This document shows positions 1 to 59,431 of a stretch of 59,431 nt of DNA, in pieces. Below the pieces are notes generated by a model that saw only the letters and a program-made list of their open reading frames with translations, had not been told where the DNA came from and ran no database searches. How positions within the stretch are numbered: position 1 is the first letter of the stretch; every line of letters begins with the position of its first letter. Location: positions 1 to 59,431 of the forward strand of contig NZ_JBBIAB010000028.1 of NCBI RefSeq assembly GCF_039634785.1, given 5' to 3'. The position numbers and the translations under genes are program-made. This DNA is from Tistrella mobilis. GTDB taxonomy: Bacteria > Pseudomonadota > Alphaproteobacteria > Tistrellales > Tistrellaceae.

Positions 1-162
1 CCCCACGCCGCCCAGGCTGGCCGCTGAACGTCGGCTGCCGCCATCATAGATCAAGGCAAGCGCCAGCAGGCGGCGTGTCTGATCGGCATCTTTCGACCGT
101 CGGGCCAGGGCACGAAGGCCGGCGCCGTCATAATCGGGGCGAAGGGGGATCGGTGCTGCCAT
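1..162 (-). CDS. IS630-family transposase, N-terminal part (cut by window edge)
   Basis: The first 54 codons of an IS630-family transposase read leftward from an ATG at 162 and run off position 1. The start reads MAAPIPLRPDYDG, followed by a helix-turn-helix stretch ending in YDGGSRRSAASLGGVG, which is the usual N-terminal DNA-binding region of alphaproteobacterial IS630 transposases. Orientation matches the C-terminal transposase part at the other end of the window, so the two may be one gene on a circular replicon. If position 59431 is joined directly to position 1, about 80 residues are missing and the frame is lost, so sequence would have to be absent from the junction. Confidence 0.75.
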   Translation of the reverse strand, partial: MAAPIPLRPDYDGAGLRALARRSKDADQTRRLLALALIYDGGSRRSAASLGGVG

Positions 163-190
163 GGGGATCGCTCCGGCTGTTTGCCAGAGT

Positions 191-232
191 GACTCACAAT
201 CCGCGGGTCTTGGGAATCCCCTATCGTGAGTC
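191..232. repeat. Short inverted repeat beside the IS630 5' end
   Basis: GACTCAC (191-197) is repeated in inverse as GTGAGTC (226-232), and one more base pair on the inner side extends the match after a single mismatch. It lies just upstream of the transposase start and could be part of the IS terminal inverted repeat or the transposase promoter/operator. I could not match it to the other IS end near 58.78 kb. Confidence 0.35.
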
Positions 233-444
233 GGGGTCAGCGCTCTTTGGTATTACTCCCCTTGGGAGAAATCAGGCGAATCATATCTGAAGAGCAGCAG
301 ACCCGCGTCGACGTTCACCTCTCCAGTGCGTCAGCAGCGCAAAATGGGCCACTGTCGACCTCGTCTTATTCGCGCCGGACCTGCCGCTTGATGTCCCGGA
401 GTTATCCATATATGATTTCCGAGGTAAAAATGTGAGTTGGTGCC

Positions 445-1026
445 ATGCTGCAACGCATCCTCTCCAGGGTTATAGATCGGTTCCGAAGCGGCTTCGTGCT
501 GCGGGGTTTCCGGCGTGAGCCATTGTCACGCAATGAGGTCACGCCCGCGTTGATCATGACGCCGGAGCCGGCGCCGGAGCCGGAGCCCATTCCGATTCCG
601 CTTGAGCAAAACCTTCCGGCCATAGCGGTCCCGGAAACGATGGCAGAAGAGCCGCCTGTCGAAGATAAGATACAGGCTGCTCCGGAATACCAACCCGACT
701 TGCGAGAACTGACAGAAGTTCTGGAGGATTGCGTCAGTTTATTCGACGAGATAGACGGTCAGATCCCCCTGCTGGATCCGTCGGCTGAAGAGATCGCCAG
801 ACATGTCTGTGATCGGTTACAGGAAATCCTGGAGCGCGCCGGGATGACCGTCATTGCCGAGGATGCCAAATTCGATCGAAGATTTCATAAACCTGAGAAA
901 AAAACAGCCGGAGTGACGGGGGGTGACACCCGTTGGCACGCGCAGATCCTCAGTCCCGGCTTCCAGCTGAACCGCCGGGTCTATCGCCGGGCTCGTGTCC
1001 GTCTGACGTCGATCGAAGACGACTGA
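445..1026 (+). CDS. GrpE-like nucleotide-exchange factor
   Basis: 193 aa. Residues 1-70 are an unstructured linker rich in Pro and Glu (repeats of PEPAPEPEP type). Residues about 75-190 resemble the GrpE core: an amphipathic helical part, then LERAGMTVI, FDRRFHKP and a final beta segment ILSPGFQLNRRVYRRARVRL. That ending has the spacing of the GrpE motif hxxGYxhxxRvhRxAxVxV. GrpE proteins release ADP from Hsp70. The gene opens an operon that ends with an Hsp70-domain protein (4162-6093), which supports the call independently. The long N-terminal coiled coil of standard GrpE is reduced. ATG at 445 is chosen because it is the first start giving the whole frame. Confidence 0.72.
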   Translation: MLQRILSRVIDRFRSGFVLRGFRREPLSRNEVTPALIMTPEPAPEPEPIPIPLEQNLPAIAVPETMAEEPPVEDKIQAAPEYQPDLRELTEVLEDCVSLFDEIDGQIPLLDPSAEEIARHVCDRLQEILERAGMTVIAEDAKFDRRFHKPEKKTAGVTGGDTRWHAQILSPGFQLNRRVYRRARVRLTSIEDD

Positions 1027-1104
1027 CAACCCGAAGAAACACCGCCGACATGACCGTCATTAGATCTTGAAACCGGCAGAAACTTCCAAGCGGAGAAAGG
1101 TTCC

Positions 1105-2136
1105 ATGATGATGTCTGACACACCTCGTGACCCCGCATCGTTGTGGTCTTCTCCCTTCGATCTGGTGACGGCACCCGCGTCGACGGTACAGTCTAAGGTG
1201 CCGGCAGCTGAACCGGTGATCGGTACGCCCCAGGCCGACGCTGTCGCCTGGAGCGGACGACAGGAGCACGACGACACCTGTGCCATCCGCTGCCAGGAAT
1301 TCATCCTGCATCTGTTCACCGGCAATGATCCGGGCGAGGGCGCCTTGCTCAAGGAAGCCATGGACCATGGCTGGTATCGTCCCGGGCATGGAACCACGAT
1401 CACTGATCTTGGCAAACTGCTGGAACAGCATGGCATTGCCGTCAACAGCTTTCATCATGCCAATGTCTTTCACCTCAGCAACGAGTTGGCCCAGGGGCAC
1501 AAGGTTATGGTGGGGGTTCATGCCAATCACCTGTGGCGCGCTGACCCGCTACTCGACGACCTGTTCACCCGTTTGGGTTTAACCGACGCCAATCACGCCG
1601 TTGTCGTCTCCGGTATCGACACCTCCGACCCGCAGCATGTGGGCGTGATCATTGCCGATCCCGGTACGGGTGAACCGGTGGCCCGCTATCCGCTGGAACA
1701 GTTTGTCAACGCCTGGAGTGGCAGCGACTTCTTCATGGTGGCGACAAAAGATCCGGTGCCGCCATCGGCCCATCTCCCGGAGATGGCCAACTTCGACTAC
1801 GCCAAGGGGCATGTCGATCATGTCTGGGGGCTGCCCTATGACATCTTCTCGACGCTCCGCGACGACGTTTCTCATTGGCTCCACACGATTCGCGACATCC
1901 TGGCCCATATGCCGGAGCCGTTTCCCGGTTTGCCCCCGAGCCATCCGGTGGAATTTCCTCTGCACGTCGGCTCGGGTCACGGTAGTTCTGCGGCCCACCA
2001 CGCTGACGGTCAGGATGACCATGCCCAGGCGGGCCTGCTGCATCATATCCACCAGATCCTCGACGTGATCGCCCACCCCGGCTATCCGCATCCGCATGAT
2101 CATCACCAGAACGGTCTTTCGGACGAAGCCGGCTGA
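1105..2136 (+). CDS. C39-like (papain-fold) cysteine peptidase with His-rich C-terminus
   Basis: 343 aa. A peptidase C39-like pattern is visible: QEHDDTCAIRCQ with the presumed oxyanion Gln53 and nucleophile Cys59, NHAVVVSG with His164, and IIADPGTG with Asp185. Together these form a plausible Cys-His-Asp triad. No signal peptide or membrane segment is evident, so it is likely cytoplasmic. The last 65 residues are unusually rich in His (HH, HPHDHH), suggesting metal binding or a flexible tail. It lies 79 bp after the GrpE-like gene and 45 bp before the dynamin-like gene. In a conflict system such a protease could be the effector or processing enzyme (inference). Alternative ATG starts lie at 1108 and 1111. 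Confidence 0.7.
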   Translation: MMMSDTPRDPASLWSSPFDLVTAPASTVQSKVPAAEPVIGTPQADAVAWSGRQEHDDTCAIRCQEFILHLFTGNDPGEGALLKEAMDHGWYRPGHGTTITDLGKLLEQHGIAVNSFHHANVFHLSNELAQGHKVMVGVHANHLWRADPLLDDLFTRLGLTDANHAVVVSGIDTSDPQHVGVIIADPGTGEPVARYPLEQFVNAWSGSDFFMVATKDPVPPSAHLPEMANFDYAKGHVDHVWGLPYDIFSTLRDDVSHWLHTIRDILAHMPEPFPGLPPSHPVEFPLHVGSGHGSSAAHHADGQDDHAQAGLLHHIHQILDVIAHPGYPHPHDHHQNGLSDEAG

Positions 2137-2180
2137 GCGCGGCGGCGCGACCCTCTATTCTCCATGGAAAGAAAGATGTC

Positions 2181-4127
2181 ATGACCAGTCTTATGGACCG
2201 GATCGGCGGTCTGCGCGCCGATACCAAGACCCTGATCGACCGCATTCGGGCGGTCAGTCAGACCTGCGACCTGCCGCCGCTGCCCGAGGCGGTGGAGGGC
2301 ATTGTCGAAAAGCTTGATCAGCACCAGTATTCGGTTCCGGTCATAGGCGAGGTCAAGCACGGTAAATCCTCGTTCCTGAACGCTGTGGTCGGAAAATCGT
2401 TGTTGCCGGTGGGAGAAAAGGTCGCCACCAATCAGATCTTCCGCATCGGTAAGGCAGGTGCGTTCGCCTGCCGTCTGCGTTTCGAGGATGGTAGTGAAGA
2501 GCCGATCACCGAGAAGGACCTGGAGACCTTTGGTTCCGAGGTCTATGCGAACAGTCCGCGTGCGCGTGCAGCGGCTCGGGGCAAACTTCTGAGGTGGATT
2601 GAGATCGACGTTCCCGCCGAGGCGGCGAAATTTCTCCCGGACAACATCGTGCTGTTCGACACGCCCGGGCTCGGCTCGATCCACGTCGCCCATGGCCGCA
2701 TCACTCGGCGTCTCCTTCCCTATGCAGATGGCGTCATCTTCGTTCTTACGTCTGAGCGGCCGATAACCGAGGATGAAATCGCCTGGCTCCAGGAGATCTT
2801 CGACATTACCCGGAACGTGTTCTTTATCCAGACGGGCATTGATAAAGGAACCAAACTGTACAAGGAGACCCTGAGCCGCAATCGTGAGATTCTGGTCCAG
2901 CGGTTCGGTGAGAACCTGCCCGAACCCCAGATCTGGCCGGTTTCCAGCACCAACCTGATGAAGGCGACCGAGACCAGCGATATGAGCTATCTGCAGGTCA
3001 GCCGCTTCGATGCTCTGAGCGAGGCCTTGCAGATCTTTCTGTTCCGGTCCGCCGGTGTCGAAAAGCTCGACGAAGCGACGACGATGATCGCGGCGCAGCT
3101 GCACCAGGGGCGCGAAATCCTGGATACGCGCCTGCGTAGTCTGCTGAATGAAACGCGCCAGGAACAGGCGACGATCCAGCGCCAGATCGAGGACAAGCGG
3201 CGTGCCTTCGATCAGAACTGGGGTATCCAGGGCGAGGAACGGACGCGGCTCCTGGCCGATCTTCGGCAGACCCTCCAACGTGGCCGTCGACAGTTTGAGC
3301 AGGCCCTGTATCCCTCCGGCAGTGTGGCACGGGTCATCGGCAGGGAGATCGACCAGATCGACTCCGTCAAGGCGGCTCGCATATTCGCCGAGTCGCTCAA
3401 TACCAATATCCTCGAATGGGCCGAGATCGAATGGCGCAAGGCGGGCCGGGACACCCAGACGGCCTGTACCGCCCGGTTGGCACCGCTGCTCGCCGATATC
3501 AGCGATTTTGCCGCCGGCCTGGAGGAACCCGGTGGCGCCAGCATTTCCCGTACCGCCACGGTGTCGGCGCGTGGCGATCTGTGGACACGGATTGTGGGCG
3601 GTCGGGTTGCTTCTATCCAGGCAGTGATGACGACGGGGGTCGGAGCTACGCTGTTGGGCACCATCATCACCGCCGCCTGGTTTCCACCGCTCTCGCTGAG
3701 CGCGGTCGCCGCCACGGCGGTCTGGAGCTTTTTTCGCTCTTTCCGCGAAACCGGCGAGCGTGAATTGAAGAATGCCAGGGAGGAGCTGCGCCGGCATCTG
3801 ATGGAGGCGTTGAATGAAGTGCGTGACCATTTCCTGCATGTCTCGGCCGGCGAGCCGAGCCCGGTCGACCGATGTTTCGGTGGCCTGGAAACACATGTCT
3901 TCAAGCAGGTCGATGATCTGATTCAGAGCAAATCCTCTCAGATGAAGGAGGAGGTGGAGCGGCTGGAAGCCGACGCCAGGCTGGACAAGGCTGCCCGCGA
4001 GACCCGGCTGGCGTCCTTGCGGGACCAGATCCGGGAATGGGGCGGGTTGATCGAGTCCGGTGATGCGCTCATCGCCGCCATTACCGGCCTGATCGAGGAT
4101 CTGACCCCTCGGAAAGCCGCCCTGTAA
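2181..4127 (+). CDS. Dynamin-like GTPase (1)
   Basis: 648 aa. The P-loop G1 motif is GEVKHGKSS (about residues 56-64) and G3 is DTPGLGS (about residue 160). The G4 position reads TGIDKG rather than a standard TKxD. The middle and end are long helices, interrupted by a hydrophobic segment near residues 480-515 (GVGATLLGTIITAAWF and following) that resembles the membrane-inserting paddle of bacterial dynamin-like proteins. The C-terminus is coiled-coil rich. Bacterial dynamins bind and remodel membranes, and some protect against phage-induced lysis. The gene sits between the C39-like peptidase and Hsp70-FGE genes, all on one strand with short gaps, so it is probably co-transcribed. Confidence 0.85.
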   Translation: MTSLMDRIGGLRADTKTLIDRIRAVSQTCDLPPLPEAVEGIVEKLDQHQYSVPVIGEVKHGKSSFLNAVVGKSLLPVGEKVATNQIFRIGKAGAFACRLRFEDGSEEPITEKDLETFGSEVYANSPRARAAARGKLLRWIEIDVPAEAAKFLPDNIVLFDTPGLGSIHVAHGRITRRLLPYADGVIFVLTSERPITEDEIAWLQEIFDITRNVFFIQTGIDKGTKLYKETLSRNREILVQRFGENLPEPQIWPVSSTNLMKATETSDMSYLQVSRFDALSEALQIFLFRSAGVEKLDEATTMIAAQLHQGREILDTRLRSLLNETRQEQATIQRQIEDKRRAFDQNWGIQGEERTRLLADLRQTLQRGRRQFEQALYPSGSVARVIGREIDQIDSVKAARIFAESLNTNILEWAEIEWRKAGRDTQTACTARLAPLLADISDFAAGLEEPGGASISRTATVSARGDLWTRIVGGRVASIQAVMTTGVGATLLGTIITAAWFPPLSLSAVAATAVWSFFRSFRETGERELKNAREELRRHLMEALNEVRDHFLHVSAGEPSPVDRCFGGLETHVFKQVDDLIQSKSSQMKEEVERLEADARLDKAARETRLASLRDQIREWGGLIESGDALIAAITGLIEDLTPRKAAL

Positions 4128-4161
4128 CCACCCTCGCCCATTCCGATCATGGAGGAGCCTC

Positions 4162-6093
4162 ATGTCCAGGCACATTCTGGCGATCGATCTTGGAACCACC
4201 TATAGCAGTATGGCGACGCTCGACCCGGTCGGCGGGCGTGCGGTGGTGTTGCGGAATGCGGAGGATGAGGAAAAAACACCGTCCGTGGTGTATTTCGGTG
4301 CTGACGGCACAATGGTCGGTACGCCGGCTGAGCACATGCTGGAGGATGAGGAAGAGTCCAGGGCCGTTTTTATGGCGCCGAAGCGCTATCTGAGCGATAG
4401 CGATTTCCTGCTGGCACTTCCGGATGGTCGCATGGTGACGGCGGTGGACGCAGTGACGGCGATTCTGACCAAATTGCGGGAAGATGCCGAGGCGCTGCAT
4501 TTCGGCGGTCCGGTGGGGCCGGTGGTTCTGACCTGCCCGGCAAGCTTCGGGCCTTCGGCGCGTGACGCGCTTCGCGAAGCGGCAGCACGGGCGGGGCTGG
4601 GAGATGTCCGGCTGGTGGATGAGCCCGTCGCCGCCGCGCTTGCCGGATTGCGAGACAGCCAGGGGCAGCTGGGGCAGAGCGTGCTGGCCTACGATCTTGG
4701 CGGCGGAACCTTCGATGCAGCGGTGCTGCGGCGCGACGGAAATGGCTACCGTCTGGCCGCCGAGCCTGGCGGATTGGAGTGGTGCGGCGGAAATGATTTT
4801 GATCGGGCGATCTATGATTGGTTCGACACTGCGGCTTTGAGCGAATGCGGGCAATCATTCGACAGAGCCGCAGGGGGCATCGATCTGAGCCTTCTGCGGG
4901 CCTGCCGCAGGGCGAAGGAGACCCTGTCGGCCAGGCCGACCGTGCTGTTGCGGGGATTGCTGGCCGGGCAGCAGTATAAACAGTCCCTGGATCAAATGGT
5001 GCTGGAAGAGCTGATCGGCAGGCGGATCGAACAAACGGTCGGGCTGAGCGTCGATCTGGTACAGACTGCACGCCGTCGCGGCCATGCGGTGGACAGTGTG
5101 TTGCTGGTTGGTGGTTCCTCGCGGATTCCCCTGGTCCAGAGGCGGCTCCAGGAGGAACTGGCGCCTCTTTTTGAACGGTCAAATCCGATCCGGCTGGGCG
5201 CCACCGGCTTTGCGGTGGTGTTGGGCGCAGTCTATTGCCTGGTCTCGGCGGAGGAGCCCCTGGCGCCGGTATGCTTCCAGACGGCGATGCGCGCGCCTGG
5301 CACCGTGTTCCGTGACGTTAATGCGCCGTGGTGCCCGGCGATGGTGGTTCTGCCGCGCGGCCGGTTTCAGATGGGATCGCCGGAGAATGAGCCGGGGCGG
5401 AGTAACGACGAAGGTCCGCGCCACTGGGTGGAGATCGGCTACGATCTGGCGATCGGGACCTGTGCGGTGAGTTTTGCCGAATGGGATGCTTACGCGCCAT
5501 GGGGATCGGGCCGGTATTATCCCTTCGATGAAGGCTGGGGACGGGATGACCGTCCGGTGATCAATGTGTCGTATGAGGATGTGCAACATTACCTGCGATG
5601 GTTGAACGATCGCCTTGGCCTGACGGGTCGTGAGGATCGTTATCGCCTGCCGAGCGAGGCGGAATGGGAATATGCGTGCCGGGGGGGGACGGTAACACCG
5701 TTCTGGTGGGGTGAGAGGATGACGATGTTCTCGCCCTGGTGGGTGTCCCGGAACATCACGACGCGGCAGGCGAACTATCGTGGCGATGGATCGAGCGGAG
5801 ACTACCGGAAGAAGACGGTTCCTGTGCGCAGTTTCGCTCCGAATCCCTTTGGCCTTTATCAAATGCATGGGAATGTCTGGGAGTTGTGTGAGGATACGTG
5901 GCATGGAAATTATGAGGGGGCACCGGCGGACGGTTCCGCCCGGGCAAAGGCTGACACCTCATCCCGCGTCCTGCGCGGCGGTTCCTGGGACAACATTCAG
6001 CGGTTCCTCCGCGCCGCGTACCACAGCAGGTACGCCTCCGGCACCCGGAGCAGCACAATCGGGTTTCGTGTGGCCAGGACACTCACCTCATAA
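4162..6093 (+). CDS. Hsp70 ATPase domain fused to FGE-sulfatase/C-type-lectin domain (DGR target 1)
   Basis: 643 aa. Residues 1 to about 370 are an Hsp70 nucleotide-binding domain: phosphate-1 IDLGTTYSSM (8-17), phosphate-2 YDLGGGTFDAAV (about 175-187), adenosine motif LVGGSSRIPLV (about 315). The usual substrate-binding domain and lid are absent. In their place residues about 383-643 form an FGE-sulfatase (SUMF1) domain, with RGRFQMGS, LPSEAEWEYACRGG, PNPFGLYQMHGNVWE, LRGGSW and GFRVAR. The catalytic Cys residues of true formylglycine-generating enzymes are missing near the end (GFRVAR, not GFRCA), so binding is likelier than oxidation. The C-terminal 24 codons before GFRVAR form a DGR variable region. 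RBS GGAGG is at 4151-4155. A paralogue lies at 14221. Confidence 0.9.
   Translation: MSRHILAIDLGTTYSSMATLDPVGGRAVVLRNAEDEEKTPSVVYFGADGTMVGTPAEHMLEDEEESRAVFMAPKRYLSDSDFLLALPDGRMVTAVDAVTAILTKLREDAEALHFGGPVGPVVLTCPASFGPSARDALREAAARAGLGDVRLVDEPVAAALAGLRDSQGQLGQSVLAYDLGGGTFDAAVLRRDGNGYRLAAEPGGLEWCGGNDFDRAIYDWFDTAALSECGQSFDRAAGGIDLSLLRACRRAKETLSARPTVLLRGLLAGQQYKQSLDQMVLEELIGRRIEQTVGLSVDLVQTARRRGHAVDSVLLVGGSSRIPLVQRRLQEELAPLFERSNPIRLGATGFAVVLGAVYCLVSAEEPLAPVCFQTAMRAPGTVFRDVNAPWCPAMVVLPRGRFQMGSPENEPGRSNDEGPRHWVEIGYDLAIGTCAVSFAEWDAYAPWGSGRYYPFDEGWGRDDRPVINVSYEDVQHYLRWLNDRLGLTGREDRYRLPSEAEWEYACRGGTVTPFWWGERMTMFSPWWVSRNITTRQANYRGDGSSGDYRKKTVPVRSFAPNPFGLYQMHGNVWELCEDTWHGNYEGAPADGSARAKADTSSRVLRGGSWDNIQRFLRAAYHSRYASGTRSSTIGFRVARTLTS
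5965..6093 (+). other. DGR variable region VR1
   Basis: This is the 3' end of the Hsp70-FGE gene. A conserved frame LRGGSW, then 24 codons (5989-6060), then GFRVART and the stop. Compared with VR2 at 16030-16101, 18 of these 24 codons differ and 15 change the amino acid, while scaffold positions (Leu, Arg, Ala, Thr, Arg) and the flanks are conserved. Differing codons are mostly AAC-like or derivable from one by changes at A, as expected for adenine mutagenesis by a DGR. The 6061-6084 stretch is the likely initiation-of-mutagenic-homing (IMH) site. Confidence 0.85.
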
Positions 6094-6130
6094 ATCTTTA
6101 CATCTTTACCGTTTGTCGCCAGGAAGTGAG

Positions 6131-6153
6131 TCCAGAGGGCTCCGCCCTCTGGA
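6131..6153 (+). repeat. Hairpin/cruciform downstream of VR1
   Basis: TCCAGAGGGC (6131-6140), loop TCC, GCCCTCTGGA (6144-6153): a perfect 10-bp GC-rich stem 38 bp after the VR-containing gene. DGRs of the Bordetella-phage type carry a short GC-rich hairpin just downstream of the VR that stimulates retrohoming. Position and shape fit. A transcription terminator is the alternative, but no T-run follows on the + strand. Confidence 0.7.
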
Positions 6154-6197
6154 GAAAATTTTCAGAGGAGATATTCAGGAACAGGTCATTGGATCCG

Positions 6198-6563
6198 ATG
6201 ACAGCGGACCATTCCCGCCAGACCGGGGCGGCATTGGAGGCGATGTATCAGTTTCATCTTTGGCTGGTGCCTGCGGTGGCGCGTTTCCCCCGTTCGCAGA
6301 AGTTTCTTCTGGGGGACCGGATACAGGTGACGGCGCTTGACGCGCTGGAACGGCTGATCGAGGCGACCTATACACGCAACCGGATGAAGCTGCTCAGCGA
6401 GGCTAATCTGGGGGTGGAGACGCTGCGTTTCCTGTTCCGTCTGGCCCATGATATGGCCTGTCTTGATATGCGCCGCTACGAATATGCGGCCAGACAGATC
6501 GATGGGGTTGGCCGTTTGATCGGGGGTTGGATGAGGGCACACCGTGGCTCCACCTCGGCATGA
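6198..6563 (+). CDS. avd: DGR accessory variability determinant (Avd)
   Basis: 121 aa from ATG 6198. The sequence has the family's pattern: FHLWLVPAVARFPRSQKF, LGDRIQVTALDALERLIEA, LRFLFRLAHDMACLD, YEYAARQIDGVGRLIGGW. Avd is a small four-helix-bundle protein that forms a basic pentameric barrel, binds the DGR reverse transcriptase and template RNA, and is required for mutagenic retrohoming. The gene lies between the VR and the reverse-transcriptase fragment, the usual DGR order. An in-frame ATG at 6126 would add 24 residues encoded across the hairpin, so 6198 is preferred. It looks intact, unlike its partner. Confidence 0.88.
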   Translation: MTADHSRQTGAALEAMYQFHLWLVPAVARFPRSQKFLLGDRIQVTALDALERLIEATYTRNRMKLLSEANLGVETLRFLFRLAHDMACLDMRRYEYAARQIDGVGRLIGGWMRAHRGSTSA

Positions 6564-6867
6564 CCGCCTTTTCGACGCCTCCTTTCAGGCACTGCACGCT
6601 GCCGCTTGCCGCGCCATTCGCGGCAAGCGCAGGAAACCTGGCGCCGCCGCATTCATGGCGTCTCGGGAAAAGGCGTTGTTGCGGCTGGAGCGGGCATTGT
6701 GCGACGGATCAAGGCGTCCGGGCCGCTATGTCGAGATCGAGCTGTTCGATCCCAAGCACCGCATCGTCTCTGCCGCACCGTTCCCGGACCGGGTGGTGCA
6801 TCACTCCTTCGGGTTTCGTGCGGCCAGTACACTCCGCTGCCGGAGCCGGCACCGCGGCTGCCCGTGA
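6544..6867 (+). pseudogene. DGR reverse transcriptase, N-terminal fragment fused to template-repeat tail
   Basis: Codons 1 to about 89 match the N-terminus of DGR reverse transcriptases: AACRAIRGKRRKPGAAAF, LRLERALCDGSRRPG, FDPKHRIVSAAPFPDRVVHH. This is the thumbless fingers start that precedes RT motif 1 and 2. Directly after DRVVHHSF the protein diverges into GFRAAST and stops at 6867. The catalytic (Y/F)xDD palm motif and more than two thirds of the enzyme are missing, so it cannot reverse-transcribe. The new sequence matches the IMH end of VR1/VR2, so a deletion joined RT to the template repeat. The start overlaps the avd end by 20 bp. Confidence 0.85.
6809..6834 (+). repeat. Remnant of the DGR template repeat (IMH* end)
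   Basis: These 26 bases match VR1 6059-6084 with two mismatches (T to C and G to T). Small differences between IMH in the VR and IMH* in the TR are characteristic of DGRs. The rest of the template repeat, with its adenine-rich codons, is gone. The junction to the RT fragment is at about 6807-6809. Confidence 0.7.
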
Positions 6868-6908
6868 GTCCCTTCGGAACCTACGCCATCAGACCCAGGG
6901 AGGCGCAC

Positions 6909-8600
6909 ATGATACAGAACACCGTCCGTGACGGCCTGGAGCAGGCCGCCCGGGTGCTGGAGCCTGTGGATCCGGCTGCGGCATTGGATCTGCGCCGCTT
7001 GGCCGGGGAAGTCGACAAGCCCTGCACGGTTGCCGTGGTCGGTCGGGTCAAGCAGGGCAAGAGCAGCGTCGTCAATGCCCTGCTGGACGCCGACGTGGCG
7101 ATGGAGGGGACAACGGAGACCACGGCGACGATCAACCACATGGTCTATGGCGTTCCTGACACGCCGGACCGTCCGGTTCTCTGCGTCTGGCGGGACGGCT
7201 CGATCGACGCCTGCGGCCGGGATTTTCTCGACAGTCTGCAAGGGCATGATCTCGCGACGCTTCAGCGTGCCAATGGCATCAGCCGGCTTGAATACCGGCT
7301 TCCCAACCCGTTCCTGCGCCAGGCGACCCTGGTCGACACACCGGGTACAGGGGCTGCCGTCGATGAGCACCAGAACCGCACGGCAGAGTATCTGGCCCTG
7401 GAAAATGAGCTGCGCCAGCGCCATGACGCGGAAACGCGGGCGATCGAGGGGCGGGCGGATGCCATCATCTATGTCACTGGTCATGTTCCTAAGAGCAACG
7501 ATCTGCGATTCCTGGAGGCATTCGGCCGTGGAACCGACGAGCCGTCGCGGGCCCTGAAAGCCGTTGCCGTCATCACCAAAATCGATTCCCGGCCCGACGT
7601 CCTGTCCAACCCGGACGAGTTCGCTGCTGAATACGCTGAGGCGCTGAAGGGGCATATGAGCGCCGTGATCCCCGTATCCGCCAGTCTGTGCCGTGCTGCA
7701 CGACGCCTGCAGGCTGATGAATGGGCCGGCATGGCCCGGCTCATCGACGGTGTGCGGCGCATTCCTCCGGCGACCCTGGAGCGTCTCCTCACCAGCGAGG
7801 AGTGGCTGACCGACGACGATGTTTCCAGTGGGTTGGATTTCGCGCCGCTGTCGCGGTCCGAGGTGCTGGATCTGCGCAGCATGGTCGAGCACTGGTCGGT
7901 TTTCGTCATCATCGCCGGCATCGCCGTCAACGACCGGGGGCTCGATCCGGCCGGGGTGGGCGCGCGCCTTACTGCGCTGTCCGGCTTCGAGCGGCTGCGT
8001 ATGGTGCTGGACCGGCAGTTCTTCGCGCGTGGCCACATCCTGCGCTGTTTCCGTATCATGGACGACGCCATGGCGATGTTGCGCACGCTGCGCTACGACC
8101 GTATCACGGCGCTGCATGACGCGGCGGCGGCCGCGCAGCTTCGCCATCGGCGCTTCTCTGCTCTCCTGGCCGGTGCATTCGGCGACGCCGCGGTTCGGGC
8201 GGAATTGGCCGCGTTCCTGGAAGACGCTCTCGCCGACGACGCGGCAGCCCCGGGTCGCATGGAACACGCCCTCGACAAGGCCCAGCGTCTGCTGGAGCGC
8301 GTGTACGGAACCCTGGTGAAAAACAATCACGATTTTAACGCATTGCAAACGATGATGGCGAGCGTCGATCTGTTCAGCCCGGAGGAATGGGACGAACTCG
8401 AACCCCTGTTCGGGCGCTATGGCCTGGAGCGCAGCGCCCGTCTGCCGGGCAAGGGCAAGGACCGCGCCTATTGCGCGGCGCGCCAGTCCCATTGGAGCCA
8501 GCGCGCCCACCGCGAGCGCAATCCGGAGCGCCGGCTGGTCGCACAGGCGGCCGTGGAGCGGTACGGGGTGTTGATCCGTGAAGAAGGAAGCGGACGATAG
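6909..8600 (+). CDS. Dynamin-like GTPase (2)
   Basis: 563 aa from ATG 6909, chosen for the preceding AGGGAGG (6897-6903). All canonical G motifs are present: G1 GRVKQGKSS (45-53), G2 Thr in the TTETTATIN stretch, G3 DTPGTG (143-148), G4 TKID (223-226) and a G5-like SAS. The rest is mainly helical. A weakly hydrophobic stretch WSVFVIIAGIAV lies near residue 330, but there is no strong transmembrane pair, unlike GTPases 1, 3 and 4. It follows the broken DGR by about 40 bp. It may be the partner subunit of dynamin 1; bacterial dynamin-like proteins often act as unequal pairs. Confidence 0.83.
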   Translation: MIQNTVRDGLEQAARVLEPVDPAAALDLRRLAGEVDKPCTVAVVGRVKQGKSSVVNALLDADVAMEGTTETTATINHMVYGVPDTPDRPVLCVWRDGSIDACGRDFLDSLQGHDLATLQRANGISRLEYRLPNPFLRQATLVDTPGTGAAVDEHQNRTAEYLALENELRQRHDAETRAIEGRADAIIYVTGHVPKSNDLRFLEAFGRGTDEPSRALKAVAVITKIDSRPDVLSNPDEFAAEYAEALKGHMSAVIPVSASLCRAARRLQADEWAGMARLIDGVRRIPPATLERLLTSEEWLTDDDVSSGLDFAPLSRSEVLDLRSMVEHWSVFVIIAGIAVNDRGLDPAGVGARLTALSGFERLRMVLDRQFFARGHILRCFRIMDDAMAMLRTLRYDRITALHDAAAAAQLRHRRFSALLAGAFGDAAVRAELAAFLEDALADDAAAPGRMEHALDKAQRLLERVYGTLVKNNHDFNALQTMMASVDLFSPEEWDELEPLFGRYGLERSARLPGKGKDRAYCAARQSHWSQRAHRERNPERRLVAQAAVERYGVLIREEGSGR

Positions 8601-8635
8601 GCGCCGTTTGACGACCGGCAGGCAGCCATCGGGGG

Positions 8636-9109
8636 TCAGTGCCTGTCCTTGCTGTTGGACAGGATTATGGTGCTGAGCAGGGTGCCGATGACAAAGCCGA
8701 CGGGCCCCCCCGTCAACAGGGCGCCGCTCACCGGCAGGCCCGATCCGGTTCTGGAGATGGCTGTCTTGGCGCCTGTGGCCTTCGGTGCGACCTCAATCTG
8801 CCGTTCGCGCAGCATCTCGCGCAGCATGTCCGCGAGGTCGAGGAATAAGCCGGGCCGGCAGTCCAGCGCCCTTGCAAGGGCATCGAGCTGCGGTACGGTG
8901 ATGTCTGCCTCGCCGAGTTCGATGCGGGACAGGGTCGGCTGGGATATTTCGGACTGCTTCGCCAGCTGGTTCTGTGACCAGCCCTTTTCCCGGCGCAGCA
9001 CGGCAACGATCAGCCCGACCAGGCCGGTGTAGGTAGCCTCCAGGACCTTACCTTGCTGCCGCAAGGACGCCAGCGCGCCGGCAAGGCTGCGGATGTCGTT
9101 CATTTTCAC
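8636..9109 (-). CDS. Xre-family regulator with C-terminal membrane anchor
   Basis: 157 aa. The HTH_3 motif is at about residues 35-90 (LRREKGWSQNQLAKQSEISQ, LSRIELGEADITVPQL). After a linker a single hydrophobic segment GPVGFVIGTLLSTIIL lies near the C-terminus and would anchor it in the membrane. It is transcribed against the neighbouring GTPase genes and shares its promoter region with the gene at 9232, so it is the likely local repressor. A membrane-tethered repressor beside membrane-acting dynamins could report membrane state (inference). The HTH-dynamin fusion at 11502 has a similar HTH. Confidence 0.8.
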   Translation of the reverse strand: MKMNDIRSLAGALASLRQQGKVLEATYTGLVGLIVAVLRREKGWSQNQLAKQSEISQPTLSRIELGEADITVPQLDALARALDCRPGLFLDLADMLREMLRERQIEVAPKATGAKTAISRTGSGLPVSGALLTGGPVGFVIGTLLSTIILSNSKDRH

Positions 9110-9129
9110 TCTTGATCTTATTCATATCT

Positions 9130-9141
9130 AGATTTAAATCT
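9130..9141. promoter_or_regulatory. Candidate operator, 12-bp perfect palindrome
   Basis: AGATTTAAATCT lies in the A+T-rich divergent intergenic region between the Xre gene (starts 9109, minus) and dynamin-like gene 3 (starts 9232, plus). It is a plausible binding site for the Xre protein. No promoter hexamers are assigned with confidence. Confidence 0.45.
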
Positions 9142-9231
9142 GTACATCAGAATAAATAGGAATGCAAGGAACAACCCCCTGCGCCTCCCCGGCAGGCGCC
9201 GGACCGCCTCCTGTCATGAGGAGATCGTAGT

Positions 9232-11472
9232 GTGAGTCAGTCGCTGTTTGGCGATGATCTGCCGGATCTCTCCACCGTCCGCCTGGCGGCCGGGCTTTCG
9301 GAGGCCGCTCTGGCGTACAGCGTCAACGGTATCCTGGGCGAGGATTGGTTGTCCGCCGACCAGGTCGCCGTGATCGAGCGGAGGGACCCTGCGGGTGAGG
9401 GGCTGACCCGCAGGCAGCACCGGGCCTGGTATCAGGCATGCGGGTACGGCGACAAAATGCCCCCGCTCGACCTCGGCAATCCCTATGCACCGCTGCTCCA
9501 TCGCCGAGAGACCATTATCGCACAGGTTCTGGGCTGGCCAGATCCGGCGTTCGGAGAAGAGGACGCGCAGGCGGGCTTCGACAAGGCCGGAATTCTGGCT
9601 GCCATGGCGATGTGGGTGCGCTTGCCGCGGCTTCTGGTGTCGGGCGGTTTCGATGCGGGCAAGACCTTCCTGTGTAAGGCGCTGATCGGTGATCCGCCGC
9701 ACGAGCAGGGCGGGCTTCTGCGCTCCAACTATGCGCCGGAGACCAGGATGATCACGGTGATCATACATGTCGATCATCGCCCGCCCTGGCTCACCCAGCC
9801 GGTCGCCCTGATGTCCGCCGCCTTCGATCTCGACCGGCTGTACGACCGGCGGCATGTCGAGGCTGAGCTGATACTGGCGGGGGATCGCGCGCTGATCGAG
9901 CGGTTCGCCGTCCATCGTAAGGAAAGGCCGGGTGGTGCTGCGACCGACCAGCCGTGGGCCAGCGATGGCGGGGGCAGTACGGCCGATGCCGATACGCGGG
10001 TGGCTGAAAACGCCGCCTACTGTCTGGTTTTTATGGCAGCCCCTTTGCTGCGATCGCTCATCCTCATCGATCCGCCAGGCTTCGACAGCGGAATGGTACT
10101 CGACCAGGAGCGGGCCCGCAAAATGGCCGGGCTGGCGGACATTGTGGTGTTCCTGTCGCAATTCGTCGGCTTTCTGAACGTCCGCGATTTCAGTCTGCTG
10201 GCCGAACAGCTGCGTGCCCTGCAACTTTATCCGCGGCGTGTCTATCCCGGCATGGGCGCCTTCCGGAACCTCTTCGTGGTTGCCACCCACGCCCGCCAGA
10301 GCCCGGCGGATATCGACCATGTCCTGTCAGAAGGCGCGCGCCGTCTGTGGGCCGATTCAGAGCGATCCTCGAAGCTGTTCCAGCGGCGCGCCGCCGAGGC
10401 GGGAGAAGCGGATGGTGCCCCGGCGCGGCTGCTGGAGCGCTTCTTCGCTTTCTATCCGAACTACCCTTTCGCTCGCGAACCGCTACAGGAAGATCTGGCC
10501 GACCTGCTGGCCGGCCCGTTTCCGCGGGCATTTAATCGCCAGGCGAAGACCGTGACGGAGAGGATCCTTGAGTCAGCCCGGCAGTATTACGCCCGTCGCG
10601 TCACCCGGTTCGACGACCTCCTCAGCGGCCGGTTCCGTCCCGCAGACGAGGTGCGCGCTGCGGAAGCCGCCCGGGACGAAGTCGACCGCAGCATCGTCGA
10701 TCATCGCCGCCGGATGGAAGCCATCATCGCTGAGGCGCGCCGCGCAGGTCTTGAAGCCGCCAATAATGTGACCGACGAACTGTATGATCCGGTCCGCACC
10801 GAACAGATGCTGCGCAGCAACTTCGAGCGCTATGACGACGCGCAACGGCATCTGAGCGCCTTCATCACGGAGACCATCCATGGACGCCTGGAGGATGCGC
10901 TCAACCAGCCCCTGCAATCTTACCAATCCCTGGTCCTGGGCTTCGCGCGCAAGGTGGTGTCTGTGGACCTCTCTAAGGCCAGCGTAGACGTCGACATAGC
11001 GCAGAACGATCTGCTGACACGGCTGGCCACAGTGTTCTTCAACAATGCACCGACCACGCGAGCCATCCTGCAGGCTATCTCCCCTCGCCGTGATCCGGCT
11101 CTCTTCTTCAACCTGCTGTGGCCCGTGGCGCCGACGGTGGCTGCGGCTCTGGCGATGATGTCCATTGGCAACTACGTGACCCGGTGGCCGGACCTGGCGA
11201 AAGCCGTTGTCGGCAAGCTCAGGGATACCAATCTGCGCGTTGCCCTGACGGAAGGTGTTGAAGCGACCTGCGCGTCGCTTCGCAAAGAGTTCGATACGCT
11301 CACCGCCAAGGCGCGGGCGGATCGCCTGGCAGATCTGGCACGCAAACAGCATCGCGCACGACAGTCCGGCGACGAGGCGATGGCATGCTTCCAACGCGAC
11401 CGCGCGTGTGCAGAGACAAACCGCCGACGCATCGAGACGCTGCAACGAACGCTGCGCGACAGCGATCGCTGA
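9232..11472 (+). CDS. Dynamin-like GTPase (3) with N-terminal HTH-like region
   Basis: 746 aa from GTG 9232, with AGGAG at 9219-9223. Residues about 15-75 look like a diverged HTH (VRLAAGLSEAALA, LSADQVAVIERRDP), paralogous to the N-terminus of the next gene. G1 is GGFDAGKTF (138-146) and G3 IDPPGFDSG (about 278). The G4 position is FVVATHA instead of TKxD, so guanine specificity is uncertain. A hydrophobic segment near residue 625 (NLLWPVAPTVAAALAMMSIG) is followed by coiled-coil. It probably forms a pair with the gene at 11502, from which it is separated by 29 bp. Confidence 0.78.
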   Translation: MSQSLFGDDLPDLSTVRLAAGLSEAALAYSVNGILGEDWLSADQVAVIERRDPAGEGLTRRQHRAWYQACGYGDKMPPLDLGNPYAPLLHRRETIIAQVLGWPDPAFGEEDAQAGFDKAGILAAMAMWVRLPRLLVSGGFDAGKTFLCKALIGDPPHEQGGLLRSNYAPETRMITVIIHVDHRPPWLTQPVALMSAAFDLDRLYDRRHVEAELILAGDRALIERFAVHRKERPGGAATDQPWASDGGGSTADADTRVAENAAYCLVFMAAPLLRSLILIDPPGFDSGMVLDQERARKMAGLADIVVFLSQFVGFLNVRDFSLLAEQLRALQLYPRRVYPGMGAFRNLFVVATHARQSPADIDHVLSEGARRLWADSERSSKLFQRRAAEAGEADGAPARLLERFFAFYPNYPFAREPLQEDLADLLAGPFPRAFNRQAKTVTERILESARQYYARRVTRFDDLLSGRFRPADEVRAAEAARDEVDRSIVDHRRRMEAIIAEARRAGLEAANNVTDELYDPVRTEQMLRSNFERYDDAQRHLSAFITETIHGRLEDALNQPLQSYQSLVLGFARKVVSVDLSKASVDVDIAQNDLLTRLATVFFNNAPTTRAILQAISPRRDPALFFNLLWPVAPTVAAALAMMSIGNYVTRWPDLAKAVVGKLRDTNLRVALTEGVEATCASLRKEFDTLTAKARADRLADLARKQHRARQSGDEAMACFQRDRACAETNRRRIETLQRTLRDSDR

Positions 11473-11501
11473 TTTCCTTTCTTCCTCAAGGAGACGTCGC
11501 C

Positions 11502-13565
11502 ATGGATGGCAGTCCCTACTCCCATGATCTCAGAGGCATGCGGGAGGCCGCCGGCCTGACCACCGAGGATATGGCAGAACGCCTTGGCGTTTCCCCGGAG
11601 GTGGTGACCGCTCAGGAAGCCGACCCCGATAATGTCGTCATGGAACAGATCCGCCGCTGGATGGAAGCGACCGGACATGCGGGAGGTGGCGAAGCCATCA
11701 ATCCCGGCACGCCCTACGCGCTGTTCACCGGTGAAGTATTGACCACCACTCGCTACCTCCAGGGCTGGACGGAGGAGGTGCCGGGTCTGGCCGCGCGGCT
11801 TCCCTCGGCGGCGGAGCTGGCGGCGAAGCTGCGCCGTTCGGTGCGCAAGCCCCGGGTCGTGTTGTGCGGAAGCTTCGATGCGGCGAAGACAACACTGGCG
11901 TCCCGGCTCCTCGGCCTGGCACCGGGAACCCTGCCGGCGTCCTTTTCTCCGACGACTAGTCTGATGGTTGAACTGCGCCATCTCGACGACCGCCCCGACT
12001 GGCTGGATGGCGAGGTTGCATATTTCAGGGCGGGGATCGACCTGGATCGGGTCGACGAGAGCGACCATGCGACATCCTGCCTGGTGCGGCAGGATACGCT
12101 CCAGTCGCTTGGCCGTTATGCGACGCATAGGGGCGAGACCTCCGATGCCGAGGAAGCCGAATTCGCGGTGGTCTATCTGGCGGCCGAGGCATTGAAGGCG
12201 TTCCGGGTCATCGACCTGCCCGGCCTCGGTTCAGGCAACCAGGGTGACGAGGACAAGGTGGCGCGCGCCATCGGCCTGGCCGATGTCCTGCTATACCTCA
12301 GCCCAGCCATCCGGTTTCTGACCGAAATCGATTTCCTCGTCCTGCCGCTGCTGCTGCGTGCCTTGCCGCAGGTACCGGGTCTTGATCCGCTTGAGACCGT
12401 CTTCATCGTCGCCAGCCATGCCGATGGTCCGGGTGCGGGGCTGGAGGCCATTCTCGACAGTGGCGCCGTCCGCTTGCACCGTCAGTTGATCGATAGCGTG
12501 TCGCCGGAGGAGGGCGGCACCGCCATGCCGACCGAGGCGGATCTGCGTCGGCGCTTTTTCACCTTCTCGGCGCAGCAGCCGGTGCTCGCCGCAGAGCTGT
12601 CTGCGTCCCTTGAGACGCTGCTGGGCAGGACCCTGCCGGCACCGTTCATGGCACAGCTTCGCCATACAGCCGCCGATATGTTCGACAGCGCCGTTCAGAG
12701 CTGCGAAGCACAGGAGAAGGCACTTCTGGCCCTGAAGGCCGATCGCGAGGAGGCGCATCGGGAGCTTGATCGGCTGAAGGCGACGGAGATGGAACGCGAT
12801 GACCTGGTCCGGCAGGGGCAATCGCGGATCACCGAACTTATCACGAACGAGTTTGCCGCGGCCAAGGAGGACGTCGATGACATCCTGGAGCGCGGGTTGA
12901 CCATCGAGAGCATTGAAGAACGCATCCGGCAGAGTTTTGCCGACAACGAGAAGGATGACGCCAGAGAACGGGCCCTGCCTCTGATCGTCGGCCTGCTCCA
13001 GGCGGAGGTTTCCGGGGCAGCCATGGCCAGAATGGAGCGCATCGAGGGCGAGGTCCGGCAGTTTATCGGCGACTATAACGCCTATTTCGATCCTGGCGAG
13101 GCCATGGCCCGGCTGGAGTTGCCTCGCCTGGATACGGCCCGGATGTTCCGCGTCGGCACGGCCAGTGCCGGGTTGGTGCTTGGCACGCTGAGCACGATGG
13201 GGATCACCGTGTTGTTCCCCATCGCACCTCTGCTGGGGATGGCGCTGGCAATCTTCAGCACCTACAGTCTTATCAGAACACTGCGGCAGGGCTGGCAGCG
13301 GGTGATGGCCCAGCGTATCCGGCAACGGCTGCACGAGGCTGCGTTCGGCCCCGCCCTGCAGAAGGCTGTGCGGCGGATGTTCCGCGAGGTCGGGGAACGA
13401 TTCGACCTTGGCGTCCGCGATATGGAGGTCGGTGCGAAGTCGTATCAGTCGCGTCTGGACGCGGTGCTGGATGGCGAGAGCTCGGACGAGGCCATCGACG
13501 CGATGCTGGATCTCACGCGCCGCTTCACCGTGTTCCTCCGCCTCATTCCGTGGAGCCGGTCATGA
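11502..13565 (+). CDS. Xre HTH fused to dynamin-like GTPase (4)
   Basis: 687 aa from ATG 11502, with AAGGAGA at 11488-11494. The upstream in-frame region from 11385 overlaps the previous gene and is not used. Residues about 8-55 are an Xre-type HTH (LRGMREAAGLTTEDMAERLG, VSPEVVTAQEADPDN). G1 is CGSFDAAKTT, with Ala where Gly is usual before Lys; G3 is DLPGLGSG. The G4 position again carries His-Ala (IVASHAD). A strong double hydrophobic segment at about residues 555-590 (LVLGTLSTMGITVLF, LLGMALAIFSTYS) should insert in membrane. Fusion of a DNA-binding domain to a membrane GTPase is unusual. Confidence 0.8.
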   Translation: MDGSPYSHDLRGMREAAGLTTEDMAERLGVSPEVVTAQEADPDNVVMEQIRRWMEATGHAGGGEAINPGTPYALFTGEVLTTTRYLQGWTEEVPGLAARLPSAAELAAKLRRSVRKPRVVLCGSFDAAKTTLASRLLGLAPGTLPASFSPTTSLMVELRHLDDRPDWLDGEVAYFRAGIDLDRVDESDHATSCLVRQDTLQSLGRYATHRGETSDAEEAEFAVVYLAAEALKAFRVIDLPGLGSGNQGDEDKVARAIGLADVLLYLSPAIRFLTEIDFLVLPLLLRALPQVPGLDPLETVFIVASHADGPGAGLEAILDSGAVRLHRQLIDSVSPEEGGTAMPTEADLRRRFFTFSAQQPVLAAELSASLETLLGRTLPAPFMAQLRHTAADMFDSAVQSCEAQEKALLALKADREEAHRELDRLKATEMERDDLVRQGQSRITELITNEFAAAKEDVDDILERGLTIESIEERIRQSFADNEKDDARERALPLIVGLLQAEVSGAAMARMERIEGEVRQFIGDYNAYFDPGEAMARLELPRLDTARMFRVGTASAGLVLGTLSTMGITVLFPIAPLLGMALAIFSTYSLIRTLRQGWQRVMAQRIRQRLHEAAFGPALQKAVRRMFREVGERFDLGVRDMEVGAKSYQSRLDAVLDGESSDEAIDAMLDLTRRFTVFLRLIPWSRS

Positions 13566-14143
13566 ATCAGCCCGCGAGCCTACCCCATGATCTTGTGCGT
13601 GGATTCAACGCTGCTCTGGTCATTCCCGCCACGGCCTCAACCGTCAAGCAGGCGCAGCGAGAGGCGGCCCGGGAGCTTCACGTGCTCGCCGACTATCATC
13701 GCGCCGCGCGCGCCTCTGGCGGCTTGCCCGCCCTGTCGCGCGCTGAACGCCAGGCTATTTATCGGGTCGCCGAGGTTATTGCCGAGCAGGGCATCAATGG
13801 CACGACCTATCTTCTGGCGGTGAAAACCGCCGCGACGCTTGGCGGCATGGATGGCGGGATGCTGGCTCAGGTGGGCGTGACCCTGAATACGATGGTCACG
13901 CCTGGTCAGACCCAGGCCTTTAACCCCGCTCGCAGCCTGTTCCGTGGAATTGGATTTGAGCCGGACTGGCTCGCCGCGCTGCCGGACTCTGCCGTTCCAC
14001 GCTTCGCGGAGATGGTCGGGCGTATTGCCGCGCGTTGTGGCTACGGCCTGGACCCGTCGCGGCAACGACCGGCTCTGCCGGTCAGAGTCGGACGCGACTG
14101 GGAGCATATGCTGACATCTGCGACCACTGGAAAGGCGGGTTGA
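13562..14143 (+). CDS. Hypothetical protein of the dynamin/Hsp70 locus
   Basis: 193 aa. ATG 13562 overlaps the stop of the HTH-dynamin gene (ATGA), indicating translational coupling; an ATG four codons earlier also exists. No domain is recognised. It is mostly helical, with VKQAQREAARELHVLADYHR, LSRAERQAIYRVAEVIAEQG and a Gly/Met-rich LGGMDGGMLAQVG. No signal peptide or membrane segment. The context suggests an adaptor or regulator for dynamin-like GTPase 4 or for the second Hsp70-FGE protein. It ends 77 bp before that gene. Confidence 0.7.
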   Translation: MNQPASLPHDLVRGFNAALVIPATASTVKQAQREAARELHVLADYHRAARASGGLPALSRAERQAIYRVAEVIAEQGINGTTYLLAVKTAATLGGMDGGMLAQVGVTLNTMVTPGQTQAFNPARSLFRGIGFEPDWLAALPDSAVPRFAEMVGRIAARCGYGLDPSRQRPALPVRVGRDWEHMLTSATTGKAG

Positions 14144-14220
14144 CCGGTACGGTCCGCTCCGCTCCGCCAGCGGGGCGGGCCCTGGTCCGGCATGCTGATA
14201 GTCGAGAGTGGGAACAGATC

Positions 14221-16134
14221 ATGACATTGCGTGTACTCGGGATTGATTTCGGAACCACCTATAGCAGCATGGCGACGCTTGACCCGGTAAGCGGACGTGC
14301 AACGGTCCTTCGGAACGCGGAAGGCGAGGAAAAGACCCCGTCGCTGGTATATTTCGGTGCCGACGGCACGCTGGTGGGGACGCCGGCCCAGAATATCATG
14401 CTGGAGGATGAGGAAGAGGCGGCGTGGGTGTTCATGGCGCCGAAGCGCTATCTCGGTGACGGGGATTTCGTACGGGCGCTTCCGGATGGTCGCGTGGTGA
14501 CGGCCGTGGACGCAGTGGCGGCGATTCTGACCAAACTGCGGGAAGATGCCGAGGCGCTGCATTTCGGCGGTCCGGTGGGGCCGGTGGTTCTGACCTGCCC
14601 GGCAAGCTTCGGGCCTTCGGCGCGTGACGCGCTCCGCGAAGCGGCGGCGCGGGCGGGGTTGGGGGATGTCCGGCTGGTGGAGGAGCCTGTGGCCGCCGGC
14701 CATGCCGGGTTGCGGGACCAGGGACAGCGCCTGGGTAATGTCGTGCTGGTGTACGACCTGGGGGGTGGAACCTTCGACGCTGCGGTGCTGCGGCGAGTGG
14801 AGGATGGCTACCGGGTGGTGGTGGCGCCCCGAGGGCTGGACCGGTGCGGCGGCGAGGATTTCGACCGGTCGGTCTATCGGTGGTTCGACGGGGCGGCGCG
14901 GGAGGAGCATGGAAGGTCCTTCGACGCCTCTGACGGCAGCTTCAACTCTCCTGTGCTGCGGGCCTGCCGGATGGCGAAGGAAGCCCTGTCGTCGAAGCCA
15001 AAGGTGACTTTGCGGGGGGTCCTGGCGGGACAGCGCCATAAGCAGGATCTGGATCAGGCGACCCTGGAAGGGTTGATCGACGAGCGTATCGCTGCGACGG
15101 TGCGCCTGAGCAAGGACCTTGCAGATGCGGCGGATCGGCGCGGGCATGCGATAGAGCATGTGTTGCTGATCGGGGGGTCGTCACGAATACCGCTGGTGAC
15201 GCGACAGATCGTCGAGGCGCTGACAGAGCCGCGGGGTCTGCCGGAACCGTTGCGGCTCGGCGCCACCGATTTCGCAGTGGCGATGGGGGCGGTCTATGCG
15301 CTGGTTGCTCTTGACGACATGGCCCCCTCCGCTGGGTCGCCGTGGCGGGTACGGGCGCCTGGCACCGTGTTCCGTGACGTTGATGCGCCGTGGTGCCCGG
15401 AGATGGTGGTTCTGCCGCGCGGCCGGTTTCAGATGGGATCGCCGGAGGATGAGCCGGGGCGGAGTAACGACGAAGGTCCGCGCCACTGGGTGGAGATCGG
15501 CTACGATCTGGCGATCGGGACCTGTGCGGTGAGCTTTGCCGAATGGGATGCTTACGCGCCGCGGGGATCGGAGCGATATCATCCATTCGATCACGGGTGG
15601 GGACGGGATGATCGTCCGGTGATTAATGTGTCGTATGAGGATGTGCAACATTACCTGGACTGGGTGAACGATCGTCTTGGCCTGACGGGCCGTGAGGATC
15701 GTTATCGCCTGCCGAGCGAAGCGGAATGGGAATATGCGTGCCGGGGTGGTAGGGAGACACCGTTCTGGTGGGGCGGGAGCATCACGCGGCGGCAGGCGAA
15801 CTATAGTGGAGACTATACTAATGCCGTCAAATGGCTTGGAGAATATTTTAAAAGGACCGTTGCTGTGCGCAATTTTGTTCCGAATCCCTTCGGTCTTTAT
15901 CAGACGCATGGGAATGTTTTGGAATGGTGTGAGGATACATGGCATAAAGATTATATTGGCGTACTGACGGATGGCTCGGCATTAGTAAAAAAATCCTCAC
16001 CAATCCGTATCCTGCGCGGCGGTTCCTGGAACGACGATTCGAGGAATCTCCGCTCCGCGTCCCGCAACTGGTTCCCCTCTGCCACCCGGCTCAGCTGGAT
16101 TGGGTTTCGTGTGGCCAGGACACTCATCTCATAA
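14221..16134 (+). CDS. Hsp70 ATPase domain fused to FGE-sulfatase/C-type-lectin domain (DGR target 2)
   Basis: 637 aa from ATG 14221. It is a paralogue of the protein at 4162: Hsp70 motifs IDFGTTYSSM, YDLGGGTFDAAV and IGGSSRIPLV, no substrate-binding domain, then FGE domain RGRFQMGSPEDEPGR, LPSEAEWEYACRGG, HGNVLEWCEDTW, LRGGSW, GFRVAR. Long tracts of the ATPase domain (14520-14680 against 4440-4620) and of the FGE start (15355-15560 against 5275-5480) are nearly identical in DNA, implying recent duplication or gene conversion. The stretches 14745-15350 and 15765-16000 have diverged. It lacks a good Shine-Dalgarno. The 3' end is the second variable region. Confidence 0.88.
   Translation: MTLRVLGIDFGTTYSSMATLDPVSGRATVLRNAEGEEKTPSLVYFGADGTLVGTPAQNIMLEDEEEAAWVFMAPKRYLGDGDFVRALPDGRVVTAVDAVAAILTKLREDAEALHFGGPVGPVVLTCPASFGPSARDALREAAARAGLGDVRLVEEPVAAGHAGLRDQGQRLGNVVLVYDLGGGTFDAAVLRRVEDGYRVVVAPRGLDRCGGEDFDRSVYRWFDGAAREEHGRSFDASDGSFNSPVLRACRMAKEALSSKPKVTLRGVLAGQRHKQDLDQATLEGLIDERIAATVRLSKDLADAADRRGHAIEHVLLIGGSSRIPLVTRQIVEALTEPRGLPEPLRLGATDFAVAMGAVYALVALDDMAPSAGSPWRVRAPGTVFRDVDAPWCPEMVVLPRGRFQMGSPEDEPGRSNDEGPRHWVEIGYDLAIGTCAVSFAEWDAYAPRGSERYHPFDHGWGRDDRPVINVSYEDVQHYLDWVNDRLGLTGREDRYRLPSEAEWEYACRGGRETPFWWGGSITRRQANYSGDYTNAVKWLGEYFKRTVAVRNFVPNPFGLYQTHGNVLEWCEDTWHKDYIGVLTDGSALVKKSSPIRILRGGSWNDDSRNLRSASRNWFPSATRLSWIGFRVARTLIS
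16006..16134 (+). other. DGR variable region VR2
   Basis: Same frame as VR1: LRGGSW, 24 codons at 16030-16101, then GFRVART and stop. The 18 bases before and 24 bases after the variable block are identical to VR1 except for flanking drift, while 18 of 24 codons differ inside. Variable residues include N, D, D, S, N, S, S, R, N, W, F, P, A, L, W. This shows that both paralogues were written from a related template. Confidence 0.82.
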
Positions 16135-16228
16135 ATATTTACAATCTTTATCTTATATAGGGTGTGTTTCAGAAAAAAAAAGATCTAAATAATTGAGTCA
16201 AGACAGCAAGAAATTCCGAAGAAAATTT

Positions 16229-16242
16229 GTTCTTTAGAGAAC
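16229..16242 (+). repeat. Weak hairpin downstream of VR2
   Basis: GTTCT, loop TTAG, AGAAC, at the position equivalent to the 10-bp GC hairpin after VR1 but with only a 5-bp A+T-rich stem. The whole 16135-16260 stretch is more A+T-rich than its counterpart. This may mean loss of homing function at the second target. Confidence 0.35.
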
Positions 16243-16258
16243 ATTATTTTGAACACGT

Positions 16259-16358
16259 AATTGGATACGACCACCCGCGGTGGAGCGCTCTCCCGTTCGC
16301 AGAAGTTTCCTCTGGGGAGGGCCGGATACAGGCGACGGCGCTTGACACGCTGGAACGC
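16259..16358 (+). pseudogene. avd remnant
   Basis: About 100 bp align with avd and its leader (16295-16357 against 6289-6352, the codons for FPRSQKFLLGDRIQ through DALER), but with an upstream internal deletion and a frameshift after the LG codons. Homology stops at about 16358, where hicA sequence begins. No functional Avd can be made. Confidence 0.75.
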
Positions 16359-16360
16359 CA

Positions 16361-16570
16361 CCGGATTTCACCTGGGGCGAGCTGGTCAGGCTGCTGGAAG
16401 GGCTGGGATACAGCGAGGCGGCGACCGGCAAGACAGGCGGGTCCCGTCGCCGGTTTATCCATGACACCGCGCCGACCATCGCATTGCACAAGCCGCACCC
16501 CGGCAACATCGTCAGGATGTACGTCATCGAGGATGTGTTGCGGGTGCTGACCGAGGAGGGTCTGATATGA
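16361..16570 (+). pseudogene. hicA: HicA toxin, 5'-truncated
   Basis: The frame reads DFTWGELVRLLEGLGYSEA, GGSRRRFIHD, IALHKPHPG, YVIEDVLRVLTEEGLI: a HicA (YcfA) mRNA interferase including the catalytic-His region ALHKPHPG. The first 15-20 residues are missing. The frame runs back into the avd remnant to a stop at 16343 without any ATG/GTG/TTG at the right place. Its stop overlaps the hicB start by 4 bp, as in intact hicAB operons. The toxin is probably not made, unless an upstream fusion supplies a start. Confidence 0.8.
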
Positions 16571-16917
16571 GCATGATGCTGGAATATAAGGGCTATCTCG
16601 GCTCGGTCGAGTACAGTGACGAGGACGAGGTGTTGCACGGGCGGCTGGAGTTCATCCGTGATCTGGTGACCTATGAGGGCGTGGACGGAAAAGGCCTCAA
16701 GGCTGCTTTTCACGAGGCCGTGGACGATTACCTTGAGCTTTGCGCGGCTCAGGGCCGTAAACCCGATATGCCTCTGAAGGGCAGCTTCAACGTCCGGCCC
16801 GGCCGCGATCTGCACCGCCGCGCCATGCTCTATGCCAGGCGCCGGGGCGTGAATCTGAATACCGTCGTCAGTGACGCCCTGCGTCGTTTTCTCGACCACG
16901 AGGACCATGCAGCCTGA
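16567..16917 (+). CDS. hicB: HicB antitoxin
   Basis: 116 aa. N-terminal HicB-like fold (YKGYLGSVEYSDEDEVLHGR, VTYEGVDGKGLKAAFHEAVDDYL) followed by a ribbon-helix-helix type C-terminus (GSFNVRPGRDLHRRAMLYAR). HicB neutralises HicA and represses its own operon. It is complete although its hicA partner has lost its start. ATG 16567 overlaps the hicA stop. Confidence 0.88.
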   Translation: MSMMLEYKGYLGSVEYSDEDEVLHGRLEFIRDLVTYEGVDGKGLKAAFHEAVDDYLELCAAQGRKPDMPLKGSFNVRPGRDLHRRAMLYARRRGVNLNTVVSDALRRFLDHEDHAA

Positions 16918-16943
16918 TCTTCTGTGATCCGGTCGTGCTCGAA

Positions 16944-16962
16944 GCCGAGGTATGACCTCGGC
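16944..16962 (+). terminator. Hairpin after hicB
   Basis: GCCGAGGT, loop ATG, ACCTCGGC: an 8-bp perfect stem 27 bp after the hicB stop. It fits a transcription end but lacks a T-run. Confidence 0.5.
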
Positions 16963-17005
16963 GAGTCGAGACAGAAGGCGGAGGCAGACCAAGACCGCTG
17001 AATTA

Positions 17006-17051
17006 TCGGTAGGGTGTTGCCTGCGGTCAGCGCCCTATATCTCCATAAAAA
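17006..17051 (+). repeat. Dispersed hairpin repeat, copy 1
   Basis: A 35-base core beginning TCGGTAGGGTG with arms TAGGGTGTTG and CAGCGCCCTA around CCTGCGGT, followed by CTCCATAAAAA. A second copy at 58598-58646 has four mismatches in the core and a CAT insertion. Both are in the same orientation, after the end of a gene cluster, and lead into an A+T-rich TATAC/GCATA box. Function unknown; terminator or REP-like element. Confidence 0.65.
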
Positions 17052-17119
17052 TGCATATGCATACGAAAATTCGTTTCAAATCATGGACTTGAGCTGAATT
17101 GCCTGGCAAGGGTGCAGAG

Positions 17120-17155
17120 TTTAGCATAAATACATATATACATAACTGTGAAAAT
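17120..17155. repeat. A+T-rich box (ATACATA type)
   Basis: AGCATAAATACATATATACA lies in otherwise GC-rich DNA. Similar boxes occur at 19536-19572, 35881-35925, 42148-42201, 54884-54912 and 58636-58680. Candidate binding site of a plasmid-encoded regulator. Confidence 0.35.
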
Positions 17156-17263
17156 GTAATGTCTCCCGCCCCTGGTTCGACGCGGGCCGCAGGCCGGTCG
17201 AACCTCGCGGTAGCGAGGACGAGGGCGACGCCCCTCGTCCCGACACCTCTGGCACGGCCGCGG

Positions 17264-17341
17264 CGAAGGCCTCCGGTCAACCCCCGAAGCCCGCAGGCGG
17301 GACGCCGGCTCTGCCGGCGTGGGGTTGAGGGGAGGCCTTCG
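17264..17341. other. Nested, branched inverted-repeat structure
   Basis: The outer arms CGAAGGCCTCC (17264-17274) and GGAGGCCTTCG (17331-17341) enclose a second pair CAACCCC (17278-17284) and GGGGTTG (17321-17327). Those enclose two hairpins: CCCG/CGGG around 17290-17301, and ACGCCGGC-TCT-GCCGGCGT at 17302-17320. This makes a three-way-junction fold within 78 bp, far beyond a simple terminator. It lies between the hicB end and the convergent Xre gene. A structured RNA, an oriT-like or a recombination site are possible. Confidence 0.5.
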
Positions 17342-17361
17342 GTGTGGCAGATGGTTAGTGA

Positions 17362-17742
17362 TCAACGGTCCCTGAGGGCTGCATCGACAGCGACGACCGT
17401 CGACAGGATGCCGCCACGGATCGCTGGCGGGACGGCCCACCAGGCCCTGACCAGGCGTTCAGTGTCAGGGTCGAAGGCCTTGCTTGCAGGCATCCCACCC
17501 AGACCTTCAAAGAAGAAGGCGGGGGACACACCCAGCACCTTCGCGATCAGGCTGAGGCGGTCTGCGGAGACCCGATTGCGGCCTTTCTCGTACTTCTGGA
17601 CCTGTTGAAAGCTGAGGCCGATCAGCTTCCCAAGCTCGCTTTGGGACATGCCACGCCGGATCCGCAGATCACGGATCCGGGCGGCGATGATCTGGCAGTG
17701 TTCGGCCAGTTCGTGCTTCAGATCGTCATCGATATGCATCAT
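17362..17742 (-). CDS. Xre-family transcriptional regulator
   Basis: 126 aa. HTH_3 at about residues 20-75 (LRIRRGMSQSELGKLIGLSF, QVQKYEKGRNRVSADRLSLI), followed by a Cro/C1-like C-terminal part. This type is common in alphaproteobacteria and plasmids. It is transcribed divergently from the small RHH gene at 17885, with several GATATC palindromes in between that are likely its operators. Met2 is an equally possible start. Confidence 0.83.
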   Translation of the reverse strand: MMHIDDDLKHELAEHCQIIAARIRDLRIRRGMSQSELGKLIGLSFQQVQKYEKGRNRVSADRLSLIAKVLGVSPAFFFEGLGGMPASKAFDPDTERLVRAWWAVPPAIRGGILSTVVAVDAALRDR

Positions 17743-17793
17743 GTCTCGCTCTCCTGAGTGGGAGGGCCCCGGGGCTATCTGGTCAACCTGAGG

Positions 17794-17836
17794 TATATGA
17801 TATCTAAGATGATATCAAATACAACATAGATATCTA
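17794..17836. promoter_or_regulatory. Operator-like GATATC cluster
   Basis: TGATATC occurs at 17798-17804 and again 12 bp further at 17810-17816, and the perfect palindrome TAGATATCTA at 17827-17836. The spacing is about one helical turn and the position is between divergent genes. Likely binding sites of the Xre protein. Confidence 0.5.
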
Positions 17837-17884
17837 AAACGAATCGTTATTGATGCCATTGCACACATCTCTCACAATGCGCAG

Positions 17885-18061
17885 ATGCCGCCTCGCAAAA
17901 AACTCTTTGATCATATGGTTGCCCGCTTTCCAGAGGGCACTTTTGAGCGCATCGCAGCCGTCCTCGGCCGGACAGAGGATCGGACCGATTTCGTGCGCGA
18001 AGCGGTCGAGAAGCTTTTGCAGGAGCGCGAGGCAAAGGCCAGGGGTGAGCCTCGCTCCTGA
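17885..18061 (+). CDS. Small ribbon-helix-helix-like protein
   Basis: 58 aa. It begins MPPRKKLFDHMVARFPEG and continues with FERIAAVLGRTEDRTDFVREAVEKL. A strand with alternating residues followed by two helices (TDFVREAVEKLLQERE) resembles the RHH/CopG fold used by plasmid regulators and antitoxins. No partner gene of a matching toxin is adjacent: the next gene, higB, has its own antitoxin. ATG 17885 is the first start; an internal Met11 is possible. Confidence 0.55.
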   Translation: MPPRKKLFDHMVARFPEGTFERIAAVLGRTEDRTDFVREAVEKLLQEREAKARGEPRS

Positions 18062-18100
18062 GCTTGATGGCAGACATCCCGGAGTACTCTGCATACATAT

Positions 18101-18141
18101 GTCAACTATAATTGACGACTCTGGGGATTGTCAGGTATAGT
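18101..18141 (+). promoter_or_regulatory. higBA promoter with overlapping inverted repeat
   Basis: The -35 box TTGACG (18112-18117) and -10 box TATAGT (18136-18141) are 18 bp apart. GTCAA (18101-18105) and TTGAC (18112-18116) form an inverted repeat across the -35 box, a likely HigA operator. The -10 box ends only 6 bp before the higB ATG (18148), so the transcript may be leaderless. Confidence 0.5.
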
Positions 18142-18147
18142 TAGCAT

Positions 18148-18444
18148 ATGATCGACCTCATCAAGAGCGATACCTTCGACAGATGGCTTGATGCTCTTAG
18201 GGACATTCGTGCTAAGAGCCGCATACAGACGCGTATCCGGCGCCTGAGTCTCGGTAATCCGGGAGATGTGAAGCCTGTCGGCGAAGGCGTCTCTGAGATG
18301 CGGATCGATTACGGTCCCGGCTATCGAGTTTATTTCATGCGACGCGGTCCGCTGGTGATTCTGCTGCTTTGTGGCGGCGACAAATCCAGCCAGGACCGGG
18401 ATATAGCCCTGGCAAAAGCCATCGCCGCAGAATGGAAGGAGTGA
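18148..18444 (+). CDS. higB: HigB/RelE-family toxin (addiction module killer protein)
   Basis: 98 aa. RelE/ParE-superfamily pattern: FDRWLDALRDIRAKSRIQTR, RIDYGPGYRVYFMRRGPLVI, LLLCGGDKSSQDRDIALAK. It belongs to the COG3657-like killer family. Such toxins cleave ribosome-associated mRNA. It is complete in length and paired with an Xre antitoxin gene 4 bp downstream, in toxin-first order. The promoter directly upstream overlaps an inverted repeat, indicating autoregulation. Confidence 0.88.
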   Translation: MIDLIKSDTFDRWLDALRDIRAKSRIQTRIRRLSLGNPGDVKPVGEGVSEMRIDYGPGYRVYFMRRGPLVILLLCGGDKSSQDRDIALAKAIAAEWKE

Positions 18445-18448
18445 TGAT

Positions 18449-18769
18449 ATGGCTCAGGAAGGGTTCAGCCGCTACGACACGGCTGATTATCTCAAGACTG
18501 AGGATGACATCGCAGCTTACCTGGAAGCTGTAATGGAAGATGGCGATCCCGCTTTGGTTGCGGCTGCGCTGGGAGATGTCGCACGCGCCCGCAACATGAG
18601 CCAGCTCGCTCGTGACGTAGGCATGAGCCGTGAAGGTTTGTACAAAGCCCTGTCTGGAGAGGGTAATCCTACCCTTGCCACGGTCATGAAGGTTGCGCGT
18701 GCGCTTGGGCTGCGGATGTCTTTCCAGACATCGCAGGCTCATGCGTCGAACGGCAATGAGGCAGCTTAA
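18449..18769 (+). CDS. higA: HigA-type antitoxin (addiction module antidote protein)
   Basis: 106 aa. It begins MAQEGFSRYDTADYLKTEDD and contains an HTH with NMSQLARDVGMSREGLYKAL and SGEGNPTLATVMKVARALGL, the COG3636 antidote family. It binds HigB and the operon promoter. The gene starts 4 bp after higB, and a strong hairpin follows (18801-18830). Confidence 0.88.
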   Translation: MAQEGFSRYDTADYLKTEDDIAAYLEAVMEDGDPALVAAALGDVARARNMSQLARDVGMSREGLYKALSGEGNPTLATVMKVARALGLRMSFQTSQAHASNGNEAA

Positions 18770-18800
18770 GCTGCCCCTGGCAACTAACATATTCTGGGTC

Positions 18801-18830
18801 GTCACGGCCTCCGTGAAAGAAGGCCGTGAC
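18801..18830 (+). terminator. Hairpin after higBA
   Basis: GTCACGGCCT (18801-18810) and AGGCCGTGAC (18821-18830) around a 10-base loop, 32 bp after the higA stop. The following CTATATCT is only weakly T-rich. It could serve both higA and the convergent toxin pseudogene. Confidence 0.6.
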
Positions 18831-18862
18831 CTATATCTCAAGCCGAATCCGGTCTCCTGAGC

Positions 18863-19181
18863 CTAGTCTCGTGAAATTGCTCGCGTGGAATCAGTGGCCC
18901 ACAGCTCTTGTAGCCGCATCACGATCTGGCGGAACAGCCGCGGCGGCAGAAAGCCGTGGGCGTAGCGCCGTTCATTGCCCGCGATGGGAGGCAGGGTCGG
19001 CGGGCGGCGTATGTGTGATCGGCAGCACCGTGACCATCGTCTGGCCATCCTCACACTTTACCACCAGGACAATCACGCAGGGGCGATCTTTGCGGCCCTC
19101 TTCCCGTCCGGCCTGATGCTCGTGATGCCAGAGATAGGCGTAGGAAAGAACGAGACCGAGCTGGGGAGTGGGAAACGCCAT
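18863..19181 (-). pseudogene. PemK/MazF-family toxin, frameshifted with internal loss
   Basis: The N-terminal part (19181-18972) reads MAFPTPQLGLVLSYAYLWHH, EGRKDRPCVIVLVV and TVLPITHTPP, typical of alphaproteobacterial PemK/MazF-like growth inhibitors. The C-terminal signature AHGFLPPRLFRQIVMRLQEL is found in another frame at about 18960-18900. The intervening segment of about 50 residues is missing. The toxin is therefore inactive, while its Phd-type antitoxin upstream is intact. Confidence 0.75.
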
Positions 19182-19193
19182 ACGGGAATCAGG

Positions 19194-19463
19194 TCACTCG
19201 TTCTCTAGCAGCGCGTCGAGATGGTCATGCTCGGCCGCCATGTGGCCGCCGGCGATCGCGGCGATGTGTTCGGCAGAAAGGTCCTTGGTCGCAAAGGAAC
19301 GCTGCATGAGGTGTTTGTAGCGTTGCAGTTCCTCATACTCGACAGGCGACACGAAATAGCCTGTCGTGCGGCCATGGCTGGTCACGGCCACAGGCTCACG
19401 CTGGACGATCTCGCGGTACTGGCCAAAATTCCGAGCGAACTCGGTAGCGGACACTTCGCGCAT
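19194..19463 (-). CDS. Phd/YefM-family antitoxin
   Basis: 89 aa from ATG 19463, preceded by GGGAGG. The N-terminus MREVSATEFARNFGQYREIV and PVAVTSHGRTTGYFVSP is the Phd/YefM DNA-binding fold; the C-terminus is the flexible toxin-binding arm (AEHIAAIAGGHMAAEHDHLD). It lies 12 bp upstream of the broken PemK/MazF toxin. A longer frame from 19559 runs through promoter-like A+T-rich DNA and is rejected. Confidence 0.85.
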   Translation of the reverse strand: MREVSATEFARNFGQYREIVQREPVAVTSHGRTTGYFVSPVEYEELQRYKHLMQRSFATKDLSAEHIAAIAGGHMAAEHDHLDALLENE

Positions 19464-19535
19464 GGAGCCTCCCTTTCTATTGTGGATTTTACGCAATATG
19501 CGGATTTTGTCAGGCCTGCGTGCTATCGATGCTCC

Positions 19536-19572
19536 TGTTAAATATATGCATAAGTACATAAAAGCATAATCA
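19536..19572. promoter_or_regulatory. A+T-rich box upstream of the Phd gene
   Basis: Contains AAATATATGCATAAGTACAT and AAAAGCATAATCATGCA. It lies between the phd start and the 3' end of the coupling-protein gene and shares the TGCATA/TACATA words with the other A+T boxes. Probable promoter/operator region. Confidence 0.4.
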
Positions 19573-21294
19573 TGCAGATGCTGCTGCCGTGACAGCCTTT
19601 GCAGCGATCACCTCGGTCTCCGGAATGCGGATCGGCTGCACCCGGACCAGGCTGGCGGTCCGCTCCGGCTGGAACAGCACGGCATGGCCCCGGGGCAGGG
19701 TCAGGATGGTGTTGGCGTGGATCAGCGGTTCTTCGATCTCGCCCACGGTCCGGCCGTCTTCCCAACGCTCGCCGCCATAGGCGCCCACCTCCGTGCGCTC
19801 CATGCGGGTGACCCGCTTGGGCCTGGTGCCGGAGGCAGCCTGGACCCATTCGGCGGTCTCGACATCGGAGCCGCCGAAGAACAGCTTCACCTGACAGTTG
19901 GTCAGGACAGCCTGGAGCACGGCGCGGCCGTCGAGGCTTTCGTCATCGGGCTTGAGCAGGTCGGCGAAGGACTGGAAGGCGAGATTGAGGTTGAGGCCGG
20001 TATAGGCGGCCGCGGCCAGGACGCGGAGGATGACCGCCGAGGCCATGAATTTCAGCTCGTCGACGAAGAGGCTGAGCGGGGCCGTGCGCTCATGGCGGAG
20101 CCTCCGGGCGAGCTGCGCCACCTCGACCAGCAGTGTGCGGGCCGCAAGCCGGATCTCGTCGTCATCGATGTCGCCGATGACATAGAGCACGGCGTTCGAG
20201 CGGATCACCCGGTCGAGATCGAGGCCACGGCCGGCCCTGGGCGTGAGGGAGGGACGCCGGGCCAGGCGTTTCAGCTTCTCACGCGGGGAGAGCAGGGCCT
20301 TCCATTCCCCCTCTGACAGGTCGCGCCGCTCAAGGGCGTCGGCGATTGCGCCGAGGCTGGTGCGCGGCAGCTCCGCCATCACCTCGCGGATGACGCTGGC
20401 GGCCAGGATCTTGTAATGGTCGGCATCGGTGCCCCGCTCCTTCAGCCCCAGAAGTTCGGTCATCCGGATGATCCGCTCCTCAAGGGGGCCGTGTTCAAGC
20501 GGCGCCCAGCGGCCGGCGCCGGTCTCGCGCAGATCGACCAGGAGGAATTCCCGGCCCATGGCTTCAGCCCGGCTTCGCAGGATCACGGGCAGGAAGTCAT
20601 CGCCCTTGGGATCGACGAAGATCACGCAATCACCGCGCTGGACCGCCTGATCCGCCCAGACCTGGAAGGTGACGCCCTTGCCGAAGCGGGTGGCGCCGAT
20701 GACGCATTTCATGGTCTCGAGCGCGGTCTTGACCGGGATTGAAACCGGCTGGCCGTCGGGGGCGAGGCCGGTGAAAACGAGGCCCGGGCGGTAGTGGTTG
20801 CGGGGATCAAACCCTTGCGCGTCTGCCCAGCGGGCAGCCTCGTGGCGGACATCGGACAGAGCCTCGGTTTCCTGGCTGTTGCGGTGGGCCCGCAGCTGCT
20901 TCGACAGCCAGGTCAGGCCGTAGCGGATGGCGAGGATCCGGCTGCTGACCGCAAGGCCGATCAGGGCCAGGCCGAGCAGGCCCCAGCGCCCGGCCCAGTC
21001 GACGAGGAACCAGCGTGCGGCGCCATCGCCGAGCAGCCGCTCGGCGAGCACCAGATGGCAGATGGTGAGGAGCCAGAAGAGCAGGGTGCCGGCGAAGGCG
21101 GCGATACGCAGGCGCCACCAGAGGATGGAGGCGCTGACCCGGTCATCACCCGGGCGGGCGCCGGGCAGGCCGATCGCGCAGGTCACGCTCAGGCAGAGGA
21201 TCGCGAGCAGAGGCAGGCCGGGATGTCCTGCCTCCAGGGCCTGGTGCGCGAGGTGATTGCTTGCCCCTGTGACGGCTTCGGCGAAACCGGTCAT
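19570..21294 (-). CDS. Type IV coupling protein (VirD4/TraG/TraD family)
   Basis: 574 aa. Two N-terminal membrane segments (about 25-50 and 68-115) are followed by a cytosolic ATPase domain. Walker A is GATRFGKG, Walker B SLFVDELKF, and the arginine/sensor region NLAFQSFADL is also seen. Coupling proteins link the relaxosome to the T4SS channel and pump DNA. It is transcribed opposite to the virB genes and separated from them by a 1.7-kb non-coding stretch. It is shorter at the C-terminus than VirD4, but all motifs are in place. Walker A GATRFGKG departs slightly from GxxGxGKS. Confidence 0.87.
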   Translation of the reverse strand: MTGFAEAVTGASNHLAHQALEAGHPGLPLLAILCLSVTCAIGLPGARPGDDRVSASILWWRLRIAAFAGTLLFWLLTICHLVLAERLLGDGAARWFLVDWAGRWGLLGLALIGLAVSSRILAIRYGLTWLSKQLRAHRNSQETEALSDVRHEAARWADAQGFDPRNHYRPGLVFTGLAPDGQPVSIPVKTALETMKCVIGATRFGKGVTFQVWADQAVQRGDCVIFVDPKGDDFLPVILRSRAEAMGREFLLVDLRETGAGRWAPLEHGPLEERIIRMTELLGLKERGTDADHYKILAASVIREVMAELPRTSLGAIADALERRDLSEGEWKALLSPREKLKRLARRPSLTPRAGRGLDLDRVIRSNAVLYVIGDIDDDEIRLAARTLLVEVAQLARRLRHERTAPLSLFVDELKFMASAVILRVLAAAAYTGLNLNLAFQSFADLLKPDDESLDGRAVLQAVLTNCQVKLFFGGSDVETAEWVQAASGTRPKRVTRMERTEVGAYGGERWEDGRTVGEIEEPLIHANTILTLPRGHAVLFQPERTASLVRVQPIRIPETEVIAAKAVTAAASA

Positions 21295-21315
21295 CTGAAG
21301 ACCTCATCTGAAGGC

Positions 21316-21347
21316 GCCTGCCGGCGGGGAAATCCCCGCCGGCAGGC
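21316..21347. repeat. 14-bp perfect hairpin upstream of the coupling-protein gene
   Basis: GCCTGCCGGCGGGG, loop AAAT, CCCCGCCGGCAGGC. It lies 22 bp upstream of the coupling-protein start (minus strand) and is followed by a second hairpin CGGACCTT-TC-AAGGTCCG at 21357-21374. They could be terminators of something upstream, a 5'-UTR control element or part of oriT. Confidence 0.55.
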
Positions 21348-21374
21348 CTTCGGCCACGGACCTTTCAAGGTCCG

Positions 21375-23000
21375 GGCCTTGCGTGACCATCACATGGTCA
21401 GTGCCGCCGTCGAACGGTCGGCTGTGATGGTCGCGACGACGGTCGGCCATCCGGGGGCAATGTGCCGCCGGATGGCATGACCGCCGTCCGATCTGGTGCG
21501 CGCGGCAGGGGTGCCGCTACGCATCGGTCGATCGTCATGATGTCTCCTCCTGGATGACTCATTGCCCAAGGGTGATGCCGTCTGTCGCGTCATGGCGTTT
21601 CTCCGGAAAATCAGGGGCGGCCGAAAGGCCGCGACACCATCCACCGGCCAGGGTGGATGGCACGTATCGCAACCGCGGCGGCCAGGCCGCAGCCGCTCGT
21701 CACGCTGTCTGCTTTTGGCTGTCCGGCCGGTCGGTGATGGGGGCCACCCATCATCGACCGGCGTCGCTCGGCCCGCTGCTTCGATCGAATCGCAAGCAGG
21801 CCTTTCTCGCCTCGTCGCAGACGCTCCCAGGCATAGCCGTCGCGCGCAGCCACGCGCGCATGAACCGGGTGTCAGCCGGTTCCGGCCTTAGCCTTTCCCA
21901 CGTTAGTCCAGCCGGTCTTCACGAGCAGACCGCCAGTGCCTCACCGGGACGGTTAGAGCCTGAGGCTCTTTCATCGCAGATTTCAGGGGCCCGAGGTTCC
22001 AAAGCAGCTCCCTTACTCACCGTCCGGCTTCCAGCGTCGATCGCCGGCCACTGAAGGGCCGGTGCTGGCTCTTGCTCTCCGAGATGCACCCTCATGGGTG
22101 CAATGACAGGCTTGAGCTGTCCATCGATCTCGCGAGGTTGCCCCCACGAGTACCAGCCATCCCAGGTTTCCCCTGATGGCCTCCGGATGGTTTCCCACCC
22201 GGCGTGAAGCCCACCTGCTCGGCACGCGTTCGACCCTTCCGAGCCGCCCGCGGGCAGGGCTTTGAATACCTGCTCTCCAACTGGACAGGAGCACACCGCG
22301 TCACCGCGGGGTCCGTGTCCGTGTCGCCCGTCCTCCGGTATGGCCTTCTGGCGCCACCGGGGGGAAGGATTGGGTCGAACGGGGGAATTGCACCCCCGAG
22401 CGCCCGTTGCAGCCGGACGAGCCCCATTACGGGCATCCGGCTACGGCGTGACGAAGCCCGGGTTGACGGCCCGGGCCGGCGGCATGGGTTGCGTGGGTGC
22501 GGGGCCTGGCCTTCGGCTTGACCTCCTTCCTTGGGGAAGGCGAGAGCCCGCATGCATGAACGTGATCCGATCCCGCTGGCGAGGCGGGATCACGAAGGAT
22601 CCCGGCCCCATCGGGCGGGGTGAGCAGTGTCGTCTCCTCAATCAGGGTGCGGCGTCGGGGACCATCCCCGGCCGCTTGTGAAAGCGTCGGATCTGGTCCC
22701 GTCGTCCGGCCCCGCTGGCGAGGCGGCCCGGTCGTCGGATCGGCTCTGGCAGTGCGGAAGATCAGGCTGGCGAGGCTCTGGTCCCGGACCCTGCGTCTGA
22801 TGCCGGTCGCGTCGTGCGCAACGGCATCAGATTGAGTTTTCGGTAGGGGGCAAGCAAGCGGAAAACCGCTGTGCTTGGAACCTCTTTATATTTTTCTGCA
22901 AGTATCTCTTTCTTATTCACTGATAAAAACATAGTGAAAAAATTTGAAGCGTATTTCGTCTTCGTGCTTCCATGCGATCACTCAAAACCGGGGGGTGTGC
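21375..23000. other. Long non-coding, inverted-repeat-rich region
   Basis: About 1.6 kb without a convincing gene. Several stem-loops are visible. A 15-bp arm pair with one mismatch lies near 21727-21761 (CCGGTCGGTGATGGG and CCCATCATCGACCGG). CGGGGG-TGCAATT-CCCCCG is near 22383-22402. GATCCCGC-TGGCGAG-GCGGGATC lies near 22567-22590, and its loop word GCTGGCGAGGC recurs near 22711 and 22768. ORFs here have unnatural composition and no domain. Its place between the coupling protein and virB11 makes it a candidate oriT or structured-RNA region. The last 150 bp become A+T-rich, probably the promoter of the virB operon. Confidence 0.45.
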
Positions 23001-23735
23001 ATGGAGGTTCATGTCCACAAAGTCGGTCTGATGCAGGATGTGCTGAAGCATGTCGGGATCGGCTACACCCGGCATTTCGGCGGCATCGTACCGGTCACGA
23101 AGGTGGAAGCCTTCGCGACCAGGATGCAGCGCCTCTACCGGACCGATCTGTCGGCGGCCGAGCGGGTCCGCCGGAAAGCTCTGGGGCGCGCAAATGCGGC
23201 GCTCTTCCTCTATCCCCGTGCCGATCGCCAGGGGTTCGACTTCATCGGTCTGCTGACGGCGGGGGAGCATGTCGCGGCTGCGGCCGAGATGTTGTCGGAT
23301 GCCGGAGACCGGCGCCAGCGGATCCGCTTCGAGGACCGCTATGAGCTGTTGCGTCTGACGGCTTCCGGCGGGCAGGTGCGCTGGACATGGCGCCTCACCC
23401 AGGCGGCCTTCGATGCCCAGGCGGCGGCGATCCGGGCGGCCGTCCGGCGTCAGGATGACGACCGGTCCGTGCATCAGGTGATCGCCGATCTTTACGCGAT
23501 GCCCGGCTTCCGGGGGGTGCGCACGCAGATGGCCGGCCTGCTCCGCGTTCTGCATGGGGAATGGCAGCGCAGCCGCCAGGAGGCCCGCTGCCCTTACGTC
23601 TCGACCAGGCCCAAGGGCTATGTCCGCTTCCTGCCGATCCGGAAGATGCCGCTGTCCGAGGTGGTCGACCGGATGGTGATGGGACGCAAGCCGATCCCCT
23701 ATGCCCGGGTTCATGAAAAAGGTGCCAAGTCATGA
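23001..23735 (+). CDS. Conserved hypothetical protein opening the virB operon
   Basis: 244 aa from ATG 23001 (MEVHVHKVGLMQDVLKHVGI). A longer frame from 22944 enters A+T-rich promoter DNA and is less likely. No family is recognised. It is alpha/beta in appearance (FGGIVPVTKVEAFATRMQRL, RYELLRLTASGGQVRWTWRL) and has a basic C-terminus with RCPYVSTRPKGYVRFLPIRK. No signal or membrane segment. The ATGA overlap with the next gene and the position at the head of the T4SS operon suggest a transfer-related cytoplasmic or DNA-binding role (inference). Confidence 0.75.
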   Translation: MEVHVHKVGLMQDVLKHVGIGYTRHFGGIVPVTKVEAFATRMQRLYRTDLSAAERVRRKALGRANAALFLYPRADRQGFDFIGLLTAGEHVAAAAEMLSDAGDRRQRIRFEDRYELLRLTASGGQVRWTWRLTQAAFDAQAAAIRAAVRRQDDDRSVHQVIADLYAMPGFRGVRTQMAGLLRVLHGEWQRSRQEARCPYVSTRPKGYVRFLPIRKMPLSEVVDRMVMGRKPIPYARVHEKGAKS

Positions 23736-24010
23736 AACTGTCGATCCAGCCGCAATCCGACGTGCATCTGTCGATCCGGCGGCTGACCCTGACCCGCGAT
23801 GCCTTTGCCGACTTCATGGCCTATAAGAAGGCCTATCGGGATGCCTATGGCGAAGACATAGCGGATGAAAAGCTCGCAGCCGAGCTGGTGACCCTGGCGC
23901 TCCGGCGGGATCGCAGCCTCCGGGCCTATAAGCGCCGGAACACGGCACCGGGCGAAGCGCCGGCGGCCTCCTCAGGCGGCCCGGCGGGCGGCGGGGAAAC
24001 GGTCTCATGA
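23732..24010 (+). CDS. Small protein, DUF2274-like
   Basis: 92 aa. ATG overlaps the previous stop (ATGA), and its own stop overlaps the virB11 start. The core LSIRRLTLTRDAFADFMAYK and KLAAELVTLALRRDRSLRAY resembles the short DUF2274 proteins found in alphaproteobacterial conjugation operons (resemblance by eye). The C-terminal tail is Gly/Ser/Ala-rich. Role unknown. Confidence 0.65.
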   Translation: MKLSIQPQSDVHLSIRRLTLTRDAFADFMAYKKAYRDAYGEDIADEKLAAELVTLALRRDRSLRAYKRRNTAPGEAPAASSGGPAGGGETVS

Positions 24011-25026
24011 TCGCCGAGATCTTGAGCTATTACGGCCAGCCGATCGCCGATCTCAGGGCCGATCCTGAGATCACCGACATCATGATCAACGGCCATGAGC
24101 GGATCTTCGTCGAGCGCGATGGGCGTATCGAGCGCAGCGCCGCCCGGTTTCCGACGGCGGAGCGGCTGGACGAGTTCGTGCGGCAGATCGCGCACAATCT
24201 CGGTCAGACGATCGACGCGCGCACCCACCCGATCCTGGATGCCCGCCTGCCGGATGGCAGCCGGATCAATGCCGTGCTTCAGCCGGTCGCGATCGGCGGC
24301 ACGGTCGTGACCATCCGTCCGGCGCCGCATCGTCATCTCTCGGCCGACGAGCTGGTCGCGCGGCGCATGCTCACCCCGGCCATGCTTGCGCGGATCCGGG
24401 AAGGCGTCGAGGCGGCAGAGTCCCTGCTCACCGCCGGGGGCACGGGCTCCGGTAAGACGACCTTGCTGCGCGCCTTCTCGGCCTTCATACCGGCTGAGGA
24501 ACGGATCGTGACGATCGAGGACACCCATGAGGACCTGGTGCCGGGCGAACGCCATGTCGTGCGCCTGGAAGCGGCGCTCCGCCGGCGCCAGCTCGACCGC
24601 GATCAGATCACCGTCGGCATGGACCGGCTGATCGTCAATGCGCTCAGGATGCGGCCGGACCGGATCATCGTGGGCGAGATCCGCACGCCTGAAGCCGCCG
24701 AGGCCTATGTCCGGGCGATGAACACCGGCCATGGCGGCAGCATGTCGACCATTCACGCAAACAGTGCCGGCGAGACCTATCTCCGGCTGCGCGATCTTCT
24801 GACCTCTGCCGCCCCGGCCGTGCCGCCGGCGCTTCATGAGGAGACCGTGCGGGCGAATGTGCGCTTGGTCATCCATGTGGCGCGGCTGCGCATCGGCAGC
24901 GATGTCCGCCGCCGGGTGACGGCGATGTCTGAGTCTGTCCGCGGACCGGATGGTCTGCACACCCGGACGCTCTGGCGCTATGTGCCGGAGGCGGACAGCT
25001 GGGAGGACAGCCGGTGCGCGGCCTGA
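24007..25026 (+). CDS. virB11: VirB11 T4SS ATPase
   Basis: 339 aa. N-terminal domain with DPEITDIMINGHERIFVERD. The C-terminal RecA-like domain has Walker A GGTGSGKTT (about residue 144), Asp box TIEDTHEDL, Walker B-type MRPDRIIVGEIRTPEA and His box TGHGGSMSTIHANS. It is a hexameric ATPase at the base of the channel that switches between pilus assembly and DNA transfer. Being first among the virB genes is unusual; in many systems virB11 is last. Starts in ATGA overlap with the gene before. Confidence 0.95.
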   Translation: MIAEILSYYGQPIADLRADPEITDIMINGHERIFVERDGRIERSAARFPTAERLDEFVRQIAHNLGQTIDARTHPILDARLPDGSRINAVLQPVAIGGTVVTIRPAPHRHLSADELVARRMLTPAMLARIREGVEAAESLLTAGGTGSGKTTLLRAFSAFIPAEERIVTIEDTHEDLVPGERHVVRLEAALRRRQLDRDQITVGMDRLIVNALRMRPDRIIVGEIRTPEAAEAYVRAMNTGHGGSMSTIHANSAGETYLRLRDLLTSAAPAVPPALHEETVRANVRLVIHVARLRIGSDVRRRVTAMSESVRGPDGLHTRTLWRYVPEADSWEDSRCAA

Positions 25027-25568
25027 TGTTTGTGCTCGCCCTCCTGCTCGTGCTACCGGCGGCGGCCCGGGCAGAGACCGGCTGCTTCGCCCGCGCGGCG
25101 CGGCTCGCCGGTGTGGAGGCGGATGTGCTGATGGCGCTGGCCTGGGTCGAGAGCCGCTGGCGGCCGGGGGCGGTCAATGACGGCAACCGAAATGGCAGCG
25201 AGGATGTCTGCCTGATGCAGGTGAACTCGGTCCATTACGAACGCCTGGCCCGCATCGGCATCGATCGCGACCGGCTGCTTCAGGACTGGTGTGTCTGCCT
25301 GTTGGTGGGGGCGGAAATCCTGGCGGAGATGCGGACCGCGACCGGCGGCGATCTCCGCGATGCGCTCGCAGCCTACAATGCCGGCCCGGGCAACCTCGCA
25401 GCCGGCCGGCGGCATGCCGATGAGGTGCTTCGGGTGCTTACCCGGCTGCGGCGATGGCGCGCCGGGCCGACCATCGGGTCAGCGCCGGCGCGCGAAAAAA
25501 TCCGCTCAGAGGATTCGACGCAACCACACGTTGGACAACCTCCGCGATATGCGTCAGGAGGCGACTGA
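25014..25568 (+). CDS. virB1: VirB1-like lytic transglycosylase
   Basis: 184 aa from GTG 25014, which overlaps virB11 by 13 bp; ATG 25026 is an alternative. A signal peptide (LMFVLALLLVLPAAARA) is followed by an SLT domain with the catalytic Glu in ALAWVESRW, then VCLMQVNSVHYE and ALAAYNAGPGN. It opens peptidoglycan for T4SS assembly. The C-terminal 30 residues after RAGPTIGS are low-complexity and A-rich at the DNA level, perhaps a degraded end. Confidence 0.92.
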   Translation: MRGLMFVLALLLVLPAAARAETGCFARAARLAGVEADVLMALAWVESRWRPGAVNDGNRNGSEDVCLMQVNSVHYERLARIGIDRDRLLQDWCVCLLVGAEILAEMRTATGGDLRDALAAYNAGPGNLAAGRRHADEVLRVLTRLRRWRAGPTIGSAPAREKIRSEDSTQPHVGQPPRYASGGD

Positions 25569-25829
25569 GCGGAGCCTCATTGTGCGCTGCAACCGGTCGA
25601 GGATGAACTCGTAGATTTCATCTTCATGGATGAATTCGTACTCCCCGGACTTCAGCGCATCCATCACCAGCCGGTCGTAGATCTCAATGCTGTGGCGGGT
25701 GACCTTGGTTCTGGTCGATTTGATGCCTTGTCGGGCGAGATCGGCTTTCAACTCGCTCAACAGCTCATAATGCGCCTTCCCGATATCCAGCGGGCGCCTG
25801 TCAGCGAGGGTTTTTCTTTCAGTCGGCAT
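25554..25829 (-). CDS. Small hypothetical protein, possibly RHH-type
   Basis: 91 aa from ATG 25829 (MPTERKTLADRRPLDIGKAH); an upstream ATG at 25880 is less likely. It is helical and charged, with YELLSELKADLARQGIKSTR and RHSIEIYDRLVMDALKSGEY. No known domain. It is antisense to the T4SS genes and overlaps the 3' end of virB1 by 15 bp, so it is probably a separate insertion or a local regulator. Its promoter would lie in the A+T-rich 25830-25935 region. Confidence 0.55.
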   Translation of the reverse strand: MPTERKTLADRRPLDIGKAHYELLSELKADLARQGIKSTRTKVTRHSIEIYDRLVMDALKSGEYEFIHEDEIYEFILDRLQRTMRLRSVAS

Positions 25830-25998
25830 GGCCGCTCGTCTCCTTGCATGGCGAGATCGGTTGTGCCCAAGGGGGATCATTCTCCAGAAAAGAGCAAGTC
25901 TACGTTACCGAACATAAACACTAATTTGTAATTATCCCTTGAACAAAATCAACTCTTGCGCTTTCGTATCCATCAATCAAGTTAAACAGGTCCATCGA

Positions 25999-26319
25999 AT
26001 GAGCACGAATCCTCGCACGGTCCCGATGGGCACCGAGGCATCGGCCATGGCAGGCGCTGACGAACTGCCTGTTGCAACGACCATTCTTGGTGCGCCGGCC
26101 CGTTACTTCGTCCCGGCCGTGGCCGTCGGGTTGGGGTTTGCCCTGGGCGTCAGCCTGGTTGCCGGGATCGTTCTCGGGATCCTGCTGCCGGGCGGGCTGA
26201 TCCTGTTGCACCGCAAAGATCCGAGCGCGTTCGAGATCTGGGTGGCCCGCATGCGGCTGCCCTGGTGGCGCGCCTGGACCATCGGGCGGCGGCGCCGCCC
26301 CGTCATCTGGTCGGACTGA
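25999..26319 (+). CDS. virB3: VirB3-like inner-membrane protein
   Basis: 106 aa from ATG 25999. It starts polar (MSTNPRTVPMG), then LGAPARYFVPAVAVGLGFAL and GIVLGILLPGGLILL form a hydrophobic hairpin, followed by KDPSAFEIWVARMRLPWWRA. This is the VirB3 layout (short N-terminus, two membrane segments, DPxxxxxW-type end). VirB3 works with VirB4 in pilus biogenesis. The gene precedes virB2 here, the reverse of the Agrobacterium order. Confidence 0.75.
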   Translation: MSTNPRTVPMGTEASAMAGADELPVATTILGAPARYFVPAVAVGLGFALGVSLVAGIVLGILLPGGLILLHRKDPSAFEIWVARMRLPWWRAWTIGRRRRPVIWSD

Positions 26320-26333
26320 GGAGGTCTCCCCCC

Positions 26334-26693
26334 ATGACACTGCAATCGACCATCCGGATCCCGGCCCGTCTCCGGGCTGCAGGGCTTCTGGCTGCCGCGG
26401 CGTTCGCGAGCCTGCCGGCCCGTGCGCAGCAGGTGGTGGATATCGGCACCGTCGCCTCGGGCAATGAGGGCACCACGCTCCTCACCAAATTCTTCCAGAG
26501 CTGGGTCAACTTCATGACCGGCCCCTGGGCGGTCGCGATGATGGCAGCATCGATCGCGGTCGGGGTTGCGATCTGGATCTTCATGCCGCGTGAAGGGCCG
26601 ATGGGGTGGGTGGCACGTGGTGCCATCGGCGGTCTGGTGCTGCTCAATCTGGGCCCCTGGCTGGCCGATCTCGGCTATATCGGGCTCTCCTGA
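26334..26693 (+). CDS. virB2: VirB2-like pilin
   Basis: 119 aa from ATG 26334 with AGGAGG at 26319-26324. Signal peptide with cleavage after PARA (residue about 31), then a mature part with two hydrophobic helices (GPWAVAMMAASIAVGVAIWI and ARGAIGGLVLLNLGPWLA), the pilin topology. It would form the conjugative pilus. Confidence 0.8.
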   Translation: MTLQSTIRIPARLRAAGLLAAAAFASLPARAQQVVDIGTVASGNEGTTLLTKFFQSWVNFMTGPWAVAMMAASIAVGVAIWIFMPREGPMGWVARGAIGGLVLLNLGPWLADLGYIGLS

Positions 26694-26709
26694 GGGCGGG
26701 GCCGGGATC

Positions 26710-29235
26710 ATGTCGTCGATGCACCCGGTCACGGAGGCCTTCCAGGTCTTCGCGCCCTATGGCAGCTGGATGCTCACCCGGCGCGGCACGCTGCTGGCCG
26801 TGGTCGAGCTGGAGGGTGTTGATCCGGATGCGCTGACCCGGGCGGATCTGTCGCATGTGGCGCTGACCGCGCGCCAGGTCGCCGAACAGCTGCCGCCCGG
26901 GGCCGCAGCCAGCCAGTACTATGTGCATCTCGACCGGATCCCGGTTTATCTGCGTGATCGGGCCGATCCGCTGCGGCACCGCCTGTCCAAGGCCCGTGAG
27001 CGCTTCCTGAACGACGCGGGCGGGCTTGCCCGCAGCTTCCTCTTCCATGTCTACGAATTCGGCAGTGACCGGGCCGCGACCGGCTCGCTCGGGGCCGAGA
27101 TCCGCGACCAGCTCGCCGGCGGTTTTCTGGAGCCCGAGGCGCGCCGGCGGTTCATCCGCCGGCTGCGCACGCCCGACGCCCTGTTGCTCAGCCGCGAAGG
27201 CCTCGCCCGGCTTGCCCGGGATGCGACGGACCAGCTCGACAAGATCGTGGCGATCTGGGGCAAGCTCGGGGCCGCCCGGGTGGTGGCGCCGGAGACGGCT
27301 TTCGGGCTGATGCGCTATCTCGCGAGCTTCGATCCGGCTCATCTGCTGGCCCCGCCCCGGGTGGTGCCTGAAGATGATATGGATCTGGCGCTCGCAGCCG
27401 GAGACATCGAGCCGGTCGAGATCGGCTACGACGCCTTCCTCAAGCTGCACGGGGCCGAGACCCGCTATCTGCGGATCGGGTCGGTCACCACCCTGCCGCG
27501 CCAGGCGCTGGGCTGGCTGACCGAGGGGGTGGACGCGCCCATCGCCCGTCGGGGCGATTATGTGATCGTGCACAGCTTCGAGCCGATGTCGGAGATCACC
27601 CGGGCGCTGCGCTTCTCGGAAGCCCGGGCCGCGATCGAGCGGACCCGGATGTCGCTGGTCAACATGATCCGCGGCGAGACCACCACCGAGCGCGAGGAGT
27701 GGCGGCCGAAATACCGGGCGAAGCTTGATGCGATCGCCAGGGCAGAGGCCGAGGAAGATCGCTGGGGGCTGGTTGCCACCACCCTGCTCGTGCCCGATCG
27801 CGACCCTGTGGCGGCCACCAGCCGGGCGCGCGATTTCGCCCGGATCTTCGCCGCCCGGGGCATCGGGCTGGTCTGGGAGGCGCTGGGCCTGCCCTTCGCC
27901 TTCCAGGCGGTCCAGCCGGGCGGGGCAGGGGCCTCGCGCCGGCGGAGCATCGTCACCTCCTCGCGCCATGGCAGTCTGGCGCTCGCCTTCAAGGCCCGGA
28001 CCGGTCAGGAAACCGTTGCCGATCTGGGGCAGGAGGAAGCGGGGTTCATCTTCGAGACCGCGAGCGGCGAGCCCTTCCACTTCTCGCCCTTCGTCGGCGG
28101 CCGCGGCTTTGTGATCGGGGTCGGGCCGGTACGTTCGGGCAAGACCTTCCTCAAGAACACGCTTGCGACCCACTTCCTCAAATATGGCGGGCTGGTACGG
28201 GCGGTCGACATCGACCCGGGCGCCAGATGTGTGGCGGAGATCTTTTCGACCGATGGGGCCGGCTATTGCGCCCTGGGCGATGCCGGGGCGCTCAATCCCT
28301 TCGTGTCGCAGCAGGATGGCGAGGATGCCGATTTCGCGACCCATCTGGGCCAGCTGCTCGCCCTGATGCTGGAGGCGAACGACACGCCCGAGATGCGCCG
28401 GGTCTCGGCCGAGGAACAGGCGGATATCGATCAGTCGATCCGGGCCGTGATGGCCCTCGATCCGGCTTTGCGGTCGGTGCGGGCCTTGCATGCCCATCTG
28501 CACAGCGACACGCGAAGGTTGTTCGACAGGTGGTTTGATCGCGGAATGTATGCAGGCATCCTTGATGCCGAGGCCGATGCGATCGGGCGGATCGATCATC
28601 CCTTTGCAGCCTGGAATCTGGGGGCCTATCGCGACCGGCCGCAGGTCCTGCGGCCGGTGCTGCTCGACCTGTTCTGGCGGGTCACCCGGGCCTTCGAGGA
28701 TCCGACCCGGCGGGGTGTGCCGAAGATGCTGGAGATCGACGAGGCGCATCATGCGCTCTCGATCCCGGTCTTTCGGGATTATGTGACGGCCAAGGTCCGG
28801 ACCTGGGGCAAGTGGCAGGCCGGCGTCACACTCTGGACCCAGTCGCCGGCGGAATATGGTCAGGTGCCGGAATGGAGCGCGATCCGCTCTGCGGCCTCGA
28901 CCTTCTTCTTCATGGCCGACGGGCGGATGGATGAAGACCAGTATCGCCGGGTCTTCGGCCTGCGCGACGGCGATATCGCCGCGATCCGCCGTCTGGTGCC
29001 CCGGCGCGAGGCCTATCTGGTCCAGCCGGATCTCGACATCCGCAAGGTCGTGACGCTCCGGGTCGACCCGGAACAGCACGTCATCAACACCTCCCATCCC
29101 CGGGAAGCGCAGATCCGCGACCGGCTGATCGCCGAGCATGGCCGTGACCGCGGCCTTGTGCTCGCGGCGGCCGAGATTGCGCGGCTGGGCACGTCCCGGG
29201 TTGAGGTTCCCTCCCCCGCAGGAGCAGAGGCATGA
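26710..29235 (+). CDS. virB4: VirB4 T4SS ATPase
   Basis: 841 aa from ATG 26710. A CagE/TrbE N-terminal domain is followed by the ATPase: Walker A GPVRSGKTF (about residue 475), Walker B LEIDEAHHAL (about 675), motif TLWTQSPAEYGQ and arginine-finger region. It powers substrate transfer and pilus assembly at the inner membrane. The full length agrees with the family. The 3' end carries a 21-bp sequence (29167-29187) that recurs exactly at 30338-30358 in a downstream gene. Confidence 0.94.
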   Translation: MSSMHPVTEAFQVFAPYGSWMLTRRGTLLAVVELEGVDPDALTRADLSHVALTARQVAEQLPPGAAASQYYVHLDRIPVYLRDRADPLRHRLSKARERFLNDAGGLARSFLFHVYEFGSDRAATGSLGAEIRDQLAGGFLEPEARRRFIRRLRTPDALLLSREGLARLARDATDQLDKIVAIWGKLGAARVVAPETAFGLMRYLASFDPAHLLAPPRVVPEDDMDLALAAGDIEPVEIGYDAFLKLHGAETRYLRIGSVTTLPRQALGWLTEGVDAPIARRGDYVIVHSFEPMSEITRALRFSEARAAIERTRMSLVNMIRGETTTEREEWRPKYRAKLDAIARAEAEEDRWGLVATTLLVPDRDPVAATSRARDFARIFAARGIGLVWEALGLPFAFQAVQPGGAGASRRRSIVTSSRHGSLALAFKARTGQETVADLGQEEAGFIFETASGEPFHFSPFVGGRGFVIGVGPVRSGKTFLKNTLATHFLKYGGLVRAVDIDPGARCVAEIFSTDGAGYCALGDAGALNPFVSQQDGEDADFATHLGQLLALMLEANDTPEMRRVSAEEQADIDQSIRAVMALDPALRSVRALHAHLHSDTRRLFDRWFDRGMYAGILDAEADAIGRIDHPFAAWNLGAYRDRPQVLRPVLLDLFWRVTRAFEDPTRRGVPKMLEIDEAHHALSIPVFRDYVTAKVRTWGKWQAGVTLWTQSPAEYGQVPEWSAIRSAASTFFFMADGRMDEDQYRRVFGLRDGDIAAIRRLVPRREAYLVQPDLDIRKVVTLRVDPEQHVINTSHPREAQIRDRLIAEHGRDRGLVLAAAEIARLGTSRVEVPSPAGAEA

Positions 29236-30053
29236 GGTACAAGATCCTGATTCTGGCGGCCGGTCTGGCCATCACCCCCGTTGCCGTTCAGGCCGGGGGC
29301 GTGCCCACCTTCGACGGCGCAGCCCTCTCACAGGATGCCCGCGCCTATGCGGAAGAGCTGGCCGAGTTGCAGCGGCTCTATAACCAGCTCGCCGAACAAT
29401 CGGCTCAGGCGATCCGCAATGCCCGCCGGCTGGGCGATCTGGGTGGTCTTGCCGATGCGCTGGCCGAATATGCCGGTCTGGTCGATGACGAGGCGGCCCG
29501 GACCATCCTGCAAGAGATCTATGGCCTCGATCCCGATCGCACCGATTTCCGGCGGGAGATGTTCCGGATCCTCGGCCAGGAATACGACCTTCCGGAGGAT
29601 GAGGACGACATCCGCCAGGCCTTCCGTGAGGTGGGGGCGTCGGAGGCGGTGATCGATGCGCTCATTCGGTCGAGCAGCTATTTGCAGGTCTATAAGGATC
29701 GGGTAACGGCAACATCAAAATCTCTTATCGATAGCGCTCAGAAGAGTGAAAAATCTCGCGCTATGCTTGATAGATATGGGGAGACCCTTGATTCACTTGG
29801 TGACGATTCGTTGGGCGCGAGTATGCAGCTTAATACCAGCGTGAACATTACGCAGGGATATCAGATCGATCAGATGACCAAGGAAATTAGGGAACTCCGT
29901 GAATATTTTGTAGCTCAAGAGGCTGAGAAGCTCGAAGCAAAGCAAAAAGCTCTCGAAAGGGAGCTGCGTCGGCAGGAAGAGGTGAAGCGACGCACCGAAG
30001 CGAGGCACACGCCTGTTCGCATCATGGATTGGGCAAGAGGAATGAGCCAATGA
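29232..30053 (+). CDS. virB5: VirB5-like protein
   Basis: 273 aa. A signal peptide (ILILAAGLAITPVAVQA) precedes a long helical protein beginning GGVPTFDGAALSQDARAYAE, as in VirB5/TraC minor pilins that sit at the pilus tip. ATG overlaps the virB4 stop. From about 29695 the DNA turns markedly A+T-rich with different codon use, continuing into the next gene until about 30350, so the C-terminal half appears to have been exchanged. The end (KALERELRRQEEVKRRTEAR) is a charged coiled coil. Confidence 0.82.
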   Translation: MRYKILILAAGLAITPVAVQAGGVPTFDGAALSQDARAYAEELAELQRLYNQLAEQSAQAIRNARRLGDLGGLADALAEYAGLVDDEAARTILQEIYGLDPDRTDFRREMFRILGQEYDLPEDEDDIRQAFREVGASEAVIDALIRSSSYLQVYKDRVTATSKSLIDSAQKSEKSRAMLDRYGETLDSLGDDSLGASMQLNTSVNITQGYQIDQMTKEIRELREYFVAQEAEKLEAKQKALERELRRQEEVKRRTEARHTPVRIMDWARGMSQ

Positions 30054-30661
30054 GAGCCGTACTCATGGGCAGCATGCTTGTCTTTCTTGCCTCGACATCT
30101 GTCACCTGGGCCGATGATCGAGCCGGGGTGTTTGACCAAAAATACGCACGAGCCTCCCAAGACATAAGAAGTTCTGCTCAGAAAGCATGTAATGGATCGA
30201 GAAACGTCGGGAGTATGGTCCTCTGTGAAGGCGATAAGATCCATGAAATGCGCCTTGGCAGTAATGCAATCAGAGGAACAATGAAATATTGTCATGCGCA
30301 CTATGCGCCGATGGATACCCCGTCGTTGAAGCTAAAAGCGGCCGAGATTGCGCGGCTGAGGCATCAAGCCCGGACGGAATTTGCGTTTACTGGCGGTGAA
30401 GACATTGCAGGAGAGGTGTCCGTCGAGGATCTGACCACCGAATATCGCTGCGTCCATGACCTCCTTCTCGATCGCGGCGTGAAGATCGGCTTCGATCTGG
30501 GCGGCACGCATATTCCGGACGGGGAGATCTGCGAGGAGATCGACTGCCAGCCCGGCCGGTCGGCGACACGGACGCCGGCGGCTCCGGGCGCGTCGTCTGC
30601 CGGAAACCCGATCGAGGACGTGACCGATGCCCTCCGCAGCTTCAACCGCCTGTTCGATTAG
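30050..30661 (+). CDS. Periplasmic protein of unknown function in the virB operon
   Basis: 203 aa from ATG 30050 (ATGA overlap). Signal peptide MRAVLMGSMLVFLASTSVTW then Cys-containing mature part (KACNGSRNVG, LCEGDKI, MKYCHAHYAP, YRCVHDLLLDRG, CEEIDCQPG), suggesting disulfides. Codon use changes from A+T-rich to GC-rich at about 30350, so the gene is a chimera of two DNA sources. Position between virB5 and virB6 resembles that of VirB7-like or Eex-like proteins, but no motif decides. Confidence 0.65.
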   Translation: MRAVLMGSMLVFLASTSVTWADDRAGVFDQKYARASQDIRSSAQKACNGSRNVGSMVLCEGDKIHEMRLGSNAIRGTMKYCHAHYAPMDTPSLKLKAAEIARLRHQARTEFAFTGGEDIAGEVSVEDLTTEYRCVHDLLLDRGVKIGFDLGGTHIPDGEICEEIDCQPGRSATRTPAAPGASSAGNPIEDVTDALRSFNRLFD

Positions 30662-31619
30662 GCGGGGTGCCGGGCTTGCCGCGGGGCTGGTCACGGCCGG
30701 CCTCGCGCATCCGGCCGCGGCCCACCAGCTGGGCGACGTGACCTCGTGGACGGCGATGATGTCGTCCTTCAACGCGGCCGTCGCCGAGCGGATTGCGGCG
30801 ATCACCGCGGCTTCCGGCCCCTATTATCAGCTGACCATGGTCCTGATGGGGGCTTTCGCGGCCCTCCATCTCGCGGTCGCCGTCACCCGCTATGTCACCG
30901 GCAGCCGCCAGATCGCCGATCTGGCCGAGACCATCGTCTATCTGGCCCTGGTGATGGCCCTGTTCGTCACTTACGGCCTGATCGTCGATGTGGTGACCCG
31001 GGCGCCCTATGGCATCGCCACGATCATCCAGCAGGCCGCGCTTGGCTCGGACGACCTCTTCGCGCCGATGAGCTATCTCTACAAGGTGCTCGACAACATC
31101 GCCTTCGAGACCGACACCAGCTTCTGGAACCTGCTCGGCCTGGTCGAGGACGGTATCCAGTGGATGACCATCATGCTTGTCTTCCTGGCGGTCCAGCTGG
31201 TCTATGTCGTGGCGATCGCCTATGCCACGGTCTTCCCGATCATCTATCTCTTCGCGCTCAAGATCGTCGGCTATCTCGCGATCCCCTTCCTGCTCGCCGG
31301 CCCGCTCCGCTTCATCTTTGAGGGGTGGTTGCGGCAGATCTGCGCGACCGTGCTGTTCGTGATTCTGGCCCAGGGGGTGATGGTCGCGAATGTCCTGCTG
31401 ATCGCCCATGCCTTCGAAATCCCCTGGGGGGCGACGGTCGAAGAGACGGTGATCCGCGGAACTTTCTCCTTTCTGCTTCTGCTCGCGGCCTTGGTGCTCG
31501 GGCCGATCGCGATCTTCCAGGCGCAGCGCGTCGCCGCGCAATGGGCCTCGGCCGCTTCCCTCGGGACCGGGGCGGCACAGATCGCCCGCGCCGTGTTCAC
31601 GCGGGGTGTTGTCAAATGA
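30627..31619 (+). CDS. virB6: VirB6-like polytopic membrane protein
   Basis: 330 aa with 5-6 hydrophobic segments (YYQLTMVLMGAFAALHLAVA, TIVYLALVMALFVTYGLIV, ITIMLVFLAVQLVYVVAIAY-like, FALKIVGYLAIPFLLAGPL, FLLLLAALVLGPIAIFQ) and an N-terminal signal-like stretch. VirB6/TrbL proteins form part of the inner-membrane channel. Starts inside the 3' end of the preceding gene (35-bp overlap). Confidence 0.88.
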   Translation: MPSAASTACSIRRGAGLAAGLVTAGLAHPAAAHQLGDVTSWTAMMSSFNAAVAERIAAITAASGPYYQLTMVLMGAFAALHLAVAVTRYVTGSRQIADLAETIVYLALVMALFVTYGLIVDVVTRAPYGIATIIQQAALGSDDLFAPMSYLYKVLDNIAFETDTSFWNLLGLVEDGIQWMTIMLVFLAVQLVYVVAIAYATVFPIIYLFALKIVGYLAIPFLLAGPLRFIFEGWLRQICATVLFVILAQGVMVANVLLIAHAFEIPWGATVEETVIRGTFSFLLLLAALVLGPIAIFQAQRVAAQWASAASLGTGAAQIARAVFTRGVVK

Positions 31620-32332
31620 TGATCGATGCCGACCAGCAGGAGCGGCTTGCGCGCTCCCGCACCGTCACCGAACTCGCCCGGCTGCGGCGGGACCGCAATG
31701 CCTGGCGGCTGGCCACCCTTGCCGCCGTTGCCGTCATGGTGCCGCTCGCCTGGGGCTACAAGCTGGCCGTGGACGACTATGCCGCACATGTGCGGGTCGC
31801 CTGGGTCAAGCTGCTGCCCAATGGCGACGGCTATGCCGAATATCTCGATGATGGTGGTGAGGCCGATCGCTATTTCGACCGGGCCATCGATGCGGCGCTG
31901 ACCAATTACCTGCAATGGCGGTTCCGGGTCGAGCCGCGCACCATCCGCACCGATTACGGCAATGCCTCGACCTTCCTCGGGCCGGCGGAGACCCAGAAGT
32001 TCCTCAAGGATTTCGGGGCGGCGCGGCGTGCCGCGGAGGCCGAGGGATGCGTCTCCTGCCCGACCACCGATGTCACGGTCCGCGCGCTCAATCACACGCT
32101 GCTCAGGCCGGCGGAGGGTGCCCGAGCGGCGGTCTACAAGACCGCTGCCTTCCTGACCCAGACCGACCGCGACCAGGCGGGCGGGGTCGTTACCCGCCGG
32201 CAGCTGATCGTCACTCTCGACTGGACCCTGCGGCCAGCGGCCGAAGCGGGCCGGGATCTGACCCGGCTCGCGATCAATCCGCCGGCGATTGAGATCATCT
32301 CGCAGGACATCCGGGTCGACCAGGCGGGGTAG
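31616..32332 (+). CDS. virB8: VirB8-like protein
   Basis: 238 aa from ATG 31616, in ATGA overlap with virB6. A cytosolic N-terminus, one membrane anchor (LATLAAVAVMVPLAWGY), then a periplasmic domain of NTF2-like size. The length and layout fit VirB8, but the periplasmic part is diverged and resembles TraE/TraV-like variants. VirB8 scaffolds the inner-membrane complex. Confidence 0.72.
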   Translation: MMIDADQQERLARSRTVTELARLRRDRNAWRLATLAAVAVMVPLAWGYKLAVDDYAAHVRVAWVKLLPNGDGYAEYLDDGGEADRYFDRAIDAALTNYLQWRFRVEPRTIRTDYGNASTFLGPAETQKFLKDFGAARRAAEAEGCVSCPTTDVTVRALNHTLLRPAEGARAAVYKTAAFLTQTDRDQAGGVVTRRQLIVTLDWTLRPAAEAGRDLTRLAINPPAIEIISQDIRVDQAG

Positions 32333-32337
32333 AGGCC

Positions 32338-33249
32338 ATGCGCATCCTTCTTCTCGCGGCCCTCGCGGCAGCGCTTCCGATCCAGCTCCAGGCCGCACGG
32401 TCTGCTCAGGCGGCCGCCGCGGCTGAGGGCCCCGGGGTTTCGGCCCCGGCGGCCGATCCGGTCTATCAGGCCTGCGGCGATCTCGTGCTCGACGGCCATG
32501 TCCGGATCAGCCTGCCGGCGCATCCGCAGGTCGCGACCCATATCACCTTCCCGGGGCCGATCGCCGACAGTTCCAATGCCGCGCCGGAACTCTGGGACGT
32601 GTTCACCGCGCCGACCGGCGGCCGCTCGCTCTGGGTGCGACCGCGGACCACCACCATCGCCGGCACCACTGTCGGCGTGACGGCGGTCGGCACCGACGGG
32701 CGGCCCTATGATTTCACCTTCGAGGTCTCGCGCGAGGTGCCCGACACCTCCTGCTGGACGATCACCGATCATCGGCCGGTCGCCGCGGCAACTGCGCGCC
32801 TTGATGCCCTCGATGCCGAGCGGGAGGCGCTTGTGGCCGAGCGGCGCCGGCTCGAAATCCAGATCGAGGATCAGCGCCGGCGCATGGATGCGCTCGACCA
32901 GGCTCGTCAGCGGGAGATCGAGGCCCTATCGGCCACGGCAGCGGAACAGGCCCGCGATGCAATCGATGCCTTCCGCTATGCCGTCAACACGGCCTATGGC
33001 TGGGGCTACAGCCAGACCCCGCCGCCTTTCGAGATCTCGGCCGCCTATGATGATGGCCGCAACACCTATATCCGGATCCTCTCCGATGCCTTCGGGGCGC
33101 CGGCGGTCGTGGGCATCCGCGGCGAAGAGGTCCAGGCCCTCAACTACAGCTATGACGATCTGACCGGGGTCTATGAGATCCAGGGGCTGCACGAGGTGAT
33201 CGAGCTGCGCTTCGCCGATGTGCTCGCCCGTGTGGAGCGAAAATCATGA
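32338..33249 (+). CDS. virB9: VirB9-like protein
   Basis: 303 aa. Signal peptide (MRILLLAALAAALPIQLQA). The N-terminal beta domain HVRISLPAHPQVATHITFPG, SLWVRPRTTTIAGTTVGVT and YDFTFEVSREV is the VirB9/TrbG/CagX core. A coiled-coil insert (ERRRLEIQIEDQRRRMDALD) lies between it and the C-terminal lobe (YSYDDLTGVYEIQGLHEVIE). VirB9 is part of the outer-membrane core complex with VirB10 and a VirB7 lipoprotein. The coiled-coil insert is longer than usual. Confidence 0.8.
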   Translation: MRILLLAALAAALPIQLQAARSAQAAAAAEGPGVSAPAADPVYQACGDLVLDGHVRISLPAHPQVATHITFPGPIADSSNAAPELWDVFTAPTGGRSLWVRPRTTTIAGTTVGVTAVGTDGRPYDFTFEVSREVPDTSCWTITDHRPVAAATARLDALDAEREALVAERRRLEIQIEDQRRRMDALDQARQREIEALSATAAEQARDAIDAFRYAVNTAYGWGYSQTPPPFEISAAYDDGRNTYIRILSDAFGAPAVVGIRGEEVQALNYSYDDLTGVYEIQGLHEVIELRFADVLARVERKS

Positions 33250-33728
33250 GCACGCCCGATGCCAAGGCGACGGGGGCCGCACCACCCGTCGAGACCCGGC
33301 CCGATCCGATCAAGCGCGGCCTGATCGCGATCGCCGGGATCTGCGGCTTCGTGGTCGTGGCGGTGGTCGTCAAGATGCTGGCGGCGCCGGCGTCGACCTC
33401 GCCTGCGGCGCCTGTGGTGACGGCGGCGCCGGCCCCGGCACCCGATCCGCGGGATGCCTTCCTGCGCCAGATCGAGGAGGCCGAGCGGCACCAGCCACCG
33501 GCTGCGGCGAAAGCCGCTTCTGCTCCGGACCAGACCCTGCCCCTGTCGCCGGCGGAACAGGCGGCCATGGATCTGCTGCGTCGGCCGATGGTGGTGAAGA
33601 GCACTGAAATCTCCCGTCGGCGGCCGGCGGAGACCGAGGCGCCGGCCGGGCAGGCGGCCGTGTCAGCCCTGCGGGCGCAGCTCGACCGGCTCAAAGGACA
33701 GGATGACCGCAAGGAGGATGGCCGATGA
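33246..33728 (+). CDS. VirB10 N-terminal half (inner-membrane anchor)
   Basis: 160 aa. A cytosolic tail, one transmembrane helix (GLIAIAGICGFVVVAVVVKM) and a Pro/Ala-rich periplasmic linker, the layout of the VirB10 N-terminus. There is no beta-barrel domain. The following gene supplies that. Both overlaps (with virB9 and the next gene) are ATGA, so the three are translated together. Confidence 0.72.
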   Translation: MSTPDAKATGAAPPVETRPDPIKRGLIAIAGICGFVVVAVVVKMLAAPASTSPAAPVVTAAPAPAPDPRDAFLRQIEEAERHQPPAAAKAASAPDQTLPLSPAEQAAMDLLRRPMVVKSTEISRRRPAETEAPAGQAAVSALRAQLDRLKGQDDRKEDGR

Positions 33729-34600
33729 TCCGCATGCCCCTGTTCATCTCCGGCTGTGCGCTTGCCCTTGCCCTTGCCACCCCGGCGCCGGCGCGCGACC
33801 TCGACAGTCTGCGCCGGGAGATCGAGGCGGCCCTGGCGCAGCCGGCGGCGCCGTCGCCGGCACCTGCCGCCCCGGCGGCACCGCCGCCGATCGACATGTC
33901 GGCGGCGAGCCCGGACGAGCAGTCGCGCAGCGATGTCACCAAGCCCCAGGGCTATGAAGGCATCCATGCCGTGCCCCCGGGGCATGACGGGCCGGTGGCG
34001 ACGGTCGGGGTGGGCACGACCGCGCAGGCGGTCGTGAACATGACCAGCATCTCCGACTATCCGGGCCCCTGGCGGGCGACCCTGTCGCGGCCGCTGATGA
34101 ATGCCGACAACACGGCGGTGATCGCGCCGGCCGGCGCGGTGGTGGTGGGGCTGACGCAGCGGGCTTCAGGGCCGAACGAGCCGATCCACAACCGCATGAT
34201 CTACACCCCGCTCATGATCCGTCTGCCGGGTGCCGAGGCCCGGACCATCCCGCTGGTCGGTCAGTATCAGCTCGATGGCGCCGGCGTCGCCGGCGTGCGC
34301 GACAAGGTCGCGTATCACCTCGACATCCAGGCCGCCGCGGTGGGTGGATCCTCGATCGCCGATGCGCTGCCTTCGGTGATTGCCGAGGCGCTGGGGGTCG
34401 ATCAGGTCTCGCGCGCCGGCGATGCCGTCGTCTCCAACCTCTCCGATCAGGGCAAGGTGATCCTGGAGCGGTTCACCAACCTGGTGCCGACCGTCGAGGT
34501 CCGGCCCGGGGCGGTGGTGAACATCTTCTTCATCCGCCCGGTCGAGGCACCGGTCTGGCGGACGGCGGAACGCTATGCCTTCGAAAGGCCGCGGCCATGA
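33725..34600 (+). CDS. virB10: VirB10 C-terminal half (beta domain) with its own signal peptide
   Basis: 291 aa. Signal peptide (LFISGCALALALATPAPARD), Pro/Ala-rich linker, then the TrbI/VirB10 beta-barrel: GPWRATLSRPLMNADNTAVI, PAGAVVVGLTQ, NRMIYTPLMIRLPGAEARTI, RPGAVVNIFFIRPVEAP. In ordinary systems this domain is continuous with the inner-membrane anchor. Here it is a separately exported protein, so energy sensing through VirB10 would need non-covalent contact with the preceding gene product. Confidence 0.82.
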   Translation: MIRMPLFISGCALALALATPAPARDLDSLRREIEAALAQPAAPSPAPAAPAAPPPIDMSAASPDEQSRSDVTKPQGYEGIHAVPPGHDGPVATVGVGTTAQAVVNMTSISDYPGPWRATLSRPLMNADNTAVIAPAGAVVVGLTQRASGPNEPIHNRMIYTPLMIRLPGAEARTIPLVGQYQLDGAGVAGVRDKVAYHLDIQAAAVGGSSIADALPSVIAEALGVDQVSRAGDAVVSNLSDQGKVILERFTNLVPTVEVRPGAVVNIFFIRPVEAPVWRTAERYAFERPRP

Positions 34601-35013
34601 GTGCGCTCAGAGGTCCGGGGTGCATCGCCGGCCTCGGGCTGCTGGCCGCCGGCGTCCTCGGTGCCTGCACCACGCCGGCGCCGGCGCCGCCGGTCACGCC
34701 GCCGGTTGTCGCGGCGCCGCAGCGCCTCGATGCCCAGACCGTGCGCCTCTATCTGCCGCCATCGGTCCGGACCGTGGGCCAGGCGGCGGCCTGGCTGCTC
34801 GACGGCAGCGGTTATGACCTGGTGCTCTATTGTGCGGCCTGCCCGCCGCGGGCGGCGGAGATCGCGGCCGATCCGGTCAGCCCGCTTGCCTATGCCCGGC
34901 CGAACGAGCTGACCAGCAAGACGCGGGCGCTGCTGCTGGTTCTGGGTGGTGCCGGCCGGGTGATCATCGACGACCGGCTCCGGCTCGTGACCTTTGACGA
35001 GGAGGCGGGCTGA
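34597..35013 (+). CDS. Lipoprotein of the T4SS outer-membrane complex
   Basis: 138 aa. Signal sequence with lipobox LGAC (Cys about residue 26), Pro-rich linker, then a small alpha/beta domain (VGQAAAWLLDGSGYDLVLYC) that recalls the N-terminal domains of secretin-associated or TcpQ/PilL-like proteins. ATGA overlap with the VirB10 half. Probable VirB7-like role in anchoring the core complex, though larger than classical VirB7. Confidence 0.68.
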   Translation: MSALRGPGCIAGLGLLAAGVLGACTTPAPAPPVTPPVVAAPQRLDAQTVRLYLPPSVRTVGQAAAWLLDGSGYDLVLYCAACPPRAAEIAADPVSPLAYARPNELTSKTRALLLVLGGAGRVIIDDRLRLVTFDEEAG

Positions 35014-35234
35014 TGCGCCGGGTGATCGTCATCGCAGGCCTCGCCTGCCAGCTCATGGCCTGTGCCGGCCCGGGGCCGGATTGGGCCGCGATCGAAACCA
35101 CGCCCTATTACGCCGACCGGCACGCGCCTCTGACCCGGATCCCGGCCGGGCGGATCATTCATCGGTCGCTCGACGATGCCGCGGCAGCCCCGGCCGGGTT
35201 CGCCCCCTATCTCAGCCTGGGAGATGCAGGATGA
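35013..35234 (+). CDS. Small lipoprotein, VirB7-like
   Basis: 73 aa. The signal peptide VIVIAGLACQLMACAG contains a lipobox (LMAC). The start overlaps the previous stop (TGATG). Size and place suit VirB7, the lipoprotein that holds VirB9 at the outer membrane. No further sequence motif. Confidence 0.65.
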   Translation: MRRVIVIAGLACQLMACAGPGPDWAAIETTPYYADRHAPLTRIPAGRIIHRSLDDAAAAPAGFAPYLSLGDAG

Positions 35235-35701
35235 AGCACGTCCTTCCAATTGTCGGCCTGGCCGCCCTGGCATTGGCGGCGCCACCTGCAGCCGTCCAGG
35301 CCGAGGATTACGACATCGACTGCGCCGTGATCCTGTGCATGGCCGGCGGCTTCCCGGCGAGCGCGCCCTGCTCTGCGGCCCATGGCTACATGATGAAGCG
35401 GCTGAAGAAGGGCAAACCGCCCTTCGGCACCTGTGCGATGTCGGACGGTAAGGCCTTCACTGATTACGACCTCGACATGGGCATCCACTATTATTGCGAG
35501 GCCGGGCTGGTGATGCGCTGGCCGGATGACCGCGACACCTGGAGTGGCAACCGGCCCGGCTGTTACATCGAAGAGGTGGTCGGCCGGGATGATGAGCGGC
35601 GCTACACCTATGTCCGGGCGGCGGCCGGCGGGCCGTATATGGAGATCACGATCAGCCCGGGGAGCGCTGAGGCGTACAGGTCGGGGAAGCTGTATTATTA
35701 A
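35231..35701 (+). CDS. TrbM-like periplasmic protein
   Basis: 156 aa from ATG 35231 (ATGA overlap). Signal peptide then DIDCAVILCMAGGFP, APCSAAHGYMMKRLKKGKPP and FGTCAMSD: the TrbM/KikA pattern of CxxxLCxAG followed by further Cys. TrbM is a periplasmic accessory of plasmid conjugation. It closes the operon; 330 bp with no gene follows. Confidence 0.7.
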   Translation: MKHVLPIVGLAALALAAPPAAVQAEDYDIDCAVILCMAGGFPASAPCSAAHGYMMKRLKKGKPPFGTCAMSDGKAFTDYDLDMGIHYYCEAGLVMRWPDDRDTWSGNRPGCYIEEVVGRDDERRYTYVRAAAGGPYMEITISPGSAEAYRSGKLYY

Positions 35702-35890
35702 GGGGTTAGATCATGATGGGCGACGGGTTGTTGATGTTCGGTTCCGTTTATCCATCCAATTCCATCCATTTTCATCCGAGTCAGGGGGCGTAGCTGGCCT
35801 GTCTGGTGATGCGCTGGCCGGAGGAGTGCGGCCCCCTCTGTTCGGGTAGCGGCCGGTTGGCGTGGGCACTGCGTTGAAATACATAAAAAC

Positions 35891-35922
35891 CATATATACG
35901 CAAAAACATTAATGTATATATG
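35891..35922. repeat. A+T-rich inverted repeat (9-bp arms)
   Basis: CATATATAC (35891-35899) and GTATATATG (35914-35922) around a 14-bp spacer, preceded by ACATAAAAAC. It shares its words with the 54-bp palindrome at 42148 and the box at 58636. It is in the gene-free stretch 35702-36030 after the T4SS operon; no other feature is seen there. Confidence 0.5.
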
Positions 35923-36030
35923 GAGAATGGGATGTGCCCCGGAATATTGTCGCGCTGCACCGACCGGGCGCTCTTCTGCACGAAGCCTGTCGCTGATCGC
36001 CTGAAACAGCGGGCAGGCCAAACGGGCTGC

Positions 36031-36946
36031 TCACGGGAACAGCACTTTTTCCAGCGCCTCGGCCAATTCGCGCCGCTTGTCGGCGGACAGTTTCTTGAGA
36101 TTGCGCTGTTTCCATAAGACGGCGGGCAGGTTCTGCGCGCCAACGATGCCGGGCAAGGTCCAGTCCGGCTCGCCGCGCTTGAAGCTGGTAAGGAAGCGCC
36201 GGTGATCTTCTGGCATGGCGGCCACCATCTCGGCGATGATCGCCTCCCGCGCGGTCTCCAGGTCCGCAAGCGGGACAGGTTCCTGTGTCATGCCATCAAA
36301 GCCCCGCGCGAACTCCTTGTGCAGCGGCTTGCGGGTCGGGGCCAGAACTTCAGCCATCGGACGGTTGTGGCTGATGACATAAACCAGAAAGGCGCGACGC
36401 AACTCGTCGCCGACGCCCTCGTTCTCCAGCAGGCCGCGCACATCAAAGAGGTCGCGCGGGTGCTGGCGGTCAAAGGCTGCCACGATCTTGCCCGCGTAGA
36501 GATCGGCGAAGGACACGACTTGCATTTCGGCGAAGCCGAAGGTGTCCTCGACAGCGGGAACCACGCTCATGACGACAGGATCATAGACCGCACCGCGGAG
36601 CACGGGGGTTACCTCGATCTTGATCTGCACGCCGGGCGTCCGAACGATCAGCTTGGTGATGATATCCTCATCGACAGAACGCGAAGCATTGACGCTCGCG
36701 GTGGGGATACCCCGCTCGATCCGTTCTTTTATCCCCTGCATGGCGGCGTTGATTGCCGCAAGCGATGTGGCCCGGTCTTGGATCGGCAGATAAGTCAGGT
36801 CAATGTCTACGGAGAGGCGCGGCATGTCGCGCACGAACAGGTTGATCGCGGTGCCGCCTTTGAGCGCGAAAGCCTGCTCTTCCGCGACGAAAGGAAGGAC
36901 GCGAATAAGCAGGGCGACCTGCTGGCGATGTGTCGAGGAAGGCCAT
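36031..36946 (-). pseudogene. abiEii: AbiEii toxin (nucleotidyltransferase), frameshifted near its start
   Basis: The conserved frame reads ALKGGTAINLF (motif I), DMPRLSVDIDLTYLP (motif II), GVQIKIEVTPVLRG, LYAGKIVAAFDRQHPRDLFD, typical of AbiEii/COG2253 type IV toxins that modify tRNA. The ATG expected 6 bp after AbiEi (36946) opens a different frame (MAFLDTSPAG) and the two do not join without a frameshift at about 36890-36935. The first in-frame start in the conserved frame is GTG 36834, after motif I. The GGTAxN nucleotide-binding motif would then be lost. Probably inactive toxin. Confidence 0.75.
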
Positions 36947-36951
36947 GGAAT

Positions 36952-37740
36952 TCACACGCATCCAAGGTCGGATGGCACGGTGATGTTGTAGCGCGGATCG
37001 AGTTTGCCGCCTTTGACGAGGGCGCGTTTGCCCGAACCCAGATCGATGCAGGACATGTCGAGCCGGGATCGCCACGTATGGCGGTGGCGGTCGGCGAAGA
37101 AAAGAAAAAGCCGCTTCACCTTCACGCTGGCGCAAGCCTCCAGCAGGGTTTGCAAGCGGCGCGGGCTTAAATCGCTCATCCCTTCCATCAAGGCATCGGC
37201 CTGATGAAAGCTCTCATGCTCGGGCAGCTCGTCGAGCAATTCGAGAACGGCGCGCTCCTTGCTGGAATATCGGATAGGTAAGGTCAGGCCGCCGGCGCCG
37301 ACCATGACGGGGCTTGGCTCGGATGGCGCGTCGACATCATCGGGAAACAACCGCAGGCTGTTGTGCCAGCGAAAGGTTATATCGAGTGGCAGGCTCGCCA
37401 GCCAGGTCGGTGGACGCTTCGGTCCGTAAAGATGAACCTCGTGCACGGCTGTCGAAAGGTAATGGGCATAGCCTTGCTGTTCGAGCGCGGTGCGTCCGCC
37501 GACCGTCAACGGAAGCTCCAGCACCGTCTGGAGAGAAACGATCACCTGCTGCCAGGTGAGCGGCGTGCGCGAGCGGCGATAGACGCGCCGCGCCGGGCTA
37601 TTGAGCCAGCCCGCGCGAACATACTGGCTGCGCAGCGCCGACGAGTAGCCGTGCGCCTCCATCCAGGCGGCATCAGCCAGGAGACCCTCGGGGAGTTCCT
37701 GCTGAAGTCGGTTTAATTTTCCGCCAGAATGCATATTCAT
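36952..37740 (-). CDS. abiEi: AbiEi-family antitoxin
   Basis: 262 aa. N-terminal winged-HTH (LRSQYVRAGWLNSPARRVYR), middle AbiEi_3-type domain (VGGRTALEQQGYAHYLS, HEVHLYGPKRPPTWL) and C-terminal part ending GGKLDPRYNITVPSDL, typical of the COG5340 antitoxins. AbiEi represses the operon and counteracts AbiEii. It is complete although the toxin downstream is frameshifted. Confidence 0.85.
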   Translation of the reverse strand: MNMHSGGKLNRLQQELPEGLLADAAWMEAHGYSSALRSQYVRAGWLNSPARRVYRRSRTPLTWQQVIVSLQTVLELPLTVGGRTALEQQGYAHYLSTAVHEVHLYGPKRPPTWLASLPLDITFRWHNSLRLFPDDVDAPSEPSPVMVGAGGLTLPIRYSSKERAVLELLDELPEHESFHQADALMEGMSDLSPRRLQTLLEACASVKVKRLFLFFADRHRHTWRSRLDMSCIDLGSGKRALVKGGKLDPRYNITVPSDLGCV

Positions 37741-37959
37741 GCTTAGTATTTTGCAACGTTTTTAAACCGATGTCGAGTTCGGATTTTCCAAGATTCGCTA
37801 AGTCATACTTTGTGTTTTGAGGAATATATAAACCGCGGGGAGTGCTGGAAGAGACTGCCGTTGAAAGGCGAGACTCTGTCCTCGCCCCGGGCTTAAGCCG
37901 GGGAGGGCGATACTTTGCGGGGGGCGGCCCCCGTTGCGGCCATTTTCACGAAGCGCTGG

Positions 37960-38373
37960 CTACCTTCGCGGGGCTCTACGTACGCGGCCTCCGGCCGCAC
38001 CGAACTGGGCAGTCATCCAACGCTTTGATCCGAGCTGGCCGGCCATGAGGCCGGGCACATAGAGGTCTGCATCGAGCCGCGGCCAGTGAAGGCCCAGACC
38101 CGAGGGGCTGATTTCGATGACGGCGAGGTCTTCCGGCGCGGCGCCGGCCAAGCCCTCAGCCAAGCGCGGCGGAAAGCTGATCTGCACCTCAGTGTTGAGC
38201 TTGACCACCACACGCCCCGTGCGCCGATCATAACGGGCGGCCACGGCATAGCCCGCCTGACGATGCTCCTGGGTGCGGATCTCGGCTTGGGGGAATGCTT
38301 CCTCCGAAAGGGTCATGTCAGGCAATGTCCATCGAAGTTTCACGTTTGCCGCGGCTTGAGCGAATTTCTGCAT
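37960..38373 (-). CDS. DUF2442 domain protein
   Basis: 137 aa. DUF2442 core: YDRRTGRVVVKLNTEVQISF, DLAVIEISPSGLGLHWPRLD, ADLYVPGLMAGQLGSKRW. These small proteins often sit next to DUF4160 genes as toxin-antitoxin-like pairs, but no DUF4160 is adjacent here. The usual basic tail seems cut short (GGRVRRAPRR stop). The 37741-37959 gap holds a hairpin CCCCGG-GCTTAAG-CCGGGG near 37890 and nothing else I can name. Confidence 0.75.
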   Translation of the reverse strand: MQKFAQAAANVKLRWTLPDMTLSEEAFPQAEIRTQEHRQAGYAVAARYDRRTGRVVVKLNTEVQISFPPRLAEGLAGAAPEDLAVIEISPSGLGLHWPRLDADLYVPGLMAGQLGSKRWMTAQFGAAGGRVRRAPRR

Positions 38374-38483
38374 CTCCGAATATCACATCACATATATGTT
38401 GAGTTTATGCAGAAGTTTCAGATCTTTACGAACTTGACGAATTTATCAAAGTTATCCATATAAGATCCAACGGAGGTTGGATC

Positions 38484-39188
38484 ATGGCAGCTCCTAAATC
38501 AAAAACGGGTACGCGCAATGGCGCGGGCCGACGGCTGGCCGGAGAATCGAAGGGAACTGCCGGCTTCAAGTTTCCTGCCGCGGCATCCAAGCAGTTTACC
38601 AGTGCTCCCAAGCAGATGAAGGCACTCCTTCAAGTCTATGGGGACGCTATCGCGCGGAGCCGTCGGGCCGGCCGGCCCGTGAGTTTTCGTGTCGATGTCG
38701 ACCCCGAAGGTGAGACCGTTGTGACCCCGGTCGAAGACACGACCTCTGGGTCGGAAGTCGTGAGAGAAAGTGCCGCAGCACCGGCCGGGGATCTCGAAGC
38801 GGCCCTGGCTGCGGCGCGGGAACGTGGGCGACTGCGTGCGGCCGAAATCCTGAGCGGCGGGGATATGTTGAACGCGGATGCATTCGCCAAAATGCTCGGA
38901 ACAACCCGGGTGACGGTGAATACAAAACGTCAGAATGGCCAGATCCTCGGCCTTGACGGTACCAAGCGCGGCTTCCGATTCCCTGTCTGGCAGCTGGATG
39001 CGGAGGGTAAGCCTTATGCTGAACTGGCCGCACTGCATGATCTGCTCGGCAGCCCTTGGGCGATCTACCGCTTCTTGATGCAGCCGCATGGGGAACTTGA
39101 CGGGTTGACCGGGCGTGAGGCCCTGGAGCGTGGGGAGGGGGATGCGGTGCTGGCGGCGGCCGAGAGTGTCGGGAGAGATTTCCGCTAA
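38484..39188 (+). CDS. Xre/MbcA-type antitoxin of a RES toxin
   Basis: 234 aa. A Ser/Lys/Ala-rich N-terminus is followed by a region with VSFRVDVDPEGETVVTPV. The HTH part MLNADAFAKMLGTTRVTVNT and a C-terminal toxin-binding domain DLLGSPWAIYRFLMQPHGEL follow. RBS AACGGAGG lies upstream (about 38469-38476). The stop abuts the RES gene. Function: neutralises the NAD-degrading toxin and represses the operon. A+T-rich DNA at 38374-38480 holds the promoter. Confidence 0.82.
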   Translation: MAAPKSKTGTRNGAGRRLAGESKGTAGFKFPAAASKQFTSAPKQMKALLQVYGDAIARSRRAGRPVSFRVDVDPEGETVVTPVEDTTSGSEVVRESAAAPAGDLEAALAAARERGRLRAAEILSGGDMLNADAFAKMLGTTRVTVNTKRQNGQILGLDGTKRGFRFPVWQLDAEGKPYAELAALHDLLGSPWAIYRFLMQPHGELDGLTGREALERGEGDAVLAAAESVGRDFR

Positions 39189-39806
39189 ATGGCGAAGACT
39201 CCCCCACCAAAAGGCTTTGCGGAGGCGCCCCTTCGTATCTATGAAGTGCCGTCTGGTCAGGTATTTGGTCGTATCTATCTGGGGCGCTATCCCGAACCAC
39301 TCGGCTACGGCAAGACACCGAGCCGCTTCAGTGACCCACGGCGGCGGCGTAAACCCGCCAACCGGTTTGGTGTGCTGTATCTCGGCGAGACCGTGAAGGT
39401 ATGCTTCCTTGAAGCGGTCCTCCGAGATCAGCGTGACGGCACGATCGGCGATCTGCCGATCGGAATGTCTGAATTATATGACCGCCATTATGCGGAAATC
39501 GAAATTGCGAACCCACTCGCAATGGTCGACCTGCGTGATGACGGCGCCATTGTCATGGGTGTGCCGACTGATGTTGCAAAGGCGTCAACTCAGACGCTCG
39601 CCCGGGCTTGGTCCCTGGCGTTCTACGACCATAAGGACGAACCAGACGGGATTATTTATCCATCGCGGCTTAACGGCCATACCAACCTGGCTGTGTTTGA
39701 CCGTGCCATAAGGAAGCTCCGGGTCAGGCAGAAGATGCAGCTGATCGGTGCGCCGGGGCTGGCGAGTGTGCTGGATGATTTGAAAGTCGCTCTCGTTGAT
39801 TCCTGA
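39189..39806 (+). CDS. RES-domain toxin
   Basis: 205 aa. RES domain hallmarks: GRIYLGRYPEPLGYGKTPSR (Arg), NRFGVLYLGETVKVCFLEAV (Tyr, Glu) and a C-terminal Ser/Asn patch (IIYPSRLNGHTNLAVFD). RES toxins bind ADP-ribosyltransferase-like sites and deplete NAD+. It starts at the base after the antitoxin stop and appears full length, so the module should be functional. Confidence 0.88.
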   Translation: MAKTPPPKGFAEAPLRIYEVPSGQVFGRIYLGRYPEPLGYGKTPSRFSDPRRRRKPANRFGVLYLGETVKVCFLEAVLRDQRDGTIGDLPIGMSELYDRHYAEIEIANPLAMVDLRDDGAIVMGVPTDVAKASTQTLARAWSLAFYDHKDEPDGIIYPSRLNGHTNLAVFDRAIRKLRVRQKMQLIGAPGLASVLDDLKVALVDS

Positions 39807-39972
39807 CAGCTGAGCCGCGATCGCACGCCCCACTGACGGCTGGGGCGGGCCCCTCATCAGCGTTTCTGCTCGGTCGATCTTCTCCCGCCCCTCCCTATGC
39901 CTTCGTATCTATGATAACGTCCTTTATCAGTGTTTTGAGAAGACCCCTCTCCCTCACCCACGGCACCCGCCC

Positions 39973-40935
39973 ATGCCCCTGATCCCCGCCACACCACCCG
40001 GCCTGCCCGCCACTCCACCCCTCATCGCCGCCGCCGGCGATCTGGCCCAACTGCGCTTCCTCGAATTCTTCGTCGCCCGGATCCGCAACCCGCACACCCG
40101 GCGTGCCTATGGCCGGGCGGCCGAAGACTTCCTCACCTGGTGCAGCGGTATCGGGCTGACCGCGATCGGTCAGGTTCAGCCGCTGCATGTCGCGGCCTGG
40201 GTCGAGCTTCAGGGGCGGCACTTCGCCGCGCCGACCGTCAAGCAGCGCCTGGCCGGGCTGAAGCATCTGTTCGACTGGCTGGTGACCGGCCAGATCCTGC
40301 CCGCCAACCCGGCCGCGTCGGTGCGCGGCCCGGTGCATCGGGTCAAACGGGGCAAGACCCCGGTTCTGGAGGCGGCCGAGGCGCGGCGGATCCTGGAGGC
40401 GATCGACGTCTCAACCCCGATCGGGCTGCGCGACCGCGCCCTGATCGGGCTGATGGTCTACAGCTTCGCCCGAATCGGTGCAGCCCTGGCCATGCGGGTG
40501 GAGGACGTCTATGTCCAGAACCGTCGCCTCTGGGTGCGGCTGCACGAGAAGGGGGGCAAGCGTCACGACATGCCCTGTCACCACAATCTCGATGCCTGGC
40601 TGCACGACTATATGGAGGGTTGTGCGCTGGCGGGTGACCGGCGGAGTGCCCTGTTCCGGACCATCGCCCGCGGCACCGGCCGGCTGAGCGACCGGGCGAT
40701 GCAGCAGGCCGATGCCTATGCGATGATCCGGCGCCGGGCCGCGGCGGCCGGGATCGAGACGCCGATCGGCAATCACAGCTTCCGGGCCACGGGGATCACC
40801 GCCTATCTCAAGAACGGGGGCACGCTGGAAAAGGCGGCGACCATGGCCAACCATGCCTCCACCCGCACCACCCAGCTTTATGACCGGCGGCCGGATGAGG
40901 TGACGCTGGATGAGGTGGAGCGGATCTTCGTCTGA
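39973..40935 (+). CDS. Tyrosine recombinase / integrase (Xer-like)
   Basis: 320 aa. SAM-like N-terminal domain (LRFLEFFVARIRNPHTRRAY) and catalytic domain with Arg in YSFARIGAALAMRVEDV, Lys in HEKGGKRHDMPC, HSFRATG (His-x-x-Arg), NHASTRTTQLYDRR (His/Tyr). All catalytic residues are visible. It may resolve plasmid dimers or move a cassette. No att repeats were recognised beside it. GC-rich with host-like codons. Confidence 0.92.
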   Translation: MPLIPATPPGLPATPPLIAAAGDLAQLRFLEFFVARIRNPHTRRAYGRAAEDFLTWCSGIGLTAIGQVQPLHVAAWVELQGRHFAAPTVKQRLAGLKHLFDWLVTGQILPANPAASVRGPVHRVKRGKTPVLEAAEARRILEAIDVSTPIGLRDRALIGLMVYSFARIGAALAMRVEDVYVQNRRLWVRLHEKGGKRHDMPCHHNLDAWLHDYMEGCALAGDRRSALFRTIARGTGRLSDRAMQQADAYAMIRRRAAAAGIETPIGNHSFRATGITAYLKNGGTLEKAATMANHASTRTTQLYDRRPDEVTLDEVERIFV

Positions 40936-41252
40936 CCCTCTGGCTGACGCTCTGCGATCTCCGGCACCTGATCAAAACCCCGGCCCCTGAAGATGGGGAA
41001 CCCAGGTTCCCCGCGGCGCAAGGGGCAAGCGCCGGCGGCGATGCCGCCGTCGTCGATCGCGGGGTCTCCCCAGCCTTCGGCGGCAGGCCGCCTGCAGGCC
41101 GGCGCGCCGCGCCGCCCCGGGCCTGGGCCCGGGGTGGGTGATCCCCCTCCCCGCGATCGACCCCTCTGAGCTGCGCCGCTTCCCCTCCTTCGTTCGCCAC
41201 TTGGGCGTTGTCGGTCGATGAAATCGACCGACACATCAAGACGGAGGAGACC
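40936..41252. other. Intergenic region upstream of ardC
   Basis: About 317 bp, very GC-rich, with no credible gene. ArdC translation begins at 41253 after an AGGAGG-like box (41244-41249). Short GC-rich inverted repeats are present, but none is striking. Confidence 0.4.
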
Positions 41253-42146
41253 ATGAAGCAGGATCTTCACGCCGAGGTGACCGCCCGCATCGTGGCGCAG
41301 CTTGAGACGGGTGTGCGGCCCTGGATGCGCCCCTGGACGACGGGGGAGAGTGTTGCAGGCCGGCCGCTTCGGGCCACGGGTGAGCCTTATCGTGGAATCA
41401 ACACGCTCATTCTGTGGGAGGCGAGCCTCATCCGCGGCTATCATGCGCCGACCTGGATTACCTTCCGGCAGGCCCGGGCGGAAGGCGGCACGGTCCGTCG
41501 GGGTGAGCATGGGGCCACGGTTGTCTACAGCTCTGCCCTCACCCGTACCGATGTCGATCCGGAGACGGGCGAGGAAGCAGAGACCCGGATCCCGTTCCTG
41601 AAGAGCTATACGGTGTTCAATGTCGAGCAGTGCGACGGACTGCCGGACCGATTGACGGCCCCGCTTCCGGCGTGCCCCGAACCTGAACGGATCGCTGCCG
41701 CCGAAGCCTTCATCGCGGCGACAGGTGCTCGCATTGAGGCCGGGGGTGGGCGTGCCTTTTATGCGCCGGCCCGGGATATGATCGGCATGCCGGCACGCAC
41801 TGCCTTCCGCGACGCTCATGGCTGGTACGCCACCCTTTTGCACGAGCTGACCCACTGGACCGGTCATCCCGCCCGGTGCCATCGCCAGTTCGGCCGGCGC
41901 TTCGCCGATCAGGCTTACGCCCGTGAAGAGCTGGTTGCCGAGCTTGGCGCGGCCTTCCTGTGCGCGGATCTGGGCGTTGCACTCACGCCGCGCGAGGATC
42001 ATGCCGCCTATCTCGCGAGCTGGCTCGATGTGCTCAGGGCAGACAAGCGTGCGATCTTCCAGGCCGCGAGTTTTGCGGCACGGGCGGTCGACTATCTCCA
42101 TGCGCTGCAGGCGGCGGCATCGGGGGTGGGGCAGGCTGTTGCGTAG
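41253..42146 (+). CDS. ardC: ArdC-like antirestriction protein
   Basis: 297 aa from ATG 41253. The N-terminal ssDNA-binding ArdC domain (VTARIVAQLETGVRPWMRPW, YRGINTLILWEASLIRGYHA, TWITFRQARAEGGTVRRGEH) is followed by a zinc metallopeptidase domain with LLHELTHWTGH (HExxH). Plasmid ArdC protects incoming single-stranded DNA from restriction. No operon partner; the 54-bp palindrome follows 2 bp after the stop. Confidence 0.92.
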   Translation: MKQDLHAEVTARIVAQLETGVRPWMRPWTTGESVAGRPLRATGEPYRGINTLILWEASLIRGYHAPTWITFRQARAEGGTVRRGEHGATVVYSSALTRTDVDPETGEEAETRIPFLKSYTVFNVEQCDGLPDRLTAPLPACPEPERIAAAEAFIAATGARIEAGGGRAFYAPARDMIGMPARTAFRDAHGWYATLLHELTHWTGHPARCHRQFGRRFADQAYAREELVAELGAAFLCADLGVALTPREDHAAYLASWLDVLRADKRAIFQAASFAARAVDYLHALQAAASGVGQAVA

Positions 42147-42147
42147 C

Positions 42148-42201
42148 CATAAAAATGCACTTACATCACTGTATATACAGTGATGTAAGTGCATTTTTAT
42201 G
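42148..42201. repeat. 54-bp perfect palindrome
   Basis: Each arm is 27 bases (42148-42174 and 42175-42201), with no mismatch and no loop: CATAAAAATGCACTTACATC leads the left arm, with ACTGTATATACAGT at the centre. It starts 1 bp past the ardC stop. In RNA it would be a terminator hairpin in both directions, with a T-run on each strand. As DNA it could extrude a cruciform. The words CCATAAAAA and TATATAC recur in other A+T boxes. Confidence 0.9.
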
Positions 42202-42324
42202 TATCATTGGCCCGTGATAGGCGGAAGGACAGTGACGGGCATGGAAGTGTGTTTGTCTGAAAATCTCCATCGAATGAATTCGAATAATAGATCGGGATGT
42301 ATTTTTAAATCGCATACCTTCCAC

Positions 42325-42690
42325 ACAGTGTCGTCGCCGTCCTTGTCCGGCCCGCTGCGACATGAGTGGCATGCAAGAAAATCTCGATGAGATCGCCGCT
42401 TGGGTCATGTCAGGGGCGTCAGAAGTGCTCATGATGGATCGGGATCGGATAGAACACGACCGCCAGACAACATCAATATCCTGGTCCTGCGACTCAGATC
42501 CCCAGAATTTAACTCGGTCGAGAATTTGTAGCAGTTCATACAGGACAATTGGTTGCCCAAATGCATCTTCGGATCCCCCGACTGAATCATCTCATATGCT
42601 GCTATGCTTGGAGCCTGCCCTGGAAGATTATCTCCATCGGGGGGAGGCGTGGGGCTCATAGGGTCTGATTATCGCAGATTGTTACTGACT
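42325..42690 (+). mobile_element. Decayed IS630-family transposase remnant
   Basis: The frame near 42371-42450 (LDEIAAWVMSGASEVLMMDR) and later frames encoding SPEFNSVENL and QFIQDNWLP match the IS630 transposase at 58780-59431 (LDEIATQVAP, VLMMDRAGW, SPELNPVENVWQFMRDNWL), with stops and frameshifts. The end TCTGATTATCGCAGATTG (42664-42681) matches the IS end beside 58780. It is the C-terminal third of an old copy in the opposite orientation to the edge copy. Confidence 0.75.
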
Positions 42691-42779
42691 GGATGTCAAG
42701 TGTCGCTTGACGCTATTCGGCCTCCCAAATAGTGTGCGGCATGAAGATTCGGAATGCGGTCCATCCAGGCTTGAGCTCT

Positions 42780-42989
42780 CTCATTGCAGAGGACGAATCG
42801 GTCGGCCCGTGAGGCATCGACGTTTGCGGCGCATCCTGTCGGTTCCTTCAGGATATGGCCGGGGAATTGGAGTTTCGCGTCGGTCGGTGACGATGGGAAC
42901 TTCGCGTGGCGCCGGTCGGCGCACTCACGTTCGGGATCGACTCACAGGGCGATGAGATCACGAACCTCGACTACGAAGGAAACGGCTGA
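42780..42989 (+). pseudogene. HigB toxin remnant
   Basis: Just upstream of a HigA gene. The end in one frame reads LTFGIDSQGDEITNLDYEGNG then stop, the C-terminus of a HigB/RelE toxin. GNWSF and the WRR stretch before it are in other frames. The N-terminus is not found. Likely a toxin killed by frameshifts, with its antitoxin left intact. Confidence 0.6.
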
Positions 42990-43007
42990 AACTTGAGGGC
43001 ACGCGCA

Positions 43008-43328
43008 ATGAACGGTATCCGAATGAAAGTTCCTGCCCATCCCGGTGGCTTCGTAAAAGCCGAGGTGATCGAACCTCTAGGTTTGTCGGTCACGGCTGCC
43101 GCCGATGTTCTCGGTGTCACTCGCGCCGCTCTATCCGCCCTCCTCAACGAGCGGGCTGACTTGTCGCCGGAAATGGCAATCCGCATCGAGAAGGCGTTCG
43201 GCGTGTCAATGGAAACCCTCATGCGTATGCAAAATAGCTTTGACATTGCGGAGGCACGGAAGAAGGCAAAGGCGGTCAACGTCGCACCCTATTCGGGCAA
43301 GCCGCCGCAGCGAAATCTCCCATCATGA
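43008..43328 (+). CDS. HigA-family antitoxin
   Basis: 106 aa from ATG 43008 with GAGGG upstream. It has the typical start of the HigA family (MKVPAHPGGFVKAEVIEPLG), HTH VTAAADVLGVTRAALSALLN and the end ALSALLNERADLSPEMAIRI. It follows a decayed higB by 18 bp. It could now act only as a regulator, perhaps of the defence genes starting 63 bp downstream. Confidence 0.85.
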   Translation: MNGIRMKVPAHPGGFVKAEVIEPLGLSVTAAADVLGVTRAALSALLNERADLSPEMAIRIEKAFGVSMETLMRMQNSFDIAEARKKAKAVNVAPYSGKPPQRNLPS

Positions 43329-43391
43329 CCCGTTCAATTTCAGAAAACTTCGGGGCAGAGGCTCGCGACCTAAAAGAAAGCCGTCCACCAC

Positions 43392-46300
43392 ATGAAGCTC
43401 GAAGAAATCAAGTCTAGCCTGGGTCTATCCGGGATCGAGCCGTCCCAGATCGTGACGGTTGTTGCCGCCGTCCCCTTGGGGGAAGACTCCGTTCAGCTCA
43501 TCTACCGGACGCCGGACGGCGCGATGAAGGAACGGCTTCTCGGCAGGCGCGACGAGGTTTCGGTCAATGTCGCCACGGTCGAGCGCCCCTTCTCCTTCGA
43601 CGGTGACGGCGCAGCTTTCCAACTTGCTTGTGAGGCGAAGCGGATTGACCTCGCCTTCCTCTTCGATCCGATGATGGCGGTCCATAGCTCGAATGTCGAG
43701 CCGCTGCCTCACCAGATTACCGCTGTCTATGAGTCGCTTTTGCCCCGGCAGCCACTGCGGTTCGTCCTGGCGGACGATCCCGGTGCGGGTAAGACGATCA
43801 TGGCCGGCCTCTACATCCGCGAACTCATCATGCGCGCGGACTCGCATCGCATCCTAATCGTCGCGCCCGGCAGCCTAGTCGAGCAATGGCGGGACGAGAT
43901 TTATGAGAAATTCGGGCTGGAGTTTCACGTTTATTCCTCGCTTATGGCGCAGACTTCGCCCAGCGGAAATCCGTTCGACGACTATCCGCGCCTTATCGTC
44001 CGGCTCGATCAGATCTCGCGGAACGAGGAACTTCAGGACAAGATCTGCGCCCCCGGCTGGGATTTGGCCATCTTCGACGAAGCGCACAAACTTTCCGCTC
44101 ACTATTTTGGTTCCAATCTGGAAAAGACCGCCCGCTTCCGCTTCGCCGAGAATCTGGGCGCGCATGTCCGGCACCTGCTGTTGATGACGGCGACGCCGCA
44201 CAACGGCAAGGAAGCAGACTTCCAGCTTTTCCTTTCATTGCTCGATTCCGACCGCTTCTACGGCAAATTCCGCGATGGCGTTCACAAGGTCGATGCTTCC
44301 GACCTCATGCGCCGCATGGTCAAGGAGGAATTGGTCAAGTTCGACGGCACGCCGCTCTTCCCGGAGCGCAAGGCGTACACGGTCAACTACGAACTCTCGC
44401 TCATTGAGGCGGCTTTGTACGAGGCCGTCACTCACTATGTGCAGACCGAGATGGGTAAGGCCGACCAGCTCGAAGGCGCGCGCAAGGGCTCTGTAGGCTT
44501 CGCCCTTGCCACGCTGCAACGGCGTCTCGCTTCGAGCCCCGAAGCGATCTTCCAATCGCTCAAGCGCCGCCGCGAGCGGCTTGAGAACCGGCTACGCGAC
44601 GAGAAGCTCGACATCAAGGGGCGGCACGCCCTTGCCGAGACCTATGCCGGTGCGCCGGAGGACGACGACGACCTGAGTGCCGAAGAGCAGGAATCCCTCG
44701 AAGAAAATCTGATCGACGACGCGACCGCCGCCAAGACGGTCGCCGAGCTCGAGGCCGAGATCATCATCCTGAAGGGGCTGGAGGAGCAGGCCAAAGCTGT
44801 CGTTGCCTCCGGGCAAGATCGCAAATGGGATGAGCTGTCGAGAATCCTTCAGAACAATCCTGAAATGCGGGACGCTTCTGGCCGTCAGCGTAAGATCATC
44901 ATCTTCTCTGAGCACCGCGACACGCTGAACTACCTTCAGGCGCGGATTGCGGGCGTGCTCGGCAATCCCGACGCCATCGTGACGATCCACGGCGGCACCC
45001 ATCGAGATGAGCGCCGCCGGCTTCAGGCGCTCTTCCGCTCCGATCCCGATGTTCGAGTTCTGGTGGCGACCGACGCCGCAGGCGAAGGCGTCAACCTTCA
45101 GAACGCCAACCTCATGGTCAACTATGACCTGCCATGGAACCCGAACCGACTGGAGCAGCGGTTTGGCCGCATTCACCGCATCGGGCAGACCGAGGTGTGC
45201 CACCTGTGGAATCTGGTCGCCAAGGAAACCCGCGAAGGCGATGTCTATCACCGCCTGCTTATAAAACTGGAGGTTGAGAGTCAAGCTCTGCATGGCCGGG
45301 TGTTCGACATTCTCGGCGAGGTTTTCGAGGAAACCAGCCTGAAGGATTTGCTGGTCGAGGCAATCCGCTACGGTGATCGCCCGGATGTCCGCGCTCGTCT
45401 CACCCAGAAGATCGACAAAGCGCTCGACCACGACCACCTAAAATCGCTCTTGAACCGCAACGCGCTTGCTCAGGAGACTATGAGTCCTGAGCGCCTGTTC
45501 GCGGTGAAGGAAGAAATGGAGAAGGCGGAGGCCCGGCGGCTTCAGCCCTACTTCGTCCGAGCCTTCTTCTCCAAGGCCCTCGATGCGCTTGGTGGCACGG
45601 CACATCCGCGCGAAGCCGGACGCTACGAAATCACTCATGTTCCTTCCACAATCCGCGAACGCGACCGCCGTCTGACGGGCCGGAACCGGCGCGAGCATGA
45701 GCCCGTGCTGCGGCGCTACAGCCGCATTTGCTTCGAGCGTCAGGCCATCCAGCCGCTCGATAAGGCAGGGCTGGAGCGTGCCGTCCTCATGCATCCCGGC
45801 CATCCGCTCATGCTCGCCATGTCGGATATGATCCTGGAGCAGCACGCCAACCTCCTTCGGCAGGGCTCGATCCTCATTGACCCGTCCGATGAAGGGCTCG
45901 ACCCGGCGCTGCTGTTCCTGCTGACGCATGAGATCAAGTCCGGCGACAACACCGTGCTATCCAAACGCCTGCAATTCGTGCGGGTCGGCCCGGACGGGCA
46001 GGCGAGCTTTGCCGGCTGGGCGCCCCATCTCGACCTTGAGCCTTTGCCGGAGGCGGAGCGTCCCTTGCTCAAGGACGTGCTCGACGCGCCTTGGCTGTCC
46101 TCCGGCCAGGAGGCGCGGGCCTTGGCCCTAGCTGCGACGACGCTGGTGCCGGAGCACTATGGCGAGGTCGCGCAGCGGCGAATCGACCATGTGGAGAAGA
46201 CCCTGAATGCTGTCCACGAGAGGTTGAGCAAGGAAATCGCCTTCTGGCAGGATCGTTGGATGAAGCTGAAGGACGACGCCGAGGTCGGAAAGGACGTGCG

Positions 46301-46904
46301 GCTCAATCTTCAGAATGTCGAACGCACGCTTGGCGACCTTCAGGGGCGTTTGGACAATCGGAAGAAAGAGCTTCAGGCCATGCGCCACGTCGTGAACGGC
46401 ACGCCGGTCGTGCTCGGCGCGGCGCTGATCGTGCCGGCCGGCTTGATGAACAAGCTGCACGGCGACGAGCCGGCCGATCCGGTGGCGGCGACCTTCGCGG
46501 CCGACGCGGCGGCCCGCTCGCGCATCGAGCATCTTGCCATGTCGGCCGTCCGGCTGGCCGAGGAAGCGCGCGGCTGCCGCGTCGTCGATGTCTCAGCCGC
46601 AAAGTGCGGCTGGGATTTGACTTCCTATCCCCCGGCCGTTGACGGCAGGCAGCCCGATCCCAAGCACATCGAAGTGAAGGGCCGGGTGAAGGGCGCGAGC
46701 ACCATTACGATCACCCGCAACGAGATGCTCTACGCCTTCAATCAGGGCGACAAGTTCGTGCTGGCGATCGTCATCGTCGGCGAGGATGATGCGATCGACG
46801 GCCCCCACTATATTCCCAGCCCCTTCGACCGTGAACCGAGCTGGGGCGTCGCGTCCATCAACTTCCATCTGGGCGATCTGCTTGCCAAGGCGGAGGTCAG
46901 ATGA
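43392..46904 (+). CDS. SNF2/DEAD-type helicase of a defence operon (Hma-like)
   Basis: 1170 aa. Superfamily 2 helicase motifs: [15 protein letters not shown] (I), DEAHKL (II), [10 protein letters not shown] (III), [35 protein letters not shown] (V-VI). A coiled-coil insert lies near 430-490. The C-terminus [28 protein letters not shown] is a DUF3883-like nuclease-fold domain. Followed by a DUF1156 methylase and DUF499 ATPase in the same operon. This helicase-methylase-ATPase set is the Hma defence type reported from PADLOC surveys (naming from memory). Confidence 0.85.
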
Positions 46905-48232
46905 CCGCGCTGCGCCTCGACAAGCTATCGCTGACCAATTTCCGCTGCTTCGCCCATTGCGAGGTCGCGTTCCATTCCCGCCTGACCGTTCTGGTTGCGG
47001 AGAACGGCAGCGGCAAGACTGCCGTGCTCGACGCTGCCGGAGCTGCGCTCTCGGTCTTTGTCAACGCTCTCTATCCGTCGGAAAAGGTTCGGCGCATCGA
47101 GCGTGGCGATGTGCGCCTGATCCCGGGTCAGGAGCGCAGCATGTCCCCTTGCCTTCCGACCGAGTATGAAGCGCAGGCAACCGTTCGTGACACTGCCGTG
47201 ACATGGAAGAGCGCCGTTAGAACCTACGGCGACAAAGTACGTTCTGGATTCCGGCACCTTGACCCAATGAAAGAGGCTGCGCAGCCATTCCTGTCTGACA
47301 CGGCCGTTCTTCCGCTCATAGCTTACTACGGAACGGGTCGCCTCTGGAGCGAGCAACGGCAGACCGAATATCGCCGTTCCTCCGCCACCAATGTCGGTGA
47401 GCGCGTCGCCGGCTATGCTGACTGCCTCACGTCGTCATCGTCGTTCAAAGGCATTTCGGCATGGTTCGAGCATCGCTTCAGGCAGACGGCATCGCCTTTA
47501 TTCCGGGAAAGCCTGCAAGCCAACCTTGCGATGATCGAAGGCGTGAAGACCGCCACCGACATGGTCCTTCAGCCGACCGGCTGGTCAAGCCTCCGCTGGG
47601 ATGACGAGCTTCACACCCTGACGGCCAAGCACGAGACGCGTGGCGAACTGCCATTGTCCATGCTGAGCGATGGTGTCCGCACCATGCTTGCGCTTGTCGC
47701 CGACGTTGCGCGCCGCTGCGCCAGCCTCAATCCGCAACTGAGTGATCGGGCCGCCATCGAGACCCCCGGCATTCTTATCGTAGATGAAGTGGACATGCAC
47801 CTTCATCCCCGCTGGCAGCAGCAGGTGCTCGGCTTGCTGCAAGCCGCGTTCCCGGCCCTACAGATCATTGTCAGCACGCACAGCCCGCACGTGCTGTCCA
47901 CCGTCGATAAGTCGTCGATCCGCGTCCTCCATATCAACAACGGCGACGGGGTGACCGAGACGCCCCAGATTCAGACTAGAGGCGTCGAGAGCGCGGGTGT
48001 CCTGGCGACCGTGATGGACGTGGACCCCGTTCCGCAGGTCGAGGAAGCAACTGCCCTCAGCGCCTATCGCAAAATCATCGAGGCGGGAGAAGCCGAAGGG
48101 CCGGAAGCCTCCGCCTTGCGGCAACGCCTGATCGAGCACTACGGGGAAAGCCATCAGGTCATACTGGACGCCGACCGCCTCATCCGCTTCCAGCGGTTCC
48201 GGCTCGCCAAGAGCCGGCAGGAGGGCGCGTGA
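46901..48232 (+). CDS. ptuA: PtuA-like AAA ATPase (Septu)
   Basis: 443 aa. RecF/SMC-like ATPase: Walker [14 protein letters not shown] (about residue 34), signature [11 protein letters not shown], Walker [19 protein letters not shown], His switch STHSPHVLS. Starts in ATGA overlap with the helicase stop. Paired 1 bp downstream with an HNH protein of the PtuB family. Septu senses phage infection and the nuclease then cleaves nucleic acid. It is also the effector pair of some retrons, but no retron RT is near. Confidence 0.85.
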
Positions 48233-48233
48233 C

Positions 48234-48875
48234 ATGCGGAAACTTGATCGCACCGTCAGCCCCGCACCGGCTTGTCTTCACAGCTACACTTGCAGCGTTA
48301 ACAGATGGGACGATGTGTCATCCATCCATAAGGAGCAGATCAGAAAGCAGCTCGAAGCCATGCAAGGCCGTCGTTGCGCCTATTGTGAAGGCAGCATCGA
48401 CGGCCTTGGCCAGCATATCGAACACTTCCGGCGCAAGAAGCATCATCCTGCCCTGACGTTCGAGTGGAGCAATCTATTCTGGTCATGCAATCAGACGGAT
48501 TCATGCGGTCACTTTAAGGATCGTAGAGCCGGCTCGTACAACGTAGCAGACCTGATCGACCCTTGCGCGGACGACCCGGACGACTTCTTCATTTTCTGGT
48601 CTGACGGAACTATCAGCGTAAGGAATGGCCTATCAAAGCAGGAAGAACATAGAGCGAAAGAGACTTTGCGAGTGTTTTCCTTACATCCTAACTTTGGACG
48701 CTTGAGAAACATGCGCAAGTCGGCCGTGGCTCAGTATGTCAATTATGTTGCCGATGCGTCTGAGTATGGGTTCTCGGATGAGGACATTCGCGAACTTATT
48801 GCCGGAGAGCTTCAGGTCGCCCGTGACCTCCCATTTTATACCACCATCCGGCACGTGCTGACGGAAAGACAATAA
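48234..48875 (+). CDS. ptuB: PtuB-like HNH endonuclease (Septu)
   Basis: 213 aa. HNH/zinc pattern CAYCEGSIDGLGQHIEHFRR, then FEWSNLFWSCNQTDSCGHFK, the TIGR02646 family. It forms a complex with PtuA. Base composition is clearly lower in GC than the helicase before it, indicating that the Septu pair, or at least this gene, came from another source. Confidence 0.87.
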   Translation: MRKLDRTVSPAPACLHSYTCSVNRWDDVSSIHKEQIRKQLEAMQGRRCAYCEGSIDGLGQHIEHFRRKKHHPALTFEWSNLFWSCNQTDSCGHFKDRRAGSYNVADLIDPCADDPDDFFIFWSDGTISVRNGLSKQEEHRAKETLRVFSLHPNFGRLRNMRKSAVAQYVNYVADASEYGFSDEDIRELIAGELQVARDLPFYTTIRHVLTERQ

Positions 48876-48878
48876 AGA

Positions 48879-51785
48879 ATGACCGCTACCGTGAAAACCC
48901 CGAAGAAGCTGATCGAAGTCGCGCTACCGTTGGATGCGATCAATGAGGCTGCGGCGCGCGAAAAGTCGGTCCGGCACGGGCATCCGAGCACTTTGCATCT
49001 GTGGTGGGCGCGGCGGCCGCTAGCAGCGGCGCGCGCTGTGATCTTCGCGCAAATGGTCAACGATCCGTCGTGGAAATGGGAGCTTGATCATCCGGGCGAG
49101 ATTCCGCCGAATAACATGAAGGCGAGCTGGGCCGCGAGCCGGAACCGACTCTTCAACATCATCAAGGACTTGGTGAAGTGGGAGAACACCACCAACGAGT
49201 CCGTGCTGCAAAAAGCGCGGGCTGAGATTCGTAAATCCTGGCGCGAGACCTGCGAACTCAACAAGGATCATCCGCAGGCGACCGAACTATTCAATCCCGA
49301 AAAGCTGCCGGCGTTCCACGATCCGTTTGCGGGCGGCGGAGCGCTGCCACTGGAAGCGCAGCGCCTTGGGCTTGAATCCTATGCGTCAGACCTCAATCCG
49401 GTCCCGGTCCTAGTCAACAAGGCGATGATTGAAATTCCCCCGAAGGTTGCGGGCATGCCGCCGGTGAACCCCGGGGCAAGGGGCAGGCACGACGCCTGGA
49501 GTCTAAATTGGGAGCGCGCACAGGGGATGGCAGAGGACGTGCGCTACTACGGCGAATGGATGGGTGAGGAGGCAAAGAAGCGCATTGGCTACCTCTACCC
49601 GCCCGTCGAAGTTACGGCTCAGATGGCGGAGGAGCGACCCGACCTTATGCCACTGGTAGGTAAAAAGCTGACCGTAATAGCTTGGATTTGGGCAAGAACC
49701 GTTAAGAGTCCGAATCCTGCCTTCCGCAATGTAGATGTCCCTCTCGTCTCAACATTCGTTCTGTCGAGCAAAGAAACTCATGGAGCCTACGTTCAAACTA
49801 TTATTGAACATAACACCTATCGTTTTAGCGTAAAGGTCGGTAGGCCGCCGGAGAACGCCAAGGCCGGAACAAAACTAGGACGTGGAGCCAATTTCGCTTG
49901 CACTATGTCTGGAACGCCGATCTCCGGCGACTACATAAAGTCTGAAGGTGAAGCGGGGCGGATAGGCGTGCGTTTAATGGCCATTGTCGCCGAGGGTGCA
50001 AGGGGCCGTGTCTATATCAGCCCCACCCCAGATCATGAAGAGATCGCCAAGCAGGCGTCACCATCATGGCGACCTGAAGTATTGATATCAGGTACGACTC
50101 AATATCTTGGTGTCAAGCCTTATGGTATGCACCGTTTCGACCAGATATTTAGTGATCGGCAACTTGTTGCCCTCACGACTTTTGCAGACCTTGTCAATGA
50201 GAGCCGCGCCCTAATCCGCGCCGACGCGGTTGCTGCGGGGATCCCCATTGATGAGGAAGGTGTCGACTGTGACGGGAGGGGCGCGACCGCCTACGCCGAG
50301 GCGGTCGCGATATTCTTGTCCTTCGCGGTCAGTCGATCAGCCGATTTTTGGTCGAACGTATGCATTTGGGCAAATCAGCCGAAGAACGAACTTGTAACGC
50401 ATCTTTTTGGGCGCCAAGCCATCCCGATGGCTTGGGATTTTGGGGAGGTGAACCCTTTTAGCAATTCGGGCGGAAGCTTTATAAAGAATCTCAGCTATGT
50501 CGTCAGAGCTATAGAATACCTACCTGCTGGACCGCCGTCCTTTGCTCGTCAAAGCGATGCGGCAAAGACTGAACTGAGTCACAGAAAAGTTGTGTCAACA
50601 GATCCACCTTATTATGACAATGTTCCCTATGCTGATCTTTCCGATTATTTCTATATTTGGCTTCGGCGCGCACAGCGTACGATTTTTCCGGATCTTTTCG
50701 CGACCGTAGCAGCGCCCAAGGGAGAAGAGCTGGTAGCGTTTGCCTATCGGCATGGGTCTAAGACCAACGCCAAAGACTTTTTCTTAAAGGGCATGTCACA
50801 GGCGATGCGCCGAATCACAGAAAATGCTCATCCGGCATTTCCGGCAACGATTTATTACGCTTTTAAACAAGCCGAATCCGATGAAGATGAGGGCACTTCT
50901 AGCACCGGATGGGATAGCTTCCTTGCTGCGGTTATTCGATCAGGTTTCGCGATCGTTGGGACGTGGCCCATGCGAACTGAGCGTGCGGGGCGAATGCGAG
51001 ACACCGGCTCCAACGCTCTTGCTTCAAGTATTGTCCTCGTCTGCCGGCCCCGTGTAACTGCAGCGGAGACTATCTCCCGTCGTGCTTTCCTGCGTGAGCT
51101 AAATCAGATTCTCCCAGAAGCGCTCGACGAGATGACCCGTGGCTCTGGCGACGACCGTTCGCCGGTCGCGCCGGTTGACCTTTCTCAGGCGATAATCGGC
51201 CCCGGTATGGCTGTGTTCTCGAAATACGCTGCCGTGCTTGAGGCAGATGGAACGCCAATGGCCGTGCAGACCGCGCTACGGCTCATCAATCGCTTTCTCG
51301 CCGAGGACGATTTCGATCACGACTCCCAATTCTGCCTGCATTGGTTCGAGCAGTACGGTTGGAAGGAAGGTCGCTTTGGCGAGGCCGACACCCTTGCCCG
51401 TGCCAAGGGGACGAGCGTTGATGGCGTGAAGCAATCGGGCGTTCTCTTTGCCGCTGGCGGCGTTGTCAGGCTGCTGAAATGGGCGGAATACCCGTCCGAC
51501 TGGAATCCGGTCGACGACGATCGGCTGCCGGTATGGGAAGCCCTGCATCATCTGATCCGCATCTTCAAAGCCGAAGGCGAGAGCGGCGCGGGCAAGGTGC
51601 TTGCAGCCGTCGCGGCTAAGGCCGAGCCGGCGCGGCAGCTTTCCTATCGCCTCTATACGCTTTGCGAACGGGCGGGCTGGGCTGAGGATGCCCGTGCCTA
51701 TAACGAGATCATAACGAGCTGGAGCGCCATCGAGTCTGCCGCCGCCGCGGCACCGAAGGTGCATCAGGGCGACCTGTTTGGCTGA
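48879..51785 (+). CDS. DUF1156 DNA methyltransferase
   Basis: 968 aa. N-terminal DUF1156 ([40 protein letters not shown]). SAM-binding motif [20 protein letters not shown] and catalytic [18 protein letters not shown] (DPPY, amino-methyltransferase). Modifies host DNA so that the system spares it. Between about 49650 and 51050 the DNA is more A+T-rich than at either end, so the central target-recognition part looks exchanged. It starts 4 bp after ptuB. Confidence 0.9.
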
Positions 51786-51799
51786 AGGGGGAGCCGACG

Positions 51800-54634
51800 A
51801 TGAAACCTTGGAGAGAAGTGGCTGTACCCCATCAGGACGTGCTTGAAGGCACGTTCCAACAATCGGAGTTTGCGGCCGACATCACAGCCGTCAACACCGG
51901 CAAGGCCAGTCGCGAGTATCAGGATGCCGGCGCGTTCTTCGACCGCACTTTCATCACCGAGGGCATGGCGCAGCTGCTGACTCAGGTTGCGCAGCGGCTC
52001 GCCGGCCGGGGTGGCGAGCCGGTCGTGCAGCTTCAGACCGCCTTCGGCGGCGGCAAAACGCACACGATGCTCGCTGTCTATCACCTTGCCACCCGCAAAT
52101 GCGCCTTGTCCGACCTCGCCGGCATTCCGGCGCTTGTCGATCGGACGGGCTTGATGGACGTGCCGCAGGCCCGCGTCGCGGTGCTGGACGGCACCGCGCA
52201 CGCGCCGGGCCAGCCGTGGAAGCGGGGGAGCCAGATGGTCAAGACCCTTTGGGGCGAGATCGCATGGCAGCTCGGCGGCGCAGACGCCTTTGCGCTTGTC
52301 GCCGAGGCCGACGCCACTGGCACATCCCCGGGAAAGGACGTGCTGCGCGAGCTTCTTGAGCGCCATGCGCCTTGCGTCGTGCTGATCGACGAGCTGGTCG
52401 CCTATATCCGGCAATTCCCGGAATCCCAGGCGATCAGCGGCGGCAGCTACGATTCTAACCTGTCCTTCGTGCAGGCACTCACCGAAGCCGTGAAGCTGGT
52501 GCCGCGCGCCATTGTGCTCGCCTCTTTACCGGAGTCCGATCTTGAGGCGGGCAGTCAGCGCGGAGTCGCGGCGTTGCGCGCCCTCGAAAAGACGTTCGGG
52601 CGTGTGCAGGCGCTTTGGAAGCCGGTGGCGACCGAGGAGGCCTTCGAGATTGTGCGTCGCCGACTGTTCGAGCCGGTGCGCGACGAGAAGGCCCGCGAGG
52701 CCGTATGCCGCGCCTTCGCCGATGCCTATATCGCTGAGGGCGTAAAGCTGCCGGCCGAGACGCAGGAACGGCGCTACTACGAGCGTCTGTTGCACGCCTA
52801 TCCGATCCACCCGGAGGTGTTCGACCGTCTCTATGAGGACTGGACAACCATCGACGGGTTTCAGCGCACGCGCGGCGTCCTGAAGCTCATGGCGAAAGCC
52901 ATCTTCCGGCTGTGGAAGGACGACAACAAGGACTTGCTCATCATGCCCGGCAGTCTGCCGCTCCATGATGGCAGCAGCCGCAACGAGCTGACATATTATC
53001 TTCCGGCCGGTTGGGATGCGGTCATCGAGCGCGACATCGACGGCGACCGCGCCGAGACGACCGCTCTGGAGAACAAGGAGCCGCGCTTCGGCCAGGTCGG
53101 CGCGGCCCGGCGCATTGCACGCACAGTCTTTCTCGGCAGCGCCCCGTCATCGGTCGCCTCCAAGGTCGCCGCACGCGGCCTCGACCGCGCGCATATCATT
53201 CTCGGCTGCCTTCAGCCGGGTCAGGCATCTTCCGTCTATGCCGATGCGCTCGGCCGGCTTGCAGACCGGCTGCACTATCTCAATGCCTCCGGTGACAAGG
53301 GGCAGGATACAACCCGCTTCTGGTTTGACACCCGTGCCAATTTGCGGCGGGAGATGGAGGATCGGAAGCGCCGCTTCGACGACCGGACGGAGGTGCGCGA
53401 CAAGATCGCCGAGGTGCTGAAGAAGACCGTCGGCAACGCCACGTCGTTCGATGGCGTGCATGTCTTCATCCCGCATGGTGACGTACCGGACGACACCGCC
53501 TTGCGCCTGATCGTCCTACCGCCGGAGACGTGGTATGCCCGCGAGGAACACCGGCTCGCCTTCGAGGCCGTGCTTGAGATCATCGGCAAGAACGGCGCGA
53601 AGCCGCGCTACCGCAGTAATCGGCTGATCTTCCTTGCCCCGGATCACGGGGCCACGTCCCGGCTCAGCGACGCCACGCGCGTCGCGCTCTCTTGGAGTTC
53701 GATCGTCGAGGACGTGAAGGAAGGCCGGCTCAACATCGACCTCTTGCAGAAGAAGCAGGCCGAGAACGAGCTGAAGAGCGCCGAGGACGCGCTGCCGCGC
53801 GTCGTCCGCGAATGCTACAAATGGCTGCTTTGCCCGATGCAGGATGCTCCGACTGACCCGAAGCCTGGCGTCGAGGCGTTCGCCCTGAACACGACCGGCG
53901 GCTCCATCGGCAGCGAGATCGAACGGGTTTGTGCCGACAACGAGTTGGTCATCACTACATGGTCGCCGATCCACTTGCGCGCCAAGCTCAAGGAGCTTTA
54001 CTGGAAGAACGGGCAGAATGCCGCGAGCGCGGCCGGTTTTTTCGAGGATACTCTGCGCTATCTCTATATGCCGCGCCTCAAGTCGCGGGACGTTCTGGCG
54101 CAGGCGATCCGTGCCGGTGCAGCCAGCAAAGACTTCTTCGGCACTGCCTACGGCGAGGCCAATGGCAGGTTCGAGGGGTTCTCCTTCGGCGGCGGTACTG
54201 TCGTCTTCGACGACACTTTGCTTCTGGTGGAGCCTCAAGCAGCTCAAGCCTGTGAGGATGCAAATCGGCCAGCGCCGTTTCCCGCTGCTCCGGTTGACGC
54301 CACGACCGTGATTGGTGTGGCCGAGGAGCCGAGTGTGTATGTTTCCAATGGCGGGAGTGTGTTGCCGAGGCCAGTGACGGCCGCGCCTATACCGGCCGCT
54401 GCAAAGCCGAGAACCTTCTACGTTTCAGCCGAGGTCTCGCCCGAGATCGCAAAAATGCGCCTTGTGCAGATCGCTGATGAAATCGTGTCCGTGCTGACAT
54501 CTGACCCGAAAGCGACCGTGCGTCTTGTGGTGGAAATTTCGGCTGAGTTTCCAGATGGAGCTGGAGACGGCATGAGGCGCACAGTTTCCGCGAACGCTGA
54601 CGCCCTTGGCCTGAAATCGGCTGATTGGGAATAA
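51800..54634 (+). CDS. DUF499 ATPase of the defence operon
   Basis: 944 aa. DUF499/AAA-like: Walker [19 protein letters not shown] (about residue 80), Walker B-like [16 protein letters not shown], followed by helical DUF499 body. It ends with a low-complexity Ala/Pro linker and a short C-terminal domain ([20 protein letters not shown]). DUF499 proteins accompany DUF1156 methylases in phage-defence operons. It starts 14 bp after the methylase. Confidence 0.9.
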
Positions 54635-54955
54635 TAATTACGGACTATTGTGCGACCAAGTTAGCAGGATAGCGGATTATGAGTCACTCTGGAAAACAGT
54701 GGGAGCCTATCTCTATGGTATCGCCGATGCTTGTCCGCTCTAACTATGGTGGCCACTGTCTTTGGTGCCCGGGCTTAGTAATAAAAAGATGCCGATGAGG
54801 CACGTCGTTCCGGGTACAGGACTTCTGCTCTCCGCGGATGCGAGGATCGAATACTTTTTGCAGCTCAACTGACAAAGCGCATAAGCATATTTACATCCAT
54901 GCATAGATACATTTAACCTGCCCCCTCGTAGTTCGCGCCAATAAGGAGACCGCCG
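54635..54955. other. Intergenic region with A+T-rich box before parA
   Basis: About 320 bp. No gene. An A+T stretch at 54884-54912 (GCATAAGCATATTTACATCC, then ATGCATAGATACA) resembles the other boxes of the plasmid and probably holds the parA promoter or a partition site. AAGGAGA precedes the parA ATG at 54956. Confidence 0.5.
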
Positions 54956-55642
54956 ATGCCCGTCATCGCGCTCGCCAACAGCAAAGGCGGGGTGGGGAAG
55001 TCGACCACCGCCCTGGTCCTTGCGCAGGTGTTTGCGGCCCAGGGCGCCGGGGTGACGCTGCTCGATGCCGACCCGAACCAGCCGCTTGGGGCCTGGGCGG
55101 CACGGGATCCCGAGCGGGTGCCGGCCCTGCTCCGGGTGGTGCCTGATGTGACGGAAGAAAACATCCTCGATCACATCGACAGTGCCGCGGCCCGTGATCC
55201 CTTCGTGATCGTGGATCTGGAGGGCACGGCCAATATGGCGGTGTCCTATGCGATCGGCCGGGCGGACCTGGTGCTGATCCCCATGCGCGGATCCCAACTG
55301 GATGCGGATCAGGGGGCGCGGGTCATCAAGGTGATCGCCCGCCAGGCTCAGGCCTTCCGCAGGACGATCCCCTATGCGGTCCTCTTCACCTGCACGAGCG
55401 TCCTCAGGGGACGGGACTTCCGCCATATTGCGGCCAGTCTTCAGGATGCCGGCATCCCCATTCTGCCGGCGGAGATGGTCGAGCGTGCGGCTTTCCGGGC
55501 GATCATGCAGATCGGAGGCACCATCTATGACCTCGGCCCGGGCGACGTCGCCAATCCCGAAGCGGCGATCGAGAATGCGGAAGCCGTCGCGGCGGCTGTG
55601 GTGGACTATTTGAAGGGACATGTGAAGGGAGATGGGGCATGA
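54956..55642 (+). CDS. parA: ParA/VirC1-like partition ATPase
   Basis: 228 aa. Deviant Walker A SKGGVGKSTTALVLAQV (residues 9-25), Walker B-type VIVDLEGTANMA, switch region. It lacks the N-terminal HTH of type Ia ParA, so it is type Ib or VirC1-like. VirC1 proteins also aid conjugation by recruiting the relaxosome. Followed in ATGA overlap by an RHH-type protein that could be its centromere-binding partner (ParB/VirC2 analogue). Confidence 0.9.
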   Translation: MPVIALANSKGGVGKSTTALVLAQVFAAQGAGVTLLDADPNQPLGAWAARDPERVPALLRVVPDVTEENILDHIDSAAARDPFVIVDLEGTANMAVSYAIGRADLVLIPMRGSQLDADQGARVIKVIARQAQAFRRTIPYAVLFTCTSVLRGRDFRHIAASLQDAGIPILPAEMVERAAFRAIMQIGGTIYDLGPGDVANPEAAIENAEAVAAAVVDYLKGHVKGDGA

Positions 55643-55998
55643 GCGAGAGCAAGCGCGACAGCGCCCGCAAGCGCGCCACCCTGGATCTCAGTGGCTTTGC
55701 TCCGACGCCGGCCAAGCCGGCCGCGGCCGATGTCGCTGCCGCAATCGGACGCGAGGCCGGGTTCACCTCCCGGGCGGCTTCTGTTTCCACTCCGACGCCC
55801 ACTCCCACTCCGACACCCGCGCCGCGCCGTGATGCCCGCATGACCATCGTGCTGCCGGCGGGTCTGCATGACTGGCTCCGCGAGCAGGCTTTTCACCGCG
55901 GCACATCGATGCGCGGGGTGATCATGGCGGCGCTCAAGGAGGCCGGGGCGCCGGTCGATGACGACGATCTCCACGATCGACGCCAGACACGCGACTGA
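55639..55998 (+). CDS. RHH-type partner of ParA (VirC2/ParG-like)
   Basis: 119 aa. A basic N-terminus and a Thr-Pro repeat (TPTPTPTPTPAP, coded by a short microsatellite near 55790-55825) link to a C-terminal ribbon-helix-helix: RMTIVLPAGLHDWLREQAFH, GTSMRGVIMAALKEAG. Likely binds plasmid DNA for segregation or for relaxosome assembly. ATGA overlap with parA. Confidence 0.75.
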   Translation: MSESKRDSARKRATLDLSGFAPTPAKPAAADVAAAIGREAGFTSRAASVSTPTPTPTPTPAPRRDARMTIVLPAGLHDWLREQAFHRGTSMRGVIMAALKEAGAPVDDDDLHDRRQTRD

Positions 55999-56304
55999 GT
56001 TCGGCAGAGGTCAGGCCGCAAGGGGATGGGGGCGTGTTGCCCTCATCCCCTTTGTGTTGTCCGGAAAGAGCTGGGGCGCCCCACGCGACGGTTGCGAATC
56101 ATGTCTGGCCAATCTTGTTCAGAATCGGCTAGCATTCAGCCCGATGGTGATTCGACGGCGACGCAGCATCCTTTCGCGGAACCGACGAAGCCCAGATGCA
56201 ACCGACAACCACCCCTTGTATCGAATCGCGATTTCTATCTCAGATTCTAGGCGGGGGACAGAAAACGGTTGCTGACTCGTACATCACGACGTTACAGATA
56301 ACCG

Positions 56305-56511
56305 ATGGCACAGAATCAGCTAGCCCTACGACAGCAAGCACATCGTGACCGGCAGGCAGCTGCCGGACGTGGTCTCTTGCATACCTATGTTCCTGGCGAG
56401 CTTCTCAGCGAGTTGGATCGTCTGAAGGAGCGAGAGGGAATGCCGAATCGGAGTGTGCTGGTTGCACAAGCGCTGAAGGAATTTATCGAACGCAGGCAGG
56501 CTGAAAAGTAA
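56305..56511 (+). CDS. Ribbon-helix-helix protein (CopG-like)
   Basis: 68 aa. LLHTYVPGELLSELDRLKER and NRSVLVAQALKEFIERRQAE form the RHH fold, as in CopG-type copy-number repressors. It lies 190 bp upstream of the replication-initiator-like gene and ends in a strong terminator, so it may control rep expression. The 300-bp gap 55999-56304 upstream shows no gene. Confidence 0.75.
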   Translation: MAQNQLALRQQAHRDRQAAAGRGLLHTYVPGELLSELDRLKEREGMPNRSVLVAQALKEFIERRQAEK

Positions 56512-56542
56512 AAGCCTCGGTCGCGCCAACGACCGAGGCTTT
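56511..56542 (+). terminator. Strong hairpin terminator after the RHH gene
   Basis: AAAGCCTCGGTCG (56511-56523), loop CGCCAA, CGACCGAGGCTTT (56530-56542): a 13-bp perfect stem with T/A ends, overlapping the stop codon. It separates the RHH gene from rep. Confidence 0.85.
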
Positions 56543-56700
56543 CAGAGATTGAGTGCAAGAGCCGCGATACCGCTATCAGAACCAGCCCTACACGTACAGC
56601 TCTGATGATAGCGGTAAGCGGCCCCCTCGGCAAGATCCATCTTGCGCGAGCGGGTATCTTTGCGCCCGATCTCCGGCCTCTGGAGAGGACGGACAGGAGT

Positions 56701-58089
56701 ATGAAAACCGCGACAGGCGCGGTGCGCGATGAGCCAGCGGCTCATGCGCGACCAGCGCATTTGAACAAGCTCGCGATGCTGGATGCGACGGACCAGCTGC
56801 AGCATCTGCCGGAGCTTGCCCATTTCACCCATGCTGATGGCAAGGTGCTGCGCCGGCTGGTGCATCATCTCTCCCAGGCTGATATCGATGCCGGCGACAC
56901 TGTGGTCTGGCCGAGCGCCAGCTATGTGGCGGTTCAGGGCTGCCTGTCCGACCGCCAGGTCCGGACCTCGCTGCGGCGCCTGGCCGGAGCAGGGTTGATC
57001 GAGATCCGTCATCGAGGCCGTCGCCGGACGCCCCTGATTAGCCTTCGGGGGTTCATGGAGCGCGTCGGGGATGTGATCGAGGCCGGCCGCGCCGCCATCA
57101 CTCTTATGCGCAAAGCGGAAGAGATTTCCGCGGATGACGGAAAAATTTTCCGGACAACAGAAACAGTCAGAAGAACCAGCCAATCTGTAAACACGGCCGC
57201 TTCGCGAAGCGATCAAAAAACGGCGCCGGCTACGCCGCCGCACACTCATAGCCCCGCCACAACCCTAACAACCAGCTCATCATCAGATACAATCGCCGGC
57301 ATCTGCCCGCCAACGCGGGCACGTCGATCCGCTGGAAGTTCGTCGGCAACACCGGATCTCACGGCACCGCCGGTGGACGATCTGCATGCCCTGCTTGCCC
57401 GCAGTCGGACCGGCCAGATTCTGGCAGGAACCGATGACCTCATTCACCTGGATCGTCTGGAAGCACGGGCAGCCGAACATTTTGAGAGCACGATCGGCGC
57501 CGCTCGTCATCCTGGCCGGATCTGGACCTGGGCCCTTGATCGCCATGGCCCGGCTGAGGCCATCACGGCCTGGATTCTGGCCTGTGATAGCCCGGAAATT
57601 ACCAGCCCGGGCGCGTGGTTCATGCGCTGGGTAGCAACGCCGCAGCGCTGGGATCTGGCTCCGAATGTCGCCCGACTGCTGGCTCGATCGCCTGAGCCGG
57701 CGACATCACCGCGTATCGACTACAGCGAGGCGCCCCGAGCGCGGGTTGAGGATCTGAAGCGCCTGGCAGCCCGGATCGAAGCAGAAACCGCCCCTGCGAG
57801 CCTTCCGGCCTCGCCTGGCCTCCCTCAGTCTGGCACCCCTCAGGCTCTCAGCGAGGCAGGAGAGGCCTGGAAACACTTCCTGGAGGCCTGGACAGCTGAA
57901 CGTGGGGAGGCTCTGCGGGCTTCCTGGCTCGATGGCAGCCACTGTCTCGGCATCGATGGGGACCGACGGCTTCATGTGGTGGTCAAATCCGCCTTCGCCC
58001 GGGATTGGCTGGCAAGCCGCTGCGTCGATACGAACCGGCGTGCTGCGGCTGCTGCGGGGACCGATGGGGTTGTTTTCACTGTGAAATAA
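56701..58089 (+). CDS. Replication-initiator-like protein
   Basis: 462 aa from ATG 56701, after CAGGAG (56692-56697). An N-terminal winged-HTH (VVWPSASYVAVQGCLSDRQV, TSLRRLAGAGLIEIRHRGRR) as in plasmid RepC/Rep initiators, a long Ser/Thr/Pro/Ala linker (about 155-225), then a helical C-terminal domain (ARHPGRIWTWALDRHGPAEA, RLHVVVKSAFARDWLASRCV) that recalls DnaA-like/helicase-loader ends. The similarity to RepC is by architecture. Neighbours ParA, RHH and SSB favour a replication role. Confidence 0.65.
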   Translation: MKTATGAVRDEPAAHARPAHLNKLAMLDATDQLQHLPELAHFTHADGKVLRRLVHHLSQADIDAGDTVVWPSASYVAVQGCLSDRQVRTSLRRLAGAGLIEIRHRGRRRTPLISLRGFMERVGDVIEAGRAAITLMRKAEEISADDGKIFRTTETVRRTSQSVNTAASRSDQKTAPATPPHTHSPATTLTTSSSSDTIAGICPPTRARRSAGSSSATPDLTAPPVDDLHALLARSRTGQILAGTDDLIHLDRLEARAAEHFESTIGAARHPGRIWTWALDRHGPAEAITAWILACDSPEITSPGAWFMRWVATPQRWDLAPNVARLLARSPEPATSPRIDYSEAPRARVEDLKRLAARIEAETAPASLPASPGLPQSGTPQALSEAGEAWKHFLEAWTAERGEALRASWLDGSHCLGIDGDRRLHVVVKSAFARDWLASRCVDTNRRAAAAAGTDGVVFTVK

Positions 58090-58227
58090 GGCGCTGTTAC
58101 AGAACAACACTGGTCTTCGATTGGACGCGCGGCGTGCTCTTCGGCAGGCTGCGGGCAGGGATGAACATCCATGCGGGGCTTTGGGCCCCATGTGGGTGCC
58201 CTGGCCCTCCTCTCAAGGAGCGCTCCA

Positions 58228-58572
58228 ATGATGAACCAGTGGACCCTTATCGGCCGGATCGGCACCATCGAGACCAGGAACGGGCGGGAAAAATCCCGGC
58301 TCTACCTCTCGGTTGCCGAAGATGCGGATTATTTCGACCAGACCCGGGAAGAGTGGGTCAAGCGCACGCGCTGGCACAATCTCGTCGCCTGGTCGGAGAT
58401 CGCTGAACGGATCACCAGGTCTTACAAGGTCGGTGATCTGGTCGTGGTCGAAGCCGAGGTACAGCCTTGGCGGGTCGAGGAAGAAGGCGGAGACGGATGG
58501 CGATCGGGGGTCAACTTCGTCGTCCATCGAATCCGCCTGCTCGCCCGGCCCAAGGCCGCTGAGGAACAGTAA
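58228..58572 (+). CDS. ssb: Single-stranded DNA-binding protein (OB fold)
   Basis: 114 aa from ATG 58228 with AAGGAG at 58215-58220. OB-fold pattern of SSB: MNQWTLIGRIGTIETRNGRE, RTRWHNLVAWSEIAERITRS, YKVGDLVVVEAEVQPWRVEE. The acidic C-terminal tip of chromosomal SSB is missing (RPKAAEEQ), common in plasmid copies. Probably covers single-stranded DNA during conjugation or replication. Confidence 0.82.
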   Translation: MMNQWTLIGRIGTIETRNGREKSRLYLSVAEDADYFDQTREEWVKRTRWHNLVAWSEIAERITRSYKVGDLVVVEAEVQPWRVEEEGGDGWRSGVNFVVHRIRLLARPKAAEEQ

Positions 58573-58597
58573 CGGCCGGCGTTCCAGCGTCTGGCTG

Positions 58598-58646
58598 TCG
58601 GTAGGGTGCTGTCTGCGGGCAGCACCCTATATCATCTCCATAAAAA
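58598..58646 (+). repeat. Dispersed hairpin repeat, copy 2
   Basis: Counterpart of 17006-17051: TAGGGTGCTG and CAGCACCCTA arms (perfect 10 bp) around TCTGCGGG, then CATCTCCATAAAAA and an A+T box with TATATACGCATATACACATA (to about 58680). It follows the ssb stop by 25 bp and may act as its terminator. Confidence 0.65.
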
Positions 58647-58779
58647 CACAGTATATACGCATATACACATAAATGTAAATAAATTATTAGCCCCTCGTTC
58701 GGCGAGGAGTGCACCTCATGGCAGCTGGTTTCCCACTTAATGCATTGAAAATTTTTGAAATTATACCAATCTGCAATAA

Positions 58780-59431
58780 TCAGAACCCATGAGCCCAGCG
58801 CCTCAGCCCGATGGACATGATCTTCCATGGCTGGCTGATGAGCTTGTTCCAGGCATGGCAGCACATGGCGATGATCTGGTCGTAGGATTCGAAGATGCGG
58901 TTGGACAGCCAGTTGTCACGCATAAACTGCCAGACATTCTCGACCGGATTGAGTTCCGGGGATCTGGGCGGCAGGGCGACGATGGTGATGTTCGCTGGTA
59001 CGATCAGCTTATCGGTCATATGCCATCCGGCCCGATCCATCATGAGCACGGCGTGCGCTCCGGGCGCGACCTGGGTGGCGATCTCATCGAGATGCCATTG
59101 CATGCCACGGGTGTCGCAGCGGGGCAGGACCAGGGCGGCGCCGACACCGCGTTCAGGGCACACGGCCCCAAAGATGTAGGCGGAGCTGGTGCGTTGATCC
59201 TGGGGTGCTACAGGACGTGTTCCTCGCCTGGCCCAGCGTCGCGTGATCTTGTTCTTTTGGCCGATCCGGGCTTCATCCTGCCACCACAGCTCTATCCCGG
59301 TTCCCGGCGGTAAGGCGGCGTCGATTTCTGCCAGTCTGGTCTGGAATTTTTTTTAAAGTCTTCAAGTGCTTTGACATCCTGGGCATGGTGACGGGGCCGG
59401 GCCGACAGCTTGCGGAACCCCATCGCCTTCA
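58780..59431 (-). CDS. IS630-family transposase, C-terminal part (cut by window edge)
   Basis: Reads leftward from the window edge. First frame: KAMGFRKLSARPRHHAQD up to ALEDFKKN; then, after a run of eight A, the second frame continues LAEIDAALPPGTGIELWWQD, KNKITRRWARRGTRP, YIFGAVCPERGVG, VLMMDRAGWHMTDKL, PPRSPELNPVENVWQFMRDN and ends at 58780. The DDE residues are visible (WWQDEAR, MMDRAGWH, NPVENVW). The frame change lies at 59347-59354 and may be programmed -1 frameshifting. The N-terminus lies beyond the window, possibly at 162-1. Confidence 0.82.
59347..59354 (-). promoter_or_regulatory. Slippery A8 run, possible programmed frameshift site
   Basis: On the minus strand TTTAAAAAAAATTCC sits exactly where the transposase switches from its first frame to the -1 frame. 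Programmed frameshifting at A-runs is known in IS630-group transposases. A sequencing error in the homopolymer would give the same picture. Confidence 0.55.

What the first reader, a model, noticed from the sequence alone, without database searches (positions are those of the whole stretch)
4162..6867. DGR aimed at an Hsp70-FGE fusion: chaperone ATPase with a diversified binding domain
The sequence shows an Hsp70 nucleotide-binding domain with no substrate-binding domain, fused to an FGE-sulfatase/C-type-lectin-fold domain. The last 24 codons of that domain are a DGR variable region, followed by a GC hairpin, avd, an RT start and a TR tail. FGE/C-lectin domains are known DGR targets. Use of one to replace the client-binding half of an Hsp70 would give a chaperone with changeable target choice. 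The missing catalytic Cys residues argue for binding. I cannot search whether this combination has been described.
Basis: partly seen in the sequence, partly recalled or inferred. Interest (0 to 1): 0.93.

Follow-up and report, generated by a model that had tools for sequence, protein, structure and literature searches.

The report
Hsp70 array with retroelement-diversified sensor tips
Two bacteria carry a gene cluster in which the ATP-driven half of the Hsp70 chaperone is joined, copy after copy, to exchangeable binding tips, and one type of tip bears the marks of a bacterial mutation machine that has since been lost, so it looks like an unrecognised, probably immune-type, sensor system.

Summary
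Largely confirmed, and larger than reported. ORF 4162-6093 joins an Hsp70 ATPase domain, without linker or substrate-binding domain, to an FGE (C-lectin-fold) domain whose residues 610-633 carry diversity-generating-retroelement (DGR) marks; avd follows. The DGR is dead: about 86 RT codons and 26 bp of template remain, and the genome's only RVT_1 match is Drt1a-like. RU38E has five Hsp70-domain fusions there: three to FGE, two to beta-helices of 138-bp tandem repeats. Within each genome the FGE copies differ in the 24 codons mainly at codon positions 1-2, while the rest of the gene is under purifying selection; in RU38E no RT, avd or template was found. Best reading: a mobile, defence-like system using the Hsp70 ATPase as a switch with exchangeable sensor tips; the re-targeted-chaperone reading is possible but less likely. 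Searches of 96, 387, 397, 400 and 377 genomes (overlapping sets, capped candidates) and ten literature searches showed no other such fusion.

The parts
445..1026 (+). GrpE-like protein (possible nucleotide-exchange factor)
   Evidence: Pfam GrpE 16.7 bits, below cut-off 25.8; RU38E orthologue 13.6 bits, 51% identical; no PDB match with the two-row profile
1105..2136 (+). C39-like (papain-fold?) protein, candidate effector or processing peptidase
   Evidence: Pfam Peptidase_C39_2 19.9 bits, below cut-off 24; RU38E orthologue 69% identical with C59, H164, D185 invariant; fold model too poor to use
2181..4127 (+). dynamin-like GTPase 1
   Evidence: Pfam Dynamin_N 3.7e-19; PADLOC LeoBC 2.3e-13
4162..6093 (+). 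Hsp70 NBD-FGE fusion, copy 1 (643 aa); NBD about 1-360, linker about 361-385, FGE 391-639
5989..6060 (+). VR1, codons 610-633
   Evidence: differences from copy 2: codon positions 1+2 21/48, position 3 4/24; 0 of 573 other windows reach this score
6131..6153 (+). perfect 10-bp hairpin after VR1; DGR hairpin or terminator
   Evidence: z -1.98; 10 of 200 shuffles as stable; absent after copy 2
6126..6563 (+). avd, DGR accessory protein (start codon uncertain)
   Evidence: NF033474 104.4 bits, cut-off 80; bAvd 9e-18
6544..6801 (+). 5' remnant of the DGR reverse transcriptase gene
   Evidence: 40% over 73 aa to Nostoc DGR RT; 39% over 84 aa, E 1e-4, to the RT of viral DGR L116; no Pfam or NCBIfam match
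6809..6834 (+). 3' remnant of the template repeat, in one ORF (6544-6867) with the RT stub
   Evidence: 24/26 to VR1, E 0.001 genome-wide
6909..8600 (+). dynamin-like GTPase 2
   Evidence: Dynamin_N 5.2e-13
8636..9109 (-). HTH regulator
   Evidence: HTH_3 6.4e-14; counterpart in RU38E at L019:13880-14350
9232..11472 (+). dynamin-like GTPase 3
   Evidence: Dynamin_N 0.0042, below cut-off; LeoBC 1.9e-4
11385..13565 (+). HTH-dynamin-like GTPase 4
   Evidence: Dynamin_N 2.8e-8, above cut-off; LeoA 1.6e-10 / LeoBC 2.2e-10; RU38E orthologue 69%
13550..14143 (+). 197-aa protein of unknown fold
   Evidence: 75% identical in RU38E; no Pfam match
14224..16134 (+). Hsp70 NBD-FGE fusion, copy 2
   Evidence: 72% identical to copy 1
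16030..16101 (+). VR2, counterpart of VR1
16274..16358 (+). avd remnant behind copy 2
   Evidence: local alignment score 73 (whole alignment runs to 16556) vs best of 500 shuffles 29 and best of 92 other window stretches 38

Best explanation
This is a mobile, defence-like multigene system. The Hsp70 ATPase domain is used as a nucleotide switch rather than a folding machine, and carries exchangeable C-terminal recognition domains: FGE/C-lectin tips in this genome, FGE and tandem-repeat beta-helix tips in Azospirillum sp. RU38E. SHOWN: the fusions, their recurrence, the conserved neighbours, loss of linker and substrate-binding domain, purifying selection on the ATPase domain, and DGR-type divergence of 24 codons. 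SHOWN by remnants: a DGR sat beside the FGE fusion and was lost in this genome. INFERRED from the codon pattern: it diversified the tip by mutagenic retrohoming from a shared template. INFERRED: binding of an invader molecule by the tip changes the ATP/ADP state of the NBD. A GrpE-like protein resets the cycle. The signal passes to dynamin-like GTPases at the membrane and perhaps to the C39-like peptidase, to limit infection. With the DGR gone, the present tips are frozen variants.
For: Same order of the main genes in two genomes. Five further Hsp70-tip fusions in RU38E. A beta-helix and an FGE fusion there share 314/350 Hsp70 residues although their tips are unrelated. dN/dS is 0.15-0.32 in Hsp70, 0.19-0.36 in FGE outside the VR and 1.3-30 in the VR for the four within-genome pairs. 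Position-1/2 excess with few position-3 changes in the VR: 0 of 568-574 other windows reach it in the four within-genome pairs. avd, RT stub and TR stub. NBD motifs intact in 7 of 7. A related FGE target in viral locus L116 has an avd, an RT and one downstream repeat; the first 18 listed VR/repeat mismatches all fall on adenines of the repeat. GTPases resemble LeoA/LeoBC models of a defence library. The contig carries an Hma system and T4SS-like genes named by eye from translations.
Against: No functional data. GrpE-like and C39-like matches are below Pfam cut-offs. No J-domain protein or client was identified (none was searched for with a J-domain model). The A-specific bias cannot be shown directly because the template is lost: A occurs in 16/25 and 19/29 variable VR columns vs 44/93 and 115/244 in control columns, right direction but weak. 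The window score was my own, chosen. In most cross-genome pairs the signature is weaker. Only two genomes carry the system.
Confidence: 0.55

Rival explanations
1. One reading: a true chaperone whose client-binding half was replaced by a diversified lectin-fold domain, so that Hsp70-type remodelling acts on changing clients.
For: All NBD motifs looked for are intact, a GrpE-like gene is nearby, and the tip takes the place of the substrate-binding domain.
Against: The LDVTP linker that couples NBD and SBD in DnaK (role recalled) is absent in 7 of 7. No J-protein was noticed in the cluster. Beta-helix tips on sister genes and LeoA-like GTPases point to sensing and signalling.
Confidence: 0.2
2. 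The FGE tip evolves by ordinary gene duplication, gene conversion and positive selection; avd and the stubs are chance neighbours.
For: In RU38E no RT, avd or template was detected, yet its FGE copies differ in the VR.
Against: R1/R3 differ at 1/24 third positions in the VR but at 221/600 elsewhere, with 18/48 vs 173/1200 at positions 1+2 (Fisher 6.6e-6). avd lies directly behind copy 1 and a remnant of it behind copy 2. The TR stub matches the VR end.
Confidence: 0.1
3. Decaying relic: the cluster is no longer functional and is drifting on a mobile element.
For: The DGR is broken, and copy 2's avd is a fragment.
Against: Both long fusion ORFs are open and Hsp70 dN/dS is 0.32 between them; the other main cluster ORFs are open.
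Confidence: 0.1
4. A DGR in trans (another replicon or a phage) still diversifies these genes.
For: VR signature in RU38E without any DGR found.
Against: No second template-like match in either genome (next best E 0.05 and 0.1). The only RVT_1 match of G000 is Drt1a-like and RU38E has none. G000 has 62 contigs and RU38E is a shotgun assembly, so a lost piece is possible.
Confidence: 0.05

Closest known systems
DGR-diversified FGE/C-lectin sensors fused to NTPases or vWA in conflict systems (eLife 2020, PMC7159879; Dore et al. 2024, PMC10907252)
   Same: NTP-binding or adaptor N-terminus, C-terminal FGE/C-lectin fold with a VR, DGR beside it, duplicated targets, conflict-type neighbours
   Different: NTPase is an Hsp70 NBD; the neighbours are dynamin-like GTPases, not MoxR/vWA or NACHT; the DGR is broken; sister genes carry beta-helix tips. 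The main text of the 2024 paper holds no word beginning Hsp70, DnaK, chaperone, GTPase or dynamin
GAP1-N2 DO-GTPase systems with HSP70, GrpE and an NBD-only HSP70 (PMC7159879, section 29 read)
   Same: GTPases together with HSP70 lacking its peptide-binding domain and GrpE; FGS effectors occur in some planctomycete GAP1-N2 systems
   Different: The two sections read mention no Hsp70-FGE fusion; Pfam gave Dynamin_N for the four GTPases here (one below cut-off) and no DO-GTPase or GAP1 family
Eleos (LeoA/LeoBC dynamin-like anti-phage system; the system name is recalled)
   Same: GTPases match PADLOC LeoA/LeoBC models weakly
   Different: four GTPases plus Hsp70 fusions, GrpE-like and C39-like proteins
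TvpA (PDB 2y3c), DGR-variable FGE-fold protein
   Same: FGE domain is homologous (9e-12; 1e-11), also without the enzyme's LCHDSYC stretch in the row seen
   Different: as I recall, TvpA is a surface lipoprotein; here the domain follows an Hsp70 NBD that begins at the N-terminus, with no signal peptide visible

Membership tests
Diversity-generating retroelement (functional) | complete DGR reverse transcriptase | tested here: not met
   only about 86 codons remain; the only RVT_1 match in the genome is Drt1a-like
Diversity-generating retroelement (functional) | template repeat whose adenines match variable VR positions | tested here: not met
   26-bp stub only; A bias at variable columns only suggestive
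Diversity-generating retroelement (functional) | accessory protein Avd | tested here: met
   NF033474 104.4 bits, cut-off 80
Diversity-generating retroelement (functional) | C-lectin-fold target with a C-terminal VR | tested here: met
   FGE domain, model aligns to PvdO, Z 33.4 over 246 residues, VR signature
Hsp70 chaperone | nucleotide-binding domain with phosphate and adenosine motifs | tested here: met
   IDxGTT, K74 (copy 1 numbering), EPVAA, DLGGGTFD, GGSSRIP in 7 of 7; Hsp70-family structures up to Z 36.8
Hsp70 chaperone | linker and substrate-binding domain | tested here: not met
   LDVTP linker absent in 7 of 7; FGE or beta-helix in its place
Formylglycine-generating enzyme | catalytic Cys pair (LCHDSYC stretch; role recalled) | tested here: not met
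   aligned to gap and non-Cys residues in copy 1; no Cys at those places in T1, T2, R1, R2, R3 (R1 and R2 have Cys elsewhere in the VR)
GAP1-N2 / DO-GTPase conflict system | DO-GTPase and GAP1 proteins | tested here: inconclusive
   no such family among Pfam matches of the four GTPases; whether Pfam covers these families was not checked
Eleos | LeoA plus LeoBC | tested here: inconclusive
   weak PADLOC matches, best 2.3e-13

The most novel reading that the evidence does not exclude
A bacterial receptor array built on the Hsp70 ATPase: one conserved switch domain, several copies per cluster, each with a different recognition tip. The tips are diversified in two ways, by DGR mutagenesis (FGE tips) and by tandem-repeat change (beta-helix tips). 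They signal through dynamin-like GTPases in an anti-invader response, a use of Hsp70 as an immune-type sensor that I did not find described.
Probability: 0.4. Interest if true: 0.88.

Novelty: new variant of a known kind. Interest (0 to 1): 0.76.

Why it matters
The DGR-diversified sensors I saw described in cells sit on NACHT/STAND, AAA or vWA partners. An Hsp70 ATPase domain as the partner would add the actin-fold ATPase cycle to the set of immune-type switches. It would also give a natural example of an Hsp70 whose substrate-binding half has been exchanged for other binding domains. The RU38E array, with tips swapped on a ~90% identical ATPase domain, makes the modularity directly testable. 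That the DGR is gone or undetected in both genomes while the tips stay intact raises the question of how long frozen DGR variants keep their value.

Tried and rejected
Search for an intact version. The fusion query found no other Hsp70-FGE fusion in relatives (96 genomes, own included, E <= 1e-60) or class (387, E <= 1e-62); the Hsp70 half found only the window's own two in 397 genomes of the phylum (E <= 1e-45). Nor did the fusion query find one in the phyla of two other loci (400 and 377, E <= 1e-55). These sets overlap in part. The other matches cover only the FGE part or little more. In RU38E's family 1 of 82 genomes, RU38E itself, has GTPase 4. One search warns that an empty answer has no positive control, and only 3-4 candidates per genome were scored, so distant fusions may be missed. 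Plasmids: 12 of 72,556 records match at 1e-40 and 0 cover 80% of the fusion. Viral contigs: none by the fusion profile; of 84 FGE-bearing loci tested (79 viral, 5 from the class search), 0 had the Hsp70 half and 2 had avd and RT. The genome-contig scan (two peptide patterns, MLEDEEE and GTTYSSMA) gave six loci: three of RU38E, and L022, L023, L024 at 22-31% identity. L022 is an ordinary DnaK, L023 a 551-aa Hsp70-like protein without FGE match, L024 was not examined.

Nostoc plasmid pn2 looked like a longer match, but its 977-aa FGE protein has only the FGE domain in Pfam. G481's avd belongs to another DGR: its RT matches, but there is no Hsp70 or FGE match. G124 and G1133 FGE proteins have other N-termini (read by eye).

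C39-like fold model: pLDDT 40, not used. GrpE-like: no PDB match. C39-like profile hits on HslV and RebH are judged to be chance. Trans-acting RT: rejected for G000 because the only RVT_1 match is Drt1a-like. Burial of VR residues: no coordinates available. Hairpin as a DGR element: left open. Papers: 10 searches used; nothing in the listings or in the passages read showed an Hsp70-FGE fusion or an Hsp70 DGR target. Of the three papers, I looked at passages of two and saw the third (PMC7824862) only in the listing. The library holds only open-licence PMC papers; I read passages or sections, not whole papers, and supplementary tables could not be searched.

Full report
WHAT IS THERE. ORF 4162-6093 (643 aa) joins an Hsp70 nucleotide-binding domain to an FGE-sulfatase domain (HSP70 2e-45, FGE 5e-52). 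The NBD keeps its IDLGTT, Lys74, Glu154, DLGGGTFD and GGSSRIP motifs, and the LDVTP linker is absent (alignment to DnaK 2v7y). AlphaFold2 on a 27-row alignment gave pLDDT 80.5 and pTM 0.56. The model aligns to Hsp70-family structures (best: a DnaK model, Z 36.8, 358 residues, rmsd 2.8) and, at 376-641, to PvdO (Z 33.4, 246 residues, rmsd 2.2). The relative placement of the two domains is uncertain. The FGE domain is also homologous to the DGR protein TvpA, 2y3c (9e-12), and lacks the Cys pair of the enzymes.

THE RETROELEMENT IS A REMNANT. Behind the gene lie avd (NF033474 104.4 bits, cut-off 80), an RT start of about 86 codons ending at DRVVHH (40% over 73 aa to a Nostoc DGR RT), and a 26-bp piece like the end of the VR (24/26). 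RT stub and TR stub now form one short ORF (6544-6867), so most of the RT and of the TR is missing. No other template-like match was found in the genome (next best E 0.05). Its single RVT_1 match is closest to Drt1a, a defence RT (2.4e-49). No diversification by a local DGR is possible now, unless the 62-contig assembly lacks a piece.

A SECOND COPY. A 72%-identical fusion lies at 14224-16134, with a fragment of avd behind it (alignment score 73 vs best shuffle 29 of 500 and best of 92 other stretches 38). The duplicated unit therefore probably contained target plus avd, and copy 2 has decayed further.

A CONSERVED CLUSTER. One scan of the genome-contig collection (84,980 species by its description) with two peptide patterns found the Hsp70 half at 60-62% identity on one contig of Azospirillum sp. 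RU38E. Its neighbourhood has the same order of main genes as the window: GrpE-like, C39-like, dynamin-like GTPase, Hsp70 fusions, GTPase, HTH, two GTPases, a 198-aa protein, Hsp70 fusions. The four orthologue pairs measured are 51-75% identical. RU38E has extra ORFs (such as L020:4170-4715) and no avd or RT in the cluster. It carries five fusions: three FGE and two right-handed beta-helix proteins (Beta_helix 4e-140). The beta-helices are 138-bp tandem repeats, 10.7 and 7.7 units. The Hsp70 halves of a beta-helix and an FGE fusion are identical at 314 of 350 residues, so tips appear to be exchanged on a conserved ATPase. Only RU38E among 82 genomes searched in its family has the fourth GTPase at 1e-15. 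A genome listed as the window's own species (G154) and one of its genus (G001) have no match to the fusion at 1e-62. The cluster behaves as mobile.

IS THE VARIABLE REGION A DGR PRODUCT? No template survives, so I compared copies within each genome. Two VRs fed by one template should share third codon positions and differ at positions 1 and 2 (AAY codons in the template; recalled from DGR biology). Codons 610-633: T1/T2 differ at 21/48 positions 1+2 and 4/24 positions 3 (rest of gene 209/1212 and 205/606; Fisher 7.6e-4). R1/R2 17/48 and 5/24 (rest 118/1210, 136/605; 0.0048). R1/R3 18/48 and 1/24 (rest 173/1200, 221/600; 6.6e-6). R2/R3 19/48 and 6/24 (rest 176/1200, 217/600; 0.0021). In these four pairs 0 of 573, 574, 568 and 569 other 24-codon windows reach the VR's score. 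In the six cross-genome pairs (T1/R1, T1/R2, T1/R3, T2/R1, T2/R2, T2/R3) the numbers are 0/568, 50/568, 3/568, 61/572, 77/572 and 4/572, as expected if templates differed between lineages (same call). Synonymous differences: R1/R3 VR 0.2 of 16.8 sites, FGE outside VR 79.6 of 142.8. Caveats: the score was my own and post hoc; third-position depletion alone is significant only for R1/R3 (P 2.4e-4; the other three 0.05-0.54); A-content of variable columns points the right way but weakly; four pairs from two genomes are not independent. As a comparison, viral locus L116 has an FGE target with avd and RT and one downstream repeat at 2593. Ungapped, it matches the VR at 67 of 112 bases; the first 18 of the 45 mismatches fall on adenines of the repeat, after which the register seems to slip.

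RU38E has no RVT_1, no avd and no template-like match in its assembly. Its VRs are thus either old products of a lost DGR or made elsewhere before transfer.

HOW IT MAY WORK. Shown: the protein starts with the NBD, without a visible signal peptide (sequence), intact ATPase motifs, purifying selection on NBD and FGE (dN/dS 0.15-0.36), hypervariable tip. Inferred: ligand binding at the tip alters the nucleotide state; the GrpE-like protein (16.7 bits, below cut-off) resets it; dynamin-like GTPases related to LeoA/LeoBC and perhaps the C39-like protein (below cut-off) carry out the response. The contig also carries T4SS-like genes (my reading of the translations) and an HmaABC system at 43392-54634, a setting like that of defence islands. 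The chaperone reading remains possible: nothing here excludes ATP-driven handling of whatever the tip binds.

WHAT IS KNOWN. The eLife 2020 paper PMC7159879 (passages and sections 27 and 29 read) describes GTPase systems with HSP70, GrpE and an HSP70 lacking its peptide-binding domain, and separately vWA-FGS proteins with DGRs. I saw no Hsp70-FGE fusion there. Dore et al. 2024 (PMC10907252; passages and outline) describe DGR targets on NACHT/STAND and MoxR systems; no word beginning Hsp70, DnaK, chaperone, GTPase or dynamin occurs in its main text. Roux et al. 2021 (PMC8144416; passages; authors recalled) point out that many kinds of domain could be fused to C-lectin tips and report that 71% of sequences in the main target clusters have no known domain outside the VR region. 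Only three papers in the library hold both 'diversity-generating retroelement' and 'Hsp70'. Hence: a new variant of a known kind (DGR-diversified NTPase-linked sensors), with an unusual platform and a second type of tip.

Noticed in passing
window 43392-54634: HmaA, HmaB and HmaC matches in PADLOC (an anti-phage system), with a PtuA-like ATPase gene between A and B.
   Followed up: partly
L001 (G000:C2:436592-440161), minus strand: A reverse transcriptase in a frame of 919 codons within the locus, closest to Drt1a, the only RVT_1 match of the genome.
   Followed up: partly
L019:5067-7934 and L020:4760-7942: Hsp70 NBD fused to right-handed beta-helix domains made of 138-bp tandem repeats in Azospirillum sp. 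RU38E; unit number differs between copies.
   Followed up: partly
L020:8001-10184: The third RU38E FGE tip has an insertion with a partial biotin/lipoyl domain match (6e-6) inside the FGE domain.
   Followed up: no
L020:11116-17159 (minus) and window 24007-34600: Both clusters lie near genes that read like type IV secretion parts (identified by eye from translations), which suggests conjugative transfer.
   Followed up: no
L116:841-4316 (viral contig): Intact-looking DGR with an FGE target, avd, RT and one template-like repeat at 2593.
   Followed up: partly
window 36159-37805: AbiEii/AbiEi-type toxin-antitoxin genes at 79-85% identity to two plasmids.
   Followed up: no
window about 35100-40940: Pieces covering 15% of window 20000-44000 are 97.5% identical to a Tistrella mobilis plasmid, a hint at the organism.
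   Followed up: no
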